Assembly (NCBI GenBank): GCA_025463515.1 | Contig: JAODAQ010000029.1 | Coordinates: forward strand, 20,977-84,976 | Direction: 5' to 3' | Source of the DNA: Rhodoglobus sp. | GTDB taxonomy: Bacteria; Actinomycetota; Actinomycetes; Actinomycetales; Microbacteriaceae | DNA length: 64,000 nucleotides | Shown: positions 1 through 64,000 of the stretch, piece by piece | Numbering within the stretch: the first letter of the stretch is position 1 | Layout of the letters: each line of letters begins with the position of its first letter | Made by a program: the position numbers and the translations under genes | The notes under the pieces: model-generated | What the model was told of the DNA's origin: nothing | Seen by the model: the letters and a program-made list of their open reading frames with translations, nothing else | Databases searched by the model: none

Positions 1-2
1 TC

Positions 3-566
3 GCGCTTCTTCTCTCCGGCGTGCGGCTCGAGGGCCCGCCGCTCGTCGTCGTGCTGCTGGTCTCGCTGGCGGTCGGGCTGTTCCTGCGCGGCATCAGCTA
101 CGCGTTCTGGGCGCTCGTCGTGACGCTGGCCTTGACCCTGCTGCAGGGCGGGTCGGTCGACCTCTGGCCGCGGGTGCTGGCGATCCTGGTCGGTGCAGTC
201 TGCGGGATGCTCGCGAGCTGGTTCCTCCTCCCGATCCGGTCTGAGGGGGTGCTGCGCCGGCGGATCGCGAACGTGCTCGGAGAACTCGGCTCCCGCCCGT
301 CGCTCGGCTCCCGCCCGTCCCTCGGCTCCCGCCCGTCCCTCGGCCCCGTCGAGGAGGTGGCGGCGCCGTTCGTGCTCCTCGCGCGGGTGCCCATCGCGCC
401 GCGGCGGTTGCGGCGTGCGGGGGAGTGGGTACAGCTCATCCGCGAGATTGCGGCGCAGGATGTCCCGGCCACCGCCCGGCCCGCCCTCGCCGCCGCGCGG
501 CGCGCGATGCGCGAGCCGGAAGCGATCACGCCGGCCCTGCGGGAGCTGCTCGCCGCGATGGAGTGA
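3..566 (+). CDS. FUSC-type integral membrane protein, C-terminal part
   Basis: The reading frame is open to the left edge of the window, so the gene probably begins outside it. The visible part has three hydrophobic stretches (roughly residues 7-25, 27-44 and 51-70), then a basic, alanine-rich cytoplasmic tail. The pattern resembles the end of a FUSC (fusaric acid resistance-like) membrane domain, which in this family forms part of an efflux or aromatic-acid exporter. Just after the last membrane segment, three exact or near-exact 18-bp repeats encode the hexapeptide GSRPSL three times, probably a recently expanded linker. The family call rests on hydropathy and general resemblance only. Confidence 0.5.
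   Translation, partial: ALLLSGVRLEGPPLVVVLLVSLAVGLFLRGISYAFWALVVTLALTLLQGGSVDLWPRVLAILVGAVCGMLASWFLLPIRSEGVLRRRIANVLGELGSRPSLGSRPSLGSRPSLGPVEEVAAPFVLLARVPIAPRRLRRAGEWVQLIREIAAQDVPATARPALAAARRAMREPEAITPALRELLAAME
285..338 (+). repeat. Three tandem 18-bp repeats inside the FUSC-like gene
   Basis: The unit ctcggctcccgcccgtcc occurs at 285-302, 303-320 and 321-338, with one base changed in the first copy. It stays in frame and encodes a repeated GSRPSL linker. A partial fourth copy follows. It looks like replication-slippage expansion. Confidence 0.9.
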
Positions 567-667
567 GGCAGCGCCCGCATCTCCCCAACACGGGCAATTG
601 CGGTGGCGGGTCCACAGCGGCCGCGCGCACGGGTGGGAATGTCGGTGGCTGCTGGTCTAATACAGGT

Positions 668-1891
668 ATGGAAACGTTGCTCGACCCGGCGCGCGCGGGG
701 GTGCGCGCGGAGTTCGCGATGGCGGAGGCGGAGGTCGCGCAGCAGGCGCAGTGGCGGGCGTCGGCGGTGGTGTTCCGGTCGATCGACGAGGCGCTGCGGG
801 AGGCTGAGGCGCATCCGGGGGTGTTCGTGCCGGGCGGGCTGTCGCAGCGGGACGCGGTCGAGTTCGCGGTGCGGGCGGCGGTGGCGGATCTGGCGGTGCG
901 GTTGAGCCTGTCGGAGTCGGCGGTGCGCTCTCACGGGCAGACGGGCCGCAGCCTGCGGGAGCGGCTGCCGGGGCTGTGGGCGTGGTTCTGCCAGGGGGAG
1001 GTGTCGACGCCGAACGCGGTCGAGGCCGCCGCCCTAGTCCTGGACCTGCCGCAGCAGTTCTGGGCCGAGTTCGATTCTCGGCTGCTGGGCCCGGCGAAGA
1101 CCCTGGCGCCCGCCCGGTTCAAAGCTCGGGCGCGGGCGCTGCGGGAGAGGCTCTTCGCGCAGGACGCGGCCGAGCGCCACGAGCGGGCGATGGCGGCCCG
1201 GGCGGTGTGGTCGGAGCACGGCCGCGACGGGATGGGGTGGCTGACCGCGCACCTGTCCTCGACCGACATCGCCCTCGCCCAGGCCCGTCTCGACGGCCTC
1301 GCCTTCGAGCTGCTTACGGCCGACCACGAGACCCGCACCATGGCGCAGCTGCGCGCGGACGTGCTCGCCGACCTGCTCACCGGCCGCAACACCCCCGCCA
1401 CCGCGGCTGGTGTTCCAGTAGCTGGTGTCACCGTGGCGCTCACCGTGCCGGTGATGTCGCTGCTGGGCGCCTCAGCGGAGCCCGCGATCCTGGAGGGCGT
1501 CGGCCCGATCGACATCGACACCGCCCGCGCCCTGTGCGCGGGCGCCCCGTCGCTGACCCGCCTGCTCACCGACCCGGTCACCGGGGCAGTGCTGGCCATG
1601 GACCAGAACCAGTACCGCCCCTCCAAAGCCCTGAAACGGTGGCTCGCCCTGCGGGATGTGACCTGCACGTTCCCCGGCTGCGGCCGCCGCGCCGCCACCT
1701 GCGACCTCGACCACATCACCGCCTGGGCGCACGGCGGCACCACCACCGCCGACAACCTCGCCCACCTCTGCCGCAAACACCACACCATCAAGCACAACAC
1801 CCGCTGGCAAGTCCATAAACCACCCGGCCAACCCTCCCACTGGACCAGCCCCACCGGCCACACCCACACCGCAGACCCACCACCCTTCTAG
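668..1891 (+). CDS. DUF222 domain / HNH endonuclease protein (13E12 repeat type)
   Basis: This 407-residue protein has an alpha-helical DUF222 region over about residues 1-300 and a C-terminal HNH motif near residues 333-378. The HNH part has a CTFPGC knuckle, a CDLDH core and LCRKHH, so both zinc-binding cysteine pairs and the HNH histidines are present. Such proteins exist in many copies in actinobacterial genomes; some are linked to mobile introns or repeats, and their role is mostly unproven. The ATG at 668 is preferred over the longer frame because TAATAC lies at 658-663 and protein homology begins there. The gene shows no obvious operon partner. Confidence 0.85.
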   Translation: METLLDPARAGVRAEFAMAEAEVAQQAQWRASAVVFRSIDEALREAEAHPGVFVPGGLSQRDAVEFAVRAAVADLAVRLSLSESAVRSHGQTGRSLRERLPGLWAWFCQGEVSTPNAVEAAALVLDLPQQFWAEFDSRLLGPAKTLAPARFKARARALRERLFAQDAAERHERAMAARAVWSEHGRDGMGWLTAHLSSTDIALAQARLDGLAFELLTADHETRTMAQLRADVLADLLTGRNTPATAAGVPVAGVTVALTVPVMSLLGASAEPAILEGVGPIDIDTARALCAGAPSLTRLLTDPVTGAVLAMDQNQYRPSKALKRWLALRDVTCTFPGCGRRAATCDLDHITAWAHGGTTTADNLAHLCRKHHTIKHNTRWQVHKPPGQPSHWTSPTGHTHTADPPPF

Positions 1892-2073
1892 CGCCTGCCA
1901 GAGCACCAGACCCGCGGGTTGTCCACGCCTTCGCGGAAGAGTGCTGCGCGCCCAATCCCTCTCCATACGGCCGCTGCATGGCAAATCCACGACTCTCGTA
2001 TGCGTGCGGTGTCCCCGCGCGCAGGCTGCTGGACATGCTGAGGAAGGTCACATCCGGGGTGTAGAACGGACCC

Positions 2074-3885
2074 ATGCCCCGCAATCGCCGCCGCCAGGAA
2101 TCGAAACTCGGACCGAAGCAGTACCTCAGGGCGGCGAAGGACATCGCGAAGCTCACCTGGGAGACGACGCCCGGCACGATCGTCCTTCAGATCGCCGGCG
2201 CGATCATTACCGCGGTGCTTCCGATCGTCACGACCTACTTCGCTGCGCTGACCACCACGGCCCTCGGCGAGGCATTCGCGGGAGACCCGACTGCCGGCGG
2301 GCGCGCGATCACCTTCGTGATCGTCACCGCCGCCCTCGGCCTGCTGCTCACCGCGTGGCGCAGCCTCGAGCAGTACGTGCAGCGGCTCATGCGGTACTCG
2401 CTCGAGGCGAAGGTGAGCGACATCATGTACGAGCGCTTCCTGTCCCTCGAGTTCTGGCGCTACGACGACAAGGACACGATCGACACCTACGACCGCGCCC
2501 AGCGGTTCTCGCTGTTCTACTCGCAGGCGTTCACGACCCTCTCGACGATGCTCTCGCAGGTCATCACGCTGCTGGCCTCGGTCATCGCGCTGCTGCTCGT
2601 GGGGTGGTGGCTCGCCGTGATCCTCGTGGTAGCGATCATCCCGGGGATCTACCTGCAGTTCCGGCTCTCGCGCGAGCAGGTGAAGCACTGGAACACCACC
2701 GTCGACGTGCGCCGGGCGAAGGGGACGATCGAGCGGCAGCTGTTCCAGCCGGAGCACATCGCGGAGCTGCGGCTGTACGGGATGGTCCGCTACCTGCTCA
2801 ACCTGCGCCAGAGCCTGCGCGACGCCGACGAGAAGCAGCGGATCATCTTCGAGCGCAGCTTCATCCTCAAGCGGCTCGGCGCCGACGCCATCGAGCTCGC
2901 TGCCCAGGTCGGGTCGCTGCTGTGGATCACGTTCCAGATCATCGCCCACACTCAGCCGATCGGGCAGTTCCTCTACGTGCAGCAGATCGTCTCGCGGGCT
3001 CTCAGCTCCATGAACAGCTTCGTGAGCGGCATCTCCTCCCTGGACGAGCAGCTCGCCAACCTGTTCGACTACCAGGAGTTCATGGAGCTCGATGTGCGCC
3101 AGGGCGGCGACCGCGAGCTGGCCGGCCCGCCCGAGCACATCGTGGTGAGCAACGTGAGCTTCAGCTACCCGAGCTCCGAGCACGATGTGCTCAAGGATGT
3201 CTCGCTCACCATCGACCGCGGCCAGCGGGTGGCGATCGTGGGGGAGAACGGCGCGGGCAAGTCCACGCTCATCAAGCTCATCAGCGGGCTCTACGCGCCG
3301 AGTGCCGGGCGCATCACGCTGGACGGCGTCGACCTCGCCGAGTTCTCGCTCGACTCCTGGCAGAAGCAGCTCGCCGTGCTCCAGCAGGACTACCTGAGCT
3401 ACGGCTTCGCCACCGCTCGCGACAACGTGTTCTTCGGCAAGGTGTCGAAGCCGTTCGACCAGGAGGCGTTCGACCGCGCGCTGGAGAAGGCCGAGGCCGG
3501 CGACTTCATCTCCAAGCTGCCGAAGGGGGCCGACAGCTACGTGTCGCCGTGGATGGCCCACGAGGACGGCACGAACGGCGTCGACCTCTCGGGCGGGCAG
3601 TGGCAGCGCATGGCCCTCGCGCGCAACTTCTACCGCGAAGCGCCGATCATCATCCTCGACGAGCCCACGTCCGCGATCGATGCGCTCGCGGAATCCCGGA
3701 TCTTCAACCACCTGTTCGCCGACAAGACGCAGACGCTCATCATCATCAGCCACCGCCTGACCACGATCGAGCGGGCCGACGTGATCTACATGCTCAAGGA
3801 CGGCCGCGTCGTCGAGCAAGGCACGCACGACGAGCTGGTGGCGAAGAAGGGCGAGTTCTTCACGATGTTCGAGTCGCAGATCTGA
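2074..3885 (+). CDS. ABC transporter, fused permease and ATP-binding protein
   Basis: This 603-residue half-transporter has an N-terminal exporter membrane domain (about residues 30-330, with paired hydrophobic helices) and a C-terminal ATPase. Walker A (GENGAGKST) starts at residue 390, followed by the LSGGQ signature and the Walker B run IIILDEP with an H-loop histidine (ISHRLTT). It should act as a homo- or heterodimer exporting lipid, peptide or drug; the substrate cannot be read from the sequence. TAGAAC at 2062-2067, six bases before the ATG, suggests a leaderless transcript. A 34-bp palindromic repeat begins right after the stop codon. Confidence 0.88.
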   Translation: MPRNRRRQESKLGPKQYLRAAKDIAKLTWETTPGTIVLQIAGAIITAVLPIVTTYFAALTTTALGEAFAGDPTAGGRAITFVIVTAALGLLLTAWRSLEQYVQRLMRYSLEAKVSDIMYERFLSLEFWRYDDKDTIDTYDRAQRFSLFYSQAFTTLSTMLSQVITLLASVIALLLVGWWLAVILVVAIIPGIYLQFRLSREQVKHWNTTVDVRRAKGTIERQLFQPEHIAELRLYGMVRYLLNLRQSLRDADEKQRIIFERSFILKRLGADAIELAAQVGSLLWITFQIIAHTQPIGQFLYVQQIVSRALSSMNSFVSGISSLDEQLANLFDYQEFMELDVRQGGDRELAGPPEHIVVSNVSFSYPSSEHDVLKDVSLTIDRGQRVAIVGENGAGKSTLIKLISGLYAPSAGRITLDGVDLAEFSLDSWQKQLAVLQQDYLSYGFATARDNVFFGKVSKPFDQEAFDRALEKAEAGDFISKLPKGADSYVSPWMAHEDGTNGVDLSGGQWQRMALARNFYREAPIIILDEPTSAIDALAESRIFNHLFADKTQTLIIISHRLTTIERADVIYMLKDGRVVEQGTHDELVAKKGEFFTMFESQI

Positions 3886-3886
3886 G

Positions 3887-3920
3887 CCGGTCGAGTAGCC
3901 CGCTAGGGCGTATCGAGGCC
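3887..3920. repeat. 34-bp palindromic dispersed repeat, copy 1
   Basis: The stretch has the form GGTCGAGTAGCCC-GCTA-GGGCGTATCGAGGCC, an imperfect hairpin. It recurs almost exactly at 46132-46165, differing at three bases. It sits between two convergent genes and overlaps the 3' end of the CPBP protease gene, supplying that gene's stop codon. It could act as a terminator or be a REP-like mobile palindrome. Confidence 0.85.
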
Positions 3921-4754
3921 CGCGGGCGTCGGTTCGGGTGCCGACACCACGAGCGGACGGATGATCGGATGCTCAACCCCGTCGACCCTGTGCACCCGGT
4001 AGACCGCCATGGGGATGAGCACGAGCGACCGCAGGTCGAAGAGCGCGTGCAGCACGATCGGTACCACGATCGTGCCCGAGACCACGTAGAGCGCCATCAT
4101 GATCGCCCCGACGATCGTGGTGCCGATGACGCCAGCAGGCCCCTGGTAGAGGTGCAGCGCCCCGAACAGCAGCACGCTGCCGAGGACCGCGGCGAGGGCG
4201 CTGCCGCTCGCGCCGTAGATCGCGGCGGGCAGGGCGAGCCGGAACGTGAGCTCCTCGACGACCCCCGCGTTGATCGAGAGCAGGGCGCCGAGCCGCAGCT
4301 CCTGCCGGTTGCGCGGCAGCATCGACTTGATGTCGCCGACGGTCATCACGTCGTCCTCCTTACGGGCGGCGCGCACGCCCACGACCGTGAGTGCGGTGAG
4401 TCCGAGGGCGAGGCCGAGGACGACGCCGATAGTGATCCCCGGGTTGTCGGCGACGAGCGCCCGGATGTCCCGTAGCCCGGGCCACTCGACGAGCTCCCGC
4501 AGCAGCGGCACGACGTAGCCGCCGGCGAGGAGCAACAGCGCGACGGAGAGCCCCCCGAACGACACGAAGGAGTCGAGCAGCCACTTGCGGAACATCGCCT
4601 GCCGCTTCACGGTGGTGCGGTAGCGCTTGAAGCGCTGGTACTCCTTGCGGTCCTTGCGGATGGTGCGCACCACGAGCAGGGCGACGAGCGCCGCGAGGGC
4701 GAGCCACAGGATCGGCCGCGTCAGCGCCCAGGTGGGATCGAGCATGGGTTCCAT
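3903..4754 (-). CDS. CPBP (CAAX protease/bacteriocin-processing) family intramembrane metalloprotease
   Basis: This 283-residue membrane protein has about seven to eight hydrophobic segments. It carries the Abi/CPBP glutamic protease signature: E167 and E168 followed by R172 (VVEELTFR), then H201 in FGALH and H236 in HALFD. In this family these residues form the intramembrane active site; members process prenylated or bacteriocin-like peptides or act as scaffold proteins. The last residues (GLDTP and the stop) are encoded by the 34-bp dispersed repeat. The start lies only 20 bp from the divergently transcribed MFS gene; the methionine at residue 4 is an alternative start. Confidence 0.82.
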   Translation of the reverse strand: MEPMLDPTWALTRPILWLALAALVALLVVRTIRKDRKEYQRFKRYRTTVKRQAMFRKWLLDSFVSFGGLSVALLLLAGGYVVPLLRELVEWPGLRDIRALVADNPGITIGVVLGLALGLTALTVVGVRAARKEDDVMTVGDIKSMLPRNRQELRLGALLSINAGVVEELTFRLALPAAIYGASGSALAAVLGSVLLFGALHLYQGPAGVIGTTIVGAIMMALYVVSGTIVVPIVLHALFDLRSLVLIPMAVYRVHRVDGVEHPIIRPLVVSAPEPTPAGLDTP

Positions 4755-4774
4755 GGTGACAGACTTAAATCACA

Positions 4775-6199
4775 ATGACTTCAGCTGTCGGTTTCCGCTC
4801 CGAGCGCGGCCCCATCCTCATCTCCCTCATGGTCACCACGGGCCTCGTCGCGATCGACGCGACAGTGCTCGCGACCGCCGTGCCCACCATCGTCAACGAC
4901 CTCGGCGACTTCGCCCTCTTCCCGTGGCTCTTCTCCGTGTACCTGCTCGCGCAGGCGGTCACCGTGCCGATCTACGCGAAGCTCTCGGACACGTTCGGGC
5001 GCAAGCCGATCATCCTCGTGGGCATCGGGCTGTTCCTGCTCGGCTCGATCCTGTGCGGCTTCGCGTGGAGCATGCCCGCGCTCATCATCTTCCGGGCGGT
5101 GCAGGGGCTGGGGGCCGGCGCCGTGCAGCCCATGTCCATCACGATCGCGGGTGACATCTACACGGTCGCGGAGCGCGCCAAGGCGCAGGGCTACCTCGCG
5201 AGCGTGTGGGCCGTGTCATCCGTCGTCGGCCCGACGCTGGGCGGCCTCTTCTCGCAGCTGGACATCTGGCGCGGCATCTTCTTCGTCAACATCCCGCTCT
5301 GCCTGGTTGCCGGCTGGATGCTCGTCCGCTCGTTCCACGAGACCATCGAGAAGCGCGAGCACAAGATCGACTTCGTCGGCGCGACGCTGCTCGCCGTGTC
5401 GATGACGCTGCTGATCCTCGCGGTGCTCCAGGGCGGCGTGAGCTGGGCCTGGGACTCCTGGCAGAGCATCGGCTCGTTCGTCGTCGGCGGAGTGCTGCTC
5501 GCGGCGTTCGTGTTCGTGCAGACACGGGCATCCGAGCCGATCCTGCCGCTGTGGGTGTTCTCGCGGCGGCTGCTCGTGACGACCACCCTCATCGCCCTCG
5601 GCGTCGGCGCCATGCTCATCGGCCTCACCTCCTACGTGCCCACCTACCTCGAGGGCTCGCTCGACGTGCCGCCCCTCGCGGCGGGGCTTGCACTCGCGGC
5701 GCTGACCATCGGCTGGCCGATCGCGGCCACGCTCTCCGGGCGCTTCTACCTCCGGATCGGCTTCAAGCGCACCGCCCTCATCGGCCTCTCGCTCGCCCTC
5801 GTCGGCACCATCGTGCTCGCCCTGACGGCGGCGACGCCGTCGATCGCCACCGTCGCGATCGCGTGCTTCGTCATCGGGCTCGGCATGGGCCTCGTCGCCA
5901 CGCCCACCCTCATCGCCGCCCAGGCGAGCGTCGAGTGGAACGAGCGCGGCGTCGTCACCGGCACCAACCAGTTCGCCCGGGCGATCGGCAGCGCCCTGGG
6001 CGTGGCGATCTTCGGCGCGATCGCGAATGCGATCTTCGGGGCCGGGGATGCCTCGTCCCTCCCGCCCGCGACGATCGCCGCCGGTGGCGGCGCGGTGTTC
6101 ATCGCGGTGTCGGTGGTCGCGGTGGTCACCGTCGCGGCTGGCGCGCTCATGCCCCCGACCCCGGTCGCGCGCACGGGGAGTGTGCCCGCGACCGCCTAG
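4775..6199 (+). CDS. MFS drug efflux transporter, DHA2-like (14 TM)
   Basis: The 474-residue protein has about fourteen hydrophobic helices. It carries the MFS loop 2-3 motif in the form KLSDTFGRKP near residue 69 and the motif C-like segment VVGPTLGGLF, both typical of proton-coupled drug exporters. It probably expels toxic organic compounds across the plasma membrane. Its start codon is 20 bp from the divergent CPBP gene and no Shine-Dalgarno site is visible, so a leaderless or very short leader is likely. It converges with recQ, overlapping it by four bases. Confidence 0.87.
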   Translation: MTSAVGFRSERGPILISLMVTTGLVAIDATVLATAVPTIVNDLGDFALFPWLFSVYLLAQAVTVPIYAKLSDTFGRKPIILVGIGLFLLGSILCGFAWSMPALIIFRAVQGLGAGAVQPMSITIAGDIYTVAERAKAQGYLASVWAVSSVVGPTLGGLFSQLDIWRGIFFVNIPLCLVAGWMLVRSFHETIEKREHKIDFVGATLLAVSMTLLILAVLQGGVSWAWDSWQSIGSFVVGGVLLAAFVFVQTRASEPILPLWVFSRRLLVTTTLIALGVGAMLIGLTSYVPTYLEGSLDVPPLAAGLALAALTIGWPIAATLSGRFYLRIGFKRTALIGLSLALVGTIVLALTAATPSIATVAIACFVIGLGMGLVATPTLIAAQASVEWNERGVVTGTNQFARAIGSALGVAIFGAIANAIFGAGDASSLPPATIAAGGGAVFIAVSVVAVVTVAAGALMPPTPVARTGSVPATA

Positions 6200-8289
6200 G
6201 CGCGCACTGCCGCGGTGAAGGGCAGCACGCCCGCGGCCCCGGCCGCGCGCAGCACGCGTGCGGCCACGGTCAGTGTCCAGCGCGAGTCGGCGAGGTCGTC
6301 GACGAGCAGCACCGGGCCGCGGGCCTCCGCCAGCGCTGATGCGAGCTCGGACCCGACTTCGAACGCGCCGAACACCTGCGCGAGGCGGAACGCGCTGTTG
6401 CCGCCCGGCCCGCCGCTCGGCGGGGCCGCATAGTCGAGCGCCCCGAGGTAGGGCAGCTTGCCCGCGGACGACAGACCGCGCGCGACCGAGTCGATGAGCT
6501 GCGGGCGGCTTCGACTCGGCAGGCTCACCACGGCGACCGGGCGGGTCTCCCACTTCCAGTCCGCGAGGACGCGCACGCACGCGGCCAGCATCGCGGGCGA
6601 AGCGGGGGCGTCGGTCGAGGCGAAGAGCGTGCGGAGGGTGTTGCCCCAGCCGAGGTCGGTGAGCCGGGCGAGGGCGCGGCCCTCGAGCGCGCGCTCTCCG
6701 GGGGCGATATTGCCGCGGGCGAGAGGGGAGCCGACGGGCCACTGCGCGCGGGGGTCGAGCGGGACGCCGACGCGGTCGAGCGACGAGGCCGCGGCAGCTG
6801 TGGCATCCGGCGCGATGCTCGTGGGGTACCACGCGCCCGCGCAGTTGTCGCAGCGCCCGCACGGCACGGCGGAGTCGTCGTCGAGGGAGCGCTGCAGGTA
6901 CGCCATGCGGCACTCGGTCGTAGTCTCGTACTCGAGCATGTGCTGCTGCTCGGCCTCGCGCTCGGCGGCGATGCGGGTGTAGCGCTCCTCGTCGTAGACC
7001 CAGGGCTGGCCGGTCGAGACCCAGCCGCCCTGCACCTTGCGCACGGCGCCGTCCACATCGAGGACCTTGAGCAGCAGCTCGAGCGGGGTGCGCCGGATGT
7101 CGACGCGCGCCTCGAGCGCGGGCGTGCTCGTGGGCTCGTCGTCGAGCTCGCGGATCACGGCCTCCGCCCTCGCCTGCGACGGCATGCTCGCGGTGGCGAA
7201 GTAGTGCCAGATCGCTTGATCCTCGGGGCCGGGGAGGAGCAGCACGTCAGCGTTGTCCGTCGCACGGCCCGCGCGCCCGACCTGCTGGTAGTAGGCGACC
7301 GGCGAGCTCGGGGCGCCGAGGTGCAGCACGAAGCCGAGATCGGGTTTGTCGAAGCCCATGCCGAGCGCGCTCGTGGCGATGAGGGCTTTGAGCTCGTTGT
7401 TCTTGAGCCGCCCTTCGAGCAGCTCGCGCTCGGCCGTGTCGGTCTGGCCGGTGTAGGCGTGCACGTCGTGGCCGGCCTCGCGCAGGAGGCGCGCGGTGTT
7501 CTCCGCGGCGGACACCGTGAGCGCGTAGATGATGCCGCTGCCCGGCAGCCCACCGAGGTGGCTCAGCAGCCACGCGAGGCGGGCGGCGGCGTCGGGCAGG
7601 CGCAGCACGCCGAGGCGGAGCGACTTGCGGGCCAGTGGGCCGCGGATGGTGACCACGCTGATTGAGCCTGTCGAAATCTGCTCCGCCACGTCGGCGACGA
7701 CGCGGCTGTTCGCAGTGGCGGTGGTGGCGAGCACCGGCACGTCGGCGGGCAGCTCGGCGATCAGCTCGCGCAGGCGACGGTAGTCGGGCCGGAAGTCGTG
7801 GCCCCAATCGCTGATGCAGTGGGCCTCGTCGACCACGAGCATCCCGGTGCGCCTGATCAGTTCGGGCAGTTGCTGCTCACGGAACGCGGGATTGTTGAGC
7901 CGCTCGGGCGAGACCAGCAGCACGTCGACCTCGTCATTCGCGAGCTGCCGCTGGATCTCGGCCCACTCGTGGGGGTTCGTCGAGTTGATCGCGACGGCGC
8001 GCACCCCTGCGCGTGCGGCGGCCGCGATCTGGTCGCGCATGAGCGCGAGCAGCGGGGAGACGAGGATGGTCGGGCCGGTGCCCCTTCTTCTGAGCAGCAG
8101 CGTCGCCACGAAGTACACCGCGGACTTGCCCCACCCGGTGCGCTGGACCACCAGTGCGCGGCTGTGGTCGTCGACCAGCGCGCTGATCGCCTCGAACTGC
8201 CCCTCGTGGAAGTCGGCGTCGTCGCGGCCGACGAGCGTGCGGAGGACGGTCTGGGCGTCGGTGCGGGTTTGTAGCGGGTTCGGTGTCAT
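6196..8289 (-). CDS. recQ: RecQ-family ATP-dependent DNA helicase with phosphoribosyltransferase-like C-terminus
   Basis: The 697-residue protein unwinds DNA in a 3'-5' direction during repair or recombination if it behaves like its family. Motif I is TGWGKSA (residue 51 on), motif II is DEAH (154-157) followed by the RecQ aromatic-rich loop (CISDWGHDFRPDY), and motif VI includes QQVGRAGR. A zinc-binding pattern CGRCDNC follows. The last 130 residues lack the usual HRDC domain and contain VLLVDDLADSRWTL, which resembles the PRPP-binding loop of phosphoribosyltransferases. The ATG at 8289 is preferred over 8328, which only adds a low-complexity lead. A short REP-like sequence lies in the coding region near 7665-7680. 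Confidence 0.87.
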   Translation of the reverse strand: MTPNPLQTRTDAQTVLRTLVGRDDADFHEGQFEAISALVDDHSRALVVQRTGWGKSAVYFVATLLLRRRGTGPTILVSPLLALMRDQIAAAARAGVRAVAINSTNPHEWAEIQRQLANDEVDVLLVSPERLNNPAFREQQLPELIRRTGMLVVDEAHCISDWGHDFRPDYRRLRELIAELPADVPVLATTATANSRVVADVAEQISTGSISVVTIRGPLARKSLRLGVLRLPDAAARLAWLLSHLGGLPGSGIIYALTVSAAENTARLLREAGHDVHAYTGQTDTAERELLEGRLKNNELKALIATSALGMGFDKPDLGFVLHLGAPSSPVAYYQQVGRAGRATDNADVLLLPGPEDQAIWHYFATASMPSQARAEAVIRELDDEPTSTPALEARVDIRRTPLELLLKVLDVDGAVRKVQGGWVSTGQPWVYDEERYTRIAAEREAEQQHMLEYETTTECRMAYLQRSLDDDSAVPCGRCDNCAGAWYPTSIAPDATAAAASSLDRVGVPLDPRAQWPVGSPLARGNIAPGERALEGRALARLTDLGWGNTLRTLFASTDAPASPAMLAACVRVLADWKWETRPVAVVSLPSRSRPQLIDSVARGLSSAGKLPYLGALDYAAPPSGGPGGNSAFRLAQVFGAFEVGSELASALAEARGPVLLVDDLADSRWTLTVAARVLRAAGAAGVLPFTAAVRA
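7664..7680. repeat. REP-like fragment inside recQ
   Basis: The stretch attgagcctgtcgaaat matches the core of a palindromic sequence (TTGAGCCTGTCGAAA type) that I recall as widely dispersed in Microbacteriaceae intergenic regions. Here it is in frame within recQ and encodes ISTGSI between two conserved helicase blocks. Only one copy is visible in the window, so calling it a repeat rests on memory. Confidence 0.4.
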
Positions 8290-8380
8290 CTCGTTCAGTG
8301 TGTCAGGGGCCGGTGACGGTTTCTCCACAGAACCGTGGACCGGTGGGGAGCGGGCGCTGTGGAGAACTCACACTCGCTGC

Positions 8381-9451
8381 ATGACAACAGTGATCAAGAA
8401 GGCCACCGCCGCCGACATCCTCGCCGCGCTCCCCGCACTCATCGATCGAGACCCGGTGGGCAGCGTCGTCCTCATCGCCTTCAAGGGCAGGCAATCGTAT
8501 GCGGGCCTGCGATTGGACATCCCGAGTTCGGGCGAGAAGCGGTTCGCCGCCACGGCTCTCGGCCTGTTCTGCAAGATCCAGGGCGCCGAGGACGTCGTTC
8601 CCGTCGTCTGGACCGACGGCGCGGCGAGCTCGCAGGCGCATCTGTTGGGGGTGCTGGTCCGGCGCTTCCAGCAGGCGGGCTACCAGGTGCGCGATGCGCT
8701 CGTCGTCGGGTCTGACGGCTGGACGTCGCACTACGATCCGGATGCCCGGCTCAAGCCGCTCGCGGAGATCGAGGCCGCGGCGGCTCGGCTCGGCCTAGAG
8801 CCCCCTGCCGAGTTGCTCGGGCGAGTTCCCAGCGCAGACGATCTCGCATGCCGGCGTATGCGCGGGGACCTCGCGAGGATCCGCGCCGTCGTCGACGAGG
8901 GCGACGAGCCCTCAGAGCTGGAGCCCTTGCACGACCTCCCGTTCTTCGCGGAGGGGGCACTGGAGTGGGGCGAGTCCGAGATCGCGGAGCGCGGGCCCCT
9001 GCTTCTCTTCGCGCTCCAGGGGCCGCCGGTGCGCGACCTCGTGATGCTCCAGTGGGCGATCGGTCTGGAGCTCGGCGATGCGATGTGGGCGCCCGACACC
9101 TGCGCCGGGATCGAGGCGGCACAGCGGTACCCGGATTCGCACTCGCTCGCCGCCGACCTGCTGCTCGGCCGCAGCGGCCCACCCGACACCGTTCGCATCG
9201 AGACAGCCATCGAGCTCCTGACCGCGCTGGTCTCCCGGGCGGATGATGCCGATCGCCCAGCGCCGCTGTGCATGCTCGCCTGGCTGAACTGGGCCCGCGG
9301 TCGCGGTTCGGCGGCCGGTGGCCACATCGACGAGGCGCTGTCGATCGCGCCCGAGTACAGCATGGCGAAGCTCCTCGACAGCCTGTTCAGCAGCGGAACG
9401 CTCCCGGAGTGGATATTCACACCGCCAAACTCTCCACAGCCGGCGGCATGA
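8381..9451 (+). CDS. DUF4192 domain protein
   Basis: The 356-residue protein begins MTTVIKKATAADILAALPALI and continues with the segment DPVGSVVLIAFKG, which matches the N-terminus of DUF4192 proteins of actinobacteria. The function of the family is unknown. No membrane segment or signal peptide is seen, and the C-terminal half is helical, with a TPR-like run near residue 310 (HIDEALSIAPEYSMAKLL). The frame is open much further upstream, but that part is antisense to recQ and is a shadow. CACACT lies exactly six bases before the chosen ATG. The gene is divergent from recQ. Confidence 0.8.
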   Translation: MTTVIKKATAADILAALPALIDRDPVGSVVLIAFKGRQSYAGLRLDIPSSGEKRFAATALGLFCKIQGAEDVVPVVWTDGAASSQAHLLGVLVRRFQQAGYQVRDALVVGSDGWTSHYDPDARLKPLAEIEAAAARLGLEPPAELLGRVPSADDLACRRMRGDLARIRAVVDEGDEPSELEPLHDLPFFAEGALEWGESEIAERGPLLLFALQGPPVRDLVMLQWAIGLELGDAMWAPDTCAGIEAAQRYPDSHSLAADLLLGRSGPPDTVRIETAIELLTALVSRADDADRPAPLCMLAWLNWARGRGSAAGGHIDEALSIAPEYSMAKLLDSLFSSGTLPEWIFTPPNSPQPAA

Positions 9452-9464
9452 TCAGCGCGGTCCG

Positions 9465-10013
9465 CTACCGGCACACGCTCCAGAGGCCGAGGCCCGCATT
9501 CCGCGCCCGCTCCTCGGCGGCGTGCACCTCGTCGCTCAGCAGCACGTTCGGCGTGTACATCTCCACTTCCGCGGCGCCCTCGCTCAGCAGCTCGAGATTC
9601 ACGTTGGTGCCGTCGTCCGTGTACACGAAGAGGAGCGAGCGGCCGTACTGGTCCAGCGGCTCGACGTCCTCCTGCACCCACACGTGGGCGCCCTCGGGCA
9701 GGAGCGAACGTGTGAGGGCCGTCGCCTCGTCGCCGAAGCACTCGAGGTTGTCGCCGATCTCGGGGGTGTTGATGCCGAGCATCCGTACCTTCCGGCCGTC
9801 CTCGAGGAAGAGGGTGTCGCCGTCGTGCACGTACTCGACGACGGCCGCGGTCGCGTCGGCGGGGATGCCGGAGCTCGAGGAGCCGGTCCCCGAGGGCCCC
9901 GCCGGCGCCGGCGCGGATGTGGGCACCAGATCGTCGAACCAGCCGTTCCGCACGGCGAACCAGCCCAGCACGACCAGCGCGACGACGACCAGGACGGCGA
10001 GCATCTTCCGCAT
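9465..10013 (-). CDS. Thermonuclease-family (SNase-like) secreted or membrane-anchored protein
   Basis: This 182-residue protein starts with a hydrophobic segment (residues 4-20) that would serve as a signal anchor, then a Gly/Ser/Pro linker, then an SNase-type OB fold. Family motifs visible are HDGDT (metal-binding aspartates), VRMLGINTPE (catalytic arginine and calcium-side glutamate) and DQYGRSL (second catalytic arginine). It should cleave nucleic acids at or outside the membrane. The start was placed at the methionine just before the hydrophobic segment. A 33-codon small ORF ends two bases upstream, so the two are probably co-translated. Confidence 0.8.
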   Translation of the reverse strand: MRKMLAVLVVVALVVLGWFAVRNGWFDDLVPTSAPAPAGPSGTGSSSSGIPADATAAVVEYVHDGDTLFLEDGRKVRMLGINTPEIGDNLECFGDEATALTRSLLPEGAHVWVQEDVEPLDQYGRSLLFVYTDDGTNVNLELLSEGAAEVEMYTPNVLLSDEVHAAEERARNAGLGLWSVCR

Positions 10014-10015
10014 GG

Positions 10016-10117
10016 TCAGAACCCGACCCCCGTGAAGCGGGCGATCAGGATGCCCGCGACGATCGCGCCGAGGGTGAGCAGCACGAGCATGATCGGTCGG
10101 GGGCCTTGGTTGTTCAC
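10016..10117 (-). CDS. 33-residue single-pass membrane small ORF
   Basis: A GTG-started frame of 33 codons encodes a short polar head (VNNQGPRP), one hydrophobic helix (MLVLLTLGAIVAGILIARF) and a short tail. It ends two bases before the thermonuclease start codon, on the same strand. Tight coupling and the clean membrane segment make it plausible, but nothing is known of its function. Confidence 0.5.
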   Translation of the reverse strand: MNNQGPRPIMLVLLTLGAIVAGILIARFTGVGF

Positions 10118-10150
10118 GCACCGAGTCTGGCAGGTGGCAGGCTGAGACAC

Positions 10151-10849
10151 ATGACCGACGCCCCTCACCCCAAGCTCGACGAACTCATCGCGGTGCTCGA
10201 GCGACTGCGGGCGCCGAGGGGATGCGCGTGGGACCGCGAGCAGACCCACGAGTCGCTCGTGCAGTACCTGATCGAGGAGACGTACGAACTGGTCGACGCG
10301 ATCGAGTCGGGCAACCGCGAGGAGCTCATCGAGGAGCTCGGCGACGTTCTCTACCAGGTCGTGTTCCATTCCGACATCGCCGCCGAGGCCGGGCAGTTCA
10401 CCCTCGAGGACGTCGCCGAGCACATGACGCAGAAGATGATCGGGCGGCATCCGCACGTCTTCGGCGATGCCGCCGCCCAGGCGTCGATGAACATCCGGTC
10501 GGCTGACGACGTCATGGCGGTCTGGGACGATCTCAAGAAGACGGAGAAGCCGCACCGCACGAGCGTCCTGGACGGCATCCCGCAGGGGATGCCCGCACTC
10601 GCGCTCGCCGACAAGCTCCTTGGGCGCGCGCACAAGGTCGGGCTCCTCGATGCCACGCTGCCGGGCGCCGTGAACGTCACCGCCGAGGACGAGCTGGGGC
10701 CGCTCCTGCTCGCGATCGTCGCCTCGGCGAAGGCCAACGGACTCGACTCGGAGCGGGCCCTGCGCACCGCGCTGCGGGAGCTGCAGGACGAGATCCGCGA
10801 GCACGAGGTGCAGCAGGCGGGCGACGCCGGAGTGATCGGGCTGGGGTGA
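10151..10849 (+). CDS. mazG: Nucleoside triphosphate pyrophosphohydrolase MazG
   Basis: The 232-residue protein hydrolyses non-canonical or excess NTPs to NMP and pyrophosphate, cleaning the nucleotide pool. The MazG metal-binding pattern is clear: EETYELVDAIE, then EELIEELGDVLYQVVFH (EExxE...ExxD type) around residues 35-75. Only one well-kept catalytic domain is present, while the C-terminal half is more diverged, as in many actinobacterial MazG proteins. The longer upstream frame is discarded because it is antisense to the thermonuclease gene. It lies upstream of hisS with a structured intergenic region between them. Confidence 0.9.
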   Translation: MTDAPHPKLDELIAVLERLRAPRGCAWDREQTHESLVQYLIEETYELVDAIESGNREELIEELGDVLYQVVFHSDIAAEAGQFTLEDVAEHMTQKMIGRHPHVFGDAAAQASMNIRSADDVMAVWDDLKKTEKPHRTSVLDGIPQGMPALALADKLLGRAHKVGLLDATLPGAVNVTAEDELGPLLLAIVASAKANGLDSERALRTALRELQDEIREHEVQQAGDAGVIGLG

Positions 10850-10874
10850 CCCGGATTAACAAGCACAAACGGGC

Positions 10875-11027
10875 GATGCCCCCTCCAACCCGAATGGAGA
10901 GGGCATCAAGGTTCAGAGATGAACCTGCGAACCGGAAGGATTACCCGACCGTCCGGTTCGCTAAGACGATTTAATCGCACGGAGACGAACGATCGGCGTC
11001 GTTTGGATTTCGACACGCTGACGAAAT
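10875..11027. ncRNA. Cluster of adjacent hairpins upstream of hisS: candidate structured RNA or leader
   Basis: Three hairpins follow one another almost without a gap. The first pairs 10875-10887 with 10895-10907 (7 bp, one mismatch, 5 bp). The second pairs 10909-10914 with 10921-10926 (AGGTTC/GAACCT). The third is a perfect 10-bp stem, 10927-10936 with 10952-10961 (GCGAACCGGA/TCCGGTTCGC). Weaker stems lie at 10988-11003 and 11007-11027. The region is more A/T-rich than its surroundings. It may be a mazG terminator plus an untranslated leader of hisS, or an independent small RNA; strand cannot be decided. I see no T-box motif. Confidence 0.45.
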
Positions 11028-11121
11028 GGACCGATTCAATCGATTTCAGCGATTCCCGGGCGTGTCACCCGAACGGGGGAGGCTGCACGGGCGGCGGGGG
11101 CGCGTGCGAGAGAATCAACGC

Positions 11122-14200
<3,079 letters not shown>

Positions 14201-14207
14201 TACCTGC

Positions 14208-14241
14208 GAAGGCGCCCGTCGAGACCTCGGCGGGCGCCTTC
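14208..14241 (+). terminator. Rho-independent-like terminator after eno
   Basis: A perfect 11-bp stem (GAAGGCGCCCG at 14208-14218 with its complement at 14231-14241) encloses a 12-base loop eight bases after the eno stop. The following tract is short (accgttt), as is common in high-GC actinobacteria. Confidence 0.75.
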
Positions 14242-14260
14242 ACCGTTTAAGCTCGAACCC

Positions 14261-14764
14261 ATGGCCAGGCTGGGGAAGACCGAACGGGTAGCCGTCAGGC
14301 TGCCCGAGGAGACTGCGCCCGAGCACTGGTTGCGCACCATCCGGCTCTCGGGCTTCACCCTCCTGATGCTCGGCCTGCTCATCCTCGCGGTGATCGTGCT
14401 CGCGCCGAACCTGCGCGTGCTCATCGAGCAGCGCCAGCAGATCGCCGCCCTGCAGGCCGCCGTCGACACCGCGAAGAGCTCCGTGGACGGCCTCGAGTCC
14501 GATGTCGCCCGGTGGAGCGATCCGGCCTACATCGAGTCGCAGGCGCGCGAGCGGCTGTTCTACGTGTTCCCGGGCGACGTGAGCTACCTGGTCGTGGGCG
14601 ACGACACGGGGCCGACCACCTCCGACGGCATCCCGATCAGCGACCAGATCCAGACCACGCAGGTCGACTGGGTGCGCACGCTGCTCTCGTCCGTGTACAC
14701 GGCAGGCCTGACGGATGCCCCGCCCGACGAGCTCGTCGCGCCCGTCGTCGAGGGAGCACAGTGA
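14261..14764 (+). CDS. Septum formation initiator family protein (DivIC/FtsB-like)
   Basis: The 167-residue bitopic membrane protein has a cytoplasmic head of about 30 residues, one membrane helix (FTLLMLGLLILAVIVLA, about 34-50), then a coiled coil (EQRQQIAALQAAVDTAKSSVDGLESDVARW) followed by the family motif DPAYIESQARERLFYVFPGD. In the divisome this protein links FtsL and FtsQ. TAAGCT sits seven bases before the ATG, consistent with a leaderless start. It overlaps the DUF501 gene by four bases. Confidence 0.88.
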   Translation: MARLGKTERVAVRLPEETAPEHWLRTIRLSGFTLLMLGLLILAVIVLAPNLRVLIEQRQQIAALQAAVDTAKSSVDGLESDVARWSDPAYIESQARERLFYVFPGDVSYLVVGDDTGPTTSDGIPISDQIQTTQVDWVRTLLSSVYTAGLTDAPPDELVAPVVEGAQ

Positions 14765-15276
14765 CCAGGCCGCCCTTCGAGACCCCCACCGCCGAGGACG
14801 TGAGCATCGTGTCGCGCCAGCTCGGCCGCCCCGCCCGCGACGTCGTCGGCATCGCCGCGCGCTGCGCCTGCGGGGCCCCCACCGTGGTCTCGACGAAGCC
14901 GCGCCTCGGCGACGGCACGCCCTTCCCGACGTTCTACTACCTCACGCACCCCGCGGCCACCGCCGCCGTCTCCACGCTCGAGGCGGAGGGCGAGATGCCC
15001 GGTCTCGCGGCGCTGCTCGTCGACGACGTCGCCGACCAGTACCGGGCAGCCCACGAGGACTACATCGCCGACCGCGAGACCTACGGCGTCGTCGACGAGA
15101 TCGCCGGCATCTCCGCCGGCGGGATGCCCGACCGCGTCAAGTGCCTGCACGCCCTGGTCGGCCACGCCCTCGCGGCGGGGCCCGGCGTGAACCCGATCGG
15201 CGACCTCGCGCTCGAGCGGTCGGCGTGGAGCCCTCTGGTGTGCGAGTGCGCGGACTACGCGGAGGCGGCCGGATGA
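14761..15276 (+). CDS. DUF501 domain protein
   Basis: The 171-residue protein starts with GTG overlapping the previous stop. It carries the DUF501 features: the RQLGRPARDVVGIAARCACGAPTVV opening, the motif FPTFYYLTHP, and a cysteine-bearing C-terminus (VKCLHALVGHALAAG...VCECADY). Its function is unknown; the gene is almost always beside ftsB/divIC and a ppx/gppA or protease gene in actinobacteria. The C-x-C pairs could bind a metal or iron-sulfur centre, which is inference only. Confidence 0.85.
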   Translation: MTRPPFETPTAEDVSIVSRQLGRPARDVVGIAARCACGAPTVVSTKPRLGDGTPFPTFYYLTHPAATAAVSTLEAEGEMPGLAALLVDDVADQYRAAHEDYIADRETYGVVDEIAGISAGGMPDRVKCLHALVGHALAAGPGVNPIGDLALERSAWSPLVCECADYAEAAG

Positions 15277-16511
15277 GGCGCCGCGGGCTGCTCGCGGGAG
15301 CGCTGGTCGTGGCATCCCTAGGCTTCATCGCCGTTCCCGCCCACGCCGACACCGTGCGGGCCGCGGAGTACTGGCTCGACGAGTACGGGATCCGCACGGC
15401 GTGGAGCACCACGAAGGGCGAGGGCGTCACGATCGCGGTGATCGACACGGGCGTCGACGGCAGCGTGCCGGAGCTGCGCGGCGGCGTGATCTCGGGAGCC
15501 GACTTCTCCGGGCTCGGGGCCTCCGACGGGCAGACCCCGGTCGGCCCGGCCGACGAGCGCGACCACGGCACGATGGTGGCGTCCCTGGCCGCTGGGCGCG
15601 GCACCGGGGCCGACAACGGCGTGATCGGCGCGGCGCCGGCGGCGACCATCCTGCCGATCTCGATCGGTTTCGGCGAGGGCAGCACGACGTCTGACGACCA
15701 GATCGCCCAGGCCGTGCGCTACGCGGTCGACGCGGGCGCGGATGTCATCAACATGTCGCTCACGCGCAACACCCTGGAGTGGCCGACCAGTTGGGACGAC
15801 GCGTTCCTCTACGCCATGGACCACGACGTCGTGATCGTCGCCGCGGCGGGCAACCGGGGCAGCGGCACCACCCAGGTCGGTGCTCCGGCGACGATGCCCG
15901 GGGTGCTCACGGTCGCGGGCGTCGACGCGAAGGGCGCTGCGAGTTTCGACGCCTCCGCGCAGGGCATCACGATCGGCGTCGCGGCACCGAGCGAGGACCT
16001 CGTCGGCGCGGTTCCCGGCGGCGGGCACGTGATCTGGAACGGCACCAGTGGGGCGACCCCGCTCGTGGCCGGCATCGTCGCACTCGTGCGGGCCGCGCAT
16101 CCGGAACTCGATGCGGCCAACGTGATCGAGCGCATCGTCTCGACGGCCAAGGATGCCGGTACGCAGGGCACCGACCCGATCTACGGTTTCGGCCTCGTCG
16201 ACGCCGCGGCCGCCGTCAACGCGAACGTGCCCCTCGTGAGCGCCAACCCGATGGGCTCGCTCGCGGACTGGATCAAGGTCTACCGCCGGGCGCCGTCCAC
16301 CGCAGTCCCGGTGCCCACGAGCACTGCCACTCCGGAGCCCGCGCCGGTGGTGGCCGGGCCGGCGAACCCGCTCGGGACCGTGCTGCCGACGGTCAATCTG
16401 CTCCGGAATGCCGGGGTTCCGCTCGCCGTGTTCCTGTTCTTCGGCGGCGTCCTCGCCTTCCTCGTCGTCAGGGCCGTGCGCATTGTCAGGTCGTCTCGCC
16501 GAACAGAGTAG
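15273..16511 (+). CDS. Secreted, membrane-anchored S8 (subtilisin/mycosin-like) serine protease
   Basis: The 412-residue protein has a signal peptide (basic MRRRG, hydrophobic core, cleavage after AHA near residue 25). A subtilase domain with the complete catalytic triad follows: D58 in IDTG, H98 in DHGTMVAS, S259 in GTSGATP, with the oxyanion asparagine in AAGN. A Pro/Thr/Ala linker leads to a C-terminal membrane helix and a basic tail, the layout of mycosins. No type VII secretion genes are seen nearby, so the substrate is unknown. Its start overlaps the DUF501 stop. Confidence 0.9.
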   Translation: MRRRGLLAGALVVASLGFIAVPAHADTVRAAEYWLDEYGIRTAWSTTKGEGVTIAVIDTGVDGSVPELRGGVISGADFSGLGASDGQTPVGPADERDHGTMVASLAAGRGTGADNGVIGAAPAATILPISIGFGEGSTTSDDQIAQAVRYAVDAGADVINMSLTRNTLEWPTSWDDAFLYAMDHDVVIVAAAGNRGSGTTQVGAPATMPGVLTVAGVDAKGAASFDASAQGITIGVAAPSEDLVGAVPGGGHVIWNGTSGATPLVAGIVALVRAAHPELDAANVIERIVSTAKDAGTQGTDPIYGFGLVDAAAAVNANVPLVSANPMGSLADWIKVYRRAPSTAVPVPTSTATPEPAPVVAGPANPLGTVLPTVNLLRNAGVPLAVFLFFGGVLAFLVVRAVRIVRSSRRTE

Positions 16512-16549
16512 ATTGGAGGCTAACTTTCCCTTCTAGGAGACCACCACTC

Positions 16550-17929
16550 GTGCCCAAGATTCTCATTGTCGGCGGCGGATATGCCGGGTTCTACACCGCT
16601 CTCAAGCTTGAGAAATGGCTGTCCCGCGGGGAGGCGGAGGTCACCATGGTCGACCCCCTCCCGTACATGACGTACCAGCCGTTCCTCCCCGAAGTGGCAG
16701 CAGGCTCGATCGAGCCCCGCCACGCCGTCGTCTCGCACCGCCGTCACCTCAAGAAGACGCGCATCCTCTCCGCCAAGGTCTCGCACGTCGACCACGCGAC
16801 GAAGACCGCGACGATCACCCCGCTCGTGGGCGAGCCGTGGACGGAGACCTACGACATCGTCGTCATGACCGCGGGCGCCGTGTCGCGCACGTTCCCGATC
16901 CCCGGGGTCGCGGACGAGGCGATCGGCATGAAGAACATCGAGGAGGCGATCGCCGTGCGCGACCGCATCCTCACCAACTTCGACAAGGCCTCCAACCTCC
17001 CGGCCGGCCCGGAGCGCGACCGCCTCCTCACCTTCGTCGTGGTCGGCGGCGGGTTCGCCGGCATCGAGGCCTTCGCCGAGATGCGCAGCCTTGCCTCGTC
17101 GCTCGTGAAGAAGTACCCGACGATCTCCTTCGAAGACACGCACTTCCACCTCATCGAGGCGATGGGCCGCATCATGCCCGAGGTGTCGCTCAAGACGAGC
17201 CTCTGGGTCATCAAGGACCTCGCCGAGCGCGGCGCCCAGATCCACCTCGACACGCAGCTGTCGTCGGCGGCCGGCGGCGTCATCGAGCTCTCCACCGGCG
17301 AGAAGTTCGAGTCAGACACGATCGTGTGGACGGCCGGCGTCATGGCCAACCCCATGATCCGCAACACCGACCTCCCGATCGAGGAGCGCGGCCGCCTTCG
17401 CGCCCGTGCAGACCTCCGCATCATCAACGACGACGGGCCCATTCCGGATGCCTGGACCGCCGGTGACGTTGCTGCAGTGCCCGACCTCACGGGCGGTGGC
17501 GTCGGCGGCTTCTGCGTGCCGAACGCCCAGCACGCCGTGCGCCAGGCCAAGCTCCTCGCGAAGAACATCGTGGCGGACATCCGCGGCGAGGCCACGAAGG
17601 ACTACTTCCACAAGAACCAGGGCGCCGTCGCGGGCCTCGGCCTGTGGAACGGTGTGTTCCAGTCCGGCCGGTTCGCGATCAAGGGCCCGCTCGCGTGGCT
17701 CATGCACCGCGGCTACCACGGATTCGCCATGCCGATGTGGGAGCGCAAGATCCGGGTCTTCGGCAACTGGATCATCAACTTCTTCGTCGGCCGCGACACC
17801 GTCTCGCTGCAGGCCCGCATCACGCCGCGCGCCGCGTTCGAGGAGTTCGCCTCCCGTCCGAAGCCCGCAGCCGGACACGAGGCTCCCGCGGGCGCCCCGG
17901 TCCCCGTGGGCGGTCCCGTCGCGAAGTAG
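16550..17929 (+). CDS. ndh: Type II NADH dehydrogenase (NAD(P)/FAD-dependent oxidoreductase)
   Basis: The 459-residue flavoprotein has two Rossmann nucleotide-binding motifs: the FAD motif VGGGYAGFY at residue 7 and the NADH motif VVVGGGFAGIE near 165. A second FAD contact, AWTAGDVAAVPD, lies near residue 303. NDH-2 enzymes oxidise NADH and reduce menaquinone at the inner face of the membrane without proton pumping. The C-terminus contains the amphipathic segment FGNWIINFFVGRD that would dock on the membrane, and it ends in an Ala/Pro tail. The GTG start has TAGGAGA ten bases upstream. Confidence 0.92.
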   Translation: MPKILIVGGGYAGFYTALKLEKWLSRGEAEVTMVDPLPYMTYQPFLPEVAAGSIEPRHAVVSHRRHLKKTRILSAKVSHVDHATKTATITPLVGEPWTETYDIVVMTAGAVSRTFPIPGVADEAIGMKNIEEAIAVRDRILTNFDKASNLPAGPERDRLLTFVVVGGGFAGIEAFAEMRSLASSLVKKYPTISFEDTHFHLIEAMGRIMPEVSLKTSLWVIKDLAERGAQIHLDTQLSSAAGGVIELSTGEKFESDTIVWTAGVMANPMIRNTDLPIEERGRLRARADLRIINDDGPIPDAWTAGDVAAVPDLTGGGVGGFCVPNAQHAVRQAKLLAKNIVADIRGEATKDYFHKNQGAVAGLGLWNGVFQSGRFAIKGPLAWLMHRGYHGFAMPMWERKIRVFGNWIINFFVGRDTVSLQARITPRAAFEEFASRPKPAAGHEAPAGAPVPVGGPVAK

Positions 17930-17963
17930 GGTGGTGGGGCTTAGCCCCACCGTTCGGGGCCCG

Positions 17964-18037
17964 GCCCCGGTGGCCCAATTGGCAGAGGCAGACGACTTAA
18001 AATCGTTTCAGTCAGGGTTCGAGTCCCTGCCGGGGCA
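17964..18037 (+). tRNA. tRNA-Leu (TAA anticodon)
   Basis: A 74-base cloverleaf is visible. The acceptor stem GCCCCGG pairs with CCGGGGC before discriminator A. The anticodon stem GACGA/TCGTT holds the loop CTTAAAA, giving anticodon TAA. The T arm is CAGGG-TTCGAGT-CCCTG. CCA is not encoded. The variable region is only about five bases, short for a leucine tRNA, although I recall similar short Leu(TAA) genes annotated in actinobacteria. The 3' end is the integration site of the element that follows. Confidence 0.9.
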
Positions 18038-18038
18038 C
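18017..18038 (+). other. attL core (3' end of tRNA-Leu)
   Basis: This is the left copy of the 22-bp direct repeat. It covers the T-loop, the 3' side of the T stem and acceptor stem, and one base beyond, so insertion regenerates an intact tRNA. Confidence 0.85.
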
Positions 18039-18107
18039 CCTCTCGGAGGGCTCAACTTCTCTTTGTTTAGGCGGAAGTTGGGTCAATCCGACGGCCTAAA
18101 AACGGCT

Positions 18108-18128
18108 CGTGCCCACATTTTGCCCACA
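18108..18128 (+). repeat. Left arm-type repeat (21 bp)
   Basis: This 21-bp sequence, built from two TGCCCACA units eleven bases apart, is identical to 31272-31292. Each copy lies 70-105 bp inside an att core, which fits arm-binding sites of the tyrosine integrase. Confidence 0.75.
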
Positions 18129-18196
18129 CTTTTTTCAAAGTCAGGGTGATTGAAGGTGCCACTCAGGGCTTCTGTGAGACCTCGATGGACGCACGA

Positions 18197-18227
18197 GACC
18201 CCTGCCTGAACTAGTCAGGCAGGGGTC
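18197..18227 (-). terminator. Strong hairpin terminator for the cmtR operon
   Basis: A perfect 13-bp stem (18197-18209 with 18215-18227) with a five-base loop lies just downstream of the Cys-rich peptide gene on the minus strand. It marks the end of the cmtR-peptide transcript. Confidence 0.8.
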
Positions 18228-18242
18228 CGAGTGCGAGATCGG

Positions 18243-18308
18243 CTAGCAGCAGGTGCAGCCGTCCACGCAATCTGCGGTGCAGCAACTTGCGTTGCAACAT
18301 TCGGCCAT
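18243..18308 (-). CDS. Cys-rich 21-residue metallothionein-like peptide
   Basis: A very short frame encodes a peptide with cysteines at positions 4, 5, 9, 10, 14, 18, 20 and 21, i.e. eight of 21 residues (start MAECCNASCC, end GCTCC). A near-perfect AAGGAGG site ends five bases before the second of two adjacent ATG codons, so that ATG is chosen; the first would add one Met. It lies about 45 bp downstream of a CmtR-type Cd/Pb sensor gene and is followed by a strong terminator, so it is the last gene of that operon. A metal-sequestering role is inferred from composition and context; I know no named family. Confidence 0.7.
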   Translation of the reverse strand: MAECCNASCCTADCVDGCTCC

Positions 18309-18354
18309 CATGGCCTCCTTCCCCGTCCGTTGTTCTCGGGCGGTCTTGGGCTGC

Positions 18355-18699
18355 TCAGTCGCAGCATCCGGGTACGTCACACGAGTCGTTTAGGCAGGGC
18401 GCACCTTCGTCGACGGCGAGCACCACGTTCATCAAGGATGAGAGCGCTGTGGCCAGGTGAGCGTCCGCGATTTCATAGCGGGTCTGGCGCCCTTCGGGGA
18501 CAGCGACGACGAGGCCGCATCCGCGCAGGCAGGTCAGGTGATTGGACACGTTCGGCCGCGTGAGCTCAAGCTCTCTGGCCAGCTCGCCCGGATAGCCCGG
18601 GCGGTCGAGCAGGCTCATCAAGATGCGGGAGCGATTCGGGTCGGCCATGGCTCGGCCGAGCCGGTTCATCACATCGAGGCGGGAGGCAATGGTCAGCAT
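18355..18699 (-). CDS. cmtR: CmtR-type ArsR/SmtB metal sensor (Cd/Pb)
   Basis: The 114-residue winged-helix repressor closely follows mycobacterial CmtR. The recognition helix is TRPNVSNHL, and cysteines 57, 61 and 102 fall at exactly the positions used by Mycobacterium tuberculosis CmtR to bind Cd(II)/Pb(II). The C-terminal tail adds three further cysteines (107, 112, 113). It should repress its own operon until metal binds. The start is leaderless: TATAGT at 18706-18711 is six bases from the ATG and overlaps an inverted repeat that is likely the operator. The gene downstream encodes the Cys-rich peptide. Confidence 0.9.
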   Translation of the reverse strand: MLTIASRLDVMNRLGRAMADPNRSRILMSLLDRPGYPGELARELELTRPNVSNHLTCLRGCGLVVAVPEGRQTRYEIADAHLATALSSLMNVVLAVDEGAPCLNDSCDVPGCCD

Positions 18700-18703
18700 G
18701 CAC

Positions 18704-18717
18704 TGACTATACAGTCA
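18704..18717 (-). promoter_or_regulatory. cmtR operator/promoter
   Basis: The inverted repeat TGACT-ATAC-AGTCA overlaps the minus-strand -10 hexamer TATAGT, which is six bases before the cmtR start codon. The arrangement suits autorepression of a leaderless transcript. Confidence 0.6.
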
Positions 18718-18725
18718 CGACTGAC

Positions 18726-19388
18726 CTAATGGGAGGGCTCAGCAGGGAGCAGGTCGGCCAGAAGGGACTCGACTCGGAGTTTGATCTCGTCGCGGACCAG
18801 ACGAACCTCGTCGATGGGTAGTCCGGCAGGGTCGGTGAGGTCCCAGTCGAGGTAGCGTTTGCCGGGATAGATGGCGCAGGCGTCGCCGCAGCCCATGGTG
18901 ACGACCATATCGGCTGCCTGAACGACGTCGTCGGTCAGTGGCTTCGGGAACTCTTCGTTGAGGTCGAGGCCGAGTTCGGCCATGACCTCGATCACGGCGG
19001 GGTTGATGACGTTCGTGGGCGATGAGCCTGCGGAGCGGACGTGGACGCGTCCGTTGCCGAGATGGTGCGTGAGAACGGCGGCCATCTGCGAGCGGCCCGC
19101 GTTCTGCTCGCAGACGAACAGGATCTCGGGCACCGGGGACTCGATCGCACCCTTTGCCTGCGCGAGCGCGGTCAGCCGGTCGGTGGCGAAGCGTGTGGTC
19201 TGTGAGGCGAGGTGGGCTTTGACTTTCGAGGTGCGGAGCAAGCCCGTGTAGGACTCGAGGACGTAGCGCTCGACAGTCTCGGCTCCGAAGATCCCGGCGA
19301 ACTTGTCGGTCAGATCAGACGCAAGGCGCTTGAGGTAATCCTCGGGGTAGGCGAGGCCAGGCATCCCGCGGCGGGCGGTGAGGTCCAT
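18726..19388 (-). CDS. arsC: Arsenate reductase with N-terminal three-helix-bundle domain
   Basis: This 220-residue protein joins an N-terminal helical domain of about 85 residues (LASDLTDKFAGIFGAETVERYVLESY...) to a low-molecular-weight phosphatase-type arsenate reductase. The active-site loop reads CEQNAGRSQ, and the second cysteines lie in MGCGDACAIYPGKRYLDWDL. The enzyme should reduce As(V) to As(III), probably with mycothiol/mycoredoxin as in Corynebacterium ArsC. It starts two bases after the stop of the preceding arsC, so the two are coupled, and it ends 26 bp before cmtR begins. A glutamate replaces the usual residue after the catalytic Cys. Confidence 0.85.
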   Translation of the reverse strand: MDLTARRGMPGLAYPEDYLKRLASDLTDKFAGIFGAETVERYVLESYTGLLRTSKVKAHLASQTTRFATDRLTALAQAKGAIESPVPEILFVCEQNAGRSQMAAVLTHHLGNGRVHVRSAGSSPTNVINPAVIEVMAELGLDLNEEFPKPLTDDVVQAADMVVTMGCGDACAIYPGKRYLDWDLTDPAGLPIDEVRLVRDEIKLRVESLLADLLPAEPSH

Positions 19389-19390
19389 GG

Positions 19391-19795
19391 TCAGGCGGGC
19401 AGCAGTTCGGCGAGCAGGGTTTGGATGCGCTGCTTGATGTCGTCGCGAATGGGGCGGACCTCGTCGATGCTCTTGCCCTTGGGGTCGACCAGTTCCCAGT
19501 CCTCATAGCGCTTGCCGGGGAAGATCGGGCAGACGTCGCCGCAGCCCATGGTGATGACGACGTCGGAGTCACGGACCTGCTCGGTGGTCATGAGCTGCGG
19601 TACGCCTTGGCTGATGTCGATGCCCTCTTCGGCCATGGCCTGGATGGCAATCGGGTTGATCTCGTTGCCCGGCTCGGAGCCGCCGGAGCGCACTTCGACG
19701 GCGCCACCGGACAGCGCCTTCATGTACCCGGCGGCCATCTGCGAGCGGCCGGCGTTGTGAATGCAGACGAACAGAACTACGGGCTTCTCGGTCAT
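19391..19795 (-). CDS. arsC: Arsenate reductase, stand-alone LMW phosphatase type
   Basis: The 134-residue protein has the canonical CIHNAGRSQ loop with the nucleophilic cysteine at residue 11 and the second cysteine pair in MGCGDVCPIFPGKRYEDWEL. It reduces arsenate to arsenite. The start at 19795 is preferred over ATG 19816 because TATGCT (19802-19807) lies exactly six bases upstream, giving a leaderless mRNA, and because homology begins at MTEKPVVLFVC. The operator-like inverted repeat CATAGA-N6-TCTATG overlaps that hexamer and is shared with the next gene upstream. Confidence 0.88.
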   Translation of the reverse strand: MTEKPVVLFVCIHNAGRSQMAAGYMKALSGGAVEVRSGGSEPGNEINPIAIQAMAEEGIDISQGVPQLMTTEQVRDSDVVITMGCGDVCPIFPGKRYEDWELVDPKGKSIDEVRPIRDDIKQRIQTLLAELLPA

Positions 19796-19803
19796 ATCGA
19801 AAG

Positions 19804-19821
19804 CATAGACCATCATCTATG
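19804..19821 (-). promoter_or_regulatory. Operator upstream of arsC (CATAGA-N6-TCTATG)
   Basis: A perfect 6-bp inverted repeat with a six-base centre overlaps the -10 of arsC. The same 18-bp pattern with the same spacing occurs at 20796-20813 in front of the ArsR-ArsC fusion, so one regulator probably controls both. Confidence 0.65.
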
Positions 19822-19847
19822 GATTAAGTTGGGGAGCCGGACCGAGT

Positions 19848-20798
19848 TCACGCAGCGTTCATGACCGCCATGTCGGCGAGCAGTGCGCGGACGCGGGTGT
19901 TGATGTCGTCGCGGACGGCGCGGACGCCGTCCATGGAGAGGTCTGCGGGATCTGGCAGATCCCAGTCGAGGTAGCGGCGGCCGGGGTAGATCGGGCAGGC
20001 GTCGCCGCAGCCCATGGTGATGACGTAGTCGGCGGCGCGCACGACCTCGTCGGTGAGCGGCTTGGGGTACTCGCCGCCGATCGGGATGCCGATCTCGTCC
20101 AGCGCGGCGATGATCTTCGGATTGATCGAGCCTGCGGGCTCAGAGCCGGCGGTCAGCACTCGCACGCGGTCGCCGGCCAAGGAACGAAGGATCGCGGAAG
20201 CGAGTTGAGAGCGACCGGCGTTCTGCACGCACACGAAGAGCACGTCGGGCACGTCGTCGGTGATGAGGCCGTCGGCGGCGGCAAGGGCGCGCAGACGGTC
20301 GGCGGCGAAGCGGGCGGTCAGCGAAGGCAGGTAGCGAGTGATGCGGGCGCGGTCGGCGAGCAGTGTGTAGCTGCCGTGCACATACTCAGCCACGGTCTCG
20401 AGGGAGAACACCCCGGCGAACCTGGTGGCCAGATCGACGGCGATCCGGTCCAGCACTGGGGGAGCGACGACCGCGGCGACCGGGTCGGCGTGCACGGAGT
20501 CGAAGACTTCGTTCACGCGTGAGGGCACGACTGAGTACCAGACGGTGCGGCCCTCCTGTGCCCGCTCGAGCAGGCCCTCGTCGGTCATGATCCGCAGGTG
20601 GTGGCTCACCGTCGGCTGGGTGAGCCCGAGTTCGTCGGCGAGTTCGGTGACGGGTCGGCGGCCGCCGTCGGCCTCGACGATGAGGCTGAGGATCTGGATG
20701 CGAGTGGGGTCGGCCATCGCCCGGAGGTTGCGGGCGATCTGCTCGGCCTCGGCCCGGCCGAGCAGCCCGGGGCGCGATTCAGGGTCGGCGGGAAGCAT
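19848..20798 (-). CDS. ArsR regulator fused to arsenate reductase
   Basis: The 316-residue protein has three parts. Residues 15-105 form an ArsR/SmtB winged helix (recognition segment LTQPTVSHHLRIM). Residues 110-180 form a three-helix bundle like that of the neighbouring arsC. Residues 185-310 form a reductase with CVQNAGRSQ (nucleophile C190) and MGCGDACPIYPGRRYLDWDL. The regulator half has no cysteine at all, so it cannot sense arsenite by the usual thiol site unless the reductase half provides one. Its start codon lies inside a perfect inverted repeat, implying autoregulation. Confidence 0.88.
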   Translation of the reverse strand: MLPADPESRPGLLGRAEAEQIARNLRAMADPTRIQILSLIVEADGGRRPVTELADELGLTQPTVSHHLRIMTDEGLLERAQEGRTVWYSVVPSRVNEVFDSVHADPVAAVVAPPVLDRIAVDLATRFAGVFSLETVAEYVHGSYTLLADRARITRYLPSLTARFAADRLRALAAADGLITDDVPDVLFVCVQNAGRSQLASAILRSLAGDRVRVLTAGSEPAGSINPKIIAALDEIGIPIGGEYPKPLTDEVVRAADYVITMGCGDACPIYPGRRYLDWDLPDPADLSMDGVRAVRDDINTRVRALLADMAVMNAA

Positions 20799-20814
20799 AG
20801 ACGTGAGTCTATGC
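20795..20814 (-). promoter_or_regulatory. Operator of the ArsR-ArsC fusion gene
   Basis: Perfect 8-bp arms GCATAGAC/GTCTATGC are separated by four bases. The start codon of the fusion gene and the candidate -10 (TAGACT, seven bases before the ATG) both lie in it. It shares the CATAGA-N6-TCTATG core with the arsC promoter. Confidence 0.7.
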
Positions 20815-20831
20815 GAACCCTCCGATCTGGG

Positions 20832-22148
20832 TCAGGAGCAGCAGGATGACGACGACGAATCCGTCGAGCACACACCGGTCGCGGGCAGGACTAGCTTGAC
20901 GTTGCGGGCTGCGGTGAGGTCGCCCGCCAAGTAGGCGGTGATCGAGCGGACCTGCTCGTAGCCGGTGGCGAGCAGGAAGGTGGGGGCGCGTCCGTAGCTC
21001 TTCATCCCGGCGATGAAGAAGTTTGGCTCGGGCTGTTCCAGCTCGGTGAACCCGTGGGGCTCGACGGTGCCGCAGCTGTGCAGGTTCGGGTCGATGAGCG
21101 GGGCGAGCCTGACGGGCGCTTCGACGATGTCATCGAGGGACAGGCGGATCTCTCGCAGTATGCCGAGGTCGGGCCGGAAGCCGGTGGCGTTCACGATCAG
21201 GTCCGTGGTGAGGTGCTCGATGCTGCCGTTGCGAAGACCGGCGATGTCGACCTGTTCGCCGCTCCTGGATAGTTCGAGGATCTCGAATCCGTCGACGACA
21301 GTGATCACGCCGAAGTCGATGAGCTTCTGCACCTTCGACCCGAGCGAGGCGCGACCGGCCAGCTCGTCGTCATCGGAGGTAAAAACCCGCACGGCGGACT
21401 TGTTGCGGATTACCCATGTCACGGTCGTGTCGGGCGAGGTCTGGATGAGCGTCGACAGGTTGATGAGGGTGTTGGCAGCAGAGTGCCCGGCACCGACGAC
21501 GGTGATGTGTTTGCCGGCGAACCGGGCACGGTCGGCCCCGAGAACGTCAGGCAGCGCGTGTGTGACGTGGTGGGCGACTGCGTCGAGGCCCAGCGGGTCG
21601 AGTCCGTTCGAGCCGAGGCTGTTGGTGGTGCGGTAGGTGCCGGAGGCGTCGATGACGGCGCGGGCAGTGACCTCGGTCACCGTGCCGTTTGAGTCGGTGA
21701 TGCGCAGCGCGAACGGGGTGCTGGCGCGACCGGTCGAGCGGGTGCGGTCCATGCCTTGGCGGGTGACCGCGGCGACGGTGACGCCGGTATGGATACGGGA
21801 GGAGATCGAGTCGAGGCCGGCGAGCGGGTGAAGGTACTGCTCGACCAGCTCGGTTCCGCTGGGGGCCTTGTCCTGGTAACGGGGCTCGGTCCAGCCGTCC
21901 GCCTCGAGCAGGCGGTGGGCCGCCGGGTCGATGAGGTGCTTCCACGGCGAGAAGAGGCGGATATGGCCCCAGGAGCGCATGCTGCTGGCGATCGAATCGC
22001 CCGCCTCGTAGATGACGAAGTCGATCCCGCGTTCAACAAGGTTCGCGGCGGCGGCCAGGCCGATGGGCCCGGCGCCGATGATCGCGACGGGCAGGCCGTC
22101 AAGCCGTGAGTCGCGGACAATGGGCGAGGTTAGGTCGATGAGGGTCAT
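20832..22148 (-). CDS. ArsO-like flavin-dependent oxidoreductase
   Basis: The 438-residue protein is a two-Rossmann flavoprotein. An FAD-binding GAGPIGLAAAANL motif lies near residue 25, an NAD(P)H motif VVGAGHSAANTLINL near residue 215, and a flavin monooxygenase-like signature NATGFRPDLGIL near residue 320. Proteins of this type accompany arsR/arsC genes in many actinobacteria (often called ArsO), but the reaction is not firmly known. The extreme C-terminus is Ser-rich with three cysteines (CSTDSSSSSCCS), unlike typical monooxygenases. It begins ten bases after the 49-residue small ORF. Confidence 0.8.
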   Translation of the reverse strand: MTLIDLTSPIVRDSRLDGLPVAIIGAGPIGLAAAANLVERGIDFVIYEAGDSIASSMRSWGHIRLFSPWKHLIDPAAHRLLEADGWTEPRYQDKAPSGTELVEQYLHPLAGLDSISSRIHTGVTVAAVTRQGMDRTRSTGRASTPFALRITDSNGTVTEVTARAVIDASGTYRTTNSLGSNGLDPLGLDAVAHHVTHALPDVLGADRARFAGKHITVVGAGHSAANTLINLSTLIQTSPDTTVTWVIRNKSAVRVFTSDDDELAGRASLGSKVQKLIDFGVITVVDGFEILELSRSGEQVDIAGLRNGSIEHLTTDLIVNATGFRPDLGILREIRLSLDDIVEAPVRLAPLIDPNLHSCGTVEPHGFTELEQPEPNFFIAGMKSYGRAPTFLLATGYEQVRSITAYLAGDLTAARNVKLVLPATGVCSTDSSSSSCCS

Positions 22149-22158
22149 GGTGTCGTCC

Positions 22159-22308
22159 TTAGCAGCAGGCGAGTTCGCGGATGGGAGCGGCGGAGGGTTG
22201 CGGTCTTGGTGCCCGCTTGGGGGTTCTGGCCTGTCGGGCAGCGTCGATCAGTTCTTTGTGCTCTTGGTGGAAGAGCTTGAGCCAAGCCTCTGGGTTCGCG
22301 GCGAACAT
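22159..22308 (-). CDS. 49-residue small protein at the head of the arsO operon
   Basis: The frame begins MFAANPEAWLKLFHQEHKE and ends in IRELACC. The N-terminal half looks like an amphipathic helix; the second half is Pro/Arg-rich and closes with two adjacent cysteines. An AAGGAG site lies eight bases before the ATG, and the stop is ten bases before the ArsO-like gene, so it is the first gene of that transcript. The vicinal cysteines could bind As(III), which is inference. I do not recognise a family. Confidence 0.65.
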   Translation of the reverse strand: MFAANPEAWLKLFHQEHKELIDAARQARTPKRAPRPQPSAAPIRELACC

Positions 22309-22334
22309 CGGTAGTGCTCCTTCTGCCAATCATG

Positions 22335-22396
22335 CATCGATCTCTGTCGATGTTCGAGTATGAGCGCCTATATCGATGAATGTCAATGTTCGATAT
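22335..22396. promoter_or_regulatory. Divergent ars promoter region with two operator copies
   Basis: CATCGA-N6-TCGATG lies at 22335-22352, and a degenerate copy with the same spacing (TATCGA-N6-TCAATG) at 22371-22388. The second copy is also embedded in a longer repeat, ATATCGA/TCGATAT (22370-22376 and 22390-22396). It separates the 49-residue ORF (minus) from arsR (plus). TATGGT at 22394-22399 is six bases before the arsR ATG. Confidence 0.65.
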
Positions 22397-22405
22397 GGTT
22401 GAGCT

Positions 22406-22756
22406 ATGAGCACGATGACCTTGCTGCCCGTAATCCAAGCGGCCGCCTGCTGCGCACCGCTAACCCGTGACGCGATGACCCAGTCGCAAGCCGACGACCT
22501 TTCCAAGTCGTTGAAGGCAATCGCCGACCCGGCCAGGCTCCGGCTGATCTCGATCATCGCCGCGTCCGAGGGTCAGGAGGCGTGTGTCTGCGATCTGACT
22601 GAGCCGCTGAACATCGGCCAGCCCACCGTGTCGCACCACCTGAAGGTGCTCACCGAGGCCGGTTTCGTCACTCGTTCGAAGCGTGGAACGTGGGCGTACT
22701 ACAAGCTCGTCCCCGGGGCGCTGGACTCCCTCGCCCGACTGCTCGTCACCGCGTGA
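22406..22756 (+). CDS. arsR: ArsR arsenite-responsive repressor (Corynebacterium type)
   Basis: The 116-residue repressor has a winged helix with recognition segment IGQPTVSHHLKVL. Cysteines 15 and 16 lie in an N-terminal extension and cysteines 60 and 62 in EACVCDL. Corynebacterium glutamicum ArsR binds As(III) through Cys15, Cys16 and Cys55, so this appears to be the same site type. It should release its operator when arsenite enters the cell. The start is leaderless. Its stop overlaps the start of the aquaporin gene, so repressor and channel are co-translated. Confidence 0.9.
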   Translation: MSTMTLLPVIQAAACCAPLTRDAMTQSQADDLSKSLKAIADPARLRLISIIAASEGQEACVCDLTEPLNIGQPTVSHHLKVLTEAGFVTRSKRGTWAYYKLVPGALDSLARLLVTA

Positions 22757-23430
22757 ACATGGTCCGGCGCGTCAGCGCTGAACTGCTCGGAAGCGCCTTG
22801 CTTGCCGCCCTCGTCGTCGGCTCCGGAATCGCTGCCCAACGCCTCTCACCCTCCGACACCGGACTGCAGTTGCTCGAGAATGCGTTCGCGACAGCGCTCG
22901 GACTTCCCGTCCTCATCCTCATCTTCGGGCCGCTCAGCGGCGCACACTTCAACCCAGTCGTCTCCCTCGTCGACTCCGCCAGTGGGCTCCGGTCCTGGCG
23001 CGACACCGCCGCATACATCCCCGCCCAGATTGTCGGATGCATGCTCGGCGCGATGCTCGCCAACCTCATGTTCGGCGTCCCCGCCGTCAGCATCAGCACC
23101 ACCGACCGCGTCACCCCGGCGCACTTCCTCGCCGAGATCGTCGCCACCGCCGGTCTCATCCTTGTGATCTTCGTCCTCGCCCGAACGGGCCGGGCGAACC
23201 TCACCCCGGCCGCAGTCGGCGCATACATCGGCGCCGCCTACTTCTTCACCAGCTCCGCGAGCTTCGCCAATCCGGCCATCACCATCGGCCGGATGTTCAG
23301 CGACACCTTCGCCGGAATCGCACCTACCTCGGCACCCGGATTCATCGCAGCCCAACTCGTTGGCGGCGCAATCGGATTCATCCTCGTCGGCTGGCTGTAC
23401 CCGACCCGGCGAATTGCTCCCGCTAGTTGA
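22753..23430 (+). CDS. aqpS: AqpS-type aquaglyceroporin (arsenite channel)
   Basis: This 225-residue MIP-family channel has six hydrophobic helices and two half-helix signatures. The first is GAHFNPVVS (NPV box near residue 68) and the second SFANPAITIGR (NPA box near residue 175). In Sinorhizobium meliloti an ars-operon aquaglyceroporin lets As(III) produced by ArsC flow out down its gradient. Because no acr3 or arsB pump is present in this window, it may be the arsenite exit route. The GTG at 22753 overlaps the arsR stop; an ATG two codons later is an alternative. Confidence 0.88.
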   Translation: MNMVRRVSAELLGSALLAALVVGSGIAAQRLSPSDTGLQLLENAFATALGLPVLILIFGPLSGAHFNPVVSLVDSASGLRSWRDTAAYIPAQIVGCMLGAMLANLMFGVPAVSISTTDRVTPAHFLAEIVATAGLILVIFVLARTGRANLTPAAVGAYIGAAYFFTSSASFANPAITIGRMFSDTFAGIAPTSAPGFIAAQLVGGAIGFILVGWLYPTRRIAPAS

Positions 23431-23932
23431 CGTCGCTGCGGCGCTCCATGAGCACCGTGTCCCGCCACTGACCCGCCATCGGCCCATAGGTCATCAGCGC
23501 GATCCGCTCACGACGACCGATCGACCGGAAACCGAATTCGGCGTGCAGCCCGATGCTCGCAGCGTTCTCCGGGAAGATGCTCGACTGGATCGTCCACACT
23601 CCGTTGCGCTCGGCACTCTCGATGAACGTCTTGAGGAGCGCCCGGCCGATACCTTTGCCTCGAGCAGCATCAGCGACGTACACCGAGTGTTCGACGACAC
23701 CCGCATAGACAGAACGCGACGAGACCGGCGACGCGGCCACCCACCCGAGTACTACTCCTTCAGCGTCAGTCGCCACAAAACGGCTGTGTGTCACTTTGCC
23801 CGAATCGAAACCGTCCCAGCTCGGTGGCTCAGCTTCGAAGGTTGCGTGACCGGTTGCGATGCCCTCAGCGAAGATGACCTGTACCTCGGGCCAGTCGACT
23901 TCGGAGAGTGGGCGGATCGTCGCATCGCTCAT
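23423..23932 (-). CDS. arsN1: GNAT N-acetyltransferase, ArsN1/phosphinothricin acetyltransferase type
   Basis: The 169-residue protein is a GNAT-fold acetyltransferase with the acetyl-CoA loop ARGKGIGRALL and the family opening IRPLSEVDWPEVQVIFAEGIATGHATFE. In ars clusters this subgroup includes ArsN1, which acetylates the organoarsenical antibiotic arsinothricin; phosphinothricin acetyltransferases look very similar, so the substrate is inferred from context. It starts only eight bases after the integrase stop on the same strand and may share the repressor-integrase transcript. Its 3' end overlaps the aquaporin gene by eight bases. Confidence 0.8.
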   Translation of the reverse strand: MSDATIRPLSEVDWPEVQVIFAEGIATGHATFEAEPPSWDGFDSGKVTHSRFVATDAEGVVLGWVAASPVSSRSVYAGVVEHSVYVADAARGKGIGRALLKTFIESAERNGVWTIQSSIFPENAASIGLHAEFGFRSIGRRERIALMTYGPMAGQWRDTVLMERRSDVN

Positions 23933-23940
23933 GCCCACAT

Positions 23941-25143
23941 TCAAGCACCTGCCCCGCCCTGCGAGCGGTTCACGCTGGCGAGCGGAATAGCCGAGGCGTG
24001 CGTCGGTCGTGACCAGGACTTCCCCGCGTTCGATTCCGACCTGGCTCGGTCGAGCGCTCCAGCAAGAGTGTCCAGGTCGTCGTCGAACAGGTCGGCGTAG
24101 ACGTCGAGCGTCATCGCCGCTGACGAGTGCCCGAGCATCCGTTGGATCGCTTTGACATTGCCGCCGGCCGATACCGCGAGGCTCGCGGCCGTGTGGCGCA
24201 GGTCGTGCGGAGTCAGGCGGATGAAGGTCGGATCGAGTTCCTTCGCTCGAGCGATTGCGACCTCGAACCATCCATCAGCGTGCGCAGGCTGCTTGAGATG
24301 ATCGACTCCGTTTCCGAAGAGGAGGCCGCTCTGCCCTTTGCCCTCGCACGCGCGAGCCAGCTCGAGCGTGAGGAAGTCGGGGAAGGGCACGACGCGAGCG
24401 GAGTGGTTCTTCGGAGTGCCGACGATGATCTTGCCATTCACTCGCGTCGCGTTCTCCCGGACACCGAGTCGGCGGCGGAGGGTGTCGACATCGCGGACGC
24501 GCAGGGCGATCGCCTCGCCCCAGCGAAGGCCGGTGTAGGACAGGAGTCGGACGAGCGTCGCGTGCTGGCCGGATGACCTCGCGAGCAGCTCGACCTGCTC
24601 GTGGCTGAGGTAGGTGTGGGCCCGCTTCACCTTGCGGGGGAGCGACACACCGCGCGCGGGGTTGGCGAGGATGCGCCGGTCGCGCACTGCGGTGTCGAGG
24701 ATTGCCGCGAGCACCCCATAGCAGCGCAGGACGACCGTTGCGGATCGTGGGCCGCCAGTTGTGTGCTTGGTTACCGCCGTGCCCTGGGTCAGCTGCGATA
24801 CCCACGTCTGCACGTCTGAGTAGCGGATGTCCGAGATCGGCGTTGATCCCCACCGAGGCTCGACGTAGAGACGCCAGGCGATTTCGAGTGGCTCGAACGA
24901 GGAAGGCTTCAGGTGCGTCTGGGACGGAAGCCACGTAGCCCCGAGCTCTCTGACGAGCACCTTCGAAGAAGAGCTGTCGATGAACTCGCCACGAGCCTTC
25001 GACACTTCGGTCGCTGCCAGGAACAGCTCTGCCTCGCGCTTGGTCTTGAACCCGCGCTTGTCGGTCTGGCTGTGATCGGGCTTGCGATACCTGACGCGGT
25101 AACGCTTCCCGTCGGTCGTTGCGTATGAGGTGATTGATCCCAC
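23941..25143 (-). CDS. int: Tyrosine recombinase (integrase) of the element
   Basis: The 400-residue enzyme has an N-terminal arm-binding region (YRVRYRKPDHSQTDKRGFKTKREAE...), a SAM-like core-binding domain and a catalytic domain. The catalytic set is visible: Arg in YTGLRWGEA, H-x-x-R in TPHDLRHT, His in MLGHSS and the nucleophile Tyr in TLDVYADLF. It should recombine attP with the tRNA-Leu attB. The GTG at 25143, preceded by GGGGAGG, is chosen; the longer frame runs back into the repressor gene and is not protein-like. The repressor gene lies 22 bp upstream. Confidence 0.92.
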   Translation of the reverse strand: MGSITSYATTDGKRYRVRYRKPDHSQTDKRGFKTKREAELFLAATEVSKARGEFIDSSSSKVLVRELGATWLPSQTHLKPSSFEPLEIAWRLYVEPRWGSTPISDIRYSDVQTWVSQLTQGTAVTKHTTGGPRSATVVLRCYGVLAAILDTAVRDRRILANPARGVSLPRKVKRAHTYLSHEQVELLARSSGQHATLVRLLSYTGLRWGEAIALRVRDVDTLRRRLGVRENATRVNGKIIVGTPKNHSARVVPFPDFLTLELARACEGKGQSGLLFGNGVDHLKQPAHADGWFEVAIARAKELDPTFIRLTPHDLRHTAASLAVSAGGNVKAIQRMLGHSSAAMTLDVYADLFDDDLDTLAGALDRARSESNAGKSWSRPTHASAIPLASVNRSQGGAGA

Positions 25144-25165
25144 TGTGCCTCCCCACAGATTGTGT

Positions 25166-25765
25166 CTACGAAGCGTTCGCTTCGAGTTCGTCTTCGTCGA
25201 GCGGGAGATTCCACCCACCGGCGTTGAGCAGGGGACCGAGCCGCCTGATTGAGCGTTGCGCGTCCCGAAGCCGTTCTTGAGTGCGTCCCGCGTACGGGCC
25301 TCCGTCCAGTAGGTTCTCCTCGACCTGGAGCATTGCTTGAAGCCGACGGATTTCAGCACTCAGTGCGTGCCACTCGCGAAGCGCATTGAGCTCGGTTGTC
25401 GAGTTGCGGCCTTCAAGTGTTCTGGACATGTAGGCACCAGCATCGAGGCTGGCGAGCCACGCATCGAACTCGATTGCCGACATCCCGTCGAACGCGCTAC
25501 TCAGGCCGGGAAGGTCCAACGGCGCGGACGGGTCGTTCATCGGCGCGAGGATGTAGCTCGGCGGCACCTGCAAAGCCATGGCGATGTTGAGCAGTTGGCT
25601 GACGTCGAGGTTGGCTTTCCGCCCTAGCTCGATGTTCTCGATGATCGAGACAGTCATGCTGCCGCCGATCGCGTCGGCCAGATCCTTCGAGGTGCGCATG
25701 CCGCGGGAGCGGCGCAGGGTTTGAATCCTCGCACCGATCGTCTTCGCCGATCCGAAATCCGTCAT
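25166..25765 (-). CDS. XRE-family repressor-like protein
   Basis: The 199-residue protein has a Cro/CI-type helix-turn-helix at residues 10-70 (IGARIQTLRRSRGMRTSKDLADAIGG...ENIELGRK...). A C-terminal helical region of unknown function follows. It is divergent from the AlpA/Xis-like gene and lies directly upstream of int on the same strand, the usual place for an element's maintenance repressor. TTGACA lies upstream on the minus strand near 25793-25798. Confidence 0.82.
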   Translation of the reverse strand: MTDFGSAKTIGARIQTLRRSRGMRTSKDLADAIGGSMTVSIIENIELGRKANLDVSQLLNIAMALQVPPSYILAPMNDPSAPLDLPGLSSAFDGMSAIEFDAWLASLDAGAYMSRTLEGRNSTTELNALREWHALSAEIRRLQAMLQVEENLLDGGPYAGRTQERLRDAQRSIRRLGPLLNAGGWNLPLDEDELEANAS

Positions 25766-25869
25766 TTTTGCACCTTATCGCGTTTCCTGTTGTCAAACCA
25801 GCGAGAAAGCTTTACCGTCATTCTAACAACTACGAGCGACAAATGGTCGCAATATCAACAGGAGGAGTC
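25766..25869. promoter_or_regulatory. Divergent control region between repressor and Xis-like gene
   Basis: This A/T-richer 104-bp region separates two divergent genes. It contains a minus-strand TTGACA and a small perfect inverted repeat GCGAC-aaatg-GTCGC at 25836-25850, a possible repressor site. An AGGAGGAG ribosome site serves the plus-strand gene. Confidence 0.5.
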
Positions 25870-26070
25870 ATGGAAGAGGATTTCATTCACGCAACCGCCG
25901 TCGGCGAGATCACCGGCCTGTCGGCCGGAGCTCTGGCACAGCTTCGCTACCGGGGCATCGGCCCCAAGTTTTACAAGCCGACACCGCGCAAGGTGCTCTA
26001 TAAGCGATCCGAAGTCATTGCTTGGATCGAGGCGAGCGCCAAGGAGCGTACCTCGCCGACATACGCCTGA
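25870..26070 (+). CDS. AlpA/Xis-like winged-helix protein
   Basis: The 66-residue protein has the MerR-like winged-helix pattern of excisionases and AlpA regulators: ATAVGEITGLSAGALAQLRYRGIGPKFYKPTPRKVLYKRSEVIAWIE. Such proteins bind att DNA and steer the integrase towards excision, or activate int. A strong AGGAGGAG site precedes the ATG. It is divergent from the repressor and followed by the nested inverted-repeat region. Confidence 0.85.
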   Translation: MEEDFIHATAVGEITGLSAGALAQLRYRGIGPKFYKPTPRKVLYKRSEVIAWIEASAKERTSPTYA

Positions 26071-26094
26071 CGGGGCAGGGGTATTCCTGAGCTA

Positions 26095-26250
26095 CTTCCC
26101 GCATCGGGAATGGGCACGGGAAGCAAAGCGGTCCGTTTTCCCCTGTCCCACCGCCACTTCCCGGCTGCGCCGGCTTCCCAACCTCCCACACTCCACAAGT
26201 TCCGCGGGGGAGGTTGGGAAGTAAAGAAGAGGCGGTGGGACAGGGGAAAA
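26095..26250. repeat. Nested inverted-repeat structure: candidate oriT or replication origin
   Basis: An outer perfect 20-bp inverted repeat (26136-26155 with 26231-26250) encloses a perfect 14-bp inverted repeat (26174-26187 with 26208-26221) and a small hairpin CCGGC-tgc-GCCGG (26161-26173). Just upstream, TTCCCG-cat-CGGGAA (26096-26110) forms another hairpin, and CTTCCC/GGGAAG motifs recur. The structure is noncoding and lies between the Xis-like gene and the replication-relaxation gene, a natural location for a nick site or origin. Confidence 0.7.
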
Positions 26251-26295
26251 CAAAAAGAAGAAGAAGACAAACAAAAGGCGAGGAAGGAGAACGAG

Positions 26296-26964
26296 ATGAT
26301 GCAGTTGACGAGGCGGGATGAGCAGATGATCGAGTGGCTGAGCGTGGTGCGTATGGCTGACATCGACGCGATCCGATGGGCGCTGTCCGGACTGAAGAAC
26401 GGTCACGCCGACGATCCGGTTACGGTTCGGCGCGCCAACCAATGGATCGCGCGCATGGCCGAGGTCGGGCTCGTAGACAGGGTCCGGCCGATGTACCGCG
26501 ACCGGCAGATCGTGTGGCCCACGCACCTTGCAACGGGGCGAGCAGCGCCTGCCCTCTTCCGACAGACGATGCGCCACGAGCTCGCTGTCGCGGCGGTGTC
26601 GGCCCGATATCTAGCGCGTGGATACCGATGGTCACGCGACCACATTCCGCAGACGGTACTCGATCACCAGGTCGACGGCGTAGCGACCAAAGGAGACCTG
26701 GTCGAACTTATCGAGGTCGAGCTGACCGCGAAGAAGATCGCGCGCTACAGGCTGATTCACCAGCACCACGGTCAACGGATAGCTGGGGGAGTGTCCCGCG
26801 TCGTGTACCTCTGCACCGCCGACGTCGCGCGCACAGTGTCGCGCGAGGCCGACAGGTTCATATTCCGGGACGACCGCAGCCGCCTAATCACTCTGACTGT
26901 GTTCGACCAGCAGGGGAAGTGGATAGGTGGCGACCACGATCTTTGGAGAACGGACCGGACCTGA
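26296..26964 (+). CDS. Replication-relaxation family protein
   Basis: The 222-residue protein begins with a winged-helix-like region (LTRRDEQMIEWLSVVRMADIDAIRWAL...) and continues with a nuclease-like block including HELAVAAVSARYL, DHQVDGVATKGDLVELIEVELTAKKIARYR and the C-terminal GKWIGGDHDLW. This matches the replication-relaxation (Rlx-associated) family found on actinobacterial plasmids and integrative elements. The E-x-E-x-x-x-K segment resembles a PD-(D/E)XK-type core. The start at 26296 has AAGGAGA upstream; the frame before it crosses the inverted repeats. It converges with the first KAP gene. Confidence 0.75.
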   Translation: MMQLTRRDEQMIEWLSVVRMADIDAIRWALSGLKNGHADDPVTVRRANQWIARMAEVGLVDRVRPMYRDRQIVWPTHLATGRAAPALFRQTMRHELAVAAVSARYLARGYRWSRDHIPQTVLDHQVDGVATKGDLVELIEVELTAKKIARYRLIHQHHGQRIAGGVSRVVYLCTADVARTVSREADRFIFRDDRSRLITLTVFDQQGKWIGGDHDLWRTDRT

Positions 26965-26988
26965 GAGCGCGCGTACCACCACCCGCCG

Positions 26989-29127
26989 CTAGTCAGCAGG
27001 CGTCTCCTCAGGGTTCACATCTTGAAACTCGGTGTGCAGCAAGCTGAGTGCAAAAGCTCGGCGCTCGTCAGGAGTATCAAGTCTCTCGTAGTAGTTCATC
27101 GTGACCACGGGGGCCGCTTCTATGGCAGTTTCGAGTTGCTGCCGAATCTCTTCCAAGTCGACTAGGCGCCGAACCAAATCAAAATCGATATCGCGAAGTC
27201 GGGGCTGTGCGCCCGGTACACCCATCACCGTCGCAGTGCCTATGAATCGCGAGATGGTGTCCAGCGGACCCCAGCTCGCTAGGGCGCGATTTGCGAAATC
27301 TCGCGCACTATTCTCGTCGAGAACTGACCATGGCCAGATGAGGGACCAAAGATCAGAGGGAAAGTCGAACGGTCCATTCTCGATGTGCGGCTCTAGTCGG
27401 TCGAGAAGAATAGAACCGATCTTTTCTCTCGCGCTGGGTTCCAACGGCTGCCAATCAACAGGGGGTTCATCCGCTCGATCGGATGATGCCCAATCGAGCG
27501 CTCGAATAGCAAGAACCAGACCCAGCTCGCTCATCTCCGACATCCCCCGAATGGCAGGCAGCAGGTCCGAACGGGGTAGACGCCGCAGCAGGCGCGTCGC
27601 CAGCGCAATGAATCGCTCTTGCGGGGTCAGGAGTCCACCGCCTGTCGGAACATGCTCGAAGCCGTCCGCAAGCCAAAGCAACAGCGGCACGGAAGCAAGC
27701 TTCGATGTCTCTACGGCGAGGGCAACTTTGCTCACTAGCAGGTCCGGAGATTCAATCAGTGCTAACGACATGTGAACTGTCGCAGAGGTCGCTCGTTCCT
27801 GGTGAATGTCGAGGATGCCCTGCTCAACGATGGCGTCCGCAATATCGCCGCTCGCAATGCCAAACGAGAAATAGCGATCAAAATAGTCCGAGTTCGCCAG
27901 ACGTCGCGACTTGGATTCTTGCGACATACGCGCGCGGCCCGACCACACCGCATGGAACGCTGGGAAAAGGTCGCTCAGCAAGCTAGCCACTTTTTCCAAA
28001 TGTTCTTCGTTTGTTCCAGTTGCCAGCAGATCGCGACGCCATTCGGATGCAAGGGCAGCGAGCTTCTCATCTTTGAAATTGCTCGTCGAATTTAGCAACT
28101 CATCTCGACGGCGTTGGATGAACGTGTAGACGGCCGGCTCGCTGGTGCGTAGCCAGGTCAAGATCAAGAAGTCGCTCATGTCGATCTCGGCTGACAAACT
28201 TCTAACGAAGAGTTTGACCTGTCCGAAGTACCTCTTAATAGCTCTCGGCGTCGAGAGTCGCGCCCCGATGTGATCGAAGTACGCCTTGGAAAAACGCGTG
28301 GTTTCCTCGGGAGACATCTCCGACCCTGCGGTCGCTTCGGCAATACCGACGTTGGTCAGCTGGAGCGTGTCCGACGGCCTGAGCCGCGGGAGATCCATCC
28401 GCACTTGAATGACCTTCTCAAGGTACTCACGAGCGCGCGATACGGACTTCTTGCCAACCAAGCCGGTGCGGCCAAGGACGTCCAGAAGAGTTGTTTCGTC
28501 GTAAGCCAGCAAATAGTGGACATACGGAAGTCTTCCGATCAGCCTCACGAGCTTTAACGTCAGAAGAAGTTCCTCAGGGGCCAGTCGATCCAAGTCGTCC
28601 ATGATGACAAGCACTGGGGTCTTTCGCTTTTCAAGCGCGTTCTCGACTTTCTGGCGTGCTGCAGAAACACTCTGATCTCCGCCGATAAGTCGTGAGATAC
28701 CGACCAGGGCGGCGGAAGGATCCACCCCCACAATTGCGCCCACGGAGGTGAGCGGTGCAACGGATTCGCCAAGGCTCGCGATCTTCTTCCGAAGCTTGTC
28801 GTTCTTGTTTTCGCCTTCGAAAGCTCCCAGTAGTTCTGTGAAGAATCCGTGCTGCAACGAGGTTTGATCTGAGTAATTCCAGGGATTGAAAGCGACTACA
28901 CGCCAGCCCGACTCACTCGCTATTACTTTCTCTCGAAGATATTCAAGAATGCTGGTCTTTCCAGAACCCCACGGGCCGATCAACCCAAATGCGGTGGAGC
29001 TTTTCTTCTTGCCCGCTACTTGCAGGGTGGCCAGCGCCTTTTCAAGGAACGGTGCGCGACCTAGCCCGGCTGCTTCTGCTGCGCTGGGGTCATCGCTGAA
29101 AAGCTCAGGTTGAGAATGCTCTGTCAT
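26989..29127 (-). CDS. KAP family P-loop NTPase A
   Basis: The 712-residue protein has a KAP ATPase domain over about residues 25-330. Walker A is GPWGSGKT (51-58), FNPWNYS follows, Walker B is VIMDDLDRL (aspartates 177 and 178), and the downstream sensor region is RLPYVHYLLAYDETTL. KAP proteins usually carry membrane helices between Walker A and B; here there is only a weakly hydrophobic stretch at 128-148. The C-terminal half is helical and unrecognised. KAP members include the F-plasmid phage-exclusion protein PifA. It is divergent from a paralogous KAP gene with a mirrored leaderless promoter. Base composition is lower in GC than neighbours. Confidence 0.85.
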   Translation of the reverse strand: MTEHSQPELFSDDPSAAEAAGLGRAPFLEKALATLQVAGKKKSSTAFGLIGPWGSGKTSILEYLREKVIASESGWRVVAFNPWNYSDQTSLQHGFFTELLGAFEGENKNDKLRKKIASLGESVAPLTSVGAIVGVDPSAALVGISRLIGGDQSVSAARQKVENALEKRKTPVLVIMDDLDRLAPEELLLTLKLVRLIGRLPYVHYLLAYDETTLLDVLGRTGLVGKKSVSRAREYLEKVIQVRMDLPRLRPSDTLQLTNVGIAEATAGSEMSPEETTRFSKAYFDHIGARLSTPRAIKRYFGQVKLFVRSLSAEIDMSDFLILTWLRTSEPAVYTFIQRRRDELLNSTSNFKDEKLAALASEWRRDLLATGTNEEHLEKVASLLSDLFPAFHAVWSGRARMSQESKSRRLANSDYFDRYFSFGIASGDIADAIVEQGILDIHQERATSATVHMSLALIESPDLLVSKVALAVETSKLASVPLLLWLADGFEHVPTGGGLLTPQERFIALATRLLRRLPRSDLLPAIRGMSEMSELGLVLAIRALDWASSDRADEPPVDWQPLEPSAREKIGSILLDRLEPHIENGPFDFPSDLWSLIWPWSVLDENSARDFANRALASWGPLDTISRFIGTATVMGVPGAQPRLRDIDFDLVRRLVDLEEIRQQLETAIEAAPVVTMNYYERLDTPDERRAFALSLLHTEFQDVNPEETPAD

Positions 29128-29182
29128 GAGCCAAACGTAGGGCAGGGCTGCGGTGGCTCGAGAGCTGCTGTACGTTGCTCGC
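29128..29182. promoter_or_regulatory. Mirror-image leaderless promoters of the two KAP genes
   Basis: TACGTT lies six bases before the ATG on both strands: at 29134-29139 for the minus gene and 29171-29176 for the plus gene. The 55-bp gap therefore carries two matching -10 elements facing outwards, so the genes are probably co-regulated. Confidence 0.65.
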
Positions 29183-31270
29183 ATGGTCGACTCTCAAGAT
29201 TCAATCGCGGATCGGCCGAATCTCCCGACGGACTGGTCGGACGAACCCATCGCCGAAGGCGACGCGGACCGACTCGGGCGCGAGTCGTTCGCGAAGATGG
29301 TTGCCGACCAGCTCAACTCTGTATCCGTCGGCCGGTCCAGCACTGTGTTCGGCCTAGTCGGACCATGGGGGAGCGGAAAGACGTCCGTTTTGAATATGGT
29401 TCGGCAGTCCCTATCAGCGGACTGGAATATTGCGGACTTTTCTCCCTGGGCTGCTCCAGATTCAAAAGGTCTAGCTTTCGAGTTCCTGGCGTCGTTGGCA
29501 TCCGCTATCCGCCCATCAGATCAGAAGGCGCGCGCATGGAAGAAGTCCATCGCGTCATACGCCCAACTGGGAACTCCCTTCTTGGATTTGGTGCCGGTGG
29601 TGGGCCTATTCGCCTCGAGATCGGTCGATCGGGCACTAGGCATGGTCGCCGGCGGGAAGCCCTGGAAGGCCGAATTCGACGCCGTCTCGAAACTGACCAA
29701 GGATCTGGGCAAGCGGGTGCTGATCATCGCCGACGATATCGATCGACTGGATTCCGAGGAACTCCTGGGTTTTCTTAAAGTCGTCAGGCTGCTTGGAAGG
29801 TTTCCAAACGTGCACTACCTGATCGCCTATGACCAAGGCACCATTGAGGATTTGCTCAACTCGCAGCAAGTGCATGGTCAGCGGGCATCATTCATGGAGA
29901 AGATTGTCCAATATCCTTTCGAGCTGCCCGCGATGGCTGCGGTCGATCGGCGCCGAATGGCCCGCGAAGCTCTCGAAAGCGTGCTTCTCAGTAAGCGAAT
30001 AACGCTCTCCGATGATGATCAGGCGCGCGCTTCGGAACTTATTGGGATCTTAGGACCGGCGATGACAACGCCGCGGTCACATGCGCGTTTTGGAGAACAA
30101 CTCCTCGCGTATTCATCGACCGTGAACTTTCGCGAAGTCGATTTTCTCGACTTCGCCGCCCTCACCTATATTCGTGTTGTAGAGCACGCTCTGTTCGATT
30201 CGATCCCGGGTTGGGAACAGGAGCTCCGCACCTCAACACGTACCGCAGACGTGTTCGAAGCCCAAAAAATCAAGGAAGCTGAGTGGATCGATCGGGTTGG
30301 TAAGGGAGCGGTAGCCGATCTCAAAGCAGCGATGAAAATCCTAAGCTTCCTCTTTCCCTCCATCACCTACGAGGGCCTCACTTATCACGCAGACCATGTT
30401 CGCGGTCTGAATGAAGAAAAGTATTTCGAGCGGTATTTTGTGCTTGGCATTGCCTCCAATGATGTCGAAGACGAGCTAGTCGAGCAGGCCCTAGTGGACC
30501 TTGCCGACGGCGAGGATGGAAGCGAAGCGGTTCAGGGTCTCGCATCGAAGCTCGATGCGGCCTCTCCGGATCTCGCTGCGCTTGCTTACGAGAAGTCGCT
30601 CGAATTTCGCAGATCCTCAACCTCCACCGCTCGCGAGCTGGTCGAGTTTCTTTTCGCACGGCTCCAAAAGCGGCGCGGCGAAGAGGCTTCATTCGGTTCA
30701 CCGGCAGCGGTCTTATGGCGTTGGGTTGCCCACGAGATAGGCCTTGGCCTAGTGGGCGGGGTGCTTCAACCAGCGCGTGTCGAGGAAGCGCTCGGGGAGG
30801 ACGGGACCATGCAGTTTCTCCTTCAACACAACCGTGACAGAAGCGTGTCAAAGGAGGAACGCGCGAAGATCTTGGGAATGTTCGTACCGCCGTTTGAGCG
30901 TCGCGTTAAGGACGACCCAGCTGGGCTGCTTAAGGAGCAGAAACTCCGAATCAGCTTGGCACTGCTTGCGAAGGTGAATGGAACTGCAAGCATCAACGGA
31001 GTTCTCGATCGTGCGCTCCGCGCCACCCCGGGGCTGTTCGCCGAAGTGGTTGAAGCCTTCGTCTGGGTGCAGGAGTGGGTGGGCGCCGGGGGCGTCTCGC
31101 CTGAGCTGACGTTCGACGAAGAGCTATACACGGCATCGGTGTCGGCGGAGTTGCGCCGCGAGCTTGTCGTCACGCTCCCGACCGCTGACCTAGAGCATGT
31201 TGACGACGAAGATTTGTCTCCTGAGAATCGCGAGCGTTTTGCCATGGCGGCAGCCCGACGAGTGGGATGA
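29183..31270 (+). CDS. KAP family P-loop NTPase B
   Basis: The 695-residue protein is a paralogue of the divergent KAP protein. Walker A is GPWGSGKT (60-67), FSPWAAPD follows, Walker B is LIIADDIDRL (aspartates 184 and 185), and the sensor region is RFPNVHYLIAYDQGTI. A weak hydrophobic stretch lies at 131-156 (LDLVPVVGLFASRS...ALGMVAGG). Both proteins share a KYFERYFVLGIAS / DYFDRYFSFGIAS block in the second half, so the similarity extends beyond the ATPase domain. The function is unknown; cargo position at the end of an integrative element and PifA-like ancestry suggest a defence or exclusion role. The ATG at 29183 is set by the promoter hexamer. Confidence 0.85.
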   Translation: MVDSQDSIADRPNLPTDWSDEPIAEGDADRLGRESFAKMVADQLNSVSVGRSSTVFGLVGPWGSGKTSVLNMVRQSLSADWNIADFSPWAAPDSKGLAFEFLASLASAIRPSDQKARAWKKSIASYAQLGTPFLDLVPVVGLFASRSVDRALGMVAGGKPWKAEFDAVSKLTKDLGKRVLIIADDIDRLDSEELLGFLKVVRLLGRFPNVHYLIAYDQGTIEDLLNSQQVHGQRASFMEKIVQYPFELPAMAAVDRRRMAREALESVLLSKRITLSDDDQARASELIGILGPAMTTPRSHARFGEQLLAYSSTVNFREVDFLDFAALTYIRVVEHALFDSIPGWEQELRTSTRTADVFEAQKIKEAEWIDRVGKGAVADLKAAMKILSFLFPSITYEGLTYHADHVRGLNEEKYFERYFVLGIASNDVEDELVEQALVDLADGEDGSEAVQGLASKLDAASPDLAALAYEKSLEFRRSSTSTARELVEFLFARLQKRRGEEASFGSPAAVLWRWVAHEIGLGLVGGVLQPARVEEALGEDGTMQFLLQHNRDRSVSKEERAKILGMFVPPFERRVKDDPAGLLKEQKLRISLALLAKVNGTASINGVLDRALRATPGLFAEVVEAFVWVQEWVGAGGVSPELTFDEELYTASVSAELRRELVVTLPTADLEHVDDEDLSPENRERFAMAAARRVG

Positions 31271-31271
31271 C

Positions 31272-31292
31272 CGTGCCCACATTTTGCCCACA
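31272..31292 (+). repeat. Right arm-type repeat (21 bp)
   Basis: This copy is identical to 18108-18128, in the same orientation, and lies directly after the second KAP gene, about 105 bp inside attR. The rest of 31293-31397 is noncoding with small hairpins such as TGGGGTG/CACCCCA (31316-31322 with 31330-31336). Confidence 0.75.
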
Positions 31293-31397
31293 TCCGTACG
31301 AAAAACCATGTGATGTGGGGTGATCACGGCACCCCAAGATCGTTGATTTTCCGGGGTTTTTGTGACCCCACTGAGCCCTAATAATCCGTACATTCGA

Positions 31398-31419
31398 GTT
31401 CGAGTCCCTGCCGGGGCAC
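31398..31419 (+). other. attR core (duplicated tRNA-Leu 3' end)
   Basis: This is the right copy of the 22-bp direct repeat. Only the T-loop and acceptor 3' half of the tRNA are present, so it is not a second tRNA gene. Chromosomal sequence resumes at 31420, eight bases before the stop codon of the TfoX-like gene. Confidence 0.85.
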
Positions 31420-31426
31420 GCAAGCG

Positions 31427-31684
31427 CTACGGTGATCCGCGACGAAGCGCCGCACTGACCCAGACGCCCACGTCACGCTCCGAACCCATCTGGGCGCGGG
31501 AGGCGTCCGGTCTGCGATGCAGTTGCGCGTCCTCCTGCGGGTCGACTCGCACGAGCAGGCTGCCGTCCTTGTTCACAGCAACCGCCATGGCGTCGTCGAC
31601 CATCACGGCGATCGCGCCGAACATGGCGACCTCGCGGATCCGGCCGGCGGGGCTCAGCGGCCGGATCTCGTCGAGCCGCGTCAT
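31427..31684 (-). CDS. TfoX N-terminal-like protein, possibly truncated
   Basis: The 85-residue frame has the TfoX/Sxy N-domain pattern: REVAMFGAIAVMVDDAMAVAVNKDGSLLVRVDP, then RAQMGSERDVGVWVSA. Related proteins usually run another 10-25 residues, so the end here (LRRGSP and stop) looks short; the stop lies eight bases from the attR core. Its start overlaps the stop of the SnoaL-like gene, so it is the last gene of a coupled four-gene operon. The role of such small TfoX-like proteins in actinobacteria is unknown. Confidence 0.7.
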   Translation of the reverse strand: MTRLDEIRPLSPAGRIREVAMFGAIAVMVDDAMAVAVNKDGSLLVRVDPQEDAQLHRRPDASRAQMGSERDVGVWVSAALRRGSP

Positions 31685-32037
31685 CCGGCCGCTTGAGCCG
31701 GAACGTAGCCGAGGCGGTCGAAAGCGAGTCGGATCTCGACGATGAGGTCGTTCTCAACGACGAACAGCTCGCTGGCGAGAGTCGTCTTGGTCGTCTCGGT
31801 CTGCGGGTAGTACCAGAGCGCGACACGGTTCGAGTCGGTCATCCGGGTGACCTCTGGCGCAGCCGTCAGCCTGGGGGCGAAGCCGCCCAGGTAGGAGCGC
31901 CAGTGCTCCTTCGTGCTGACCTGTGGATCCGGGGCGGAGCAGATCGCGTCATCCGCGACAAGCAGCAGAGCCCGCTCGACGTCCCCCGTCGTCCAAGCGC
32001 GGTGATAGTCCTCGACGATCTCGGTTGCGCTGCTCAT
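31681..32037 (-). CDS. SnoaL-like / NTF2-fold protein
   Basis: The 118-residue protein begins EIVEDYHRAWTTGDVERALLLVADDAIC, the typical opening of SnoaL/NTF2-like cone-barrel proteins, and carries the usual central WRSYLGGF and terminal ENDLIVEIRLAFD segments. Such domains bind or isomerise small ligands; no specific substrate can be named. It overlaps the SRPBCC gene upstream and the TfoX-like gene downstream by four bases each. Confidence 0.75.
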   Translation of the reverse strand: MSSATEIVEDYHRAWTTGDVERALLLVADDAICSAPDPQVSTKEHWRSYLGGFAPRLTAAPEVTRMTDSNRVALWYYPQTETTKTTLASELFVVENDLIVEIRLAFDRLGYVPAQAAG

Positions 32038-32480
32038 GTCGTTGCTCCTTCTGCTCTGGGCGTCCATGTGTCCACCGGCGGTCGGTGGTCGGTGGCGGCC
32101 AACCCGAGGCGCGGGAGGAAGTTCGCCCACCCCGCCGCGTGGCCGGTCACCTCGCTGTCGGGGAGGTCTGTGTGCACGACCTCCAGGTGCGTGCCGGCGG
32201 CGGTCGGCGTGAGCTCGAACGAGACCGTGGATGCACCGGGCGGGAGTTCAGCGCTCTCGACGAAGCCCCACGTGACGGTGACCCGTCGATAGGGGTCCAC
32301 TTCGAGGAACGACCCGCGCGCGCGGTAGCCGGCGATGTCCACGGCGAAGGCGCCTCCGGGAACCGGCTCGAGGGAGGCGCGGGTTCCCATCCACTGGGTC
32401 ATTCCGTCTTCCGTGATCAGGAACTCGAAGACCCGCTCTGGCGGAGCCTCGATGTCGATCGAGCTCCTGTGCTCAGCCAT
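32034..32480 (-). CDS. SRPBCC (AHSA1/START-like) protein
   Basis: The 148-residue protein has the AHSA1-type signature: IDIEAPPERVFEFLITEDGMTQWMG, then ARGSFLEVDPYRRVTVTWGFVES. These helix-grip proteins bind hydrophobic ligands and are often encoded beside an ArsR-type regulator, as here. It overlaps that regulator gene by eight bases. Confidence 0.85.
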   Translation of the reverse strand: MAEHRSSIDIEAPPERVFEFLITEDGMTQWMGTRASLEPVPGGAFAVDIAGYRARGSFLEVDPYRRVTVTWGFVESAELPPGASTVSFELTPTAAGTHLEVVHTDLPDSEVTGHAAGWANFLPRLGLAATDHRPPVDTWTPRAEGATT

Positions 32481-32799
32481 GGTCTTCCTGGCTCTCCGCC
32501 GCGTGCTTGAGCATCGTGAGCCGCTCCGGCCAGAACTCGTCGAAGAACGCCTTGCCCACAGCGAGCCCCTCGACCCGGAGCGCGTAGAGATGCCGGGTGC
32601 CCTCGCGGGTGCTGGTCACGAGGCCGGCGCGGTCGAGGACCTTCAGGTGGTGCGAGACGTTCTGCTGGGACATCTCCAACTGCCCGGCGAGCTCGCCCAC
32701 CGCGCGGCGGCCTCCGCGGATCACGGTGAGTATCGCTCTGCGGTTCGGATCGGAGAGCGCGTGGAACGCCTCATCCAGCTTCAGTGCGGACTGAGCCAT
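32473..32799 (-). CDS. ArsR-family regulator of the SRPBCC operon
   Basis: The 108-residue winged-helix protein has the recognition segment MSQQNVSHHLKVLDRAGLV and no cysteine, so it is not a metal sensor. It belongs to the ArsR subgroup that controls neighbouring AHSA1 genes. GGAGGT precedes the ATG. A 20-bp near-perfect palindrome upstream is its likely operator. Confidence 0.85.
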   Translation of the reverse strand: MAQSALKLDEAFHALSDPNRRAILTVIRGGRRAVGELAGQLEMSQQNVSHHLKVLDRAGLVTSTREGTRHLYALRVEGLAVGKAFFDEFWPERLTMLKHAAESQEDHG

Positions 32800-32829
32800 C
32801 AGTACCTCCGAACCGAACCTAACACATGC

Positions 32830-32849
32830 GACCGTTTGTACAAACAGTC
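32830..32849 (-). promoter_or_regulatory. 20-bp palindromic operator upstream of the ArsR/SRPBCC operon
   Basis: GACCGTTTGTACAAACAGTC is a palindrome with one mismatched pair, about 30 bp upstream of the regulator start. It is a good autoregulation site candidate. Confidence 0.65.
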
Positions 32850-32857
32850 ACTTGTTT

Positions 32858-33199
32858 TTAGCTCTCCGGGTCGTACATGAACTCCCGAAGCTCCTGGGAG
32901 CAGCGGCACGCGGCGGCGATTCGCGCCGCCCACCCCAGCGCCTCCTCGCGCGTCGGCACCTCGAGCACGCAGAATCCGCCGTCGAATTCGCGGGTCTGCG
33001 GGTAGGTCTCGTCGGTGGTGGTGCCGTCGGCCGCGACCATCACGGAGGGGACGTCCTCGTTGATGCCGCCGCCGAAGACGTAGACGCCGGCGGCCTTCGC
33101 GTCACGGATCACTGCGCGCGAGTCCACGCCGGCGGAGACGAAGTCTGCCTCCGAGAGGTTCATGGCGCTGCCGGGGAATGAGATCAGGTACTTGGTCAT
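32858..33199 (-). CDS. YciI-related (DGPF/YCII) protein
   Basis: The 113-residue protein starts MTKYLISFPGSAMNLSEADF and shows the YCII-related layout with GVYVFGGGINEDVPSVMVAADG and EVPTREEALGWAARIAAACR. Such proteins are often linked to sigma factors or small-molecule metabolism; no partner sigma factor is seen here. TACATT lies six bases before the ATG on the minus strand, implying a leaderless transcript. It is divergent from the Ser-Ile-Gly repeat protein. Confidence 0.8.
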   Translation of the reverse strand: MTKYLISFPGSAMNLSEADFVSAGVDSRAVIRDAKAAGVYVFGGGINEDVPSVMVAADGTTTDETYPQTREFDGGFCVLEVPTREEALGWAARIAAACRCSQELREFMYDPES

Positions 33200-33235
33200 G
33201 TAGACAATGTACACATGAGGCGGCACACTGGGAAT

Positions 33236-33481
33236 ATGGCCAGCACCTCTTACCGCAGCATCGCCTCGCACAGGTCGACACTGTCGATCGGCAGCGTCGG
33301 CTCCGTGCTCTCCGTCGGCAGCATCGGCAGCGTCGGCTCTATCGGGTCCATCGGCTCGGCGTGGTCGATCCTGTCGATCGCGTCGTTCGCGAGCATCCTC
33401 GGAGTCCTGTCGAGCCTCTCCATGTGGTCCGCGATGTCCCACCGCGAGCGCGGCGCCGTGATGCGGGCACGGCGCCGCTAG
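33236..33481 (+). CDS. Ser-Ile-Gly repeat small protein
   Basis: The 81-residue protein begins MASTSYRSIASHRSTL and then runs through repeated SIGSVG, SVGSIG and SIGSIG units to about residue 45. A more hydrophobic segment (AWSILSIASFASILGVLSSLSMWS) and a basic tail ending RARRR follow. The repeat could form a beta-solenoid or a membrane-associated strand. I recall similar unnamed proteins in Microbacteriaceae but no function. CACACT six bases before the ATG supports this start over the in-frame ATG at 33215. Confidence 0.6.
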   Translation: MASTSYRSIASHRSTLSIGSVGSVLSVGSIGSVGSIGSIGSAWSILSIASFASILGVLSSLSMWSAMSHRERGAVMRARRR

Positions 33482-33486
33482 TACGG

Positions 33487-34923
33487 CTAGTCCTCGGGGA
33501 AGTCGTCGATCCCGAGGGCCTTCGCCTGCTCGCGCCGGCGCTTCATCGACGGCGCCGCGATCGCTGCCACGACCGCGATGACCGCGACGCCCGCGCACAC
33601 CCAGAACCCGATCGTGAACGCATCGTCGAGCGGGAGGCCCTGCGGTGTGCTGTTCGACGTGATGATCGCGGCGATGACGGCGGTGCCGATGCTGCTGCCG
33701 ATCGTGCGGGCGATGGCGTTGACGCCGATCGCCTCACCGGTCTGCAGCGCGGGCACGCTCTCGATGATCGCGTTCGACATCGAGGCGAACGCCAGCCCGA
33801 TGCCGGCACCGGTGAGCAGGCCGGAGACAACCACCTGCCACATCTCGCCGTGCGCGATCGCGGGCAGGATGAACGCGGCGGTCACGAGGACCGCGCCGAG
33901 GAGCATGGGCGGCTTCGGGCCGACCCGGCGGACGAGCATTCCGGCGAGCGGGCCGAAGATGACCATCATGACGACGGTCGGGAGCAGGAACAGGCCGGCC
34001 TCCGACACGGTCTTGCCGAATCCGTAGCCGGTCTGGGCCGGCAGCTGCAGGAGGGTGGGGACGAGCACGAACGTGCCGAACATCGCGAAGCCGAAGATGA
34101 GCGCGACGATGTTGGCCGTCCACACCCCGCGGATCTTGAGCAGGCGCATGTCGATGAGCGGCTCCTTGACGCGCAGCTCGACGAAGACGAACACGACCAT
34201 GGCGACCGCCCCGAGCAGGAGAAGCCCGATGGTGCCGAAGGAGTCCCACCCCCACTTCTCGCCCTCGCTGATGGCGAGCAGGATGGAGACGAGCGAGACC
34301 GAGAGGATGCCCGTGCCGACGAGGTCCAGGCGGCCGGGCTTCTTCACCGGCGACTCCGGCATGCCGAAGATCACGCCGAGCAGGGCGATGACGACGAGCA
34401 CGGCGGGCAGCCAGAACAGCCAGTGCCACGACAGGTTCTCGACGATCGGGCCGGCGGCCACGATGCCGACTCCGGCGCCGACGCCGAAGATCGCGGAGAG
34501 GAGTCCGATCGTCACGCCGACCCGCTCGCGCGGGAGCTCGTCGCGCACGACGCCGATCGACAGCGGCATGATCGCACCGGCAGCGCCCTGCAGGGCGCGG
34601 GCGATGATGAGCACGCCGAGGTTGGGGGCGAGCGCCGCGAGCACGGTACCGGCCAGCAGCAGGACGAGCACGACGATGAGCATCCGGCGCTTGCCCACCA
34701 TGTCGCCGAGGCGGCCCAGGATCGGGGTGAGCACGGCGGCAGAGAGCAGGTAGGCGGTGAGGATCCAGGAGGCGTCGCTCGTGGTGACGCTCAGGTCTTG
34801 CCCGATGGTCGCGAGCGCGGGAGCGACGAGCGACTGCAGCACCGAGAACGACAGGCCGCCGAGGGACAGGTACAGGACGATGAGGCCGGTGCGGGGGCGG
34901 TGAGGCTGGACTGCCTGGGACAT
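33487..34923 (-). CDS. MFS transporter, DHA2-like
   Basis: The 478-residue protein has about fourteen hydrophobic helices, the motif A-like loop GRLGDMVGKRRM near residue 70, and a VGAGVGIVAAGPI motif C-like turn. It is most likely a proton-driven drug exporter. It is divergent from a TetR regulator gene with an imperfect inverted repeat between them (34939-34958), a common arrangement for a pump repressed by its neighbour. Confidence 0.85.
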   Translation of the reverse strand: MSQAVQPHRPRTGLIVLYLSLGGLSFSVLQSLVAPALATIGQDLSVTTSDASWILTAYLLSAAVLTPILGRLGDMVGKRRMLIVVLVLLLAGTVLAALAPNLGVLIIARALQGAAGAIMPLSIGVVRDELPRERVGVTIGLLSAIFGVGAGVGIVAAGPIVENLSWHWLFWLPAVLVVIALLGVIFGMPESPVKKPGRLDLVGTGILSVSLVSILLAISEGEKWGWDSFGTIGLLLLGAVAMVVFVFVELRVKEPLIDMRLLKIRGVWTANIVALIFGFAMFGTFVLVPTLLQLPAQTGYGFGKTVSEAGLFLLPTVVMMVIFGPLAGMLVRRVGPKPPMLLGAVLVTAAFILPAIAHGEMWQVVVSGLLTGAGIGLAFASMSNAIIESVPALQTGEAIGVNAIARTIGSSIGTAVIAAIITSNSTPQGLPLDDAFTIGFWVCAGVAVIAVVAAIAAPSMKRRREQAKALGIDDFPED

Positions 34924-34938
34924 TCATACTCCGTCTAT

Positions 34939-34958
34939 GTAAACAGTTGCTGACTTAC
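34939..34958. promoter_or_regulatory. Likely TetR operator between MFS pump and TetR gene
   Basis: GTAAACAG and CTGACTTAC form an imperfect inverted repeat across the divergent promoter region. A further small repeat, CGCA-N6-TGCG, lies at 34958-34971. Confidence 0.45.
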
Positions 34959-34984
34959 GCAGTGTAGTGCGGTTGGATGTATGG

Positions 34985-35560
34985 ATGATGACCAGCACCG
35001 CACGACCGCGCGACGCGGCCCAGACGCGCACGGAACTGCTGCGCGCGGCGCGGGTGCGCTTCGCCCGCGACGGCTACCGCTCGACCACCGTGCGCGACAT
35101 CGCGGCGGACGCGGGCGTGAACGTTGCGCTCATCAGCCGATACTTCGACTCCAAGGACGGGCTCTTCGAGGCCTGCCTGGCGTCGGTGGGCGAGGAGCTC
35201 AAGCGCCCGGAGACGGAGGCGCCGACCCTGGAGCGCGTGGCGCGGTCGCTCGTGCGCCAGGTCACGGGCTTCTCGAGCGACCAGATGCTGCTGCTCCTCA
35301 GGACATCCGGGGATGAGCGGGCCGACGGCATCCGGCGCAGGATCCTCCGCACCTTCGCCGAGAAGACCGCGTCGGTCGCGGGCTGGACCCCGGACTCGCC
35401 CGACGGCGACCGCCTGCTACTGCGCGCCGAGATCGTGCTGTCGGCGGCGTTGGGGATGACGCAGCTCCGGTCGACGGGGGGCCTCGAGCCGCTCAGCTCC
35501 GCAACCGAGGAGGAACTGGTCGAGCCGGTGCTCGCGCTGCTGAGGGAGCTGCTCCGCTAG
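34985..35560 (+). CDS. TetR-family regulator of the adjacent MFS pump
   Basis: The 191-residue protein has an N-terminal TetR helix-turn-helix (RTELLRAARVRFARDGYRSTTVRDIAADAGVNVALISRYFDSKDGLFEACL) and a helical ligand-binding C-terminus. It is divergent from the MFS gene and probably represses it. The ATG at 34985 or 34988 is preferred to the GTG at 34967. It overlaps the convergent next TetR gene by four bases. Confidence 0.82.
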   Translation: MMTSTARPRDAAQTRTELLRAARVRFARDGYRSTTVRDIAADAGVNVALISRYFDSKDGLFEACLASVGEELKRPETEAPTLERVARSLVRQVTGFSSDQMLLLLRTSGDERADGIRRRILRTFAEKTASVAGWTPDSPDGDRLLLRAEIVLSAALGMTQLRSTGGLEPLSSATEEELVEPVLALLRELLR

Positions 35561-36117
35561 CGCGCGAGCGACCGCAGCGCCGCGAACAGGCTCTGCTCGA
35601 TCTCGGCGAGCGTGCGCGTGGACGAGGGCGCGACCCACTCCTCGAAGGCGAGCCGGAACACCGTGACCGCCGACTCCGCGGCGAGCGTCGCCTCCGGCTC
35701 GACGACCCCGCGCTCGCGGAGTGCGGCACCGAGCGCGGCCACCAGGCCCGCCATCTTGTTGAGCTCCCGCTCCATCAGCTCGGGGTTCGCGACGATCATC
35801 GCCTGGCGGCGGCGCGAGTACGGCCGGCGCTCCTCGGGGAAGAAGGTGACCGCCGAGAGGACGGCGTGCATCACGATCTCGAACGCGGTGCCGGCGGGCG
35901 CGGAGGCGACGCCGTCGACGAACTGCTCCTGCAGCACGTCGGAGCCGTTGAACAGCACCTCGCGCTTGTCGGCGAAGTGGCGGAAGAACGTGCGCTCGGT
36001 GACTCCGACCGAGGCCGCGATCTCGGCGACAGTCGTGTCGGCGTAGCCCTTCGCCGTGTAGAGGTCGAGGGCGGCCTCGCGCAGGCGCTCGCGCGTATCG
36101 GGCTCCCATCTGACCAT
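35557..36117 (-). CDS. TetR-family regulator
   Basis: The 186-residue protein has a TetR DNA-binding domain (RERLREAALDLYTAKGYADTTVAEIAASVGVTERTFFRHFADKREVLF) and a helical C-terminal domain. It is divergent from the SDR-like gene, and the spacer carries a perfect palindrome plus an extra half site, so it likely controls that gene and itself. Confidence 0.87.
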   Translation of the reverse strand: MVRWEPDTRERLREAALDLYTAKGYADTTVAEIAASVGVTERTFFRHFADKREVLFNGSDVLQEQFVDGVASAPAGTAFEIVMHAVLSAVTFFPEERRPYSRRRQAMIVANPELMERELNKMAGLVAALGAALRERGVVEPEATLAAESAVTVFRLAFEEWVAPSSTRTLAEIEQSLFAALRSLAR

Positions 36118-36142
36118 GTGCCCATCCTACCGATGACAGCCA

Positions 36143-36180
36143 CTGACATTAAGGCGTACACTGATGTCAGTTACTGACAT
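36143..36180. promoter_or_regulatory. TetR operator with palindrome and extra half site
   Basis: ATGTCAG-TTA-CTGACAT at 36164-36180 is a perfect 17-bp palindrome. A third CTGACAT copy lies at 36143-36149. The array fills the space between the divergent TetR and SDR genes. Confidence 0.7.
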
Positions 36181-36192
36181 TAGGAGAGTTTC

Positions 36193-37086
36193 ATGAGGGT
36201 TTTCATCACCGGCGCTTCCGGATGGATCGGCTCGGCCGTCACCGACGAGCTCCTGGCCAACGGGCACGCTGTCCTCGGGCTCGCCCGCTCCGACGGTAGT
36301 GCGGCGTCGCTGCAGGCCAAGGGGGCCGACGTGCTGCGCGGCGACCTCGACGACCTCGCGAGCCTGCGGGCGGGCGCCGCGGACTCCGACGCGGTCATCC
36401 ACCTCGCCAACAAGCACGACTTCGCGCACCCGGAGATCTCGAACAAGGCCGAGCGCGACGCCGTAGAGGCTCTGGGCACCGCCCTTGAGGGGTCGCACCG
36501 GCCGTTCGTCGTCGCCTCGGGCGTGCCCGGGATGCTCGGCCGCCCCGGCACGGAGACCGACGTCTCCCCGAACCACGGTCCGGACTCGCCCCGCGGCGGC
36601 TCCGAGAACCGCGCGCTCGAGTTCATCGACAGCGGAGTGAGCACCGTCATCGCGCGCTTCGCGCCCACCGTGCACGGCGCAGGCGACCACGGGTTCATGT
36701 CCGCGATCGTGGCGGCGGCGCGCGAGAAGGGCGTCTCGGGCTACCCGGGCGACGGCGCCAACCGCTGGCCGGCGGTGCACAGGTCCGATGCGGCGCGGCT
36801 CGTGCGCCTCGGCCTCGAGGATGCGACGCCCGGGCTCGTGCTGCACGCGATGGGGGAGGAGGGCATCCCGAGCCGCACCATCGCCGAGGCGATCGGCCGC
36901 GGCCTCGGCCTGCCCGTGGAGTCCGTCGCGCCCGACGACGTGCTCGCGCACTTCGGCTGGATCGGCATGTTCTTCAGCTGGGACGTGCCGGCCTCGAGCA
37001 TCCTCTCGCAGCAGCGGCTCGGCTGGACGCCGACCGGCCCCACCCTCATCGAGGATCTGGACGCCGGCGTGTACTACCTCCGCTAG
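36193..37086 (+). CDS. Extended SDR / NAD-dependent epimerase-dehydratase family protein
   Basis: The 297-residue protein begins with a Rossmann motif GASGWIGSAV and the DAVIHLAN segment of extended short-chain dehydrogenases. The classical Y-x-x-x-K pair is not evident (the region reads SPRGGSENRALEF), so it may bind a cofactor without the usual chemistry, as in other atypical NmrA/epimerase-like proteins. It has a TAGGAGAG ribosome site. The substrate is unknown; TetR control suggests induction by a xenobiotic or sugar derivative. Confidence 0.8.
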   Translation: MRVFITGASGWIGSAVTDELLANGHAVLGLARSDGSAASLQAKGADVLRGDLDDLASLRAGAADSDAVIHLANKHDFAHPEISNKAERDAVEALGTALEGSHRPFVVASGVPGMLGRPGTETDVSPNHGPDSPRGGSENRALEFIDSGVSTVIARFAPTVHGAGDHGFMSAIVAAAREKGVSGYPGDGANRWPAVHRSDAARLVRLGLEDATPGLVLHAMGEEGIPSRTIAEAIGRGLGLPVESVAPDDVLAHFGWIGMFFSWDVPASSILSQQRLGWTPTGPTLIEDLDAGVYYLR

Positions 37087-37664
37087 CGCGTCGCCACGAA
37101 CGGCAGCACCCGCGACCACAGCAGCTCGGTGGCCTCCGCGTCGTACTCCTCGGGCAGGGAGGCATCGGTGAACAGGTGCCCCGTGCCCGGGTAGTCGAAC
37201 ACCTCGACCCGGCCGCCCGCGGAGGTCACGTCCCTCTCGGCCTGCTCGGCGAACTCGTCTTCCCGCCACGGGTCGCCGAGGGTCTGGTGCACCTGGGTGT
37301 CGATGCCGGCGGGCCACTTCGCCTCGGGGCCGAACCACTCCAGAACATTGAAGCCCGCGAACTGCAGCACGCCCGAGACCGCGCGGCGCGTGGCCACGAA
37401 CACGGCGGCGCTCGACCCCTGCGAGAAGCCGCCGACGACGAAGCCGTCAGGCAGGTCGGCGACGGAGTCGAGCGCCCGGGTCATGAGCGTCTCCTGCCCG
37501 ACCTGGGCGGAGTACGCCATCGCCGGGTCGTACTCGTCGAAGTGGTCGCCGCCGTAGAGGTCGGGCGTGTGCACCTCGTGACCGGCGGCGCGGAGCCGTG
37601 CGGCCGCGTCTTCGATGCCGGGGCGAGGGCCGAGAACAGAGTGGAAGAGAACGACGGTAGCCAT
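37083..37664 (-). CDS. Dienelactone hydrolase-family alpha/beta hydrolase
   Basis: The 193-residue protein begins MATVVLFHSVLGPRPGIEDAA, has the nucleophile elbow GGFSQGS near residue 89, with serine where classical dienelactone hydrolases have cysteine, and a terminal histidine in YPGTGHLFTD. It is a cytosolic esterase-like protein of unknown substrate. The start at 37664 is chosen over 37694 because homology starts at the hydrophobic first strand. It overlaps the convergent SDR gene by four bases. Confidence 0.82.
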   Translation of the reverse strand: MATVVLFHSVLGPRPGIEDAAARLRAAGHEVHTPDLYGGDHFDEYDPAMAYSAQVGQETLMTRALDSVADLPDGFVVGGFSQGSSAAVFVATRRAVSGVLQFAGFNVLEWFGPEAKWPAGIDTQVHQTLGDPWREDEFAEQAERDVTSAGGRVEVFDYPGTGHLFTDASLPEEYDAEATELLWSRVLPFVATR

Positions 37665-37674
37665 GCTGGCGACC

Positions 37675-39639
37675 CTAGGACCCACCCCTGACAACGAACT
37701 GCGGCTCCACCAGGCGCACCCACGCCCACACCCCGAGGCACACCGCCGAGAACACGAGGGCGCCGCCGATGACCCACGGCACGGGGAATCCGCTGCCGCC
37801 CGCGATCACGACGCCCGCGACGGTCGCGGTCACGAGGGTGAGCAGCGCCCACGCCGTGCGGGACCAGGCCCAGATCCGGCGGCCGGGCATCCGGTTCACG
37901 GGCAGGAGCATGACCATCGCCGAGCCGAGCGCGGCGATCGTCAGTGCCGAGAGCGCCTCGCTCACGAGGGAGGGGAAGAACCCGTCGACCGGCCCGAGCG
38001 CGCTCTGCCCCAGCCACGCGACGAAGCCGAGGGCGACGATCGCCGCGACCTCCGCGAGTGAGACGACACCGCGCGCGCGGGCGCCGACCTCGGGCAGGAA
38101 CCGCACAGCGAGCACGATCCCGACGATGATCGGCGGCTGGATCCCGGCTACCCGAGACACGAGCGCGGTCACCGCGGCGACCCCGAGCAGAAGAGGGGCG
38201 AGCCGGATGCCCGTGCGCAGCCCGAACGAGCGACCGGCCAGCTTCGCCACGAGCACCGCGACGCCGTTGAGGGCCGCGAGCGCGAGGCCGATCGCGATGG
38301 CGAGCCGCAGGTACCGCACCTCGGCCTGGATGCCGCCCGCGAGCGCGGCGAGCAGCACCGCTGCCCCGAGGAACAGGGCCGCGGTCACGCGCGGGCTGAG
38401 CAGCGGCTCCTCCGTGCTGGGCTCGCGCGGAACGTACCCGCGCTTGCGGCGCAGGGTCGTCACGAGCAGGCGCAGGGGGAGCGCCACGAGCAGCGCGAAG
38501 CCGAGACCGAGCCCGAGCCCGAGAAGCCATGAGGTCGGGTTCGTGGTCGAGACGCTCGGGATGGCGGCGCCGTAGTCCGTCGGCAGCTCCCAGGTGTCGA
38601 AGGGCTGCATGCCCGACTCCCCGCCGACCGGCGGCGGCAGGAAGGGCGCGGTGGGGGCGGGCGCGACGGGCTGCAGCGGCGTCGAGGGCTCGGCGTTCGG
38701 GTCCGGGGCGGGCTCCCGCGGCGGCTCCGGCGGAGTGACGGGGGCTGCGGCGCCCGCGGTGATCGTGAAGCCCTGGCTTGCGCCGCTCGCGTTGCCCGCG
38801 GCATCCCACTGCACCGCCTTGATCGTGTGCTGGCCGTCGGTGAGGGAGGCGGAGCACGACCAGTGCAGGGTGATCACCGGGCTCACGCACACCCGGTTGG
38901 AGTCGGCGAACACCTCGACACGGCCGCCGTTCTCGCCGCTGCCCGAGAACATCGTCGGCTGTGTCGGCACCCGGCTGCCCGCCGCGGGAGAGGCGAAGGC
39001 GGGCAGGGCGGGCGGGTCGACGTCGACGCGCACGAGGACGGATGCCGAACTCGCGCCCGGCTCCGACGGGACGTCGCCCCAGGTGTGAGTGGCGAACACG
39101 CTGTAGGTGCCGGTGCCCACCCCGAGCGGGCACGCCCAGGTGCCGTTCGGCAGCACCGGGCCGCACGACTTCGTGATGTCGCCCGAGAGCTCGATGCCCG
39201 CACCGGGGAACCCGGTGCCGTTGAGCGTGCCGGGGCTGATGCCGGTGGTCGTGATCACGGGCGCGCCGAGCACGCGGACCGGGACGGTCTCCGTCGTCAC
39301 GACCGGGACCGCGTCAGCCGTGGTCTGGGTCGCGGCGATGGTGTGGTTGCCGTCCGGCAGCGGGATGTCGCACGACCAGGTCTCGGGGTCGGGGGCGGTG
39401 CCGCCCGCGATGGTGCAGGTGGGCGGCGAGCCCTCCTCGCCGACCTCGACGGTGGCCGCGGCATCCTTGGCACCGGTGATGGTGACGGCGCCGGGGAAGA
39501 GCGTGCCGGGTGTCGTCGCGATCGCGAAGGCTGCCGCGTGGGCCGCCTGCGGAGCGCCGAGGAGGGCGGTGCCAGCGACCACGAGCCCCAGCAGCGCGAG
39601 CAGCGCGCGGCGAGGGACGTTCAGGGGCTGGGAGGTCAC
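37675..39639 (-). CDS. Secreted/membrane protein with Ig-like ectodomain and multi-pass C-terminus
   Basis: The 654-residue protein has a signal peptide (RRALLALLGLVVAGTALLGAP...AHA), then an extracellular part of about 330 residues with Ig-like repeats marked by GTWACPLG, NGTGFPGAGI, SWSC-like cysteine pairs and GNHTIAATQ/GQHTIKAVQ motifs. A Pro-rich linker follows, then about eight membrane helices. It may sense or display something at the cell surface; no named function. The GTG at 39639 is used: TGCAAT seven bases upstream with TTGACC further up suggests a leaderless start. ATG 39690 is an alternative. Confidence 0.65.
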   Translation of the reverse strand: MTSQPLNVPRRALLALLGLVVAGTALLGAPQAAHAAAFAIATTPGTLFPGAVTITGAKDAAATVEVGEEGSPPTCTIAGGTAPDPETWSCDIPLPDGNHTIAATQTTADAVPVVTTETVPVRVLGAPVITTTGISPGTLNGTGFPGAGIELSGDITKSCGPVLPNGTWACPLGVGTGTYSVFATHTWGDVPSEPGASSASVLVRVDVDPPALPAFASPAAGSRVPTQPTMFSGSGENGGRVEVFADSNRVCVSPVITLHWSCSASLTDGQHTIKAVQWDAAGNASGASQGFTITAGAAAPVTPPEPPREPAPDPNAEPSTPLQPVAPAPTAPFLPPPVGGESGMQPFDTWELPTDYGAAIPSVSTTNPTSWLLGLGLGLGFALLVALPLRLLVTTLRRKRGYVPREPSTEEPLLSPRVTAALFLGAAVLLAALAGGIQAEVRYLRLAIAIGLALAALNGVAVLVAKLAGRSFGLRTGIRLAPLLLGVAAVTALVSRVAGIQPPIIVGIVLAVRFLPEVGARARGVVSLAEVAAIVALGFVAWLGQSALGPVDGFFPSLVSEALSALTIAALGSAMVMLLPVNRMPGRRIWAWSRTAWALLTLVTATVAGVVIAGGSGFPVPWVIGGALVFSAVCLGVWAWVRLVEPQFVVRGGS

Positions 39640-39746
39640 TCCTTCTATTGCAGACGACTTCGGTGGGAAGGTCAAACGTGTGTGCGGCATTCGCAGGAAG
39701 GTCACTGGTTGCGTTCGGGACACTCGTCTGGGACAGTTGACCCACT

Positions 39747-40370
39747 ATGCCGCGCATCCCGTCGTCCGATCGCAGGGCGCTGCTCGTTCAGGCCGCCATC
39801 CGGGTGATCGCGAAGCGCGGGGTGGCGGGCGCGACCACGCGCGCGATCGTGGCCGAGGCCGGGATGTCGCTCGCGAGCTTCCACTACGCGTTCCGCTCGC
39901 ACTCGGAGATGATGCGCGACGTCGTGGCCTACGTCGTCGGCGCGGAGGTCGCCTCGGCGTACGCGACGCTCAAGCTGGGCAGCGGCATCCGGCAGGTTCT
40001 TCGTGAGGGGCTGCAGTCGTACCTCGACTACGTGATCGCCGACCCCGGCCACGAGCAGGTCATGCAGGAGCTCGTGCACTACGCGCTGCGCACGCCCGGC
40101 CTTGAGAGCCTGGCGGCCGAGCAGTACGAGGCGTACCACTCCGGCGTGATGAGCGTGCTCGTCGAGGGCGCAGCCGTCTCCGGCGTGGAGTGGAGCGTTC
40201 CCGTGCTCGATGTCGCGCGGCTCGTCGTGACGGTCACCGACGGAGTCACCCTCGCCTGGCTCGCCAACCGCGACACCGCCGCTGCCGAGCGGGTGCTCGA
40301 CTTCGCGGCCGACTCGCTCGCCGCCCTCGCCCGCCCAGTAGAAGCCCGCACGAGAGAGAACGCTCAATGA
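39747..40370 (+). CDS. TetR-family regulator of the glycoside operon
   Basis: The 207-residue protein has a TetR helix-turn-helix (RRALLVQAAIRVIAKRGVAGATTRAIVAEAGMSLASFHYAFRSHSEMM) and an alpha-helical sensor domain. It is the first gene of a five-gene run in which every junction overlaps, so it probably autoregulates the whole operon. Its stop overlaps the MFS start (ATGA). Confidence 0.87.
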   Translation: MPRIPSSDRRALLVQAAIRVIAKRGVAGATTRAIVAEAGMSLASFHYAFRSHSEMMRDVVAYVVGAEVASAYATLKLGSGIRQVLREGLQSYLDYVIADPGHEQVMQELVHYALRTPGLESLAAEQYEAYHSGVMSVLVEGAAVSGVEWSVPVLDVARLVVTVTDGVTLAWLANRDTAAAERVLDFAADSLAALARPVEARTRENAQ

Positions 40371-41629
40371 CGACAACGACTCCCGCCACCACCGCAGTCT
40401 TCGCGGAGCCCAGCAAGGCCGTGACCGGCGGCTGGATCGCCGCGTTCGCCACCGCGTGGCTCGGCATCTGGATGGCGCAGCTGACGCCAGTGCAGCTGCT
40501 GCTGCCCCTGCAGATCGAGGCCCAGCTCAAGGCGAGCTACTGGGTCGACAACGTGGTGGCGTTCGGCATCATCTCCGGCATCGCGGGCCTGTGCGCGCTC
40601 GTGGCGTATCCGCTGACCGGAGCGCTCTCCGACCGCACCACGAGCCGCTTCGGCCGCCGCCGCCCGTGGATCGCCGCCGGGGCCGTGCTGTTCGCGGCAT
40701 CCCTCGCCCTGCTCGGCCTCCAGACGACGATGGTCGGCATCGGCGTGTTCTGGGCGCTGGCACTGACCGGATTCTGCGTGCTCACCGCCGCCCTGACCGC
40801 GACCATCTCCGACCAGGTGCCGGTCAACCAGCGCGGCTTCGTGTCGGGGTGGATCTCGGCGCCTCAGGCTGTGGGCACCATCCTCGGCCTCGTGCTGGTC
40901 ACCGCCCTGTTCGTGAGCCCGTACCTCGGCGGCTACCCGGTGATCGCCGCGATCGTCGTCGTGTTCGTCATCCCGTTCCTGGTCTTCGTGCCCGACGCCG
41001 TGCTGCCCAAGGCCGAGAAGCTCACGATGCGCAGCTTCGTCGACGGGTTCTGGATCAGCCCGAAGCAGTACCCGGACTTCGGCTGGACGCTGCTCAGCCG
41101 CATCCTCGTCAACTTCGGCAACGCGTTCGGCACCGCGCTGCTGCTGCAGTTCCTGCAGTACGGGCTCGAGGTGCCCGACGCCGAGGACGTGCTCATCTAC
41201 CTCGTGCTCGTGTACATGGTGTTCGTCATCCTCGCGTCGCTGTTCCTCGGCAAGCTCTCCGACCGTCTCGGCCGCCGCCGGGTGTTCGTCTTCGTCGCGG
41301 CGGCGCTGCAGGGCGTCGCGGCCCTCATGCTCGCGTTCGTGCCCGACCTCGGCGTCGCCTTCGTCGCGGCCGGGCTGCTCGGCCTCGGCTACGGCTGCTT
41401 CCTCTCCGTCGACCAGGCGCTCGCAACCCAGGTGCTGCCCGACCCGCACACCCGCGGCAAGGATCTGGGCATCATGAACATCGCGACCGCAGTGCCGCAA
41501 GCCATGGCACCGCTGCTCGGCGCCCTCATCGTCGCCGCCCTCGCGGGCTTCACCGGCCTCTTCGTGCTCGCCGCCGCCGCAGCGATCCTCGGGGCCCTCG
41601 CAGTACTACCGATCAGGAGTGTCCGTTGA
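40367..41629 (+). CDS. MFS transporter of the glycoside operon
   Basis: The 420-residue protein has about twelve hydrophobic helices. The loop LTGALSDRTTSRFGRRRPWI after helix 2 and LFLGKLSDRLGRRRVFVF after helix 8 match the duplicated motif A of twelve-helix carriers, and the RxGRRRPW form resembles GPH/sucrose-type sugar symporters. Position before a GH1 glucosidase suggests uptake of a glycoside, which is inference. Its stop overlaps the TTG start of the next gene. Confidence 0.82.
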   Translation: MTTTTPATTAVFAEPSKAVTGGWIAAFATAWLGIWMAQLTPVQLLLPLQIEAQLKASYWVDNVVAFGIISGIAGLCALVAYPLTGALSDRTTSRFGRRRPWIAAGAVLFAASLALLGLQTTMVGIGVFWALALTGFCVLTAALTATISDQVPVNQRGFVSGWISAPQAVGTILGLVLVTALFVSPYLGGYPVIAAIVVVFVIPFLVFVPDAVLPKAEKLTMRSFVDGFWISPKQYPDFGWTLLSRILVNFGNAFGTALLLQFLQYGLEVPDAEDVLIYLVLVYMVFVILASLFLGKLSDRLGRRRVFVFVAAALQGVAALMLAFVPDLGVAFVAAGLLGLGYGCFLSVDQALATQVLPDPHTRGKDLGIMNIATAVPQAMAPLLGALIVAALAGFTGLFVLAAAAAILGALAVLPIRSVR

Positions 41630-42849
41630 AACTCGACAATCCCACTGCACAGCCCTGGCTGCAGCCCTCGACCTACTGGCCGGAGCTCAGCGCCGCGACG
41701 GCCGCGCTCGACACCCCGTTCGGCGTCGTCTCGGTCCCGGCCCTCGCCTACAACGCGCACGACATGCTGCGCCGCGCCAACGGCACGACCATCCGTGTCG
41801 CCTCCAAGTCGGTGCGCGTGCGCGGCGTGATCGACGCCGTGCTCGAGCTGCCCGGCTACCACGGGGTGCTCGCGTACACCCTGCCCGAGGCGCTCTGGCT
41901 CGCGGAGACGATCGACGACGTCGTGGTCGGCTACCCGACTGTCGACCGCGCTGGGATTGAGGCGCTGGGCCGCTCCGAGAAGCTCGCCCGGCGCGTCACC
42001 CTCATGGTCGACTCCGTCGAGCAGCTCGACCTCGTCGACTCCGTGCTCGGCGCCCATCGCGAGACCATCCGGGTGGCGCTCGAGCTCAACGCGTCCTGGC
42101 GCTCGAAGGTGCTGGGCTACCTGGGCGTCTACCGGTCGCCGGTGCAGGGCGTGGCGGATGCCGTGGCTCTGGCCCGGGCGATCGTCAGCCGCCCCGGTTT
42201 CCAGCTGGTGGGCATGATGGCCTACGAGGCCCAGATCGCGGGAGTGGTGAACCGCCCCACGGGCAAGCCGATCCTCGCGCGCACCGTGGACTACGTGCAG
42301 AGGAACTCCACCACCGAGCTGCACGAGCGGCGCGGCGCGGTCGTGGCGGCGCTGCGCGAGCTCGCCGACCTCGAGTTCGTGAACGGCGGCGGCACCGGGT
42401 CGCTCGAGCGCACGGCATCCGACCCGTCTGTCACCGAGATCGCGGCGGGCAGCGGACTCTTCGGCCCCCACCTGTTCGACGGCTACAGCCACTTCCAGCC
42501 CGCCCCGGCCGCGGCGTTCTCGCTGAGCGTCGTGCGCAAGCCCACGCCCGACATGGCCACCCTTCTCGGTGGCGGCTGGATCGCGTCCGGCCCGCCGGCA
42601 CCCGACCGGATGCCCCAGCTCGCCTATCCCGAGGGCCTCGAGTACGTCGCCCGCGAGGCCGCAGGCGAGGTGCAGTCCCCGCTGAAGGGCCGCGCGGCGG
42701 CAGCCCTGGCGGTCGGGGATCGCGTCTGGCTCCGCCACACCAAGGCCGGCGAGCTCAGCGAGCACCTGAACGAGTTCGCGGTGGTCGACGGCGGCCGTAT
42801 CGTGGAGACCCTGCCCACGTATCGGGGTGAGGGAAAGGCCTTCTTGTGA
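41626..42849 (+). CDS. PLP-dependent amino acid deaminase/aldolase-like protein (alanine racemase fold)
   Basis: The 407-residue protein belongs to the D-threonine aldolase / D-serine dehydratase-like group. The alanine-racemase-type N-terminal barrel carries the PLP lysine in IRVASKSVRVRGV, and the C-terminal D-serine-dehydratase-like domain includes GDRVWLRHTKAGELSEHLNEF. It starts with TTG overlapping the MFS stop, with CAGGAG seven bases upstream. The conserved pairing with the lactone oxidase gene suggests one pathway, but the substrate is unknown. Confidence 0.82.
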   Translation: MKLDNPTAQPWLQPSTYWPELSAATAALDTPFGVVSVPALAYNAHDMLRRANGTTIRVASKSVRVRGVIDAVLELPGYHGVLAYTLPEALWLAETIDDVVVGYPTVDRAGIEALGRSEKLARRVTLMVDSVEQLDLVDSVLGAHRETIRVALELNASWRSKVLGYLGVYRSPVQGVADAVALARAIVSRPGFQLVGMMAYEAQIAGVVNRPTGKPILARTVDYVQRNSTTELHERRGAVVAALRELADLEFVNGGGTGSLERTASDPSVTEIAAGSGLFGPHLFDGYSHFQPAPAAAFSLSVVRKPTPDMATLLGGGWIASGPPAPDRMPQLAYPEGLEYVAREAAGEVQSPLKGRAAAALAVGDRVWLRHTKAGELSEHLNEFAVVDGGRIVETLPTYRGEGKAFL

Positions 42850-44156
42850 GACTCGAGCCGGGCAAGCGCTGGCGCAACTGGGCACGCTCCCAGACCTCGC
42901 ACCCGCAGCACCTCGTGCGCGCGACGTCTCCCGAGGAGGTGGCTGAGGCCGTGCGGTTCGCCCGCGAGAAGTCGTTGCCGATCAAGACCGTCGGCGCGGG
43001 CCACAGCTTCACGGCGATCGCCGCAACGGACGGCGTGCAGCTCGACGTCGCCGCGCTCGACGGCGTGCTCGCGGTGGACGGCAACCTCGTCACCCTCGGC
43101 GCCGGCACCAACCTGTACCAGCTGCCCGCGCTGCTCGGCGAGCACAGCCTCGCGCTCGAGAACATGGGCGACATCGACAAGCAGACGATCGCCGGCGCGA
43201 TCTCGACCGGTACCCACGGCACCGGCGCGCGCTTCGGCGGCATCGCCACGCAGGTCGAGGCGCTCACCCTCGTGACCGCGGAGGGCTCCCTGCTGCGGGT
43301 CTCCCCGACGGAGAACGCCGAGCTCCTGCCCGCCGCGCGCGTGGGCCTCGGCGCGCTCGGCGTCATCACCGACGTCACACTGCGCTGCGCCCCCGACTTC
43401 GTGATGCACGCGGTCGAGCGCCCGGAGCCGCTCGAGGAGGTGCTCGACGCGTGGCTGGAGCGCGCGACATCCGTGGACCATTTCGAGTTCTACTGGTTCC
43501 CGCACACCGAGCAGGCCCTCACCAAGACCAACACCCGGATGCCCGCCGACACCCCGCGCAAGCCGCAGCACCCGGTCGCCGCGTGGATCGACGACGAGCT
43601 CATGCCCAACGGCCTGTACGTGCTGCTGTGCAGGCTCGGGATGCTCGCCCCCGGCACCACCCCGCCGCTGAACCGGCTCGCGAACCGGCTCGTCGCCGAG
43701 CGGCAGGTCACCGACGGCTGGCACGAGGTGTTCACGTCCCCGCGGCGCGTGCGGTTCCGCGAGATGGAGTACGCGCTGCCGGTCGAGGCGGTGCCGGACG
43801 CACTGCGGGCGATCCGTGCCGCGATCGACGCCAACGGCTGGCGGGTGACGTTCCCCGTCGAGGTGCGCGTGGCCGCCGCCGACGAGAACTGGCTGTCGAC
43901 CGCACAGGGGCGGCAGACGGGCTACATCGCGGTGCACCGGTACTACCGGGAAGACCCGACGGAGTACTTCGAGGCCGTCGAGGCTATCGCGCGCGAGCAC
44001 GGCGGGCGGCCGCACTGGGGCAAGATGCACTTCCGCACGGCGGACGACCTGCGCCCCGCGTATCCGCACTTCGACGATTTCGTGGCGGTGCGTGACAAGC
44101 TCGACCCCGAACGCGTGTTCGCCAACGACTACCTCGAGAGGGTGCTGGGCGCATGA
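42846..44156 (+). CDS. D-arabinono-1,4-lactone oxidase-type FAD oxidoreductase
   Basis: The 436-residue protein has a PCMH-type FAD domain with the motif VGAGHSFTAIAATDG, in which the histidine is the usual covalent FAD site of this family, and AGAISTGTHGTGARFG. The C-terminal ALO domain contains EVRVAAADENWLSTAQGR and ends in HWGKMHF...DPERVFAND, the family's closing motif. It should oxidise an aldonolactone or polyol with O2 as acceptor. It overlaps both neighbours by four bases and starts with GTG. Confidence 0.88.
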   Translation: MRLEPGKRWRNWARSQTSHPQHLVRATSPEEVAEAVRFAREKSLPIKTVGAGHSFTAIAATDGVQLDVAALDGVLAVDGNLVTLGAGTNLYQLPALLGEHSLALENMGDIDKQTIAGAISTGTHGTGARFGGIATQVEALTLVTAEGSLLRVSPTENAELLPAARVGLGALGVITDVTLRCAPDFVMHAVERPEPLEEVLDAWLERATSVDHFEFYWFPHTEQALTKTNTRMPADTPRKPQHPVAAWIDDELMPNGLYVLLCRLGMLAPGTTPPLNRLANRLVAERQVTDGWHEVFTSPRRVRFREMEYALPVEAVPDALRAIRAAIDANGWRVTFPVEVRVAAADENWLSTAQGRQTGYIAVHRYYREDPTEYFEAVEAIAREHGGRPHWGKMHFRTADDLRPAYPHFDDFVAVRDKLDPERVFANDYLERVLGA

Positions 44157-45544
44157 TCGACCGAGAAGAGCTGGTGGTTCCCCCGGGCTTCGAGCTCGGC
44201 GTCTCCACCGCCGCGTTCCAGATCGAGGGCGCCGTGCGCGAGGACGGCCGCGGCCCGTCGACCTGGGACGAGTTCATGGCCCAGAAGGGGCGCATCGCCG
44301 ACGGCTCCAACGCCTCGATCGCCGCCGACCACTACCACCGGTACCGGGAGGATGTGCGGCTCATGAAGGAGCTGGGCGTCGACTCGTACCGCTTCTCCCT
44401 CGGCTGGCCGCGCATCCAGCCCGGCGGCACCGGGTCGCCCAACAAGGCCGGCCTCGCGTTCTACGACAAGCTCCTCGACGAGCTGCTCGCGGCGGGCATC
44501 AAGCCCATGGTGACCCTCTTCCACTGGGACATGCCCGAGCCGCTTCAGCACAAGGGCGGCTGGATGACGCGCGACACCGCCCACCGCTTCGCCGACTTCG
44601 CCCTGATCGCGGGGGAGGCCTTCGGCGACCGCGTCGACAAGTGGGTCACGATCAACGAGCCCACGACCGTGACGCTCAACGGCTACGCGCTCGGAGTGCA
44701 CGCGCCCGGCGCGACCCTCATGTTCGACGGCCTCCTCGCCGCGCACCACCAGCTGCTCGGCCACGGGCTCGCGGTGCAGGCCCTGCGCTCGGAGGGCGTG
44801 AAGGGCGGCATCGGCATCACGAACGTGCACTCGCCCGTGCATCCGGCCAAAGACAACTTCATCACGCGCCAGTACGCCGAGGTCTTCGACCTCGTGCACA
44901 ACCGCATCTACGCCGACCCGGTGCTGCTGGGCCGCTACCCGAAGTTCCCGTTCCTCGCGCGCAAGCAGTTCAAGGCGCTGCACGACGTCGACGACGCCGA
45001 CCTCCAGACCATCGCGCAGCCGATCGACTTCTACGGGCTCAACTACTACATGCCCACGCGCATCGCCGCGGGCCCGCCCGCTGACGACTCGACGCCCGAC
45101 GGCGGAAATGCGGCGGGGATGCGCGAGCTGCCGTTCCACCTCGCGAAGTGGCCGGAGTACCCGACGACCGCGTTCGGGTGGCCGATCGCGCCGCAGTTCC
45201 TCACCGAGACCCTCGCCGACTACGGCACGCGCTACGCGGACAGGCTGCCGCCGGTCTACATCACCGAGGGCGGCGCGAGCTTCCGCGATGCGCTGTCTCC
45301 CGAGGGCACCATCGAGGACGACGACCGCATCTCCTACCTCGCCGACCACCTGGCGGCCGCCATCGCGGGGGCGCCGGGAGTCGATGTGCGCGGCTACTAC
45401 GTGTGGACCCTCATGGACAACTGGGAGTGGGCGGCCGGCTTCGCCGAGAAGTTCGGGCTCATCGCGGTCGACCCGAGGACGCAGGACCGTTCGCCCAAGG
45501 CGTCATACCGCTGGCTGCAACGGGTACTGCGCGCGCGGGGGTAG
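44153..45544 (+). CDS. GH1 beta-glucosidase
   Basis: The 463-residue TIM-barrel enzyme hydrolyses beta-glucosides or related beta-glycosides. The N-terminal signature is FELGVSTAAFQIEGAVREDGRGPSTWDEF, the acid/base is E169 in INEP and the nucleophile E372 in ITEGG (usually ITENG). No signal peptide is present, so it acts in the cytosol on sugar imported by the operon's MFS carrier. It is the last gene of the operon. Confidence 0.93.
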   Translation: MIDREELVVPPGFELGVSTAAFQIEGAVREDGRGPSTWDEFMAQKGRIADGSNASIAADHYHRYREDVRLMKELGVDSYRFSLGWPRIQPGGTGSPNKAGLAFYDKLLDELLAAGIKPMVTLFHWDMPEPLQHKGGWMTRDTAHRFADFALIAGEAFGDRVDKWVTINEPTTVTLNGYALGVHAPGATLMFDGLLAAHHQLLGHGLAVQALRSEGVKGGIGITNVHSPVHPAKDNFITRQYAEVFDLVHNRIYADPVLLGRYPKFPFLARKQFKALHDVDDADLQTIAQPIDFYGLNYYMPTRIAAGPPADDSTPDGGNAAGMRELPFHLAKWPEYPTTAFGWPIAPQFLTETLADYGTRYADRLPPVYITEGGASFRDALSPEGTIEDDDRISYLADHLAAAIAGAPGVDVRGYYVWTLMDNWEWAAGFAEKFGLIAVDPRTQDRSPKASYRWLQRVLRARG

Positions 45545-45562
45545 TCACCGTATGATGACGGC

Positions 45563-46129
45563 ATGGAAATCCTCATCGTCGTTGGCGTCATCGTCCTGCT
45601 CGTCATCATCATCGGTGGATACCTCTGGGCCACCTACAACGGGCTCGTCACTCTCAACGTGCGCGTCGACGAGGCGTGGAGCGACATCACCGTTCAGCTC
45701 AAGCGCCGAGCGGACCTGATCCCGAACCTCATCGAGGCGGTCAAGGGCTACGCGGCCCACGAGTCGCAGGTCTTCGAGAACGTGACCAAGGCGCGCGCCG
45801 AGACCCTCGCGGTCTCCAGCCCGGCCGACGCGGCAGTCGCCGAGAACCACATGCAGTCGGCCCTCAAGTCGATCTTCGCGGTCGCCGAGGCCTACCCGCA
45901 GCTCCAGGCCAGCCAGAACTTCCTGCAGCTGCAGGGCGAGCTCGTCGACACCGAGGACAAGATCCAGGCGTCGCGCCGCTTCTACAACGGCGGTGTGCGC
46001 GAGCTCAACACGAAGATCAAGGTCTTCCCGAACACGCTGTTCGTGCGCGGCCTCGGCTTCACCGAGCGCGAGTTCTTCGAGGTGACCGACGCGGCCTCCA
46101 TCGCCGAGCCGCCGCGAGTGCAGTTCTAA
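45563..46129 (+). CDS. lemA: LemA family protein
   Basis: The 188-residue protein has one N-terminal membrane helix (ILIVVGVIVLLVIIIGGYLWATYN) followed by the LemA helical bundle with the markers RVDEAWSDITVQLKRRADLIPNLIEAVKGYAAHE and LFVRGLGFTEREFFEV. It commonly pairs with the M48 protease that follows. TATGAT at 45551-45556, six bases before the ATG, is a near-consensus -10 of a leaderless transcript. Confidence 0.92.
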   Translation: MEILIVVGVIVLLVIIIGGYLWATYNGLVTLNVRVDEAWSDITVQLKRRADLIPNLIEAVKGYAAHESQVFENVTKARAETLAVSSPADAAVAENHMQSALKSIFAVAEAYPQLQASQNFLQLQGELVDTEDKIQASRRFYNGGVRELNTKIKVFPNTLFVRGLGFTEREFFEVTDAASIAEPPRVQF

Positions 46130-46131
46130 GG

Positions 46132-46165
46132 CCGGTTGAGTAGCCCGCTAGGGCGTATCGAAACC
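46132..46165. repeat. 34-bp palindromic dispersed repeat, copy 2
   Basis: This matches 3887-3920 apart from three bases and ends one base before the htpX start codon. It lies between lemA and htpX, so it forms the htpX 5' region and could attenuate read-through from lemA. Confidence 0.85.
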
Positions 46166-46166
46166 C

Positions 46167-47051
46167 ATGTACCGCAACATCGCGAAGAACAAGCGCAACA
46201 CCGTCTTCATCATCATCCTGTTCATCCTGATCATCGGCGGCCTCGGCCTGCTCGCCGCGTGGATCTACCAGGACCCGACCATCGTGATCATCACCCTCGT
46301 GGTGGCGATCGCGTACGCGGTGATCCAGTACTTCGCGGCCAGCAGCCAAGCCCTGTCGCTCAGCGGCGCGCGGCAGATCACGAAGGCCGACAACCCGCGC
46401 CTGTACCGCATCGTCGAGAACCTGTCGATCACCACGGGCACGCCGATGCCCAAGGTGTACATCATCAACGACCCGGCGCCGAACGCGTTCGCCACCGGCC
46501 GCGACCCGCAGCACGCCTCGGTCGCGGCGACCACGGGCATCCTCGAGCTGCTCGACGACTCCGAGCTCGAGGGCGTCATGGCCCACGAGATCGGCCACGT
46601 GCAGAACTACGACATCCGCGTCTCGATGATCGTGTTCGGCCTCGTCGTCGCGGTCGGCTTCATCTCCGACATCTTCCTGCGGTTCGCGTTCTTCGGCGGG
46701 CGCGGCAACAACAACAACGGCGGCGGCAACCCGGTCGTTCTGATCCTCGGGCTCGTCGCGATGATCATCGCGCCGCTCGTGGCCGCGGTCGTGCAGGCCG
46801 CGATCTCCCGTCAGCGGGAGTACCTCGCGGATGCCACGGGGGCGCTCACCACGCGGCATCCGGATGCCCTCGCCTCCGCCCTCGAGAAGCTCGGCCAGTA
46901 CGGGCGGCCGATGCAGAAGCAGAACTCGACCATGGCGCACATGTGGATCGCCGACCCGACCAAACCCGGCCTCATGGACAAGCTGTTCTCCACCCACCCG
47001 CCGATCGCCGACCGGGTGAAGCGCCTGATCGAGAGCGGTAGGAACTTCTAG
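46167..47051 (+). CDS. htpX: M48 family membrane zinc metallopeptidase (HtpX-like)
   Basis: The 294-residue protein has two N-terminal membrane helices, then the zinc site VMAHEIGHVQNYDIR (HExxH near residue 137), two further helices with an Asn/Gly-rich loop, and the distal glutamate region SRQREYLADATGA. HtpX enzymes degrade misfolded membrane proteins. The 5' neighbour is lemA. The start codon follows the 34-bp repeat directly and no Shine-Dalgarno site is visible. Confidence 0.92.
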   Translation: MYRNIAKNKRNTVFIIILFILIIGGLGLLAAWIYQDPTIVIITLVVAIAYAVIQYFAASSQALSLSGARQITKADNPRLYRIVENLSITTGTPMPKVYIINDPAPNAFATGRDPQHASVAATTGILELLDDSELEGVMAHEIGHVQNYDIRVSMIVFGLVVAVGFISDIFLRFAFFGGRGNNNNGGGNPVVLILGLVAMIIAPLVAAVVQAAISRQREYLADATGALTTRHPDALASALEKLGQYGRPMQKQNSTMAHMWIADPTKPGLMDKLFSTHPPIADRVKRLIESGRNF

Positions 47052-48241
47052 TTTCGAAGCCTCAGCGGGACGCCCAGCTCGGCAGCGAGCGCCGGGGCGA
47101 GGTCGCCCCACTCCTGCACGACGAGGGACTCGAGCCCCTGCCACGCGGCCGTCTCGCGCAGGAGCTGCGCGATGCGCGCCACATCCGGCCGGTGCCCCGG
47201 CTCCGTCCACGCGGACTGCACCCGCAGCGCGCGGTTCTGCCGGTCGGACTTGAGGTCGATGCGACCGACGAGTGACTCATCCTGCAGCACCGGCAGCGTG
47301 TAGTAGCCGAACTGGCGCTGCGGGCCCGGCGTGTAGATCTCGATGCGGTAGTGGAAGCCGAACATGCGCTCGGTGCGGGCCCGCTCCCACACGACCGGGT
47401 CGAAGGGGGAGAGCAGGGCGGTGCCCTCGATGCGGCGCGGGATGCGCGCGTCGCGGTGCAGGTAGGCCGGCGGCCAGCCCTCCACGGCTACGGGCAGCAG
47501 CTCGCCAGACTCTACGAGCTCGAGCACGGCGGCCTTCGCGTCGGCCTGGTAGAGCCGCCAGTAGTCGGCCAGGTCGCGGATCGTCGCGACGCCCAGCGCT
47601 GCGCTCGCCTGCCGCACCAGCTCGCGGAGCGCGTCGCCCTTCGGGACGCTCGTCTCGAGCACGTGCGCAGGAAGCCTGCGCTCGGGCAGGTCGTAATAGC
47701 GCTCGAAGTTCTTGCGGCCGGCGACCACGACCCTGCCGTCGAAGAACATGGTCTCGAGCGTCGACTTCACCTCCGACCAACCCCACCAGGGGCCCGAGCG
47801 CTTGTTCGCCTCGTGCTCGATCTTCGACGCGGGCAGCGGCCCTTTCGCCGCGAGCTCGCCCAGCAGGAAGTCGGCCATGCGGGTGTCGGTGCGGTCCCAG
47901 TGCTTGGTCTTGCCGGTGCCCGCGCGCTCGTTGTCGCGGAACCACTGCCACAGGGGCCAGGACTCGACGGGGATGAACGCCGCCTGGTGCGCCCAGTACT
48001 CGACATAGGGCGCCCGCCGTGACAGCAGCAGCGTGTCGAGCTGGGCCCTGTCGTACGCGCCGAGCCGCGCGAACAGCGGAAGGTAGTGGCTGCGCTCGAA
48101 CACGTTCACGGAATCGATCTGCAGCACGGCGAGGCGCTGCAGCGAGAGGTTGAGCTGGCGCGTGCCGACGGGGGAGTGCGGCCGCCCGAGACCTTGCGCC
48201 GCTAGGCCGATGCGACGAGCTTGGGCTGCAGAGACATCCAC
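47048..48241 (-). CDS. YcaQ/AlkX-type winged-helix DNA glycosylase-like protein
   Basis: The 397-residue protein has the AlkZ/YcaQ family pattern: N-terminal ARRIGLAAQGLG, the catalytic-type motif AVLQIDSVNVFERSH (QxD), then AHQAAFIPVESW and winged-helix repeats, with the closing LLSPFDPVVWERARTERMFGFHYRIEIY. Related enzymes unhook interstrand crosslinks or remove alkylated bases; the QxD residues Gln41 and Asp43 are present. It overlaps the convergent htpX by four bases. Confidence 0.87.
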   Translation of the reverse strand: MDVSAAQARRIGLAAQGLGRPHSPVGTRQLNLSLQRLAVLQIDSVNVFERSHYLPLFARLGAYDRAQLDTLLLSRRAPYVEYWAHQAAFIPVESWPLWQWFRDNERAGTGKTKHWDRTDTRMADFLLGELAAKGPLPASKIEHEANKRSGPWWGWSEVKSTLETMFFDGRVVVAGRKNFERYYDLPERRLPAHVLETSVPKGDALRELVRQASAALGVATIRDLADYWRLYQADAKAAVLELVESGELLPVAVEGWPPAYLHRDARIPRRIEGTALLSPFDPVVWERARTERMFGFHYRIEIYTPGPQRQFGYYTLPVLQDESLVGRIDLKSDRQNRALRVQSAWTEPGHRPDVARIAQLLRETAAWQGLESLVVQEWGDLAPALAAELGVPLRLRN

Positions 48242-48406
48242 AAGCTCGACAGTACTGAACCCGACCGACAGCGCGAGTTCGCCTTCCGTTCACCCTGCGG
48301 GCACCGGGCGAACCCCGGCGCTCCGTAGCGTTCCGACCGAGGTTGTCCGGTATCCCTCGCCCTGTACACAGCTCAGGCGGCCGGCGGCCCGGAAGAGGAC
48401 ATTCTC

Positions 48407-49522
48407 TTGTTCAAGAAGCGCAACCTTGCCGCTCTCGCGCTCGTCGCCGGCGTAGCGATCTCGCTCAGCGCGTGCGCCGGTGCCAGCACCCCCGCAGCAT
48501 CCGACATCGACGCGGCCACCGCGACCAGCGCCGAGGACTTCGGCGGGCTCGACGCCCTCGTCACCGCCGCGAAGGCGGAGGGCCAGCTCAACGTCATCGC
48601 CCTCCCCGACAACTGGGCGAACTACGGCGCCATCAAGGCCCTGTTCGAGGAGAAGTACGGCATCACGGTCAACTCGGCCGACCCCGACATCTCCTCCGCG
48701 GAGGAGATCGCCGCGGCCGACAACCTCAAGGGCCAGGACACCGCCCCCGACGTCTTCGACCTCGGTACGGCAGTCACCCTCGACAGCGTCGACTACTTCG
48801 CGCCCTACCAGGTTGCCAACTGGGACGAGATCCCGGCTGACAACAAGGAGTCGACCGGCCTCTACGTGAACGACTACACCGGCTCGATGTCGATCGGCTA
48901 CGACTCCAACTCGGTCCCCGAGCCGAAGTCGCTCGACGACCTGCTCGGCTCCGACTACAAGGGCGCTGTCGCGCTCAACGGCGACCCGACGCAGGCGGGC
49001 GCGGCCTTCGCCGCCGTCGGCCTCGCGACCGTGCAGGAGGGTGGAACGCTCGACGACTTCACCCCCGGCATCGAGTTCTTCGAGAAGCTGAACGACGCGG
49101 GCAACTTCCTCCCGGTCAACGCCACGGGCGCCACGATCGCCTCGGGCGAGACCAAGGTCGTCTTCGACTGGAGCTACAACAACCTCGCTGCCGCGGCCAC
49201 GGTCGACGGCTGGAAGGTCACGACGCTCCCGGGCACGGTCTACACGAGCTTCTACAACCAGGCCATCAGCAAGGACGCGCCGCACCCGGCCGCCGCTCGC
49301 CTCTGGCAGGAGTTCATCTACAGCGCCGAGGCGCAGAACCTGTTCATCGTCGGTGGCGCGTACCCCGTGACCATCCAGACGCTGCAGGATGCCGGCACCG
49401 TCGACAAGGACGCGCTCGATGCTCTCGGCGAGCTGAAGGGCGACCTCGTCACCCCCACCGCCGAGCAGGCCGAGGCGAACGCCGCGATCCTCGCCTCGAA
49501 GTGGGCTAGTGCAATCTCCTAA
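48407..49522 (+). CDS. ABC importer substrate-binding lipoprotein
   Basis: The 371-residue protein has a lipoprotein signal with lipobox LSAC (cysteine 23) and an extracytoplasmic solute-binding domain of the iron/polyamine/thiamine-like class II type (GQLNVIALPDNWANYGAIKALFEEKYG...). The TTG start has a GGAAGAGG site 10 bases upstream. Ligand identity is not readable; the similar operon layout in polyamine, Fe(III) and phosphonate systems leaves several options. It heads a four-gene operon. Confidence 0.82.
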   Translation: MFKKRNLAALALVAGVAISLSACAGASTPAASDIDAATATSAEDFGGLDALVTAAKAEGQLNVIALPDNWANYGAIKALFEEKYGITVNSADPDISSAEEIAAADNLKGQDTAPDVFDLGTAVTLDSVDYFAPYQVANWDEIPADNKESTGLYVNDYTGSMSIGYDSNSVPEPKSLDDLLGSDYKGAVALNGDPTQAGAAFAAVGLATVQEGGTLDDFTPGIEFFEKLNDAGNFLPVNATGATIASGETKVVFDWSYNNLAAAATVDGWKVTTLPGTVYTSFYNQAISKDAPHPAAARLWQEFIYSAEAQNLFIVGGAYPVTIQTLQDAGTVDKDALDALGELKGDLVTPTAEQAEANAAILASKWASAIS

Positions 49523-50372
49523 ATCACGCGGAACGGGAGCAGTCCTCGGGCTGCTCCCGTTCTCCGCGTACGTGATCCTGTTCCTCGCGATCCCCACGGT
49601 CCTCGCGGTGGGCACCGGCTTCTTCACCGAGGACGGCGCCTTCACCCTCGACAACATCGTCGGAGTCTTCGCGCCCAACGTCCTCTCCACGTTCGGCAAC
49701 TCGTTCTTCGTGTCCGCCGTCACCGCGGTCATCGGCGCTATCGTCGGGGCGCTCGTCTGCTACGCCCTGCTCGGCACGAAGGCCGAGGGCGCACTGCGCA
49801 CGATCATCGACTCGCTCTCGAGCGTCCTCGCGCAGTTCGGCGGGGTCATGCTCGCGTTCATGTTCATCGCCACCCTCGGCAACCAGGGGCTCATCACGAA
49901 GTTCATCTTCGAGACGTTCGGCGTCAACATCTTCGAGAACGGCCAGTGGCTCTACCAGGTTCCCGGCCTCCTCGTCGTGTACCTGTTCTTCCAGGTGCCG
50001 CTCATGATCATCACGTTCATGCCCGCCCTCTCCGGCCTCAAGGCCACGTGGGCGGAGGCCAATGCGACACTCGGCGGCACGTCATTCACCTACTGGACCC
50101 GGATCGCGATCCCCGTCCTGGCGCCGTCCTTCATCGGCAGCCTGCTGCTGCTGTTCGCCAACGCGTTCTCCTCGTACGCGACGGCGGCCGCCCTCGTGAG
50201 CCAGGGCGCGCCCATCGTCCCCCTCCAGATCCGCAGCGCCCTCGTCAGCGAGACCGTGCTCGGCCGCGAGAACATGGCCGGCGCGCTCGCGCTCGGGATG
50301 ATCGTGGTCATGATCATCGTCATGTGGGGCTACTCGGTCCTCCAGTCCCGTACCTCAAGGTGGCAGAAATGA
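49509..50372 (+). CDS. ABC importer permease 1
   Basis: The 287-residue protein has six hydrophobic helices and a permease loop with the EAA-like motif AEANATLGGTSFTYWTRIAIPVLAP. It overlaps the 3' end of the binding protein gene by 14 bases, starting with GTG. With the next gene it forms the membrane channel of the importer. Confidence 0.85.
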   Translation: MQSPKSRGTGAVLGLLPFSAYVILFLAIPTVLAVGTGFFTEDGAFTLDNIVGVFAPNVLSTFGNSFFVSAVTAVIGAIVGALVCYALLGTKAEGALRTIIDSLSSVLAQFGGVMLAFMFIATLGNQGLITKFIFETFGVNIFENGQWLYQVPGLLVVYLFFQVPLMIITFMPALSGLKATWAEANATLGGTSFTYWTRIAIPVLAPSFIGSLLLLFANAFSSYATAAALVSQGAPIVPLQIRSALVSETVLGRENMAGALALGMIVVMIIVMWGYSVLQSRTSRWQK

Positions 50373-51199
50373 CCTCAGCACACCGCATCGGCACCGAGCC
50401 GGGCAAGGTGACCCGGGCGATCATCCTCGGCGTCGTCGGCCTCCTGTTCGCGATCCCGATCATCGCGATGATCCAGTTCACGTTCCGTGACGGACTGGGC
50501 GGCGGCCTCACCCTCGACCACTGGACCGGCCTGTTCGGCGAGGATGCCGCGCGCACCTACCGCAGTCTGTTCCAGGCCATCGGCAACTCGGCGGTGCTCG
50601 CCGTCGTGACGGTCGCCATCGTGCTCGTGATCCTGCTGCCGACGATGATCCTCGTGCACATCCAGTTCCCGAAGATCAAGCGCGTGCTGGAGTTCATCTG
50701 CATAGTCCCCATCACGGTGCCCGCGATCGTGCTGGTCGTGGGGCTCGCGCCCGTCTACTCGGTGGTCGTCAAGCTCTTCGGCAGCGGTGCGTGGACCCTG
50801 GCCTTCGCGTACGGCATCACGGTGCTGCCGTACGCCTACCGGTCGATCCAGGCCAACTTGGACGCCGTGCCCGTGGTGACGCTCAGTGAGGCCGCCCGCT
50901 CCCTGGGCGCCGGATGGGTCACCATTCTCCGGACGGTGCTCCTGCCGAACCTCCGCAGGGGAGTTCTCGCGGCGTGCTTCATCTCGGTGGCCGTGGTGCT
51001 CGGCGAGTTCACCCTCGCGAGCCTGCTGAACCGGGTGAACCTCCAGACCGCGCTGCTGCAGATCTCGCAGAGCGACCCGTACGTCGCGGTGATCTTCGCG
51101 TTCCTCGCCCTCCTCCTCGTGTTCGTACTCCTCCTCCTCATCGGCCGGCTGGGCTCGCTACAGACCCGCTCGGTCGGACGCAACAGGAAAGAATCATGA
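50369..51199 (+). CDS. ABC importer permease 2
   Basis: The 276-residue permease has about six hydrophobic helices and the EAA loop SEAARSLGAGWVTILRTVLLPNLRRG. It starts four bases before the end of permease 1 and its stop overlaps the ATPase gene start. It belongs to the PotC-like group of inner-membrane components. Confidence 0.87.
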   Translation: MTSAHRIGTEPGKVTRAIILGVVGLLFAIPIIAMIQFTFRDGLGGGLTLDHWTGLFGEDAARTYRSLFQAIGNSAVLAVVTVAIVLVILLPTMILVHIQFPKIKRVLEFICIVPITVPAIVLVVGLAPVYSVVVKLFGSGAWTLAFAYGITVLPYAYRSIQANLDAVPVVTLSEAARSLGAGWVTILRTVLLPNLRRGVLAACFISVAVVLGEFTLASLLNRVNLQTALLQISQSDPYVAVIFAFLALLLVFVLLLLIGRLGSLQTRSVGRNRKES

Positions 51200-52308
51200 C
51201 CAGCAGCATTCCCATCGCCACCACCATCGCCTCGTCGCTCGGCGTCGAGGGCGCGACAGTCGAGCTCATCGGCGTCGTGAAGGACTACGGCAGCCACCGC
51301 GCCCTCAACTCGATCGACCTGAAGATCAAGCCGGGCGAGTTCATCGCCCTGCTCGGCCCCTCGGGCTGCGGCAAGACGACGGCGCTGCGCGCGCTCTCCG
51401 GCCTCGAGCTCGTCAACGGCGGCCAGATCCTCATCGACGGCGTCGACGTGGCAGCGGTCCCGACGAACAAGCGCGACATCGGAATGGTGTTCCAGTCCTA
51501 CTCGCTGTTCCCGCACATGACCTCGCTCGAGAACGTCGAGTTCGGCCTGCGCATGCGCAAGGTAGCGAAGGACGAGCGGCGCTCGCGCGCCCTCGAGGCA
51601 CTCCAGATGGTCGGCCTCGGCACGTTCGCCGAGCGCTTCGCCCACCAGCTCTCCGGCGGGCAGCAGCAGCGCGTCGCCCTCGCCCGCGCCCTCGTCACCC
51701 GCCCCCGCGTTCTCCTGCTCGACGAGCCGCTCAGCGCGCTCGACGCCAAGGTCCGCGTCTCGCTGCGAGATGAGATCCGCCGCATCCAGACCGAGCTCGG
51801 CATCACCACCGTGTTCGTCACGCACGACCAGGAGGAGGCGCTCGCCGTCGCCGACCGGGTCGCCGTGATGAAGGACGGCGTGATCGAGCAGATCGGCACC
51901 CCCGAGGAGCTCTACACGACCCCCGCGAGCCCCTTCGTCGCGGACTTCGTGGGACTGAGCAACCGCGTGAGCGCCGAGCTCTCCGGCGGGAAGGTGGTCG
52001 TGCACGGCAAGAAGCTCGACCTGCTGGGCGAGCCCATGCCCGACGGGCCGGTCACGGCGTACATCCGGCCTGAGGACGTCGCGATCGAGGGCAAGGGCAT
52101 CCCGGCTACCGTCGTCGCCTCGAGCTTCCTCGGCAGCCTGCGCCGCACGCAGGTCGTGCTCGACGACGGCTCGCTGCTCTCGATCCAGCACGACGTCGAC
52201 ACGCGGCCTCAGCCCGGCGACGCCGTGTTCCTGAGGCTCAAGGGCGCTCCTGTGAGTGCTGTACCCCGTACAGTCAATGCCCCGGTTGCGGAGGTCGCGG
52301 TTCCCTAG
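51196..52308 (+). CDS. ABC importer ATP-binding protein
   Basis: The 370-residue ATPase has Walker A GPSGCGKTT near residue 54, the signature LSGGQQQRV, Walker B LLLDEPLSALD and a regulatory C-terminal TOBE-type region (VTAYIRPEDVAIEG). This is the PotA/FbpC/ThiQ type that powers import of small ionic solutes. It completes the operon beginning with the lipoprotein. Confidence 0.92.
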   Translation: MTSSIPIATTIASSLGVEGATVELIGVVKDYGSHRALNSIDLKIKPGEFIALLGPSGCGKTTALRALSGLELVNGGQILIDGVDVAAVPTNKRDIGMVFQSYSLFPHMTSLENVEFGLRMRKVAKDERRSRALEALQMVGLGTFAERFAHQLSGGQQQRVALARALVTRPRVLLLDEPLSALDAKVRVSLRDEIRRIQTELGITTVFVTHDQEEALAVADRVAVMKDGVIEQIGTPEELYTTPASPFVADFVGLSNRVSAELSGGKVVVHGKKLDLLGEPMPDGPVTAYIRPEDVAIEGKGIPATVVASSFLGSLRRTQVVLDDGSLLSIQHDVDTRPQPGDAVFLRLKGAPVSAVPRTVNAPVAEVAVP

Positions 52309-52317
52309 ACTGACGGA

Positions 52318-53469
52318 ATGGCCTTCCGTCGCAAAGTCGCAGAGACCCCGCTCACCACACAGGACGTCGACGCAGCAGTTCCGCCCTCGCTGCGGGTCGC
52401 GGGCGCGTACTCCTGGCGCATCCTGTTGGTCGTAGCGCTCGTGGGCGTCGTGATCTTCGTGATCGCGCAGCTCAAAGACATCGCGGTGCCGTTCATGATC
52501 GCGATCCTCGTCGCGGCCCTGCTCGTGCCCTTCGTGAACTTCCTCGTGCGGCACCGCTGGCCGAAGGCGCTCGCGGTGGCGCTCGCGATGGTCGCCACTA
52601 TCGCGATCGTGGGTGGGCTGATCTTCGTGATCGTGCAGCAGATCCGCAGCGGCTACCCCGACCTGCAGAAGCGCTCCCTCGTGGCCTACGAGGACTTCAA
52701 GGACTTCCTCGCGACCTCGCCGCTGCAGCTCGACGACGCGCAGATCCAGGCCTATATCGACCAGGCGTTCGCCGCGATCCAGAAAGACAGCCAGGCGCTG
52801 CTCTCCGGCGCCCTGTCGGTCGGGACCACCGCCGGCCACGTGCTCGCCGGCCTCCTGCTCGTCCTGTTCGCGACCCTCTTCATCCTCATCGACGGCAAGG
52901 GCATCTGGGGCTGGATCGTGCGCCTGTTCCCGCGCCGCTCGCGCGCCGCTCTCGACGGGTCGGGCAAGGCCGGATGGGTCACGCTCACGACCTTCGTGAA
53001 GGTGCAGATCTTCGTGGCCGCCGTGGACGCGATCGGCATCGGCGTCGGCGCCTGGATCCTCGGCCTCGTGTTCGGCGGATTCCCCCTCGTCATCCCGATC
53101 GCGATCGCGGTGTTCCTCGGCTCGTTCATCCCCGTCGTCGGCGCCGTGCTCACGGGCGCGATCGCCGTGTTCGTTGCCCTGGTCTACCTCGGCCCGTTCC
53201 CGGCTCTGCTCATGGTCGGCATCGTCCTGCTCGTGCAGCAGGTCGAGGGCCACATCCTCCAGCCGCTCGTGATGGGCTCCGCGGTGAAGGTGCACCCGCT
53301 CGCGGTGGTGTTCGCCGTCGCCGCGGGATCGTTCCTCGCGGGCATCCCCGGAGCCCTGTTCGCCGTCCCGGTCATCGCGGTGGCCAACGTCATGGTGAAA
53401 TACATTGCGGCGGGCTCGTGGAAGACGAACCCCAACCCGAAACCGAAAGACGTTCTGCCAGATGCCTGA
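52318..53469 (+). CDS. AI-2E family transporter (PerM-like membrane protein)
   Basis: The 383-residue protein has about eight membrane helices and the family motifs FMIAILVAALLVPFVNFL and the C-terminal EGHILQPLVMGSAVKVHPLAVVFAVAAGSFLAGIPGALFAVPVIA. Members include the E. coli AI-2 exporter TqsA and Na+/H+ antiporter-like proteins; substrate is unknown here. TAGACT at 52306-52311, six bases before the ATG, marks a leaderless start. It overlaps ilvA by eight bases. Confidence 0.88.
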   Translation: MAFRRKVAETPLTTQDVDAAVPPSLRVAGAYSWRILLVVALVGVVIFVIAQLKDIAVPFMIAILVAALLVPFVNFLVRHRWPKALAVALAMVATIAIVGGLIFVIVQQIRSGYPDLQKRSLVAYEDFKDFLATSPLQLDDAQIQAYIDQAFAAIQKDSQALLSGALSVGTTAGHVLAGLLLVLFATLFILIDGKGIWGWIVRLFPRRSRAALDGSGKAGWVTLTTFVKVQIFVAAVDAIGIGVGAWILGLVFGGFPLVIPIAIAVFLGSFIPVVGAVLTGAIAVFVALVYLGPFPALLMVGIVLLVQQVEGHILQPLVMGSAVKVHPLAVVFAVAAGSFLAGIPGALFAVPVIAVANVMVKYIAAGSWKTNPNPKPKDVLPDA

Positions 53470-54697
53470 GACTGCTGTGGGGCCCTCACTCTCCGACTTC
53501 CAGGAGGCCCGTGAGCGCGTCGCCCCGGCGATCCACATCACCCCCATGGAGACCTCGAGCTACCTCGAGGGCGTGCTCGGCGCCCCGGTGTTCCTCAAGT
53601 GCGAGAACCTGCAGCGCACCGGCTCGTACAAGATCCGCGGCGCGTACAACCGCATCTCGCGACTGACCGACGAGGAGAAGGCGCGCGGCGTCGTCGCCGC
53701 CTCGGCAGGCAACCACGCGCAGGGCGTCGCGTACGCCGCGCGCGAGCTCGGCATCAAGGCGACGATCTTCATGCCCCTCGGCGTCGCGCTGCCCAAGCTC
53801 CAGGCCACCAAGGACTACGGCGCCGACGTGGTGCTGCGCGGTCACACGGTGTCGGAGCCGCTGCGCGCCGCCGCGGAGTTCGCCCGCACCACCGGCGCCG
53901 TGCTCATCCCGCCGTTCGACCACTTCGACGTCGTCGCGGGCCAGGGCACCCTCGGCCTCGAGATCCTCGACCAGCGACCCGACGTCGACACCGTGATCGT
54001 GCCGATCGGCGGCGGCGGCCTCATCTCGGGCGTCGCGAGCGCGATGAAGCAGCGCGCCGCGCTCGACGGGCGCACGATCCGGATCATCGGCGTGCAGGCC
54101 GCGAACGCCGCGCCGTACCCGGTCTCGCTCGCGGCCGGAGCTCCCACCGAGATCTCGATCACGCCGACCATCGCCGACGGCATCGCGGTGGCCCGCCCCG
54201 GGGACCTGAACTTCCAGATCGTCAGCCAGTACGTCGACGAGGTGGTCACGGTCACCGACGACGACACCGCGCAGGCCCTGCTGGTCCTCCTCGAGCGCGC
54301 CAAGCTCGTGGTCGAGCCGGCGGGGGCCGTGGGCGTTGCGGCGATCCTCTCCGGCAAGGTCGCGGCCACCGGCACGACGGTCGTGATCCTCAGCGGCGGC
54401 AACATCGACCCGCTCATGATGGAGCGCGTGATCTCGCACGGGCTCGCGGCGTCCGAGCGCTATTTGAAGCTCCGGATTCCCCTGCCCGACCGCCCCGGTC
54501 AGCTCGCGCGCACCGCCGCCATCGTGGCCGAGGCCAACGCCAACGTCGTCGAGGTGCTCCACACCCGCCACGGCAGCGGACTGCAGATCAGCCAGGTCGA
54601 GCTCGAGCTGCACATCGAGACCCGCGGCTCCGAGCACGCGGAGGACGTGCTCGCGCGCCTGCGCGACGAGGGCTTCGAACCGCGCATCGACTTCTGA
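53462..54697 (+). CDS. ilvA: Threonine ammonia-lyase with ACT domain
   Basis: The 411-residue PLP enzyme deaminates threonine to 2-oxobutanoate, the first step to isoleucine. The PLP lysine is in RTGSYKIRGA, the phosphate-binding glycines in PIGGGGLISG, and SAGNHAQGVA is the substrate loop. A single C-terminal ACT domain (about 335-411) allows amino acid feedback, so it is shorter than the two-ACT form of E. coli IlvA. The start overlaps the preceding membrane protein gene by eight bases. Confidence 0.92.
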   Translation: MPETAVGPSLSDFQEARERVAPAIHITPMETSSYLEGVLGAPVFLKCENLQRTGSYKIRGAYNRISRLTDEEKARGVVAASAGNHAQGVAYAARELGIKATIFMPLGVALPKLQATKDYGADVVLRGHTVSEPLRAAAEFARTTGAVLIPPFDHFDVVAGQGTLGLEILDQRPDVDTVIVPIGGGGLISGVASAMKQRAALDGRTIRIIGVQAANAAPYPVSLAAGAPTEISITPTIADGIAVARPGDLNFQIVSQYVDEVVTVTDDDTAQALLVLLERAKLVVEPAGAVGVAAILSGKVAATGTTVVILSGGNIDPLMMERVISHGLAASERYLKLRIPLPDRPGQLARTAAIVAEANANVVEVLHTRHGSGLQISQVELELHIETRGSEHAEDVLARLRDEGFEPRIDF

Positions 54698-54727
54698 CCG
54701 TTCCTCGGGACTGATAGGTTCGTGCTC

Positions 54728-55624
54728 GTGGACGACGACCTGCAGCCGATCGCGCCCTTCACCTTCGAGCTGACGGCGCCCGTCGAGCCGCCCCCGCGCA
54801 AGCGGCGCACTGCCCTCATCGTCAGCCTCGCCGTGGGTGTGCCGCTGCTCGCCGCGGCCGGAGTGTTCGCCTTCCTGCTCCTCTCCGGCGCCTTCGCCGA
54901 CCGCGAGCCGCCGCAGCTGACCGCGACACAGGCCGGCCGCATCCAGGACGAGGTCGCCGAGCGGGAGGACCTCCTGGCCCAGCTCGACGACAAACGCAGC
55001 GAGTTCCGCACCGCGATGCTGCAGTGGGACCAGTCGGTCTCGTGGGCGGAGGATGCGCACGGCCCCGCCGACCAGCCGACCGTCGCCGTCGCGAACCCCG
55101 GCGGTGACGCGCTGCCCGGCGACGACCCGACCGGTCGCGCCTTCCTCGACTCGATCGGCGCCACGGATGTCTCGGTGGTCTTCGACGCCGGCCCCGACAA
55201 CTGCGGCTACTACGGCAACGGCGGCCAGTCCGACTTCGTGTACGCCGGCGGCTGCTTCCGCGGCGACTACGCGAACACCCTCTACATGGCGTGGGACTCG
55301 GGCGCGGAAGACCTCGTCTGGTCGATCTTCGTCCACGAGGCGATGCACTGGTTCCAGGCCGAGAAGTACGCGCAGGCCACCTACCTCGCCGACTTCGCCG
55401 GTATCGACGAGGCCGCCTACGACGACAAGTGGGAGGCGGACGCGAGCTGCCGCGCCGTCTACGTCTACGGCATCTCGATCGACGAGTACGTCGACTCGAG
55501 CTCGCCCTGCACGATCGACGGCTGGTACGAGGGCTGGATCAGCGACTACCTCACCTCGCTCGGGGCGGACCTGGCCGAGCCGGATCCGACTGCCTACGAG
55601 CTCGCCGAGACGAGCCGCCCGTGA
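54728..55624 (+). CDS. Membrane-anchored protein with HExxH motif: possible metallopeptidase
   Basis: The 298-residue protein has a short cytoplasmic head, one membrane helix (about 29-52), a coiled-coil-like stretch and an extracytoplasmic domain with four cysteines. VHEAMHWFQ (H203, E204, H207) is a zinc-type HExxH motif, and WEADASC follows with E236, a plausible third ligand, 29 residues later. I recognise no named family. The GTG at 54728 is chosen because TAGGTT (54715-54720) is seven bases upstream; a GTG at 54722 is the alternative. It overlaps the next lipoprotein gene. Confidence 0.6.
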   Translation: MDDDLQPIAPFTFELTAPVEPPPRKRRTALIVSLAVGVPLLAAAGVFAFLLLSGAFADREPPQLTATQAGRIQDEVAEREDLLAQLDDKRSEFRTAMLQWDQSVSWAEDAHGPADQPTVAVANPGGDALPGDDPTGRAFLDSIGATDVSVVFDAGPDNCGYYGNGGQSDFVYAGGCFRGDYANTLYMAWDSGAEDLVWSIFVHEAMHWFQAEKYAQATYLADFAGIDEAAYDDKWEADASCRAVYVYGISIDEYVDSSSPCTIDGWYEGWISDYLTSLGADLAEPDPTAYELAETSRP

Positions 55625-56082
55625 AAGGCGTGAAGGGCGTGAAGAGCGCCGTCGTCGCCGCGGCCGTGGTGCTCCTGCTCTCCGGCTGCTTCGGCCCCGG
55701 TGAGGCCGAGCTCATCAAGCAGGCCTCTGGCGACTTCGACGCGCTCGTCGACCAGGCCGCTGCCGTGGACGTGGCCGTGCTGCACACCCTCGACGTCGAG
55801 AAGCCCGCCGTGGAGGCCTGCGACGCCAAGACAGAGGACGAGCGCACGGTGTTCGTCGCGGCCGGCACGATGGCGGTGCAGACCGATTCCGCCGACGAGC
55901 GGGACCTCGTCGAGGGCTTCGAGCTGAGCGAGAAGTCGGACGACGAGAAGGAGCGCTGGACCGAGGTCACCAAGGACCTCGAGAAAGGTCAGCGCACCTG
56001 GGTCGACCCGCAGGGCATCACGGCGTCGGTCACCGTCGACGACGGCCTACTGGTCGTCGCGGTGTTCAGCCCCTGCCGCTAG
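55621..56082 (+). CDS. Putative lipoprotein
   Basis: The 153-residue protein starts with a basic KGVKGVKS head, a hydrophobic core and the lipobox LSGC (cysteine about 22), so it should be lipid-anchored outside the membrane. The mature part is acidic and contains two further cysteines. Its GTG overlaps the stop of the HExxH protein, so the two probably work together. Family not recognised. Confidence 0.7.
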   Translation: MKGVKGVKSAVVAAAVVLLLSGCFGPGEAELIKQASGDFDALVDQAAAVDVAVLHTLDVEKPAVEACDAKTEDERTVFVAAGTMAVQTDSADERDLVEGFELSEKSDDEKERWTEVTKDLEKGQRTWVDPQGITASVTVDDGLLVVAVFSPCR

Positions 56083-56571
56083 CTACGGGACGTACGTCTC
56101 GACTTTGAGGATCTTGACGGCGATCGCCTTGCCGTTGGGCGCCGTGTAGCTGGTCTCGTCGCCGACCTTCAGGCCGATGATCGCGGTGCCGAGCGGGCTG
56201 CCCTCGCTGTAGACGTCGAGGTCGCTGTCGCCCACGATCTCGCGGCTGCCGATGAGGAACGTGCTCTCGTCGCCGAGGATCGTCGCGGTGATCACCGTGC
56301 CGGGCTCGACCACGCCCGTGGACGCGGGGGCCTCGCCGACCGTGGCGTGGCGCAGCAGCTCGGTGAGCACGCGGATGCGCGCCTCGATCTTGCCCTGCTC
56401 CTCCTTGGCGGCGTGGTAGCCGCCGTTCTCCTTCAGGTCGCCCTCTTCGCGCGCGGCCTCGATCTTCTTGGCGATCTCGAGGCGGCCCTCGCCGGAGAGC
56501 TGCTCGAGCTCCGCTGTGCGACGGTCGAACGCCTCCTGGGTCAGCCAGGTGACCGAGTTGTCGTTGGACAT
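56083..56571 (-). CDS. greA: Transcription elongation factor GreA
   Basis: The 162-residue protein has an N-terminal coiled coil with the acidic tip EEGDLKENGGYHAAKEEQGKIEARI and a C-terminal FKBP-like domain including SPLGTAIIGLKVGDETSYTAPNG. It rescues backtracked RNA polymerase by stimulating transcript cleavage. It converges with the lipoprotein gene, their ends adjoining exactly, and precedes the DUF4307 gene's transcript on the same strand. Confidence 0.95.
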   Translation of the reverse strand: MSNDNSVTWLTQEAFDRRTAELEQLSGEGRLEIAKKIEAAREEGDLKENGGYHAAKEEQGKIEARIRVLTELLRHATVGEAPASTGVVEPGTVITATILGDESTFLIGSREIVGDSDLDVYSEGSPLGTAIIGLKVGDETSYTAPNGKAIAVKILKVETYVP

Positions 56572-56623
56572 TGCATCTCCCTCTACAGAACGAAACCGGC
56601 CACACGGGCCGGAATAGCTCAGC

Positions 56624-57016
56624 CTAGGTCAGCCAGCAACGGTAGATCAACCCGGTAACGGCGGGCTCCGTGGTCAGGAGGCGCTCGGTCAGGTCGCGGG
56701 TGCGCACCGCCGAGGCGGGTACGTCGACGACCTTCCACCCCACTATCGCGAAAGTCGAGTTGAGCGCCTGCACGGCGCACCGGGCATCCGTGCCGGGCTC
56801 GACGGTGAACTGCCACGTCACGTCGACCGTCGAGTCGTCGACGATGCTGTGCGCGGTGTCCTCCGCCTGGAACTGCGCGGGCGCCCCGAGGACGCCGGCC
56901 CAGAGCAGCCACGCGGCGAAGACGACCGCGAACGCGAGGGCCGAGACGATGACCACAACGCGCGTACGGCGGGAGGCTGAGCGCGTGCGGCCGTAGCGCG
57001 CATCGAGGTCGGTCAA
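56624..57016 (-). CDS. DUF4307 membrane protein
   Basis: The 130-residue protein has a basic N-terminus (RYGRTRSASRRTR), one membrane helix (VVVIVSALAFAVVFAAWLLWAG) and a small extracytoplasmic domain with two cysteines (CAVQALN and YRCW). This is the DUF4307 pattern of actinobacteria, usually next to mca and greA as here. Function unknown. Confidence 0.87.
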   Translation of the reverse strand: MTDLDARYGRTRSASRRTRVVVIVSALAFAVVFAAWLLWAGVLGAPAQFQAEDTAHSIVDDSTVDVTWQFTVEPGTDARCAVQALNSTFAIVGWKVVDVPASAVRTRDLTERLLTTEPAVTGLIYRCWLT

Positions 57017-57065
57017 AGGGTCGCTCCGTTAGTCTTGGAGTTCCAAGGCTAAAGGACAATCCACA

Positions 57066-57944
57066 GTGACACGGCGCCTGCTGGCTGTACACGCCCACCC
57101 CGACGACGAGTCGAGCAAGGGCGCCGCGACGTACGCCTACTACGCGGCATCCGGCGCGACCGTCACGGTGGTGAGCTGCACGGGCGGCGAGCGCGGCGAC
57201 GTGCAGAACGAAGGGCTCGAGCCGCGCGCGATGGCCGAGCGCGACATGGCCGGGCTGCGGCGGATCGAGATGGCGGCGGCCCAGCGGGTCCTGGGCATCG
57301 AGCACCGCTGGCTGGGCTACGTGGACTCCGGCCTGCCCGACGACTACACCCGCGACCGTGCCGATCTGCTCCCCGCCGGCTGCTTCGCGCTCGTGCCGCT
57401 CGAGATCTCCGCGGAGCCCCTGGTCCGCGTCATCCGGCAGGCCCGGCCCCAGGTGATGATCGCCTACGACGAGAGCGGCGGCTACCCGCACCCCGACCAC
57501 ATCCGCGCGCACGAGCTCGCGATGTACGCGCGGGAGGCCGCCGCCGACCCGGCCCGCTACCCCGGGCAGGGCGAGCCGTGGCGCGTCTCGAAGGTCTACT
57601 ACGACCGGATCTTCAACTCCCGCCGGGTCGCCGCGGTGCACGACGCGCTCGTCGCCGCCCACCACGAGCGCGCGGCCGACCTGGCCGAGATGCGCGAGTG
57701 GATGAAGGACCGGCCGGATGCCACGACCACCCGGGTCCCGGTGGGGGAGTACCTCGACATCCGCGACGCGGCCCTCCGCTCGCACGCGAGCCAGGTCGCC
57801 CCGGACGACCGCTTCTTCTTCTGGCCCAACGACGTGCAGCGCGGCGCGTGGCCGTACGAGGACTTCCAGCTCGTCGAGTCATCGGTCGAGACCAGCCTTC
57901 CGGAGGACGATCTGTTCGCCGGCCTAGACAATGAGGACTCATGA
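57066..57944 (+). CDS. mca: Mycothiol S-conjugate amidase Mca
   Basis: The 292-residue zinc hydrolase cleaves mycothiol S-conjugates to a mercapturic acid and GlcN-inositol, completing detoxification of electrophiles. The zinc site motifs are HAHPDDE near residue 10 and HPDH near residue 143 (GGYPHPDHIRAHEL), with CTGGERGD between. The length and the C-terminal DDRFFFWP segment fit Mca rather than MshB. It starts with GTG and an AAAGGA site. Its presence implies mycothiol, which fits the arsenate reductases seen here. Confidence 0.93.
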   Translation: MTRRLLAVHAHPDDESSKGAATYAYYAASGATVTVVSCTGGERGDVQNEGLEPRAMAERDMAGLRRIEMAAAQRVLGIEHRWLGYVDSGLPDDYTRDRADLLPAGCFALVPLEISAEPLVRVIRQARPQVMIAYDESGGYPHPDHIRAHELAMYAREAAADPARYPGQGEPWRVSKVYYDRIFNSRRVAAVHDALVAAHHERAADLAEMREWMKDRPDATTTRVPVGEYLDIRDAALRSHASQVAPDDRFFFWPNDVQRGAWPYEDFQLVESSVETSLPEDDLFAGLDNEDS

Positions 57945-58222
57945 ACCTGCATGTACTCGCCAGCTACGTGATCGTCTGGCTGGCCGACCCCACCCCGAGC
58001 CCCACCCCGGGAGAGTTCACCGGCAACGAGGACGCGGTGACGCCCGGAGTGGTCGGCTTCATCGCCACGTTCTTCATCGCCGCGCTCACCGTGCTGCTGC
58101 TGGTCGACATGACCCGCCGAGTGCGCCGTGTGCGCTACCGTGCCGAGATCCAGGAGAAGCTCGAGGCCGAGGCCGAGGCCGAGGCCAAGGGCGAAGAGGT
58201 CAGCTCAGCACCGGAGGGTTGA
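57941..58222 (+). CDS. Small single-pass membrane protein downstream of mca
   Basis: The 93-residue protein has a hydrophobic N-terminus, a Pro/Thr-rich outside loop (DPTPSPTPGEFTGNEDAV), one strong membrane helix (VVGFIATFFIAALTVLLLVDM) and a charged, glutamate-rich coiled tail. It overlaps mca by four bases and the convergent trhA by 23 bases. Function unknown, though the gene order mca-small membrane protein is common in actinobacteria. Confidence 0.75.
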   Translation: MNLHVLASYVIVWLADPTPSPTPGEFTGNEDAVTPGVVGFIATFFIAALTVLLLVDMTRRVRRVRYRAEIQEKLEAEAEAEAKGEEVSSAPEG

Positions 58223-58904
58223 TCGCGACCAGCAGGATGCCCGTCCAGTGGCACAGGAACGCGAGCAGCGTGAGCGTGTGGAAGATCTCGTGGAACCCGA
58301 ACACCCCCGGGATCGGGTTGGGCCGCTTGAGGCCGTAGATGACCGCGCCGACCGAGTAGAGCACGCCGCCGACGAGGATGAGCGTCATCATGATCGCGTT
58401 GGCGTTGAAGAAGTCCACGATGAACGCGAGTGCCGCGTAGCCGAGTAGCAGGTAGAGCGGCACGTACAGCCAGCGCGGCGCGCCGATCCAGAACACTCGG
58501 AACAGGATGCCCAGGCCGGCGCCGCCCCACACGAGCCACAGCAGCAGCGTCGCCTTGTCGTGCGGCAGGCACAGCACCGTGATCGGCGTGTACGAGCCCG
58601 CGATGAGCAGGAAGATGTTCGCGTGGTCGATGCGCTTGAAGATCCCCTTGACCTTCGGGCTCCAGTTGATGCGGTGGTAGAGCGCGCTCGTTCCGAACAG
58701 CAGCAGCGAGCACGCGAAGAAGATCGAGGTGCTGATCTTGGCGGCGGAGCCGTCTGCGAGCACGACGAGGATGATGCCGAGCGCGACCGCCACCGGGAAC
58801 GTCCCCGCGTGGATCCAGCCGCGCCAGGTGGGCTTCACATCGGCCGTGCCGTGCTCGATCTCATCCTCGAGAAGGGGAAGATTGGGGAGGTCGGGCGCCG
58901 TCAT
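58200..58904 (-). CDS. trhA: PAQR / hemolysin III family membrane protein (TrhA)
   Basis: The 234-residue protein has seven membrane helices and the PAQR zinc-site motifs: SALYHRINWSP, KRIDHANIFLLIAGSYTP and GFHEIFHTLTLLAFLCHWTGIL. PAQR proteins bind a metal at the membrane and may act as ceramidase-like hydrolases or in membrane homeostasis. It is convergent with the small membrane protein gene. Confidence 0.9.
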   Translation of the reverse strand: MTAPDLPNLPLLEDEIEHGTADVKPTWRGWIHAGTFPVAVALGIILVVLADGSAAKISTSIFFACSLLLFGTSALYHRINWSPKVKGIFKRIDHANIFLLIAGSYTPITVLCLPHDKATLLLWLVWGGAGLGILFRVFWIGAPRWLYVPLYLLLGYAALAFIVDFFNANAIMMTLILVGGVLYSVGAVIYGLKRPNPIPGVFGFHEIFHTLTLLAFLCHWTGILLVAINPPVLS

Positions 58905-58955
58905 GGCGCCAGCTTACGGCAGCCCATGTCGAGCAAGCTGGACTAGCGTATGTAC

Positions 58956-59741
58956 GTGACTGAGCGCCAGGTTCCCCTAGGTCGGGGATTTCTCTACGGC
59001 CTCTACCAGAACCGGCTGAGGCGCTTCCTCGCCACCCAGTCGCTTCCCCGGCACGTCGCCATGATCATCGACGGCAACCGGCGCTGGGCCCGCCTGCGCG
59101 AGCTCGAGACCGCGGCGCACGGGCACCGCGCCGGCGCGGCGAAGTACCGCGAGTTCCTCGAGTGGTGCGACGACCTCGGCATCTCGGTGGCGACCCTCTA
59201 CCTGCTCTCGACCGACAACCTCACGGGCCGCACCAAGGTGGAGCTGGACAGCCTGTTCGAGATCATCGGCGATCTCGCGGAGGACCTCTCGCACTTCCGC
59301 GACTGGCGCGTGCAGCACGTGGGCTCGACCGAGGGCCTCCCGGAGGACCTCAAGACCCGCCTCGCGGAGGCCGCCAAGCGCACCGAGGGCAACAAGGGCC
59401 TGCACGTCAACCTCGCGATCGGCTACGGCGGCCGCCGCGAGATCGCGGACGCCATGCGCAGCATCGTGCAGGCGCACGAGAGCAAGGGCGGCACGCTCGA
59501 CGCGCTCGCCGAGCTGCTCACCCCCGAGCTCATCGGCGAGCACCTGTACACGGGCGGACAGCCCGACCCCGACCTCGTGATCCGCACCTCGGGGGAGCAG
59601 CGCATCAGCGACTTCATGCTGTGGCAGAGCGCGCACAGCGAGTTCTACTTCGTCGAGGCCCTCGGCCCCGACCTGCGCGAGGTCGACTTCCTGCGCGCCC
59701 TGCGCGACTTCTCACGCCGCCAACGGAGGTTCGGACAGTGA
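58956..59741 (+). CDS. uppS: Isoprenyl transferase (undecaprenyl/polyprenyl diphosphate synthase family)
   Basis: The 261-residue cis-prenyltransferase makes the polyprenyl carrier for cell wall synthesis. The DGN motif is [11 protein letters not shown], and [24 protein letters not shown] matches the substrate and dimer motifs. GTG 58956 is chosen over ATG 58950 because TAGCGT (58944-58949) is exactly six bases before it. Its stop overlaps the next gene. Confidence 0.92.
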
Positions 59742-60856
59742 CCATCGAAGAGTTCATAGCCAATTTCGGCGAGGAGCCCGGCTACCTCGACTTCGCGAAG
59801 CGCGCCCCGATCGGCCGCACCGTGCGCGACGAGGAGACGGCGATGTCGAGCCTCCTCGGGCGCTCGAGGTTCGGCACGCTCGACACCATGGACGAGCAGG
59901 ATGCCCGGGTCCGGGCCGCGGTGGCGGCACTCACGGGCTTCCGCGACGACCAGGTGGTCTTCCAGCCCAACACCAGCCAGGGCCTCATGCACACCATGTT
60001 CGGCCTCACCGGCGAGATCCTGCTCTCGCCCGCCGAGTTCCCGAGCAACACCTTCGCCGTCTCCCGTGCCGCCGACGCGCTCGGCGTCGTCACGCCGCGC
60101 TGGCTCGAGACCGACCACGGCCGCGTCACGCCCGGCAACATCAAGCGGCAGCTGCGCAAGTCGACTGTCGCGGTCGAGGTGAGCCTCGTCGACTACCGCA
60201 CGGGCCACCTCGTCGACCTCGAGGGCATTCGCCAGGTCGTGGGCGACCGGCTGCTCATCGTCGACGCGATCCAGGGCTTCGGCATCGTGGACGCCCCCTA
60301 CGAGCTCGCGGACGTGGTCGTCGCCGGCGGCCAGAAGTGGGTGCGGGCGGGCTGGGGCACCGGATTCCTCGCCCTCAGCGACCGCGCCGCCGAGACCCTC
60401 GTCCCGGTGTTCTCGGGCTGGAGCGCCTCGGACGCCGAGGGCACGCCCACCGAGGTGCTCCCGCCCACCCGCGGCGCGCGCGCCTTCAGCATCAGCAACC
60501 CGGACCCGATCGCGCAGGCGAGGTTCGCGGCGGCGCTCGAGGAGATCTCGGCCGTGGGCGTCCCCGCCATCAACTCGAAGCTCGCCGAGAACGTCTCCCG
60601 CACCATCGACCTCGCGGACGAGTTCGCGATCGAGGTGACCTCGGCGCGGGCGGAGGCCGAGCGCGCGGGCATCGTCGTGATCGCGCCGGAGCCCGACCAG
60701 CTCACTGTGCTTGCCGCCTCGCTGCACAACCACGGCATGACCTCCACGGCCCGCGAGGGCACGGTGCGCCTGAGCCCGCACGTGACCACGGACGAGGAGA
60801 CGTTCGCGATGCTCAAGGCGGCGTTCACGTCGTTCGCCAGCGCTGTCAACCTCTGA
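59738..60856 (+). CDS. Class V aminotransferase-like PLP enzyme
   Basis: The 372-residue protein has the fold-type I cysteine desulfurase/aminotransferase class V layout. The PLP lysine is in [19 protein letters not shown], and [10 protein letters not shown] carries the PLP aspartate. A close kynureninase/isopenicillin epimerase-like relative is possible; substrate unknown. Its GTG overlaps the uppS stop. A structured 185-bp region separates it from phoH. Confidence 0.82.
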
Positions 60857-60932
60857 CCAAGGTTTACCTCCTAGACACATTTGGCGGTGTGTCGGTTACG
60901 CGGCTGAATCATCCGAGGCTTAGCGTCGAGAT

Positions 60933-61027
60933 ATCAGGCACGGCGCCTGATCGAGACGGCCACGTAAGTTCGTTTCGGAACCAACACCGGCCGTCTTCGC
61001 AGACTGGATCCGAGTGCGCAGCACTCG
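60933..61027 (+). ncRNA. Three-hairpin leader upstream of phoH
   Basis: Three perfect 7-bp stems lie in series: ATCAGGC/GCCTGAT (60933-60939 with 60945-60951), GACGGCC/GGCCGTC (60955-60961 with 60989-60995, 27-base loop) and CGAGTGC/GCACTCG (61011-61017 with 61021-61027). The last ends 14 bases before the chosen phoH start. It looks like a structured 5' leader, or a terminator of the upstream gene followed by a control element. No known riboswitch consensus is recognised. Confidence 0.45.
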
Positions 61028-61041
61028 GGGATGGAGTGCAC

Positions 61042-62400
61042 GTGGCCGAGCTAGCCAGCCCCAAGTCGAAGAAGAACGAGACCGGGGCGGAGGGCACGGC
61101 TCAGCGGCAACAGGAGCGCACGTACGTGCTCGACACCTCGGTGCTCCTCTCCGATCCGAAAGCGGTGTTCCGTTTCGCCGAGCACCACGTCGTGCTGCCC
61201 GTGATCGTCATCACGGAGCTCGAGACGAAGCGCAACGATCCGGAGATCGGCTACTTCGCCCGCCAGGCCCTGCGCAACCTCGATGAGCTGCGCGTGCAGC
61301 ACGAGCGCCTCGACTTCCCGATCGCGGTCGGCGACGGCGGGTCGCTGCGGGTCGAGCTCAACCACTCCAACATGTCGGTGCTGCCGTCGGGGCTCCAGCT
61401 GGGCGACAACGACTCGCGCATCCTCGCCGTCGCCCTCAACCTCGCCAACGACGGCCTCGCGGTCACCGTGGTCTCCAAGGACCTCCCGCTGCGCGTCAAG
61501 GCCGCCTCGATCGGCCTCGCGGCCGAGGAGTACCGGGCCGAGCTCGCGGTGGACTCCGGCTGGACCGGCCAGACCGAGATCGACCTGTCGAGCGAGCAGA
61601 TGGCCCAGCTCTACGACAACGAGCAGCTGCACTCGCGCCTCGTACAGGACCTGCCCGTGAACACCGGGCTGATCATCCACTCCGACCGGGGCTCGGCCCT
61701 CGGGCGCGTCTCCGGCCGCGGCGAGCTGCGGCTCGTGCGCGGCGACCGGGACATCTTCGGGCTGCACGGCCGGTCCGCGGAGCAGAGGCTCGCGATCGAC
61801 CTGCTGCTCGACCCGGAGATCGGGATCGTGTCGCTGGGCGGCCGCGCCGGCACCGGCAAGTCGGCGCTCGCGCTGTGCGCGGGCCTCGAGGCGGTCTTGG
61901 AGAAGCAGCAGCACAAGAAGATCATGGTCTTCCGCCCGCTGTATGCCGTCGGGGGGCAGGAGCTGGGATTCCTGCCGGGCGACGCCGCGGAGAAGATGAA
62001 TCCGTGGGCCCAGGCCGTGTTCGACACGCTCGGCTCGGTGGTCTCGCAGAACGTGCTCGACGAGGTGCTCGAGCGCGGCATCCTCGAGGTCCTTCCGCTC
62101 ACCCACATCCGCGGGCGCTCGCTGCACGACGCCTTCGTGATCGTGGATGAGGCGCAGTCCCTCGAGCGCAACGTGCTGCTCACGGTGCTGAGCCGCATCG
62201 GGCAGAACTCGCGCGTGGTGCTCACGCACGATGTCGCCCAGCGCGACAACCTGCGGGTGGGGCGCCACGACGGCGTCGCCTCCGTGATCGAGACCCTCAA
62301 GGACCACGCGCTGTTCGCTCACATCACGCTCACCCGCTCGGAGCGCTCCGCGATCGCCGCGCTCGTCACCGAGATGCTGGAGTCGAACGAGCTCGCCTGA
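61042..62400 (+). CDS. phoH: PIN-PhoH ATPase (PhoH-like ribonuclease/helicase)
   Basis: The 452-residue protein joins an N-terminal PIN nuclease domain ([15 protein letters not shown] with acidic metal ligands, then [13 protein letters not shown]) to a C-terminal PhoH ATPase with Walker [11 protein letters not shown] and Walker [14 protein letters not shown]-PhoH proteins are sequence-specific RNA unwinding nucleases, often a toxin-antitoxin or RNA quality system in actinobacteria. GTG 61042 with GGAG five bases upstream is chosen; GTG 61036 is possible. A strong terminator follows. Confidence 0.92.
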
Positions 62401-62416
62401 GAATTCGTCGTGAAAC

Positions 62417-62445
62417 GGGTGGCCGCCTCGGTGGGGCGGCCACCC
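62417..62445 (+). terminator. Terminator after phoH
   Basis: A perfect 11-bp stem, GGGTGGCCGCC (62417-62427) with its complement (62435-62445), encloses a seven-base loop, 16 bases after the phoH stop. Confidence 0.8.
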
Positions 62446-62476
62446 ATCAGGGGGTAGAACACGTAGGGTCTACTTC

Positions 62477-63268
62477 GTGACGTGGATTTTCGGGGTACTT
62501 GCGACGAGCCTGGGGATCTATCTCCTCTGGGGCCTGCTCGCGCCCCGCAGCCAATGGCGCGCCCTCGCCGCCTGGAGCGTCTCGAATCCCCACACCAACG
62601 AGCCCGGTGGCTCGGCCTACGGCTGGCGGCGGCTGCTCTCCGGCCTCGGCGTGCTCGGCCTCGCGGTCGTCGGCGTGCTCGCCGCGACGCCCGGCCTCCT
62701 CGCCGCGCTGCCGCAGGAGGAGCGCGTCGTCTCGCCCGTCAACGCGATGTGGGGCACGCCCGATCCGCAGCTCGTCAACCGCGCGGTCTACGGCTCCTCG
62801 GCACCGCCCGCGGGTCTCGTGGAGTTCCCGGCACTCGGCTACCAGAACCTCGACGAGCTCGACGAGCTCCCGCAGTACCTGCTCGAACTCAAGGAGTACG
62901 CGCTGCTGGGCGACACGACCCCGTCGGGGTACATCGGCTCAGCCCCCGCTGTCGGCTTCTCGGGCGTCGGCCCGGCCGATCTCGTGGTCAACGTGCGCGG
63001 CCCCGTGCTGTGCATCCCGCGCGAGGCCGTCGTCATCGAGACCGACACCGCCGTGCAGATCGCGATCTACTACGGTTTGCCCGACCCCAAGCCCTCGGCG
63101 GACCCGGATGTGCCCACGCCCGTCCCCGACCACGTCAAGGCCTGCCGCACCGACGACTCCGTGACCGGGTCCGTGCTCATCCCGATCACCCTCTCCGCCG
63201 AGCTCGGCGACCGCACCGTCGAGACGCTCAACGGCGAGGCGATCAGCCAGGTCGAGCTGGCCGACTGA
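62477..63268 (+). CDS. Conserved-type membrane/secreted hypothetical protein
   Basis: The 263-residue protein has two membrane helices (IFGVLATSLGIYLLWGLLA and LLSGLGVLGLAVVGVLAA), then an extracytoplasmic domain of about 190 residues with a Pro/Asp-rich loop and two cysteines (LCIPREA and KACRTDD). The GTG start has TAGGGT seven bases upstream, so it is probably leaderless. Family not recognised; it lies between phoH and fumC. Confidence 0.65.
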   Translation: MTWIFGVLATSLGIYLLWGLLAPRSQWRALAAWSVSNPHTNEPGGSAYGWRRLLSGLGVLGLAVVGVLAATPGLLAALPQEERVVSPVNAMWGTPDPQLVNRAVYGSSAPPAGLVEFPALGYQNLDELDELPQYLLELKEYALLGDTTPSGYIGSAPAVGFSGVGPADLVVNVRGPVLCIPREAVVIETDTAVQIAIYYGLPDPKPSADPDVPTPVPDHVKACRTDDSVTGSVLIPITLSAELGDRTVETLNGEAISQVELAD

Positions 63269-63285
63269 GCCCGCCCGACCGCCTC

Positions 63286-64000
63286 TCAGCCGGGGTGGGT
63301 CATCGACATGACGTCGAGCGCCACGTCCAGCTGCTCGAGGGTGACCTCGCCGCGCTCCACGAACCCGAGGTCGATCACTGCCTCGCGCACCGTGAGCCCC
63401 TTCGCCACTGAGTGCTTGGCGATCTTCGCCGCGGCCTCGTAGCCGATGATCTTGTTGAGCGGAGTCACGATCGAGGGCGACGACTCCGCGAGCGCCCTGG
63501 CGCGCACGAGGTTCGCCTCGAGGCCGTCGATGGTCTTGTCGGCGAGGGCGACGCTCGAGTTCGCGAGCAGGCGGATCGACTCGAGCAGGGCGGTGCCCAT
63601 GACCGGGATCGCGACGTTGAGTTCGAAGCTCCCGGATGCCCCGGCCCACGCGATGGTCGCGTCGTTGCCGCTCACCCGCGCGCACACCAAGAGCACGGCC
63701 TCGGGGATGACCGGGTTGACCTTGCCGGGCATGATCGACGACCCGGGCTGGAGGTCCGGGATGTGGAGTTCGCCGAGGCCCGCGTACGGGCCGGAGCCCA
63801 ACCAGCGCAGGTCGTTGTTGATCTTCGTCAGGCTCACGGCGAGCACGCGGAGGGCACCAGAGACCTCGACGAGACCGTCGCGGGCTCCCTGCGCCTCGAA
63901 GTGGTCGAGCGCCTCGGTGATCGGGAGGCCGCTGTTCTCCGCCAGCACGGCGATGACCCGCTGAGGGAAGCCGGCCGGGGTGTTGATGCCGGTGCCGGTG
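63286..64000 (-). CDS. fumC: Class II fumarate hydratase, C-terminal part
   Basis: This is the last 237 codons of fumarase; the frame continues past the window's right edge. Upstream of an internal GTG it reads [16 protein letters not shown], the conserved substrate-loop region, so the true start lies outside. The catalytic signature [11 protein letters not shown] and the preceding ELHIPDLQP are complete. The enzyme hydrates fumarate to malate in the TCA cycle. Confidence 0.93.

What the first reader, a model, noticed from the sequence alone, without database searches (positions are those of the whole stretch)
18243..18699. CmtR-type sensor followed by a 21-residue peptide with eight cysteines
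Seen: CmtR homologue with Cys57, Cys61 and Cys102 at the exact Cd/Pb-binding positions of the mycobacterial protein, then a micro-ORF with an AAGGAGG site and cysteines in CC, CC, C, C and CC arrangement, then a perfect 13-bp terminator. Known: CmtR releases DNA on Cd(II)/Pb(II). Inference: the peptide is an inducible mini-metallothionein or metal chaperone, far shorter than known bacterial metallothioneins, and would be missed by standard gene callers.
Basis: partly seen in the sequence, partly recalled or inferred. Interest (0 to 1): 0.82.

Follow-up and report, generated by a model that had tools for sequence, protein, structure and literature searches.

The report
Twenty-one-residue metal-binding peptide behind cmtR
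Right behind a gene of the cadmium/lead-sensor family CmtR sits a reading frame for a 21-residue peptide with eight cysteines, whose relatives turn up, with their cysteines kept by selection, in nine genera of one bacterial family; it is predicted to be one of the smallest genetically encoded metal-binding proteins (metallothioneins), likely overlooked because such genes are too short for gene-finding software.

Summary
A CmtR-family gene (18355-18699, minus) is followed after 46 nt by a 21-codon ORF, MAECCNASCCTADCVDGCTCC, with an AAGGAGG site before it and a 13-bp hairpin behind it. In 16 of 19 DNA-distinct loci the ORF lies 33-164 nt behind cmtR; the others are CDF-peptide, arsC-peptide and an orphan. 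Cys codons change almost only silently (1 of 302 letters at positions 1/2, 24 of 151 at position 3). The peptides are 37% Cys, with no K, R, H, L, Q or aromatic residue. A second type (7 Cys, 22 aa), in two genomes, also follows cmtR or cmtR-CDF. cmtR promoters share a palindromic -10 element abutting the start. In the window the pair ends an arsenic operon on a tRNA-Leu integrative island. Best reading: an inducible micro-metallothionein working like SmtB/SmtA, but unrelated in sequence and less than half the (recalled) size. Translation and metal binding are untested.

The parts
18243..18308 (-). micro-ORF, 21 aa with eight Cys: MAECCNASCCTADCVDGCTCC (alternative ATG at 18311)
   Evidence: conserved family; codon-level selection
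18314..18320 (-). Shine-Dalgarno AAGGAGG, 5 nt before the inner ATG
   Evidence: an SD-like motif (4 letters or more) before 18 of 19 family members
18355..18699 (-). cmtR: CmtR-family ArsR/SmtB repressor, 114 aa, Cys57/61/102 and tail CDVPGCCD
18700..18725 (-). operator/promoter-like element ending CTGTATAGTCAGTGC directly before the cmtR ATG (leaderless -10 inside an inverted repeat; function inferred)
   Evidence: 78 of 94 cmtR upstream regions carry the element at -15/-16
18196..18228 (-). hairpin behind the micro-ORF (13 perfect pairs plus G-U), likely terminator without a U-tract
   Evidence: a hairpin of -18.5 kcal/mol or stronger behind 16 of 19 family members
18726..19388 (-). arsC-like arsenate reductase, 220 aa, ends 26 nt before cmtR, same strand
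   Evidence: below the curated cut-offs of the three models
19391..19816 (-). arsC-like arsenate reductase, 141 aa
   Evidence: below the curated cut-offs of the three models
19848..20798 (-). ArsR-ArsC fusion, 316 aa
20832..22148 (-). FAD/NAD(P) oxidoreductase, weakly ArsO-like (51 bits, cut-off 425)
22406..22756 (+). ArsR-family repressor with a CVCDL motif, divergent from the ars operon
23941..25359 (-). integrase of the island
18017..18038 (+). left end of the island: 22 bp of the tRNA-Leu 3' end, repeated exactly at 31398-31419
31398..31419 (+). right end of the island (22-bp direct repeat)

Best explanation
The micro-ORF belongs to a conserved family of 20-22-residue peptides with seven or eight cysteines and is predicted to be a ribosomally made micro-metallothionein: CmtR would release its own promoter when Cd(II) or Pb(II) binds, cmtR and the peptide would be transcribed together, and the peptide would wrap soft metal ions in a small thiolate cluster and so buffer them until efflux. 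Shown by sequence: the conservation, the cysteine-selective codon constraint, the linkage to cmtR or other metal genes, the conserved promoter-proximal palindrome and the hairpin behind the gene. Inferred: translation, metal binding (about two to three divalent ions or two As(III) per peptide, from eight thiols), induction, and the sink role. In the window the pair also lies 26 nt behind an arsenic operon that faces away from an ArsR gene, so induction by arsenite through read-through is likely as well.
For: Conservation: 16 places in 14 of 398 family genomes and 4 of 27 genus genomes. Cys codons: 1 of 302 letters deviates at positions 1/2 against 24 of 151 at position 3 (Fisher p 1.7e-11, not corrected for relatedness); pN/pS 0.28 over 19 distinct DNA sequences. 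SD-like motif before 18 of 19, hairpin behind 16 of 19. Linkage: 16 of 19 lie 33-164 nt behind cmtR; the others are ArsR-CDF-peptide (L256), arsC-like-peptide (L259) and an orphan (L267). L272 reads ArsR-CDF-cmtR-peptide. Composition: 164 Cys of 443 residues, no K, R, H, F, W, Y, L or Q. A second 7-Cys, 22-aa type lies behind cmtR (L276) or cmtR-CDF (L078). Operator-like element at -15/-16 in 78 of 94 cmtR genes. On the Cnuibacter physcomitrellae plasmid the cassette lies in a metal region (P-type ATPase, 'cadmium resistance transporter', signal peptidase II) and has no listed CDS.
Against: No expression or binding data. No Pfam, NCBIfam or PHROGs model matches (such short queries have little power), so nothing ties it by homology to a known metallothionein. 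Three of 19 loci have no adjacent cmtR, one of them (L267, the weakest profile match, E 0.008) no recognised metal gene nearby. Of 19 neighbour proteins that I picked from the loci and sent to Pfam, 7 have no evident tie to metals. Distribution is narrow and patchy: 14 of 398 family genomes, while 195 of 398 have a cmtR-like gene at the cut-off used; among the 80 closest cmtR loci of the named collection only 3 carry a peptide of either type. Two of 19 peptides have only seven Cys. One cmtR beside a peptide (L258) is broken by a frameshift or sequence error. The hairpin lacks a U-tract, and the operator element had no shuffle control.
Confidence: 0.76

Rival explanations
1. Metal chaperone: the peptide hands Cd/Zn/Pb to an efflux pump (CDF or P-type ATPase), or strips metal from CmtR, rather than acting as a sink.
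For: In L256 and L078 it is encoded directly behind a CDF-type exporter, with overlapping frames; in L272 a CDF exporter lies directly before cmtR; in L258 a P-type ATPase is a neighbour. In Mycobacterium tuberculosis, cmtR is followed by pacL2-ctpG, a small metal-binding partner and its pump (PMC13043812, passages).
Against: In most loci the gene next to the peptide, other than cmtR, is not a recognised pump (home-made gene calls, not all neighbours searched). The peptide has no basic and hardly any hydrophobic residues for docking.
Confidence: 0.13
2. Cysteine-responsive attenuator: translation of a Cys-rich sORF controls the gene behind it, as the poly-Cys leaderless sORFs of mycobacteria do.
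For: Cys-rich sORFs with this role exist in mycobacteria (Canestrari 2020, as cited in PMC9094748, passages). In L265 an oxidoreductase and ars genes follow on the same strand, and in L262 a gene starts 39 nt behind.
Against: Here the ORF has an SD-like site (18 of 19) and is followed by a strong hairpin (16 of 19), and the genes behind it differ from locus to locus, often on the other strand. Asp, Ser, Gly and Thr between the cysteines are largely conserved too.
Confidence: 0.04
3. Redox or thiol buffer, or zinc store, not specific to toxic metals.
For: Any 8-thiol peptide can bind Zn or be oxidised; actinobacteria use small thiols (general knowledge).
Against: Linkage to Cd/Pb- and As-type regulators and enzymes.
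Confidence: 0.05
4. Spurious ORF in the 3' end of the cmtR transcript.
For: Only 21 codons; found in one family only; not in the protein-family libraries searched.
Against: Codon-level selection, recurrence in cmtR-less contexts, conserved ribosome site.
Confidence: 0.02

Closest known systems
SmtB/SmtA (and AzuR/NmtA) of cyanobacteria: ArsR/SmtB-family repressor controlling a metallothionein
   Same: A metal-released ArsR/SmtB-family repressor gene sits beside a Cys-rich metal-binder gene (PMC7387436, passages; AzuR/NmtA: PMC8790569, start of abstract in a search listing).
   Different: smtB is divergent from smtA, whereas here peptide and repressor share one strand. SmtA is about 56 aa with His ligands (recalled); this peptide has 21 aa, no His, and matches no Pfam or NCBIfam model.
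Neurospora crassa copper metallothionein
   Different: Eukaryotic; a copper-thionein built on a 7-Cys segment (abstract); here CC pairs, eight Cys, Cd/Pb/As contexts, bacterial.
MymT of Mycobacterium tuberculosis
   Same: Metallothionein of an actinobacterium (PMC7387436, passage).
   Different: Copper-linked and about 53 aa (recalled); the two were not aligned here.
cmtR-pacL2-ctpG operon of M. tuberculosis
   Same: A small metal-handling protein gene directly behind cmtR (PMC13043812, passages).
   [quoted passage not shown] the peptide has none of these.
Poly-cysteine attenuator sORFs of mycobacteria
   Same: Cys-rich short ORFs.
   Different: Leaderless and controlling genes behind them (title of Canestrari 2020 in the reference list of PMC9094748; the paper itself is not held).

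Membership tests
CmtR (Cd/Pb-sensing ArsR/SmtB regulator) | matches the CmtR equivalog model above its cut-off | tested here: met
   173.5 bits against cut-off 150, NF047906
CmtR (Cd/Pb-sensing ArsR/SmtB regulator) | Cys57, Cys61, Cys102 (positions recalled for the mycobacterial protein) | tested here: met
   all three are Cys in the window protein
CmtR (Cd/Pb-sensing ArsR/SmtB regulator) | releases DNA on Cd(II)/Pb(II) | not testable with these tools
   needs an in vitro or reporter assay
Metallothionein, functional definition | small, very Cys-rich, no aromatic residues (criterion recalled) | tested here: met
   37% Cys, no F/W/Y/H in 21 listed peptides, 443 residues
Metallothionein, functional definition | binds metal in thiolate clusters | not testable with these tools
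   needs mass spectrometry or spectroscopy of the peptide
Metallothionein, functional definition | metal-inducible expression | tested here: inconclusive
   conserved operator-like element before cmtR in 78 of 94; no expression data
Known bacterial metallothionein families (SmtA/BmtA, MymT) | sequence similarity to a family model | tested here: not met
   no Pfam or NCBIfam hit, with the low power of a 21-aa query; best solved chain E = 4.2, not a metallothionein
PacL metal-efflux partners | N-terminal transmembrane helix and Ala/Glu repeats | tested here: not met
   the 21-aa sequence shows neither
Poly-Cys attenuator sORF | leaderless and upstream of a regulated gene | tested here: not met
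   SD-like site before 18 of 19, hairpin behind 16 of 19, no common gene behind

The most novel reading that the evidence does not exclude
An unrecognised class of ribosomally made metallothioneins of about 21 residues, shorter than the 26-residue Neurospora protein, in two types, carried as cmtR-peptide, CDF-peptide or arsC-peptide cassettes on islands and plasmids of one actinobacterial family and invisible to gene callers.
Probability: 0.7. Interest if true: 0.8.

Novelty: new variant of a known kind. Interest (0 to 1): 0.7.

Why it matters
If true, bacteria make a chelator of nearly phytochelatin size directly on the ribosome, under a Cd/Pb sensor. It would lower the known size limit of metallothioneins, show that searching behind metal-sensor genes uncovers short genes that annotation skips, and give a compact, easily synthesised, sensor-linked chelator for the study of Cd, Pb and As binding.

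Tried and rejected
Frames of up to 110 residues that held it in those loci were read by eye: they were mostly runs of Cys in low-complexity sequence, and none resembled the family. Plasmid tblastn with the 21-aa peptide found nothing, possibly because of BLAST's low-complexity filter; DNA queries then found one plasmid with E 8e-8 or better in two of the three searches and 2e-6 in the third, besides chance-level matches (E 0.1 to 0.9). Order and phylum samples (396 and 296 genomes) gave only the window's own genome. The second CmtR-like gene of the window's genome (L002, contig C53) lacks Cys102, and the locus scan showed no such peptide there. Solved structures: no relative. Attenuator, spurious ORF and PacL readings were set aside as argued above. 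A 49-aa ORF ending in CC (22159-22308) has no Pfam family and no convincing relative in the 150 loci searched. Literature: nine searches; in the listings seen (titles and abstract starts of part of the matches) no paper describes such a peptide; subscription papers are mostly not held.

Rows dropped or missed: one search missed L254 (pattern too strict); one search uses all 19 distinct DNA sequences, and the last Cys that L254 lacks is not counted there as a deviation. L013 is identical in DNA to L272 and is not among the 19; L007 is the contig of L254, and L275 is the same place as L078 (same coordinates). The cmtR set keeps 94 genes from the 126 loci given (duplicates, genes with under 60 bases upstream and matches not starting at residue 1-3 were dropped); these are close relatives, some nearly identical. 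The tree leaves out L256, L257 and L258, among others; its PEP group has 14 rows, and it has few columns.

Mended on re-check: the second type occurs in two genomes, not three; family members have seven or eight Cys, not always eight; counts of neighbours without a metal link and of the 80 named loci were added.

Full report
What is there. On the minus strand, cmtR (18355-18699) is followed after 46 nt by a 21-codon ORF (18243-18308) with AAGGAGG 5 nt before its ATG, and then by a hairpin of 13 perfect pairs. The regulator passes the NCBIfam CmtR equivalog cut-off and has Cys57, Cys61 and Cys102 (that these are the metal ligands of the mycobacterial protein is recalled). The eight-Cys codon pattern occurs once in the window with up to 2 mismatches and is not expected by chance.

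Conservation. Reading the DNA around related cmtR genes gave the same kind of peptide at once: MTDCCDGSCCTADCAEGCVC, MTESCDTSCCTTDCAEGCVCC, MTECCDASCCTTDCAEGCVCC and others; of the 80 closest cmtR loci of the named collection, 3 carry one (L007, L013 and, of another type, L078). A profile of six found 16 places in 14 of 398 genomes of the window's family, 9 of 85 genera. A profile of sixteen found 4 of 27 genomes of the genus. In an order sample (396 genomes, first profile) and a phylum sample (296, second profile) only the window's own genome matched. Named members place the family as Microbacteriaceae: L272, in the window's own genus, is identical to L013, a record titled Rhodoglobus sp. isolate RYN_77, and L262 (G026) is identical over 15.9 kb to a plasmid of Cnuibacter physcomitrellae, Microbacteriaceae. 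Invariant in the 16-row alignment: M1, C5, C9, C10, C14, C18, C20; C4, S8 and C21 in at least 90%. Two of the 19 DNA-distinct members have seven Cys, the others eight.

Selection on a protein. Over 19 distinct DNA sequences, Cys codons deviate from the consensus at positions 1/2 in 1 of 302 letters and at position 3 in 24 of 151 (Fisher p 1.7e-11; related sequences are not independent). Pooled pN/pS is 0.28, with mean nucleotide identity 76%. The 21 peptides listed (19 distinct; L013 beside its identical L272, and L078 of the second type) hold 164 Cys in 443 residues and no K, R, H, F, W, Y, L or Q.

Neighbourhood. In 16 of 19 loci the ORF starts 33-164 nt behind a cmtR on the same strand. The exceptions inform: in L256 it overlaps the end of a CDF-type cation exporter behind an ArsR-family gene; in L259 it lies behind an arsC-like gene in a cluster with an aquaporin and a cation exporter; in L267 it stands alone near tRNA-Pro. 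L272 reads ArsR-CDF-cmtR-peptide. In L265 the order is cmtR-peptide-oxidoreductase-ArsR/ArsC fusion-arsC. Of 19 neighbour proteins that I chose and sent to Pfam fit metal or metalloid handling (ArsR, arsC-like, CDF, P-type ATPase, VIT, MIP, the ArsO-like enzyme) and 7 do not (BacA, PAP2, RF-1, amine oxidase-like, melibiase, RibD_C, no hit); this is not a random sample. A hairpin of -18.5 kcal/mol or stronger follows 16 of 19; an SD-like motif of at least four letters precedes 18 of 19 (no shuffle control except for the window's own hairpin). On the Cnuibacter plasmid the surroundings include a P-type ATPase, a 'cadmium resistance transporter', a signal peptidase II and phosphatase- and thioredoxin-like genes, and no CDS is listed for the peptide (that gene table is incomplete by its own description).

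A second type. MPDCCDPTICADEACDASCACC closes a cmtR-CDF-peptide row in Mycetocola manganoxydans (L078, the same place as L275 of G086); MPECCDPAVCTPEACDPSCTCC lies behind cmtR in G236 (L276). It matched in 2 of 398 family genomes. It may be a relative or a convergent design; the sequences are too short to tell.

Regulation. Upstream of cmtR, 78 of 94 genes carry CTGTA-(T/C)-N-GT(T)-(C/A)A at -15/-16, that is a -10-like TATAGT inside an inverted repeat directly before the start codon, which suggests leaderless, autorepressed transcription (mechanism inferred). In the window cmtR starts 26 nt behind an arsC-like gene in a row of ars genes that faces away from an ArsR gene with a CVCDL motif, so two inducing routes are likely. 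On the cmtR tree the peptide's presence needs at least six changes, three of them forced by well-supported branches: the cassette was gained or lost repeatedly.

Mobility. A 22-bp stretch of the tRNA-Leu 3' end (18017-18038) recurs exactly at 31398-31419, a second 21-bp repeat lies just inside (18108-18128, 31272-31292), and an integrase gene lies between: the ars-cmtR-peptide block is on an integrative island of about 13.4 kb.

How it most likely works. Cd(II) or Pb(II) would bind CmtR, free the promoter, and lead to cmtR and peptide being made together; the peptide would chelate the metal by its thiolates. This is the logic of SmtB/SmtA (PMC7387436, passages), with a metal binder that matches no known family. 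The shortest metallothionein named in the papers seen is the 26-residue Neurospora protein, 'once considered' among the shortest (PMC4755600, abstract). A chaperone role beside CDF pumps is the main rival. In M. tuberculosis the gene behind cmtR is pacL2, a membrane protein of another build (PMC13043812, passages).

Why it was missed. The protein search over 5.77 billion sequences returned two proteins, of 45 and 34 aa, both ending in the peptide; the first reads as the open frame of L252. No Pfam, NCBIfam or PHROGs model matches the window peptide.

Limits. No wet data; one family; patchy (195 of 398 family genomes have a cmtR-like gene at the cut-off used); the profile may miss distant relatives; no metagenome scan was available. 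Nine literature searches listed no description.

Noticed in passing
window 18017-31419: Integrative island of about 13.4 kb at the tRNA-Leu 3' end, with a 22-bp direct repeat at both ends, a second inner 21-bp repeat and an integrase gene.
   Followed up: partly
window 26989-29184 (-) and 29153-31270 (+): Two oppositely oriented KAP-family P-loop NTPases of 731 and 705 aa inside the same island (Pfam KAP_NTPase 145 and 143.5 bits); both match the PADLOC model of the phage-exclusion protein PifA (193 and 176 bits): a possible paired defence module.
   Followed up: partly
window 22159-22308 (-): 49-aa ORF ending in LACC, between the divergent ars promoter region and the oxidoreductase gene; no Pfam family and no convincing relative in 150 loci.
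   Followed up: partly
window 20832-22148 (-): The FAD oxidoreductase of the ars operon ends in a Ser/Cys tail (SSSSSCCS) and is only weakly ArsO-like.
   Followed up: no
L273 4225-12215: A genome of the same genus has a similar oxidoreductase and GNAT gene (by eye), but its cmtR-peptide pair lies on the opposite strand from the oxidoreductase as a separate unit, and a second cmtR follows.
   Followed up: partly
L267 7811-7915 (-): 34-aa frame ending HDHDHDDESGRR directly before the orphan peptide, possibly the tail of a lost metal exporter or PacL-like protein.
   Followed up: no
L253-L273, about 20 nt before the peptide ATG: A stretch like ACAACGG-N-CGG precedes the ribosome site in many loci, also in the cmtR-less L256, as if ribosome site and ORF move as one cassette (by eye).
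   Followed up: no
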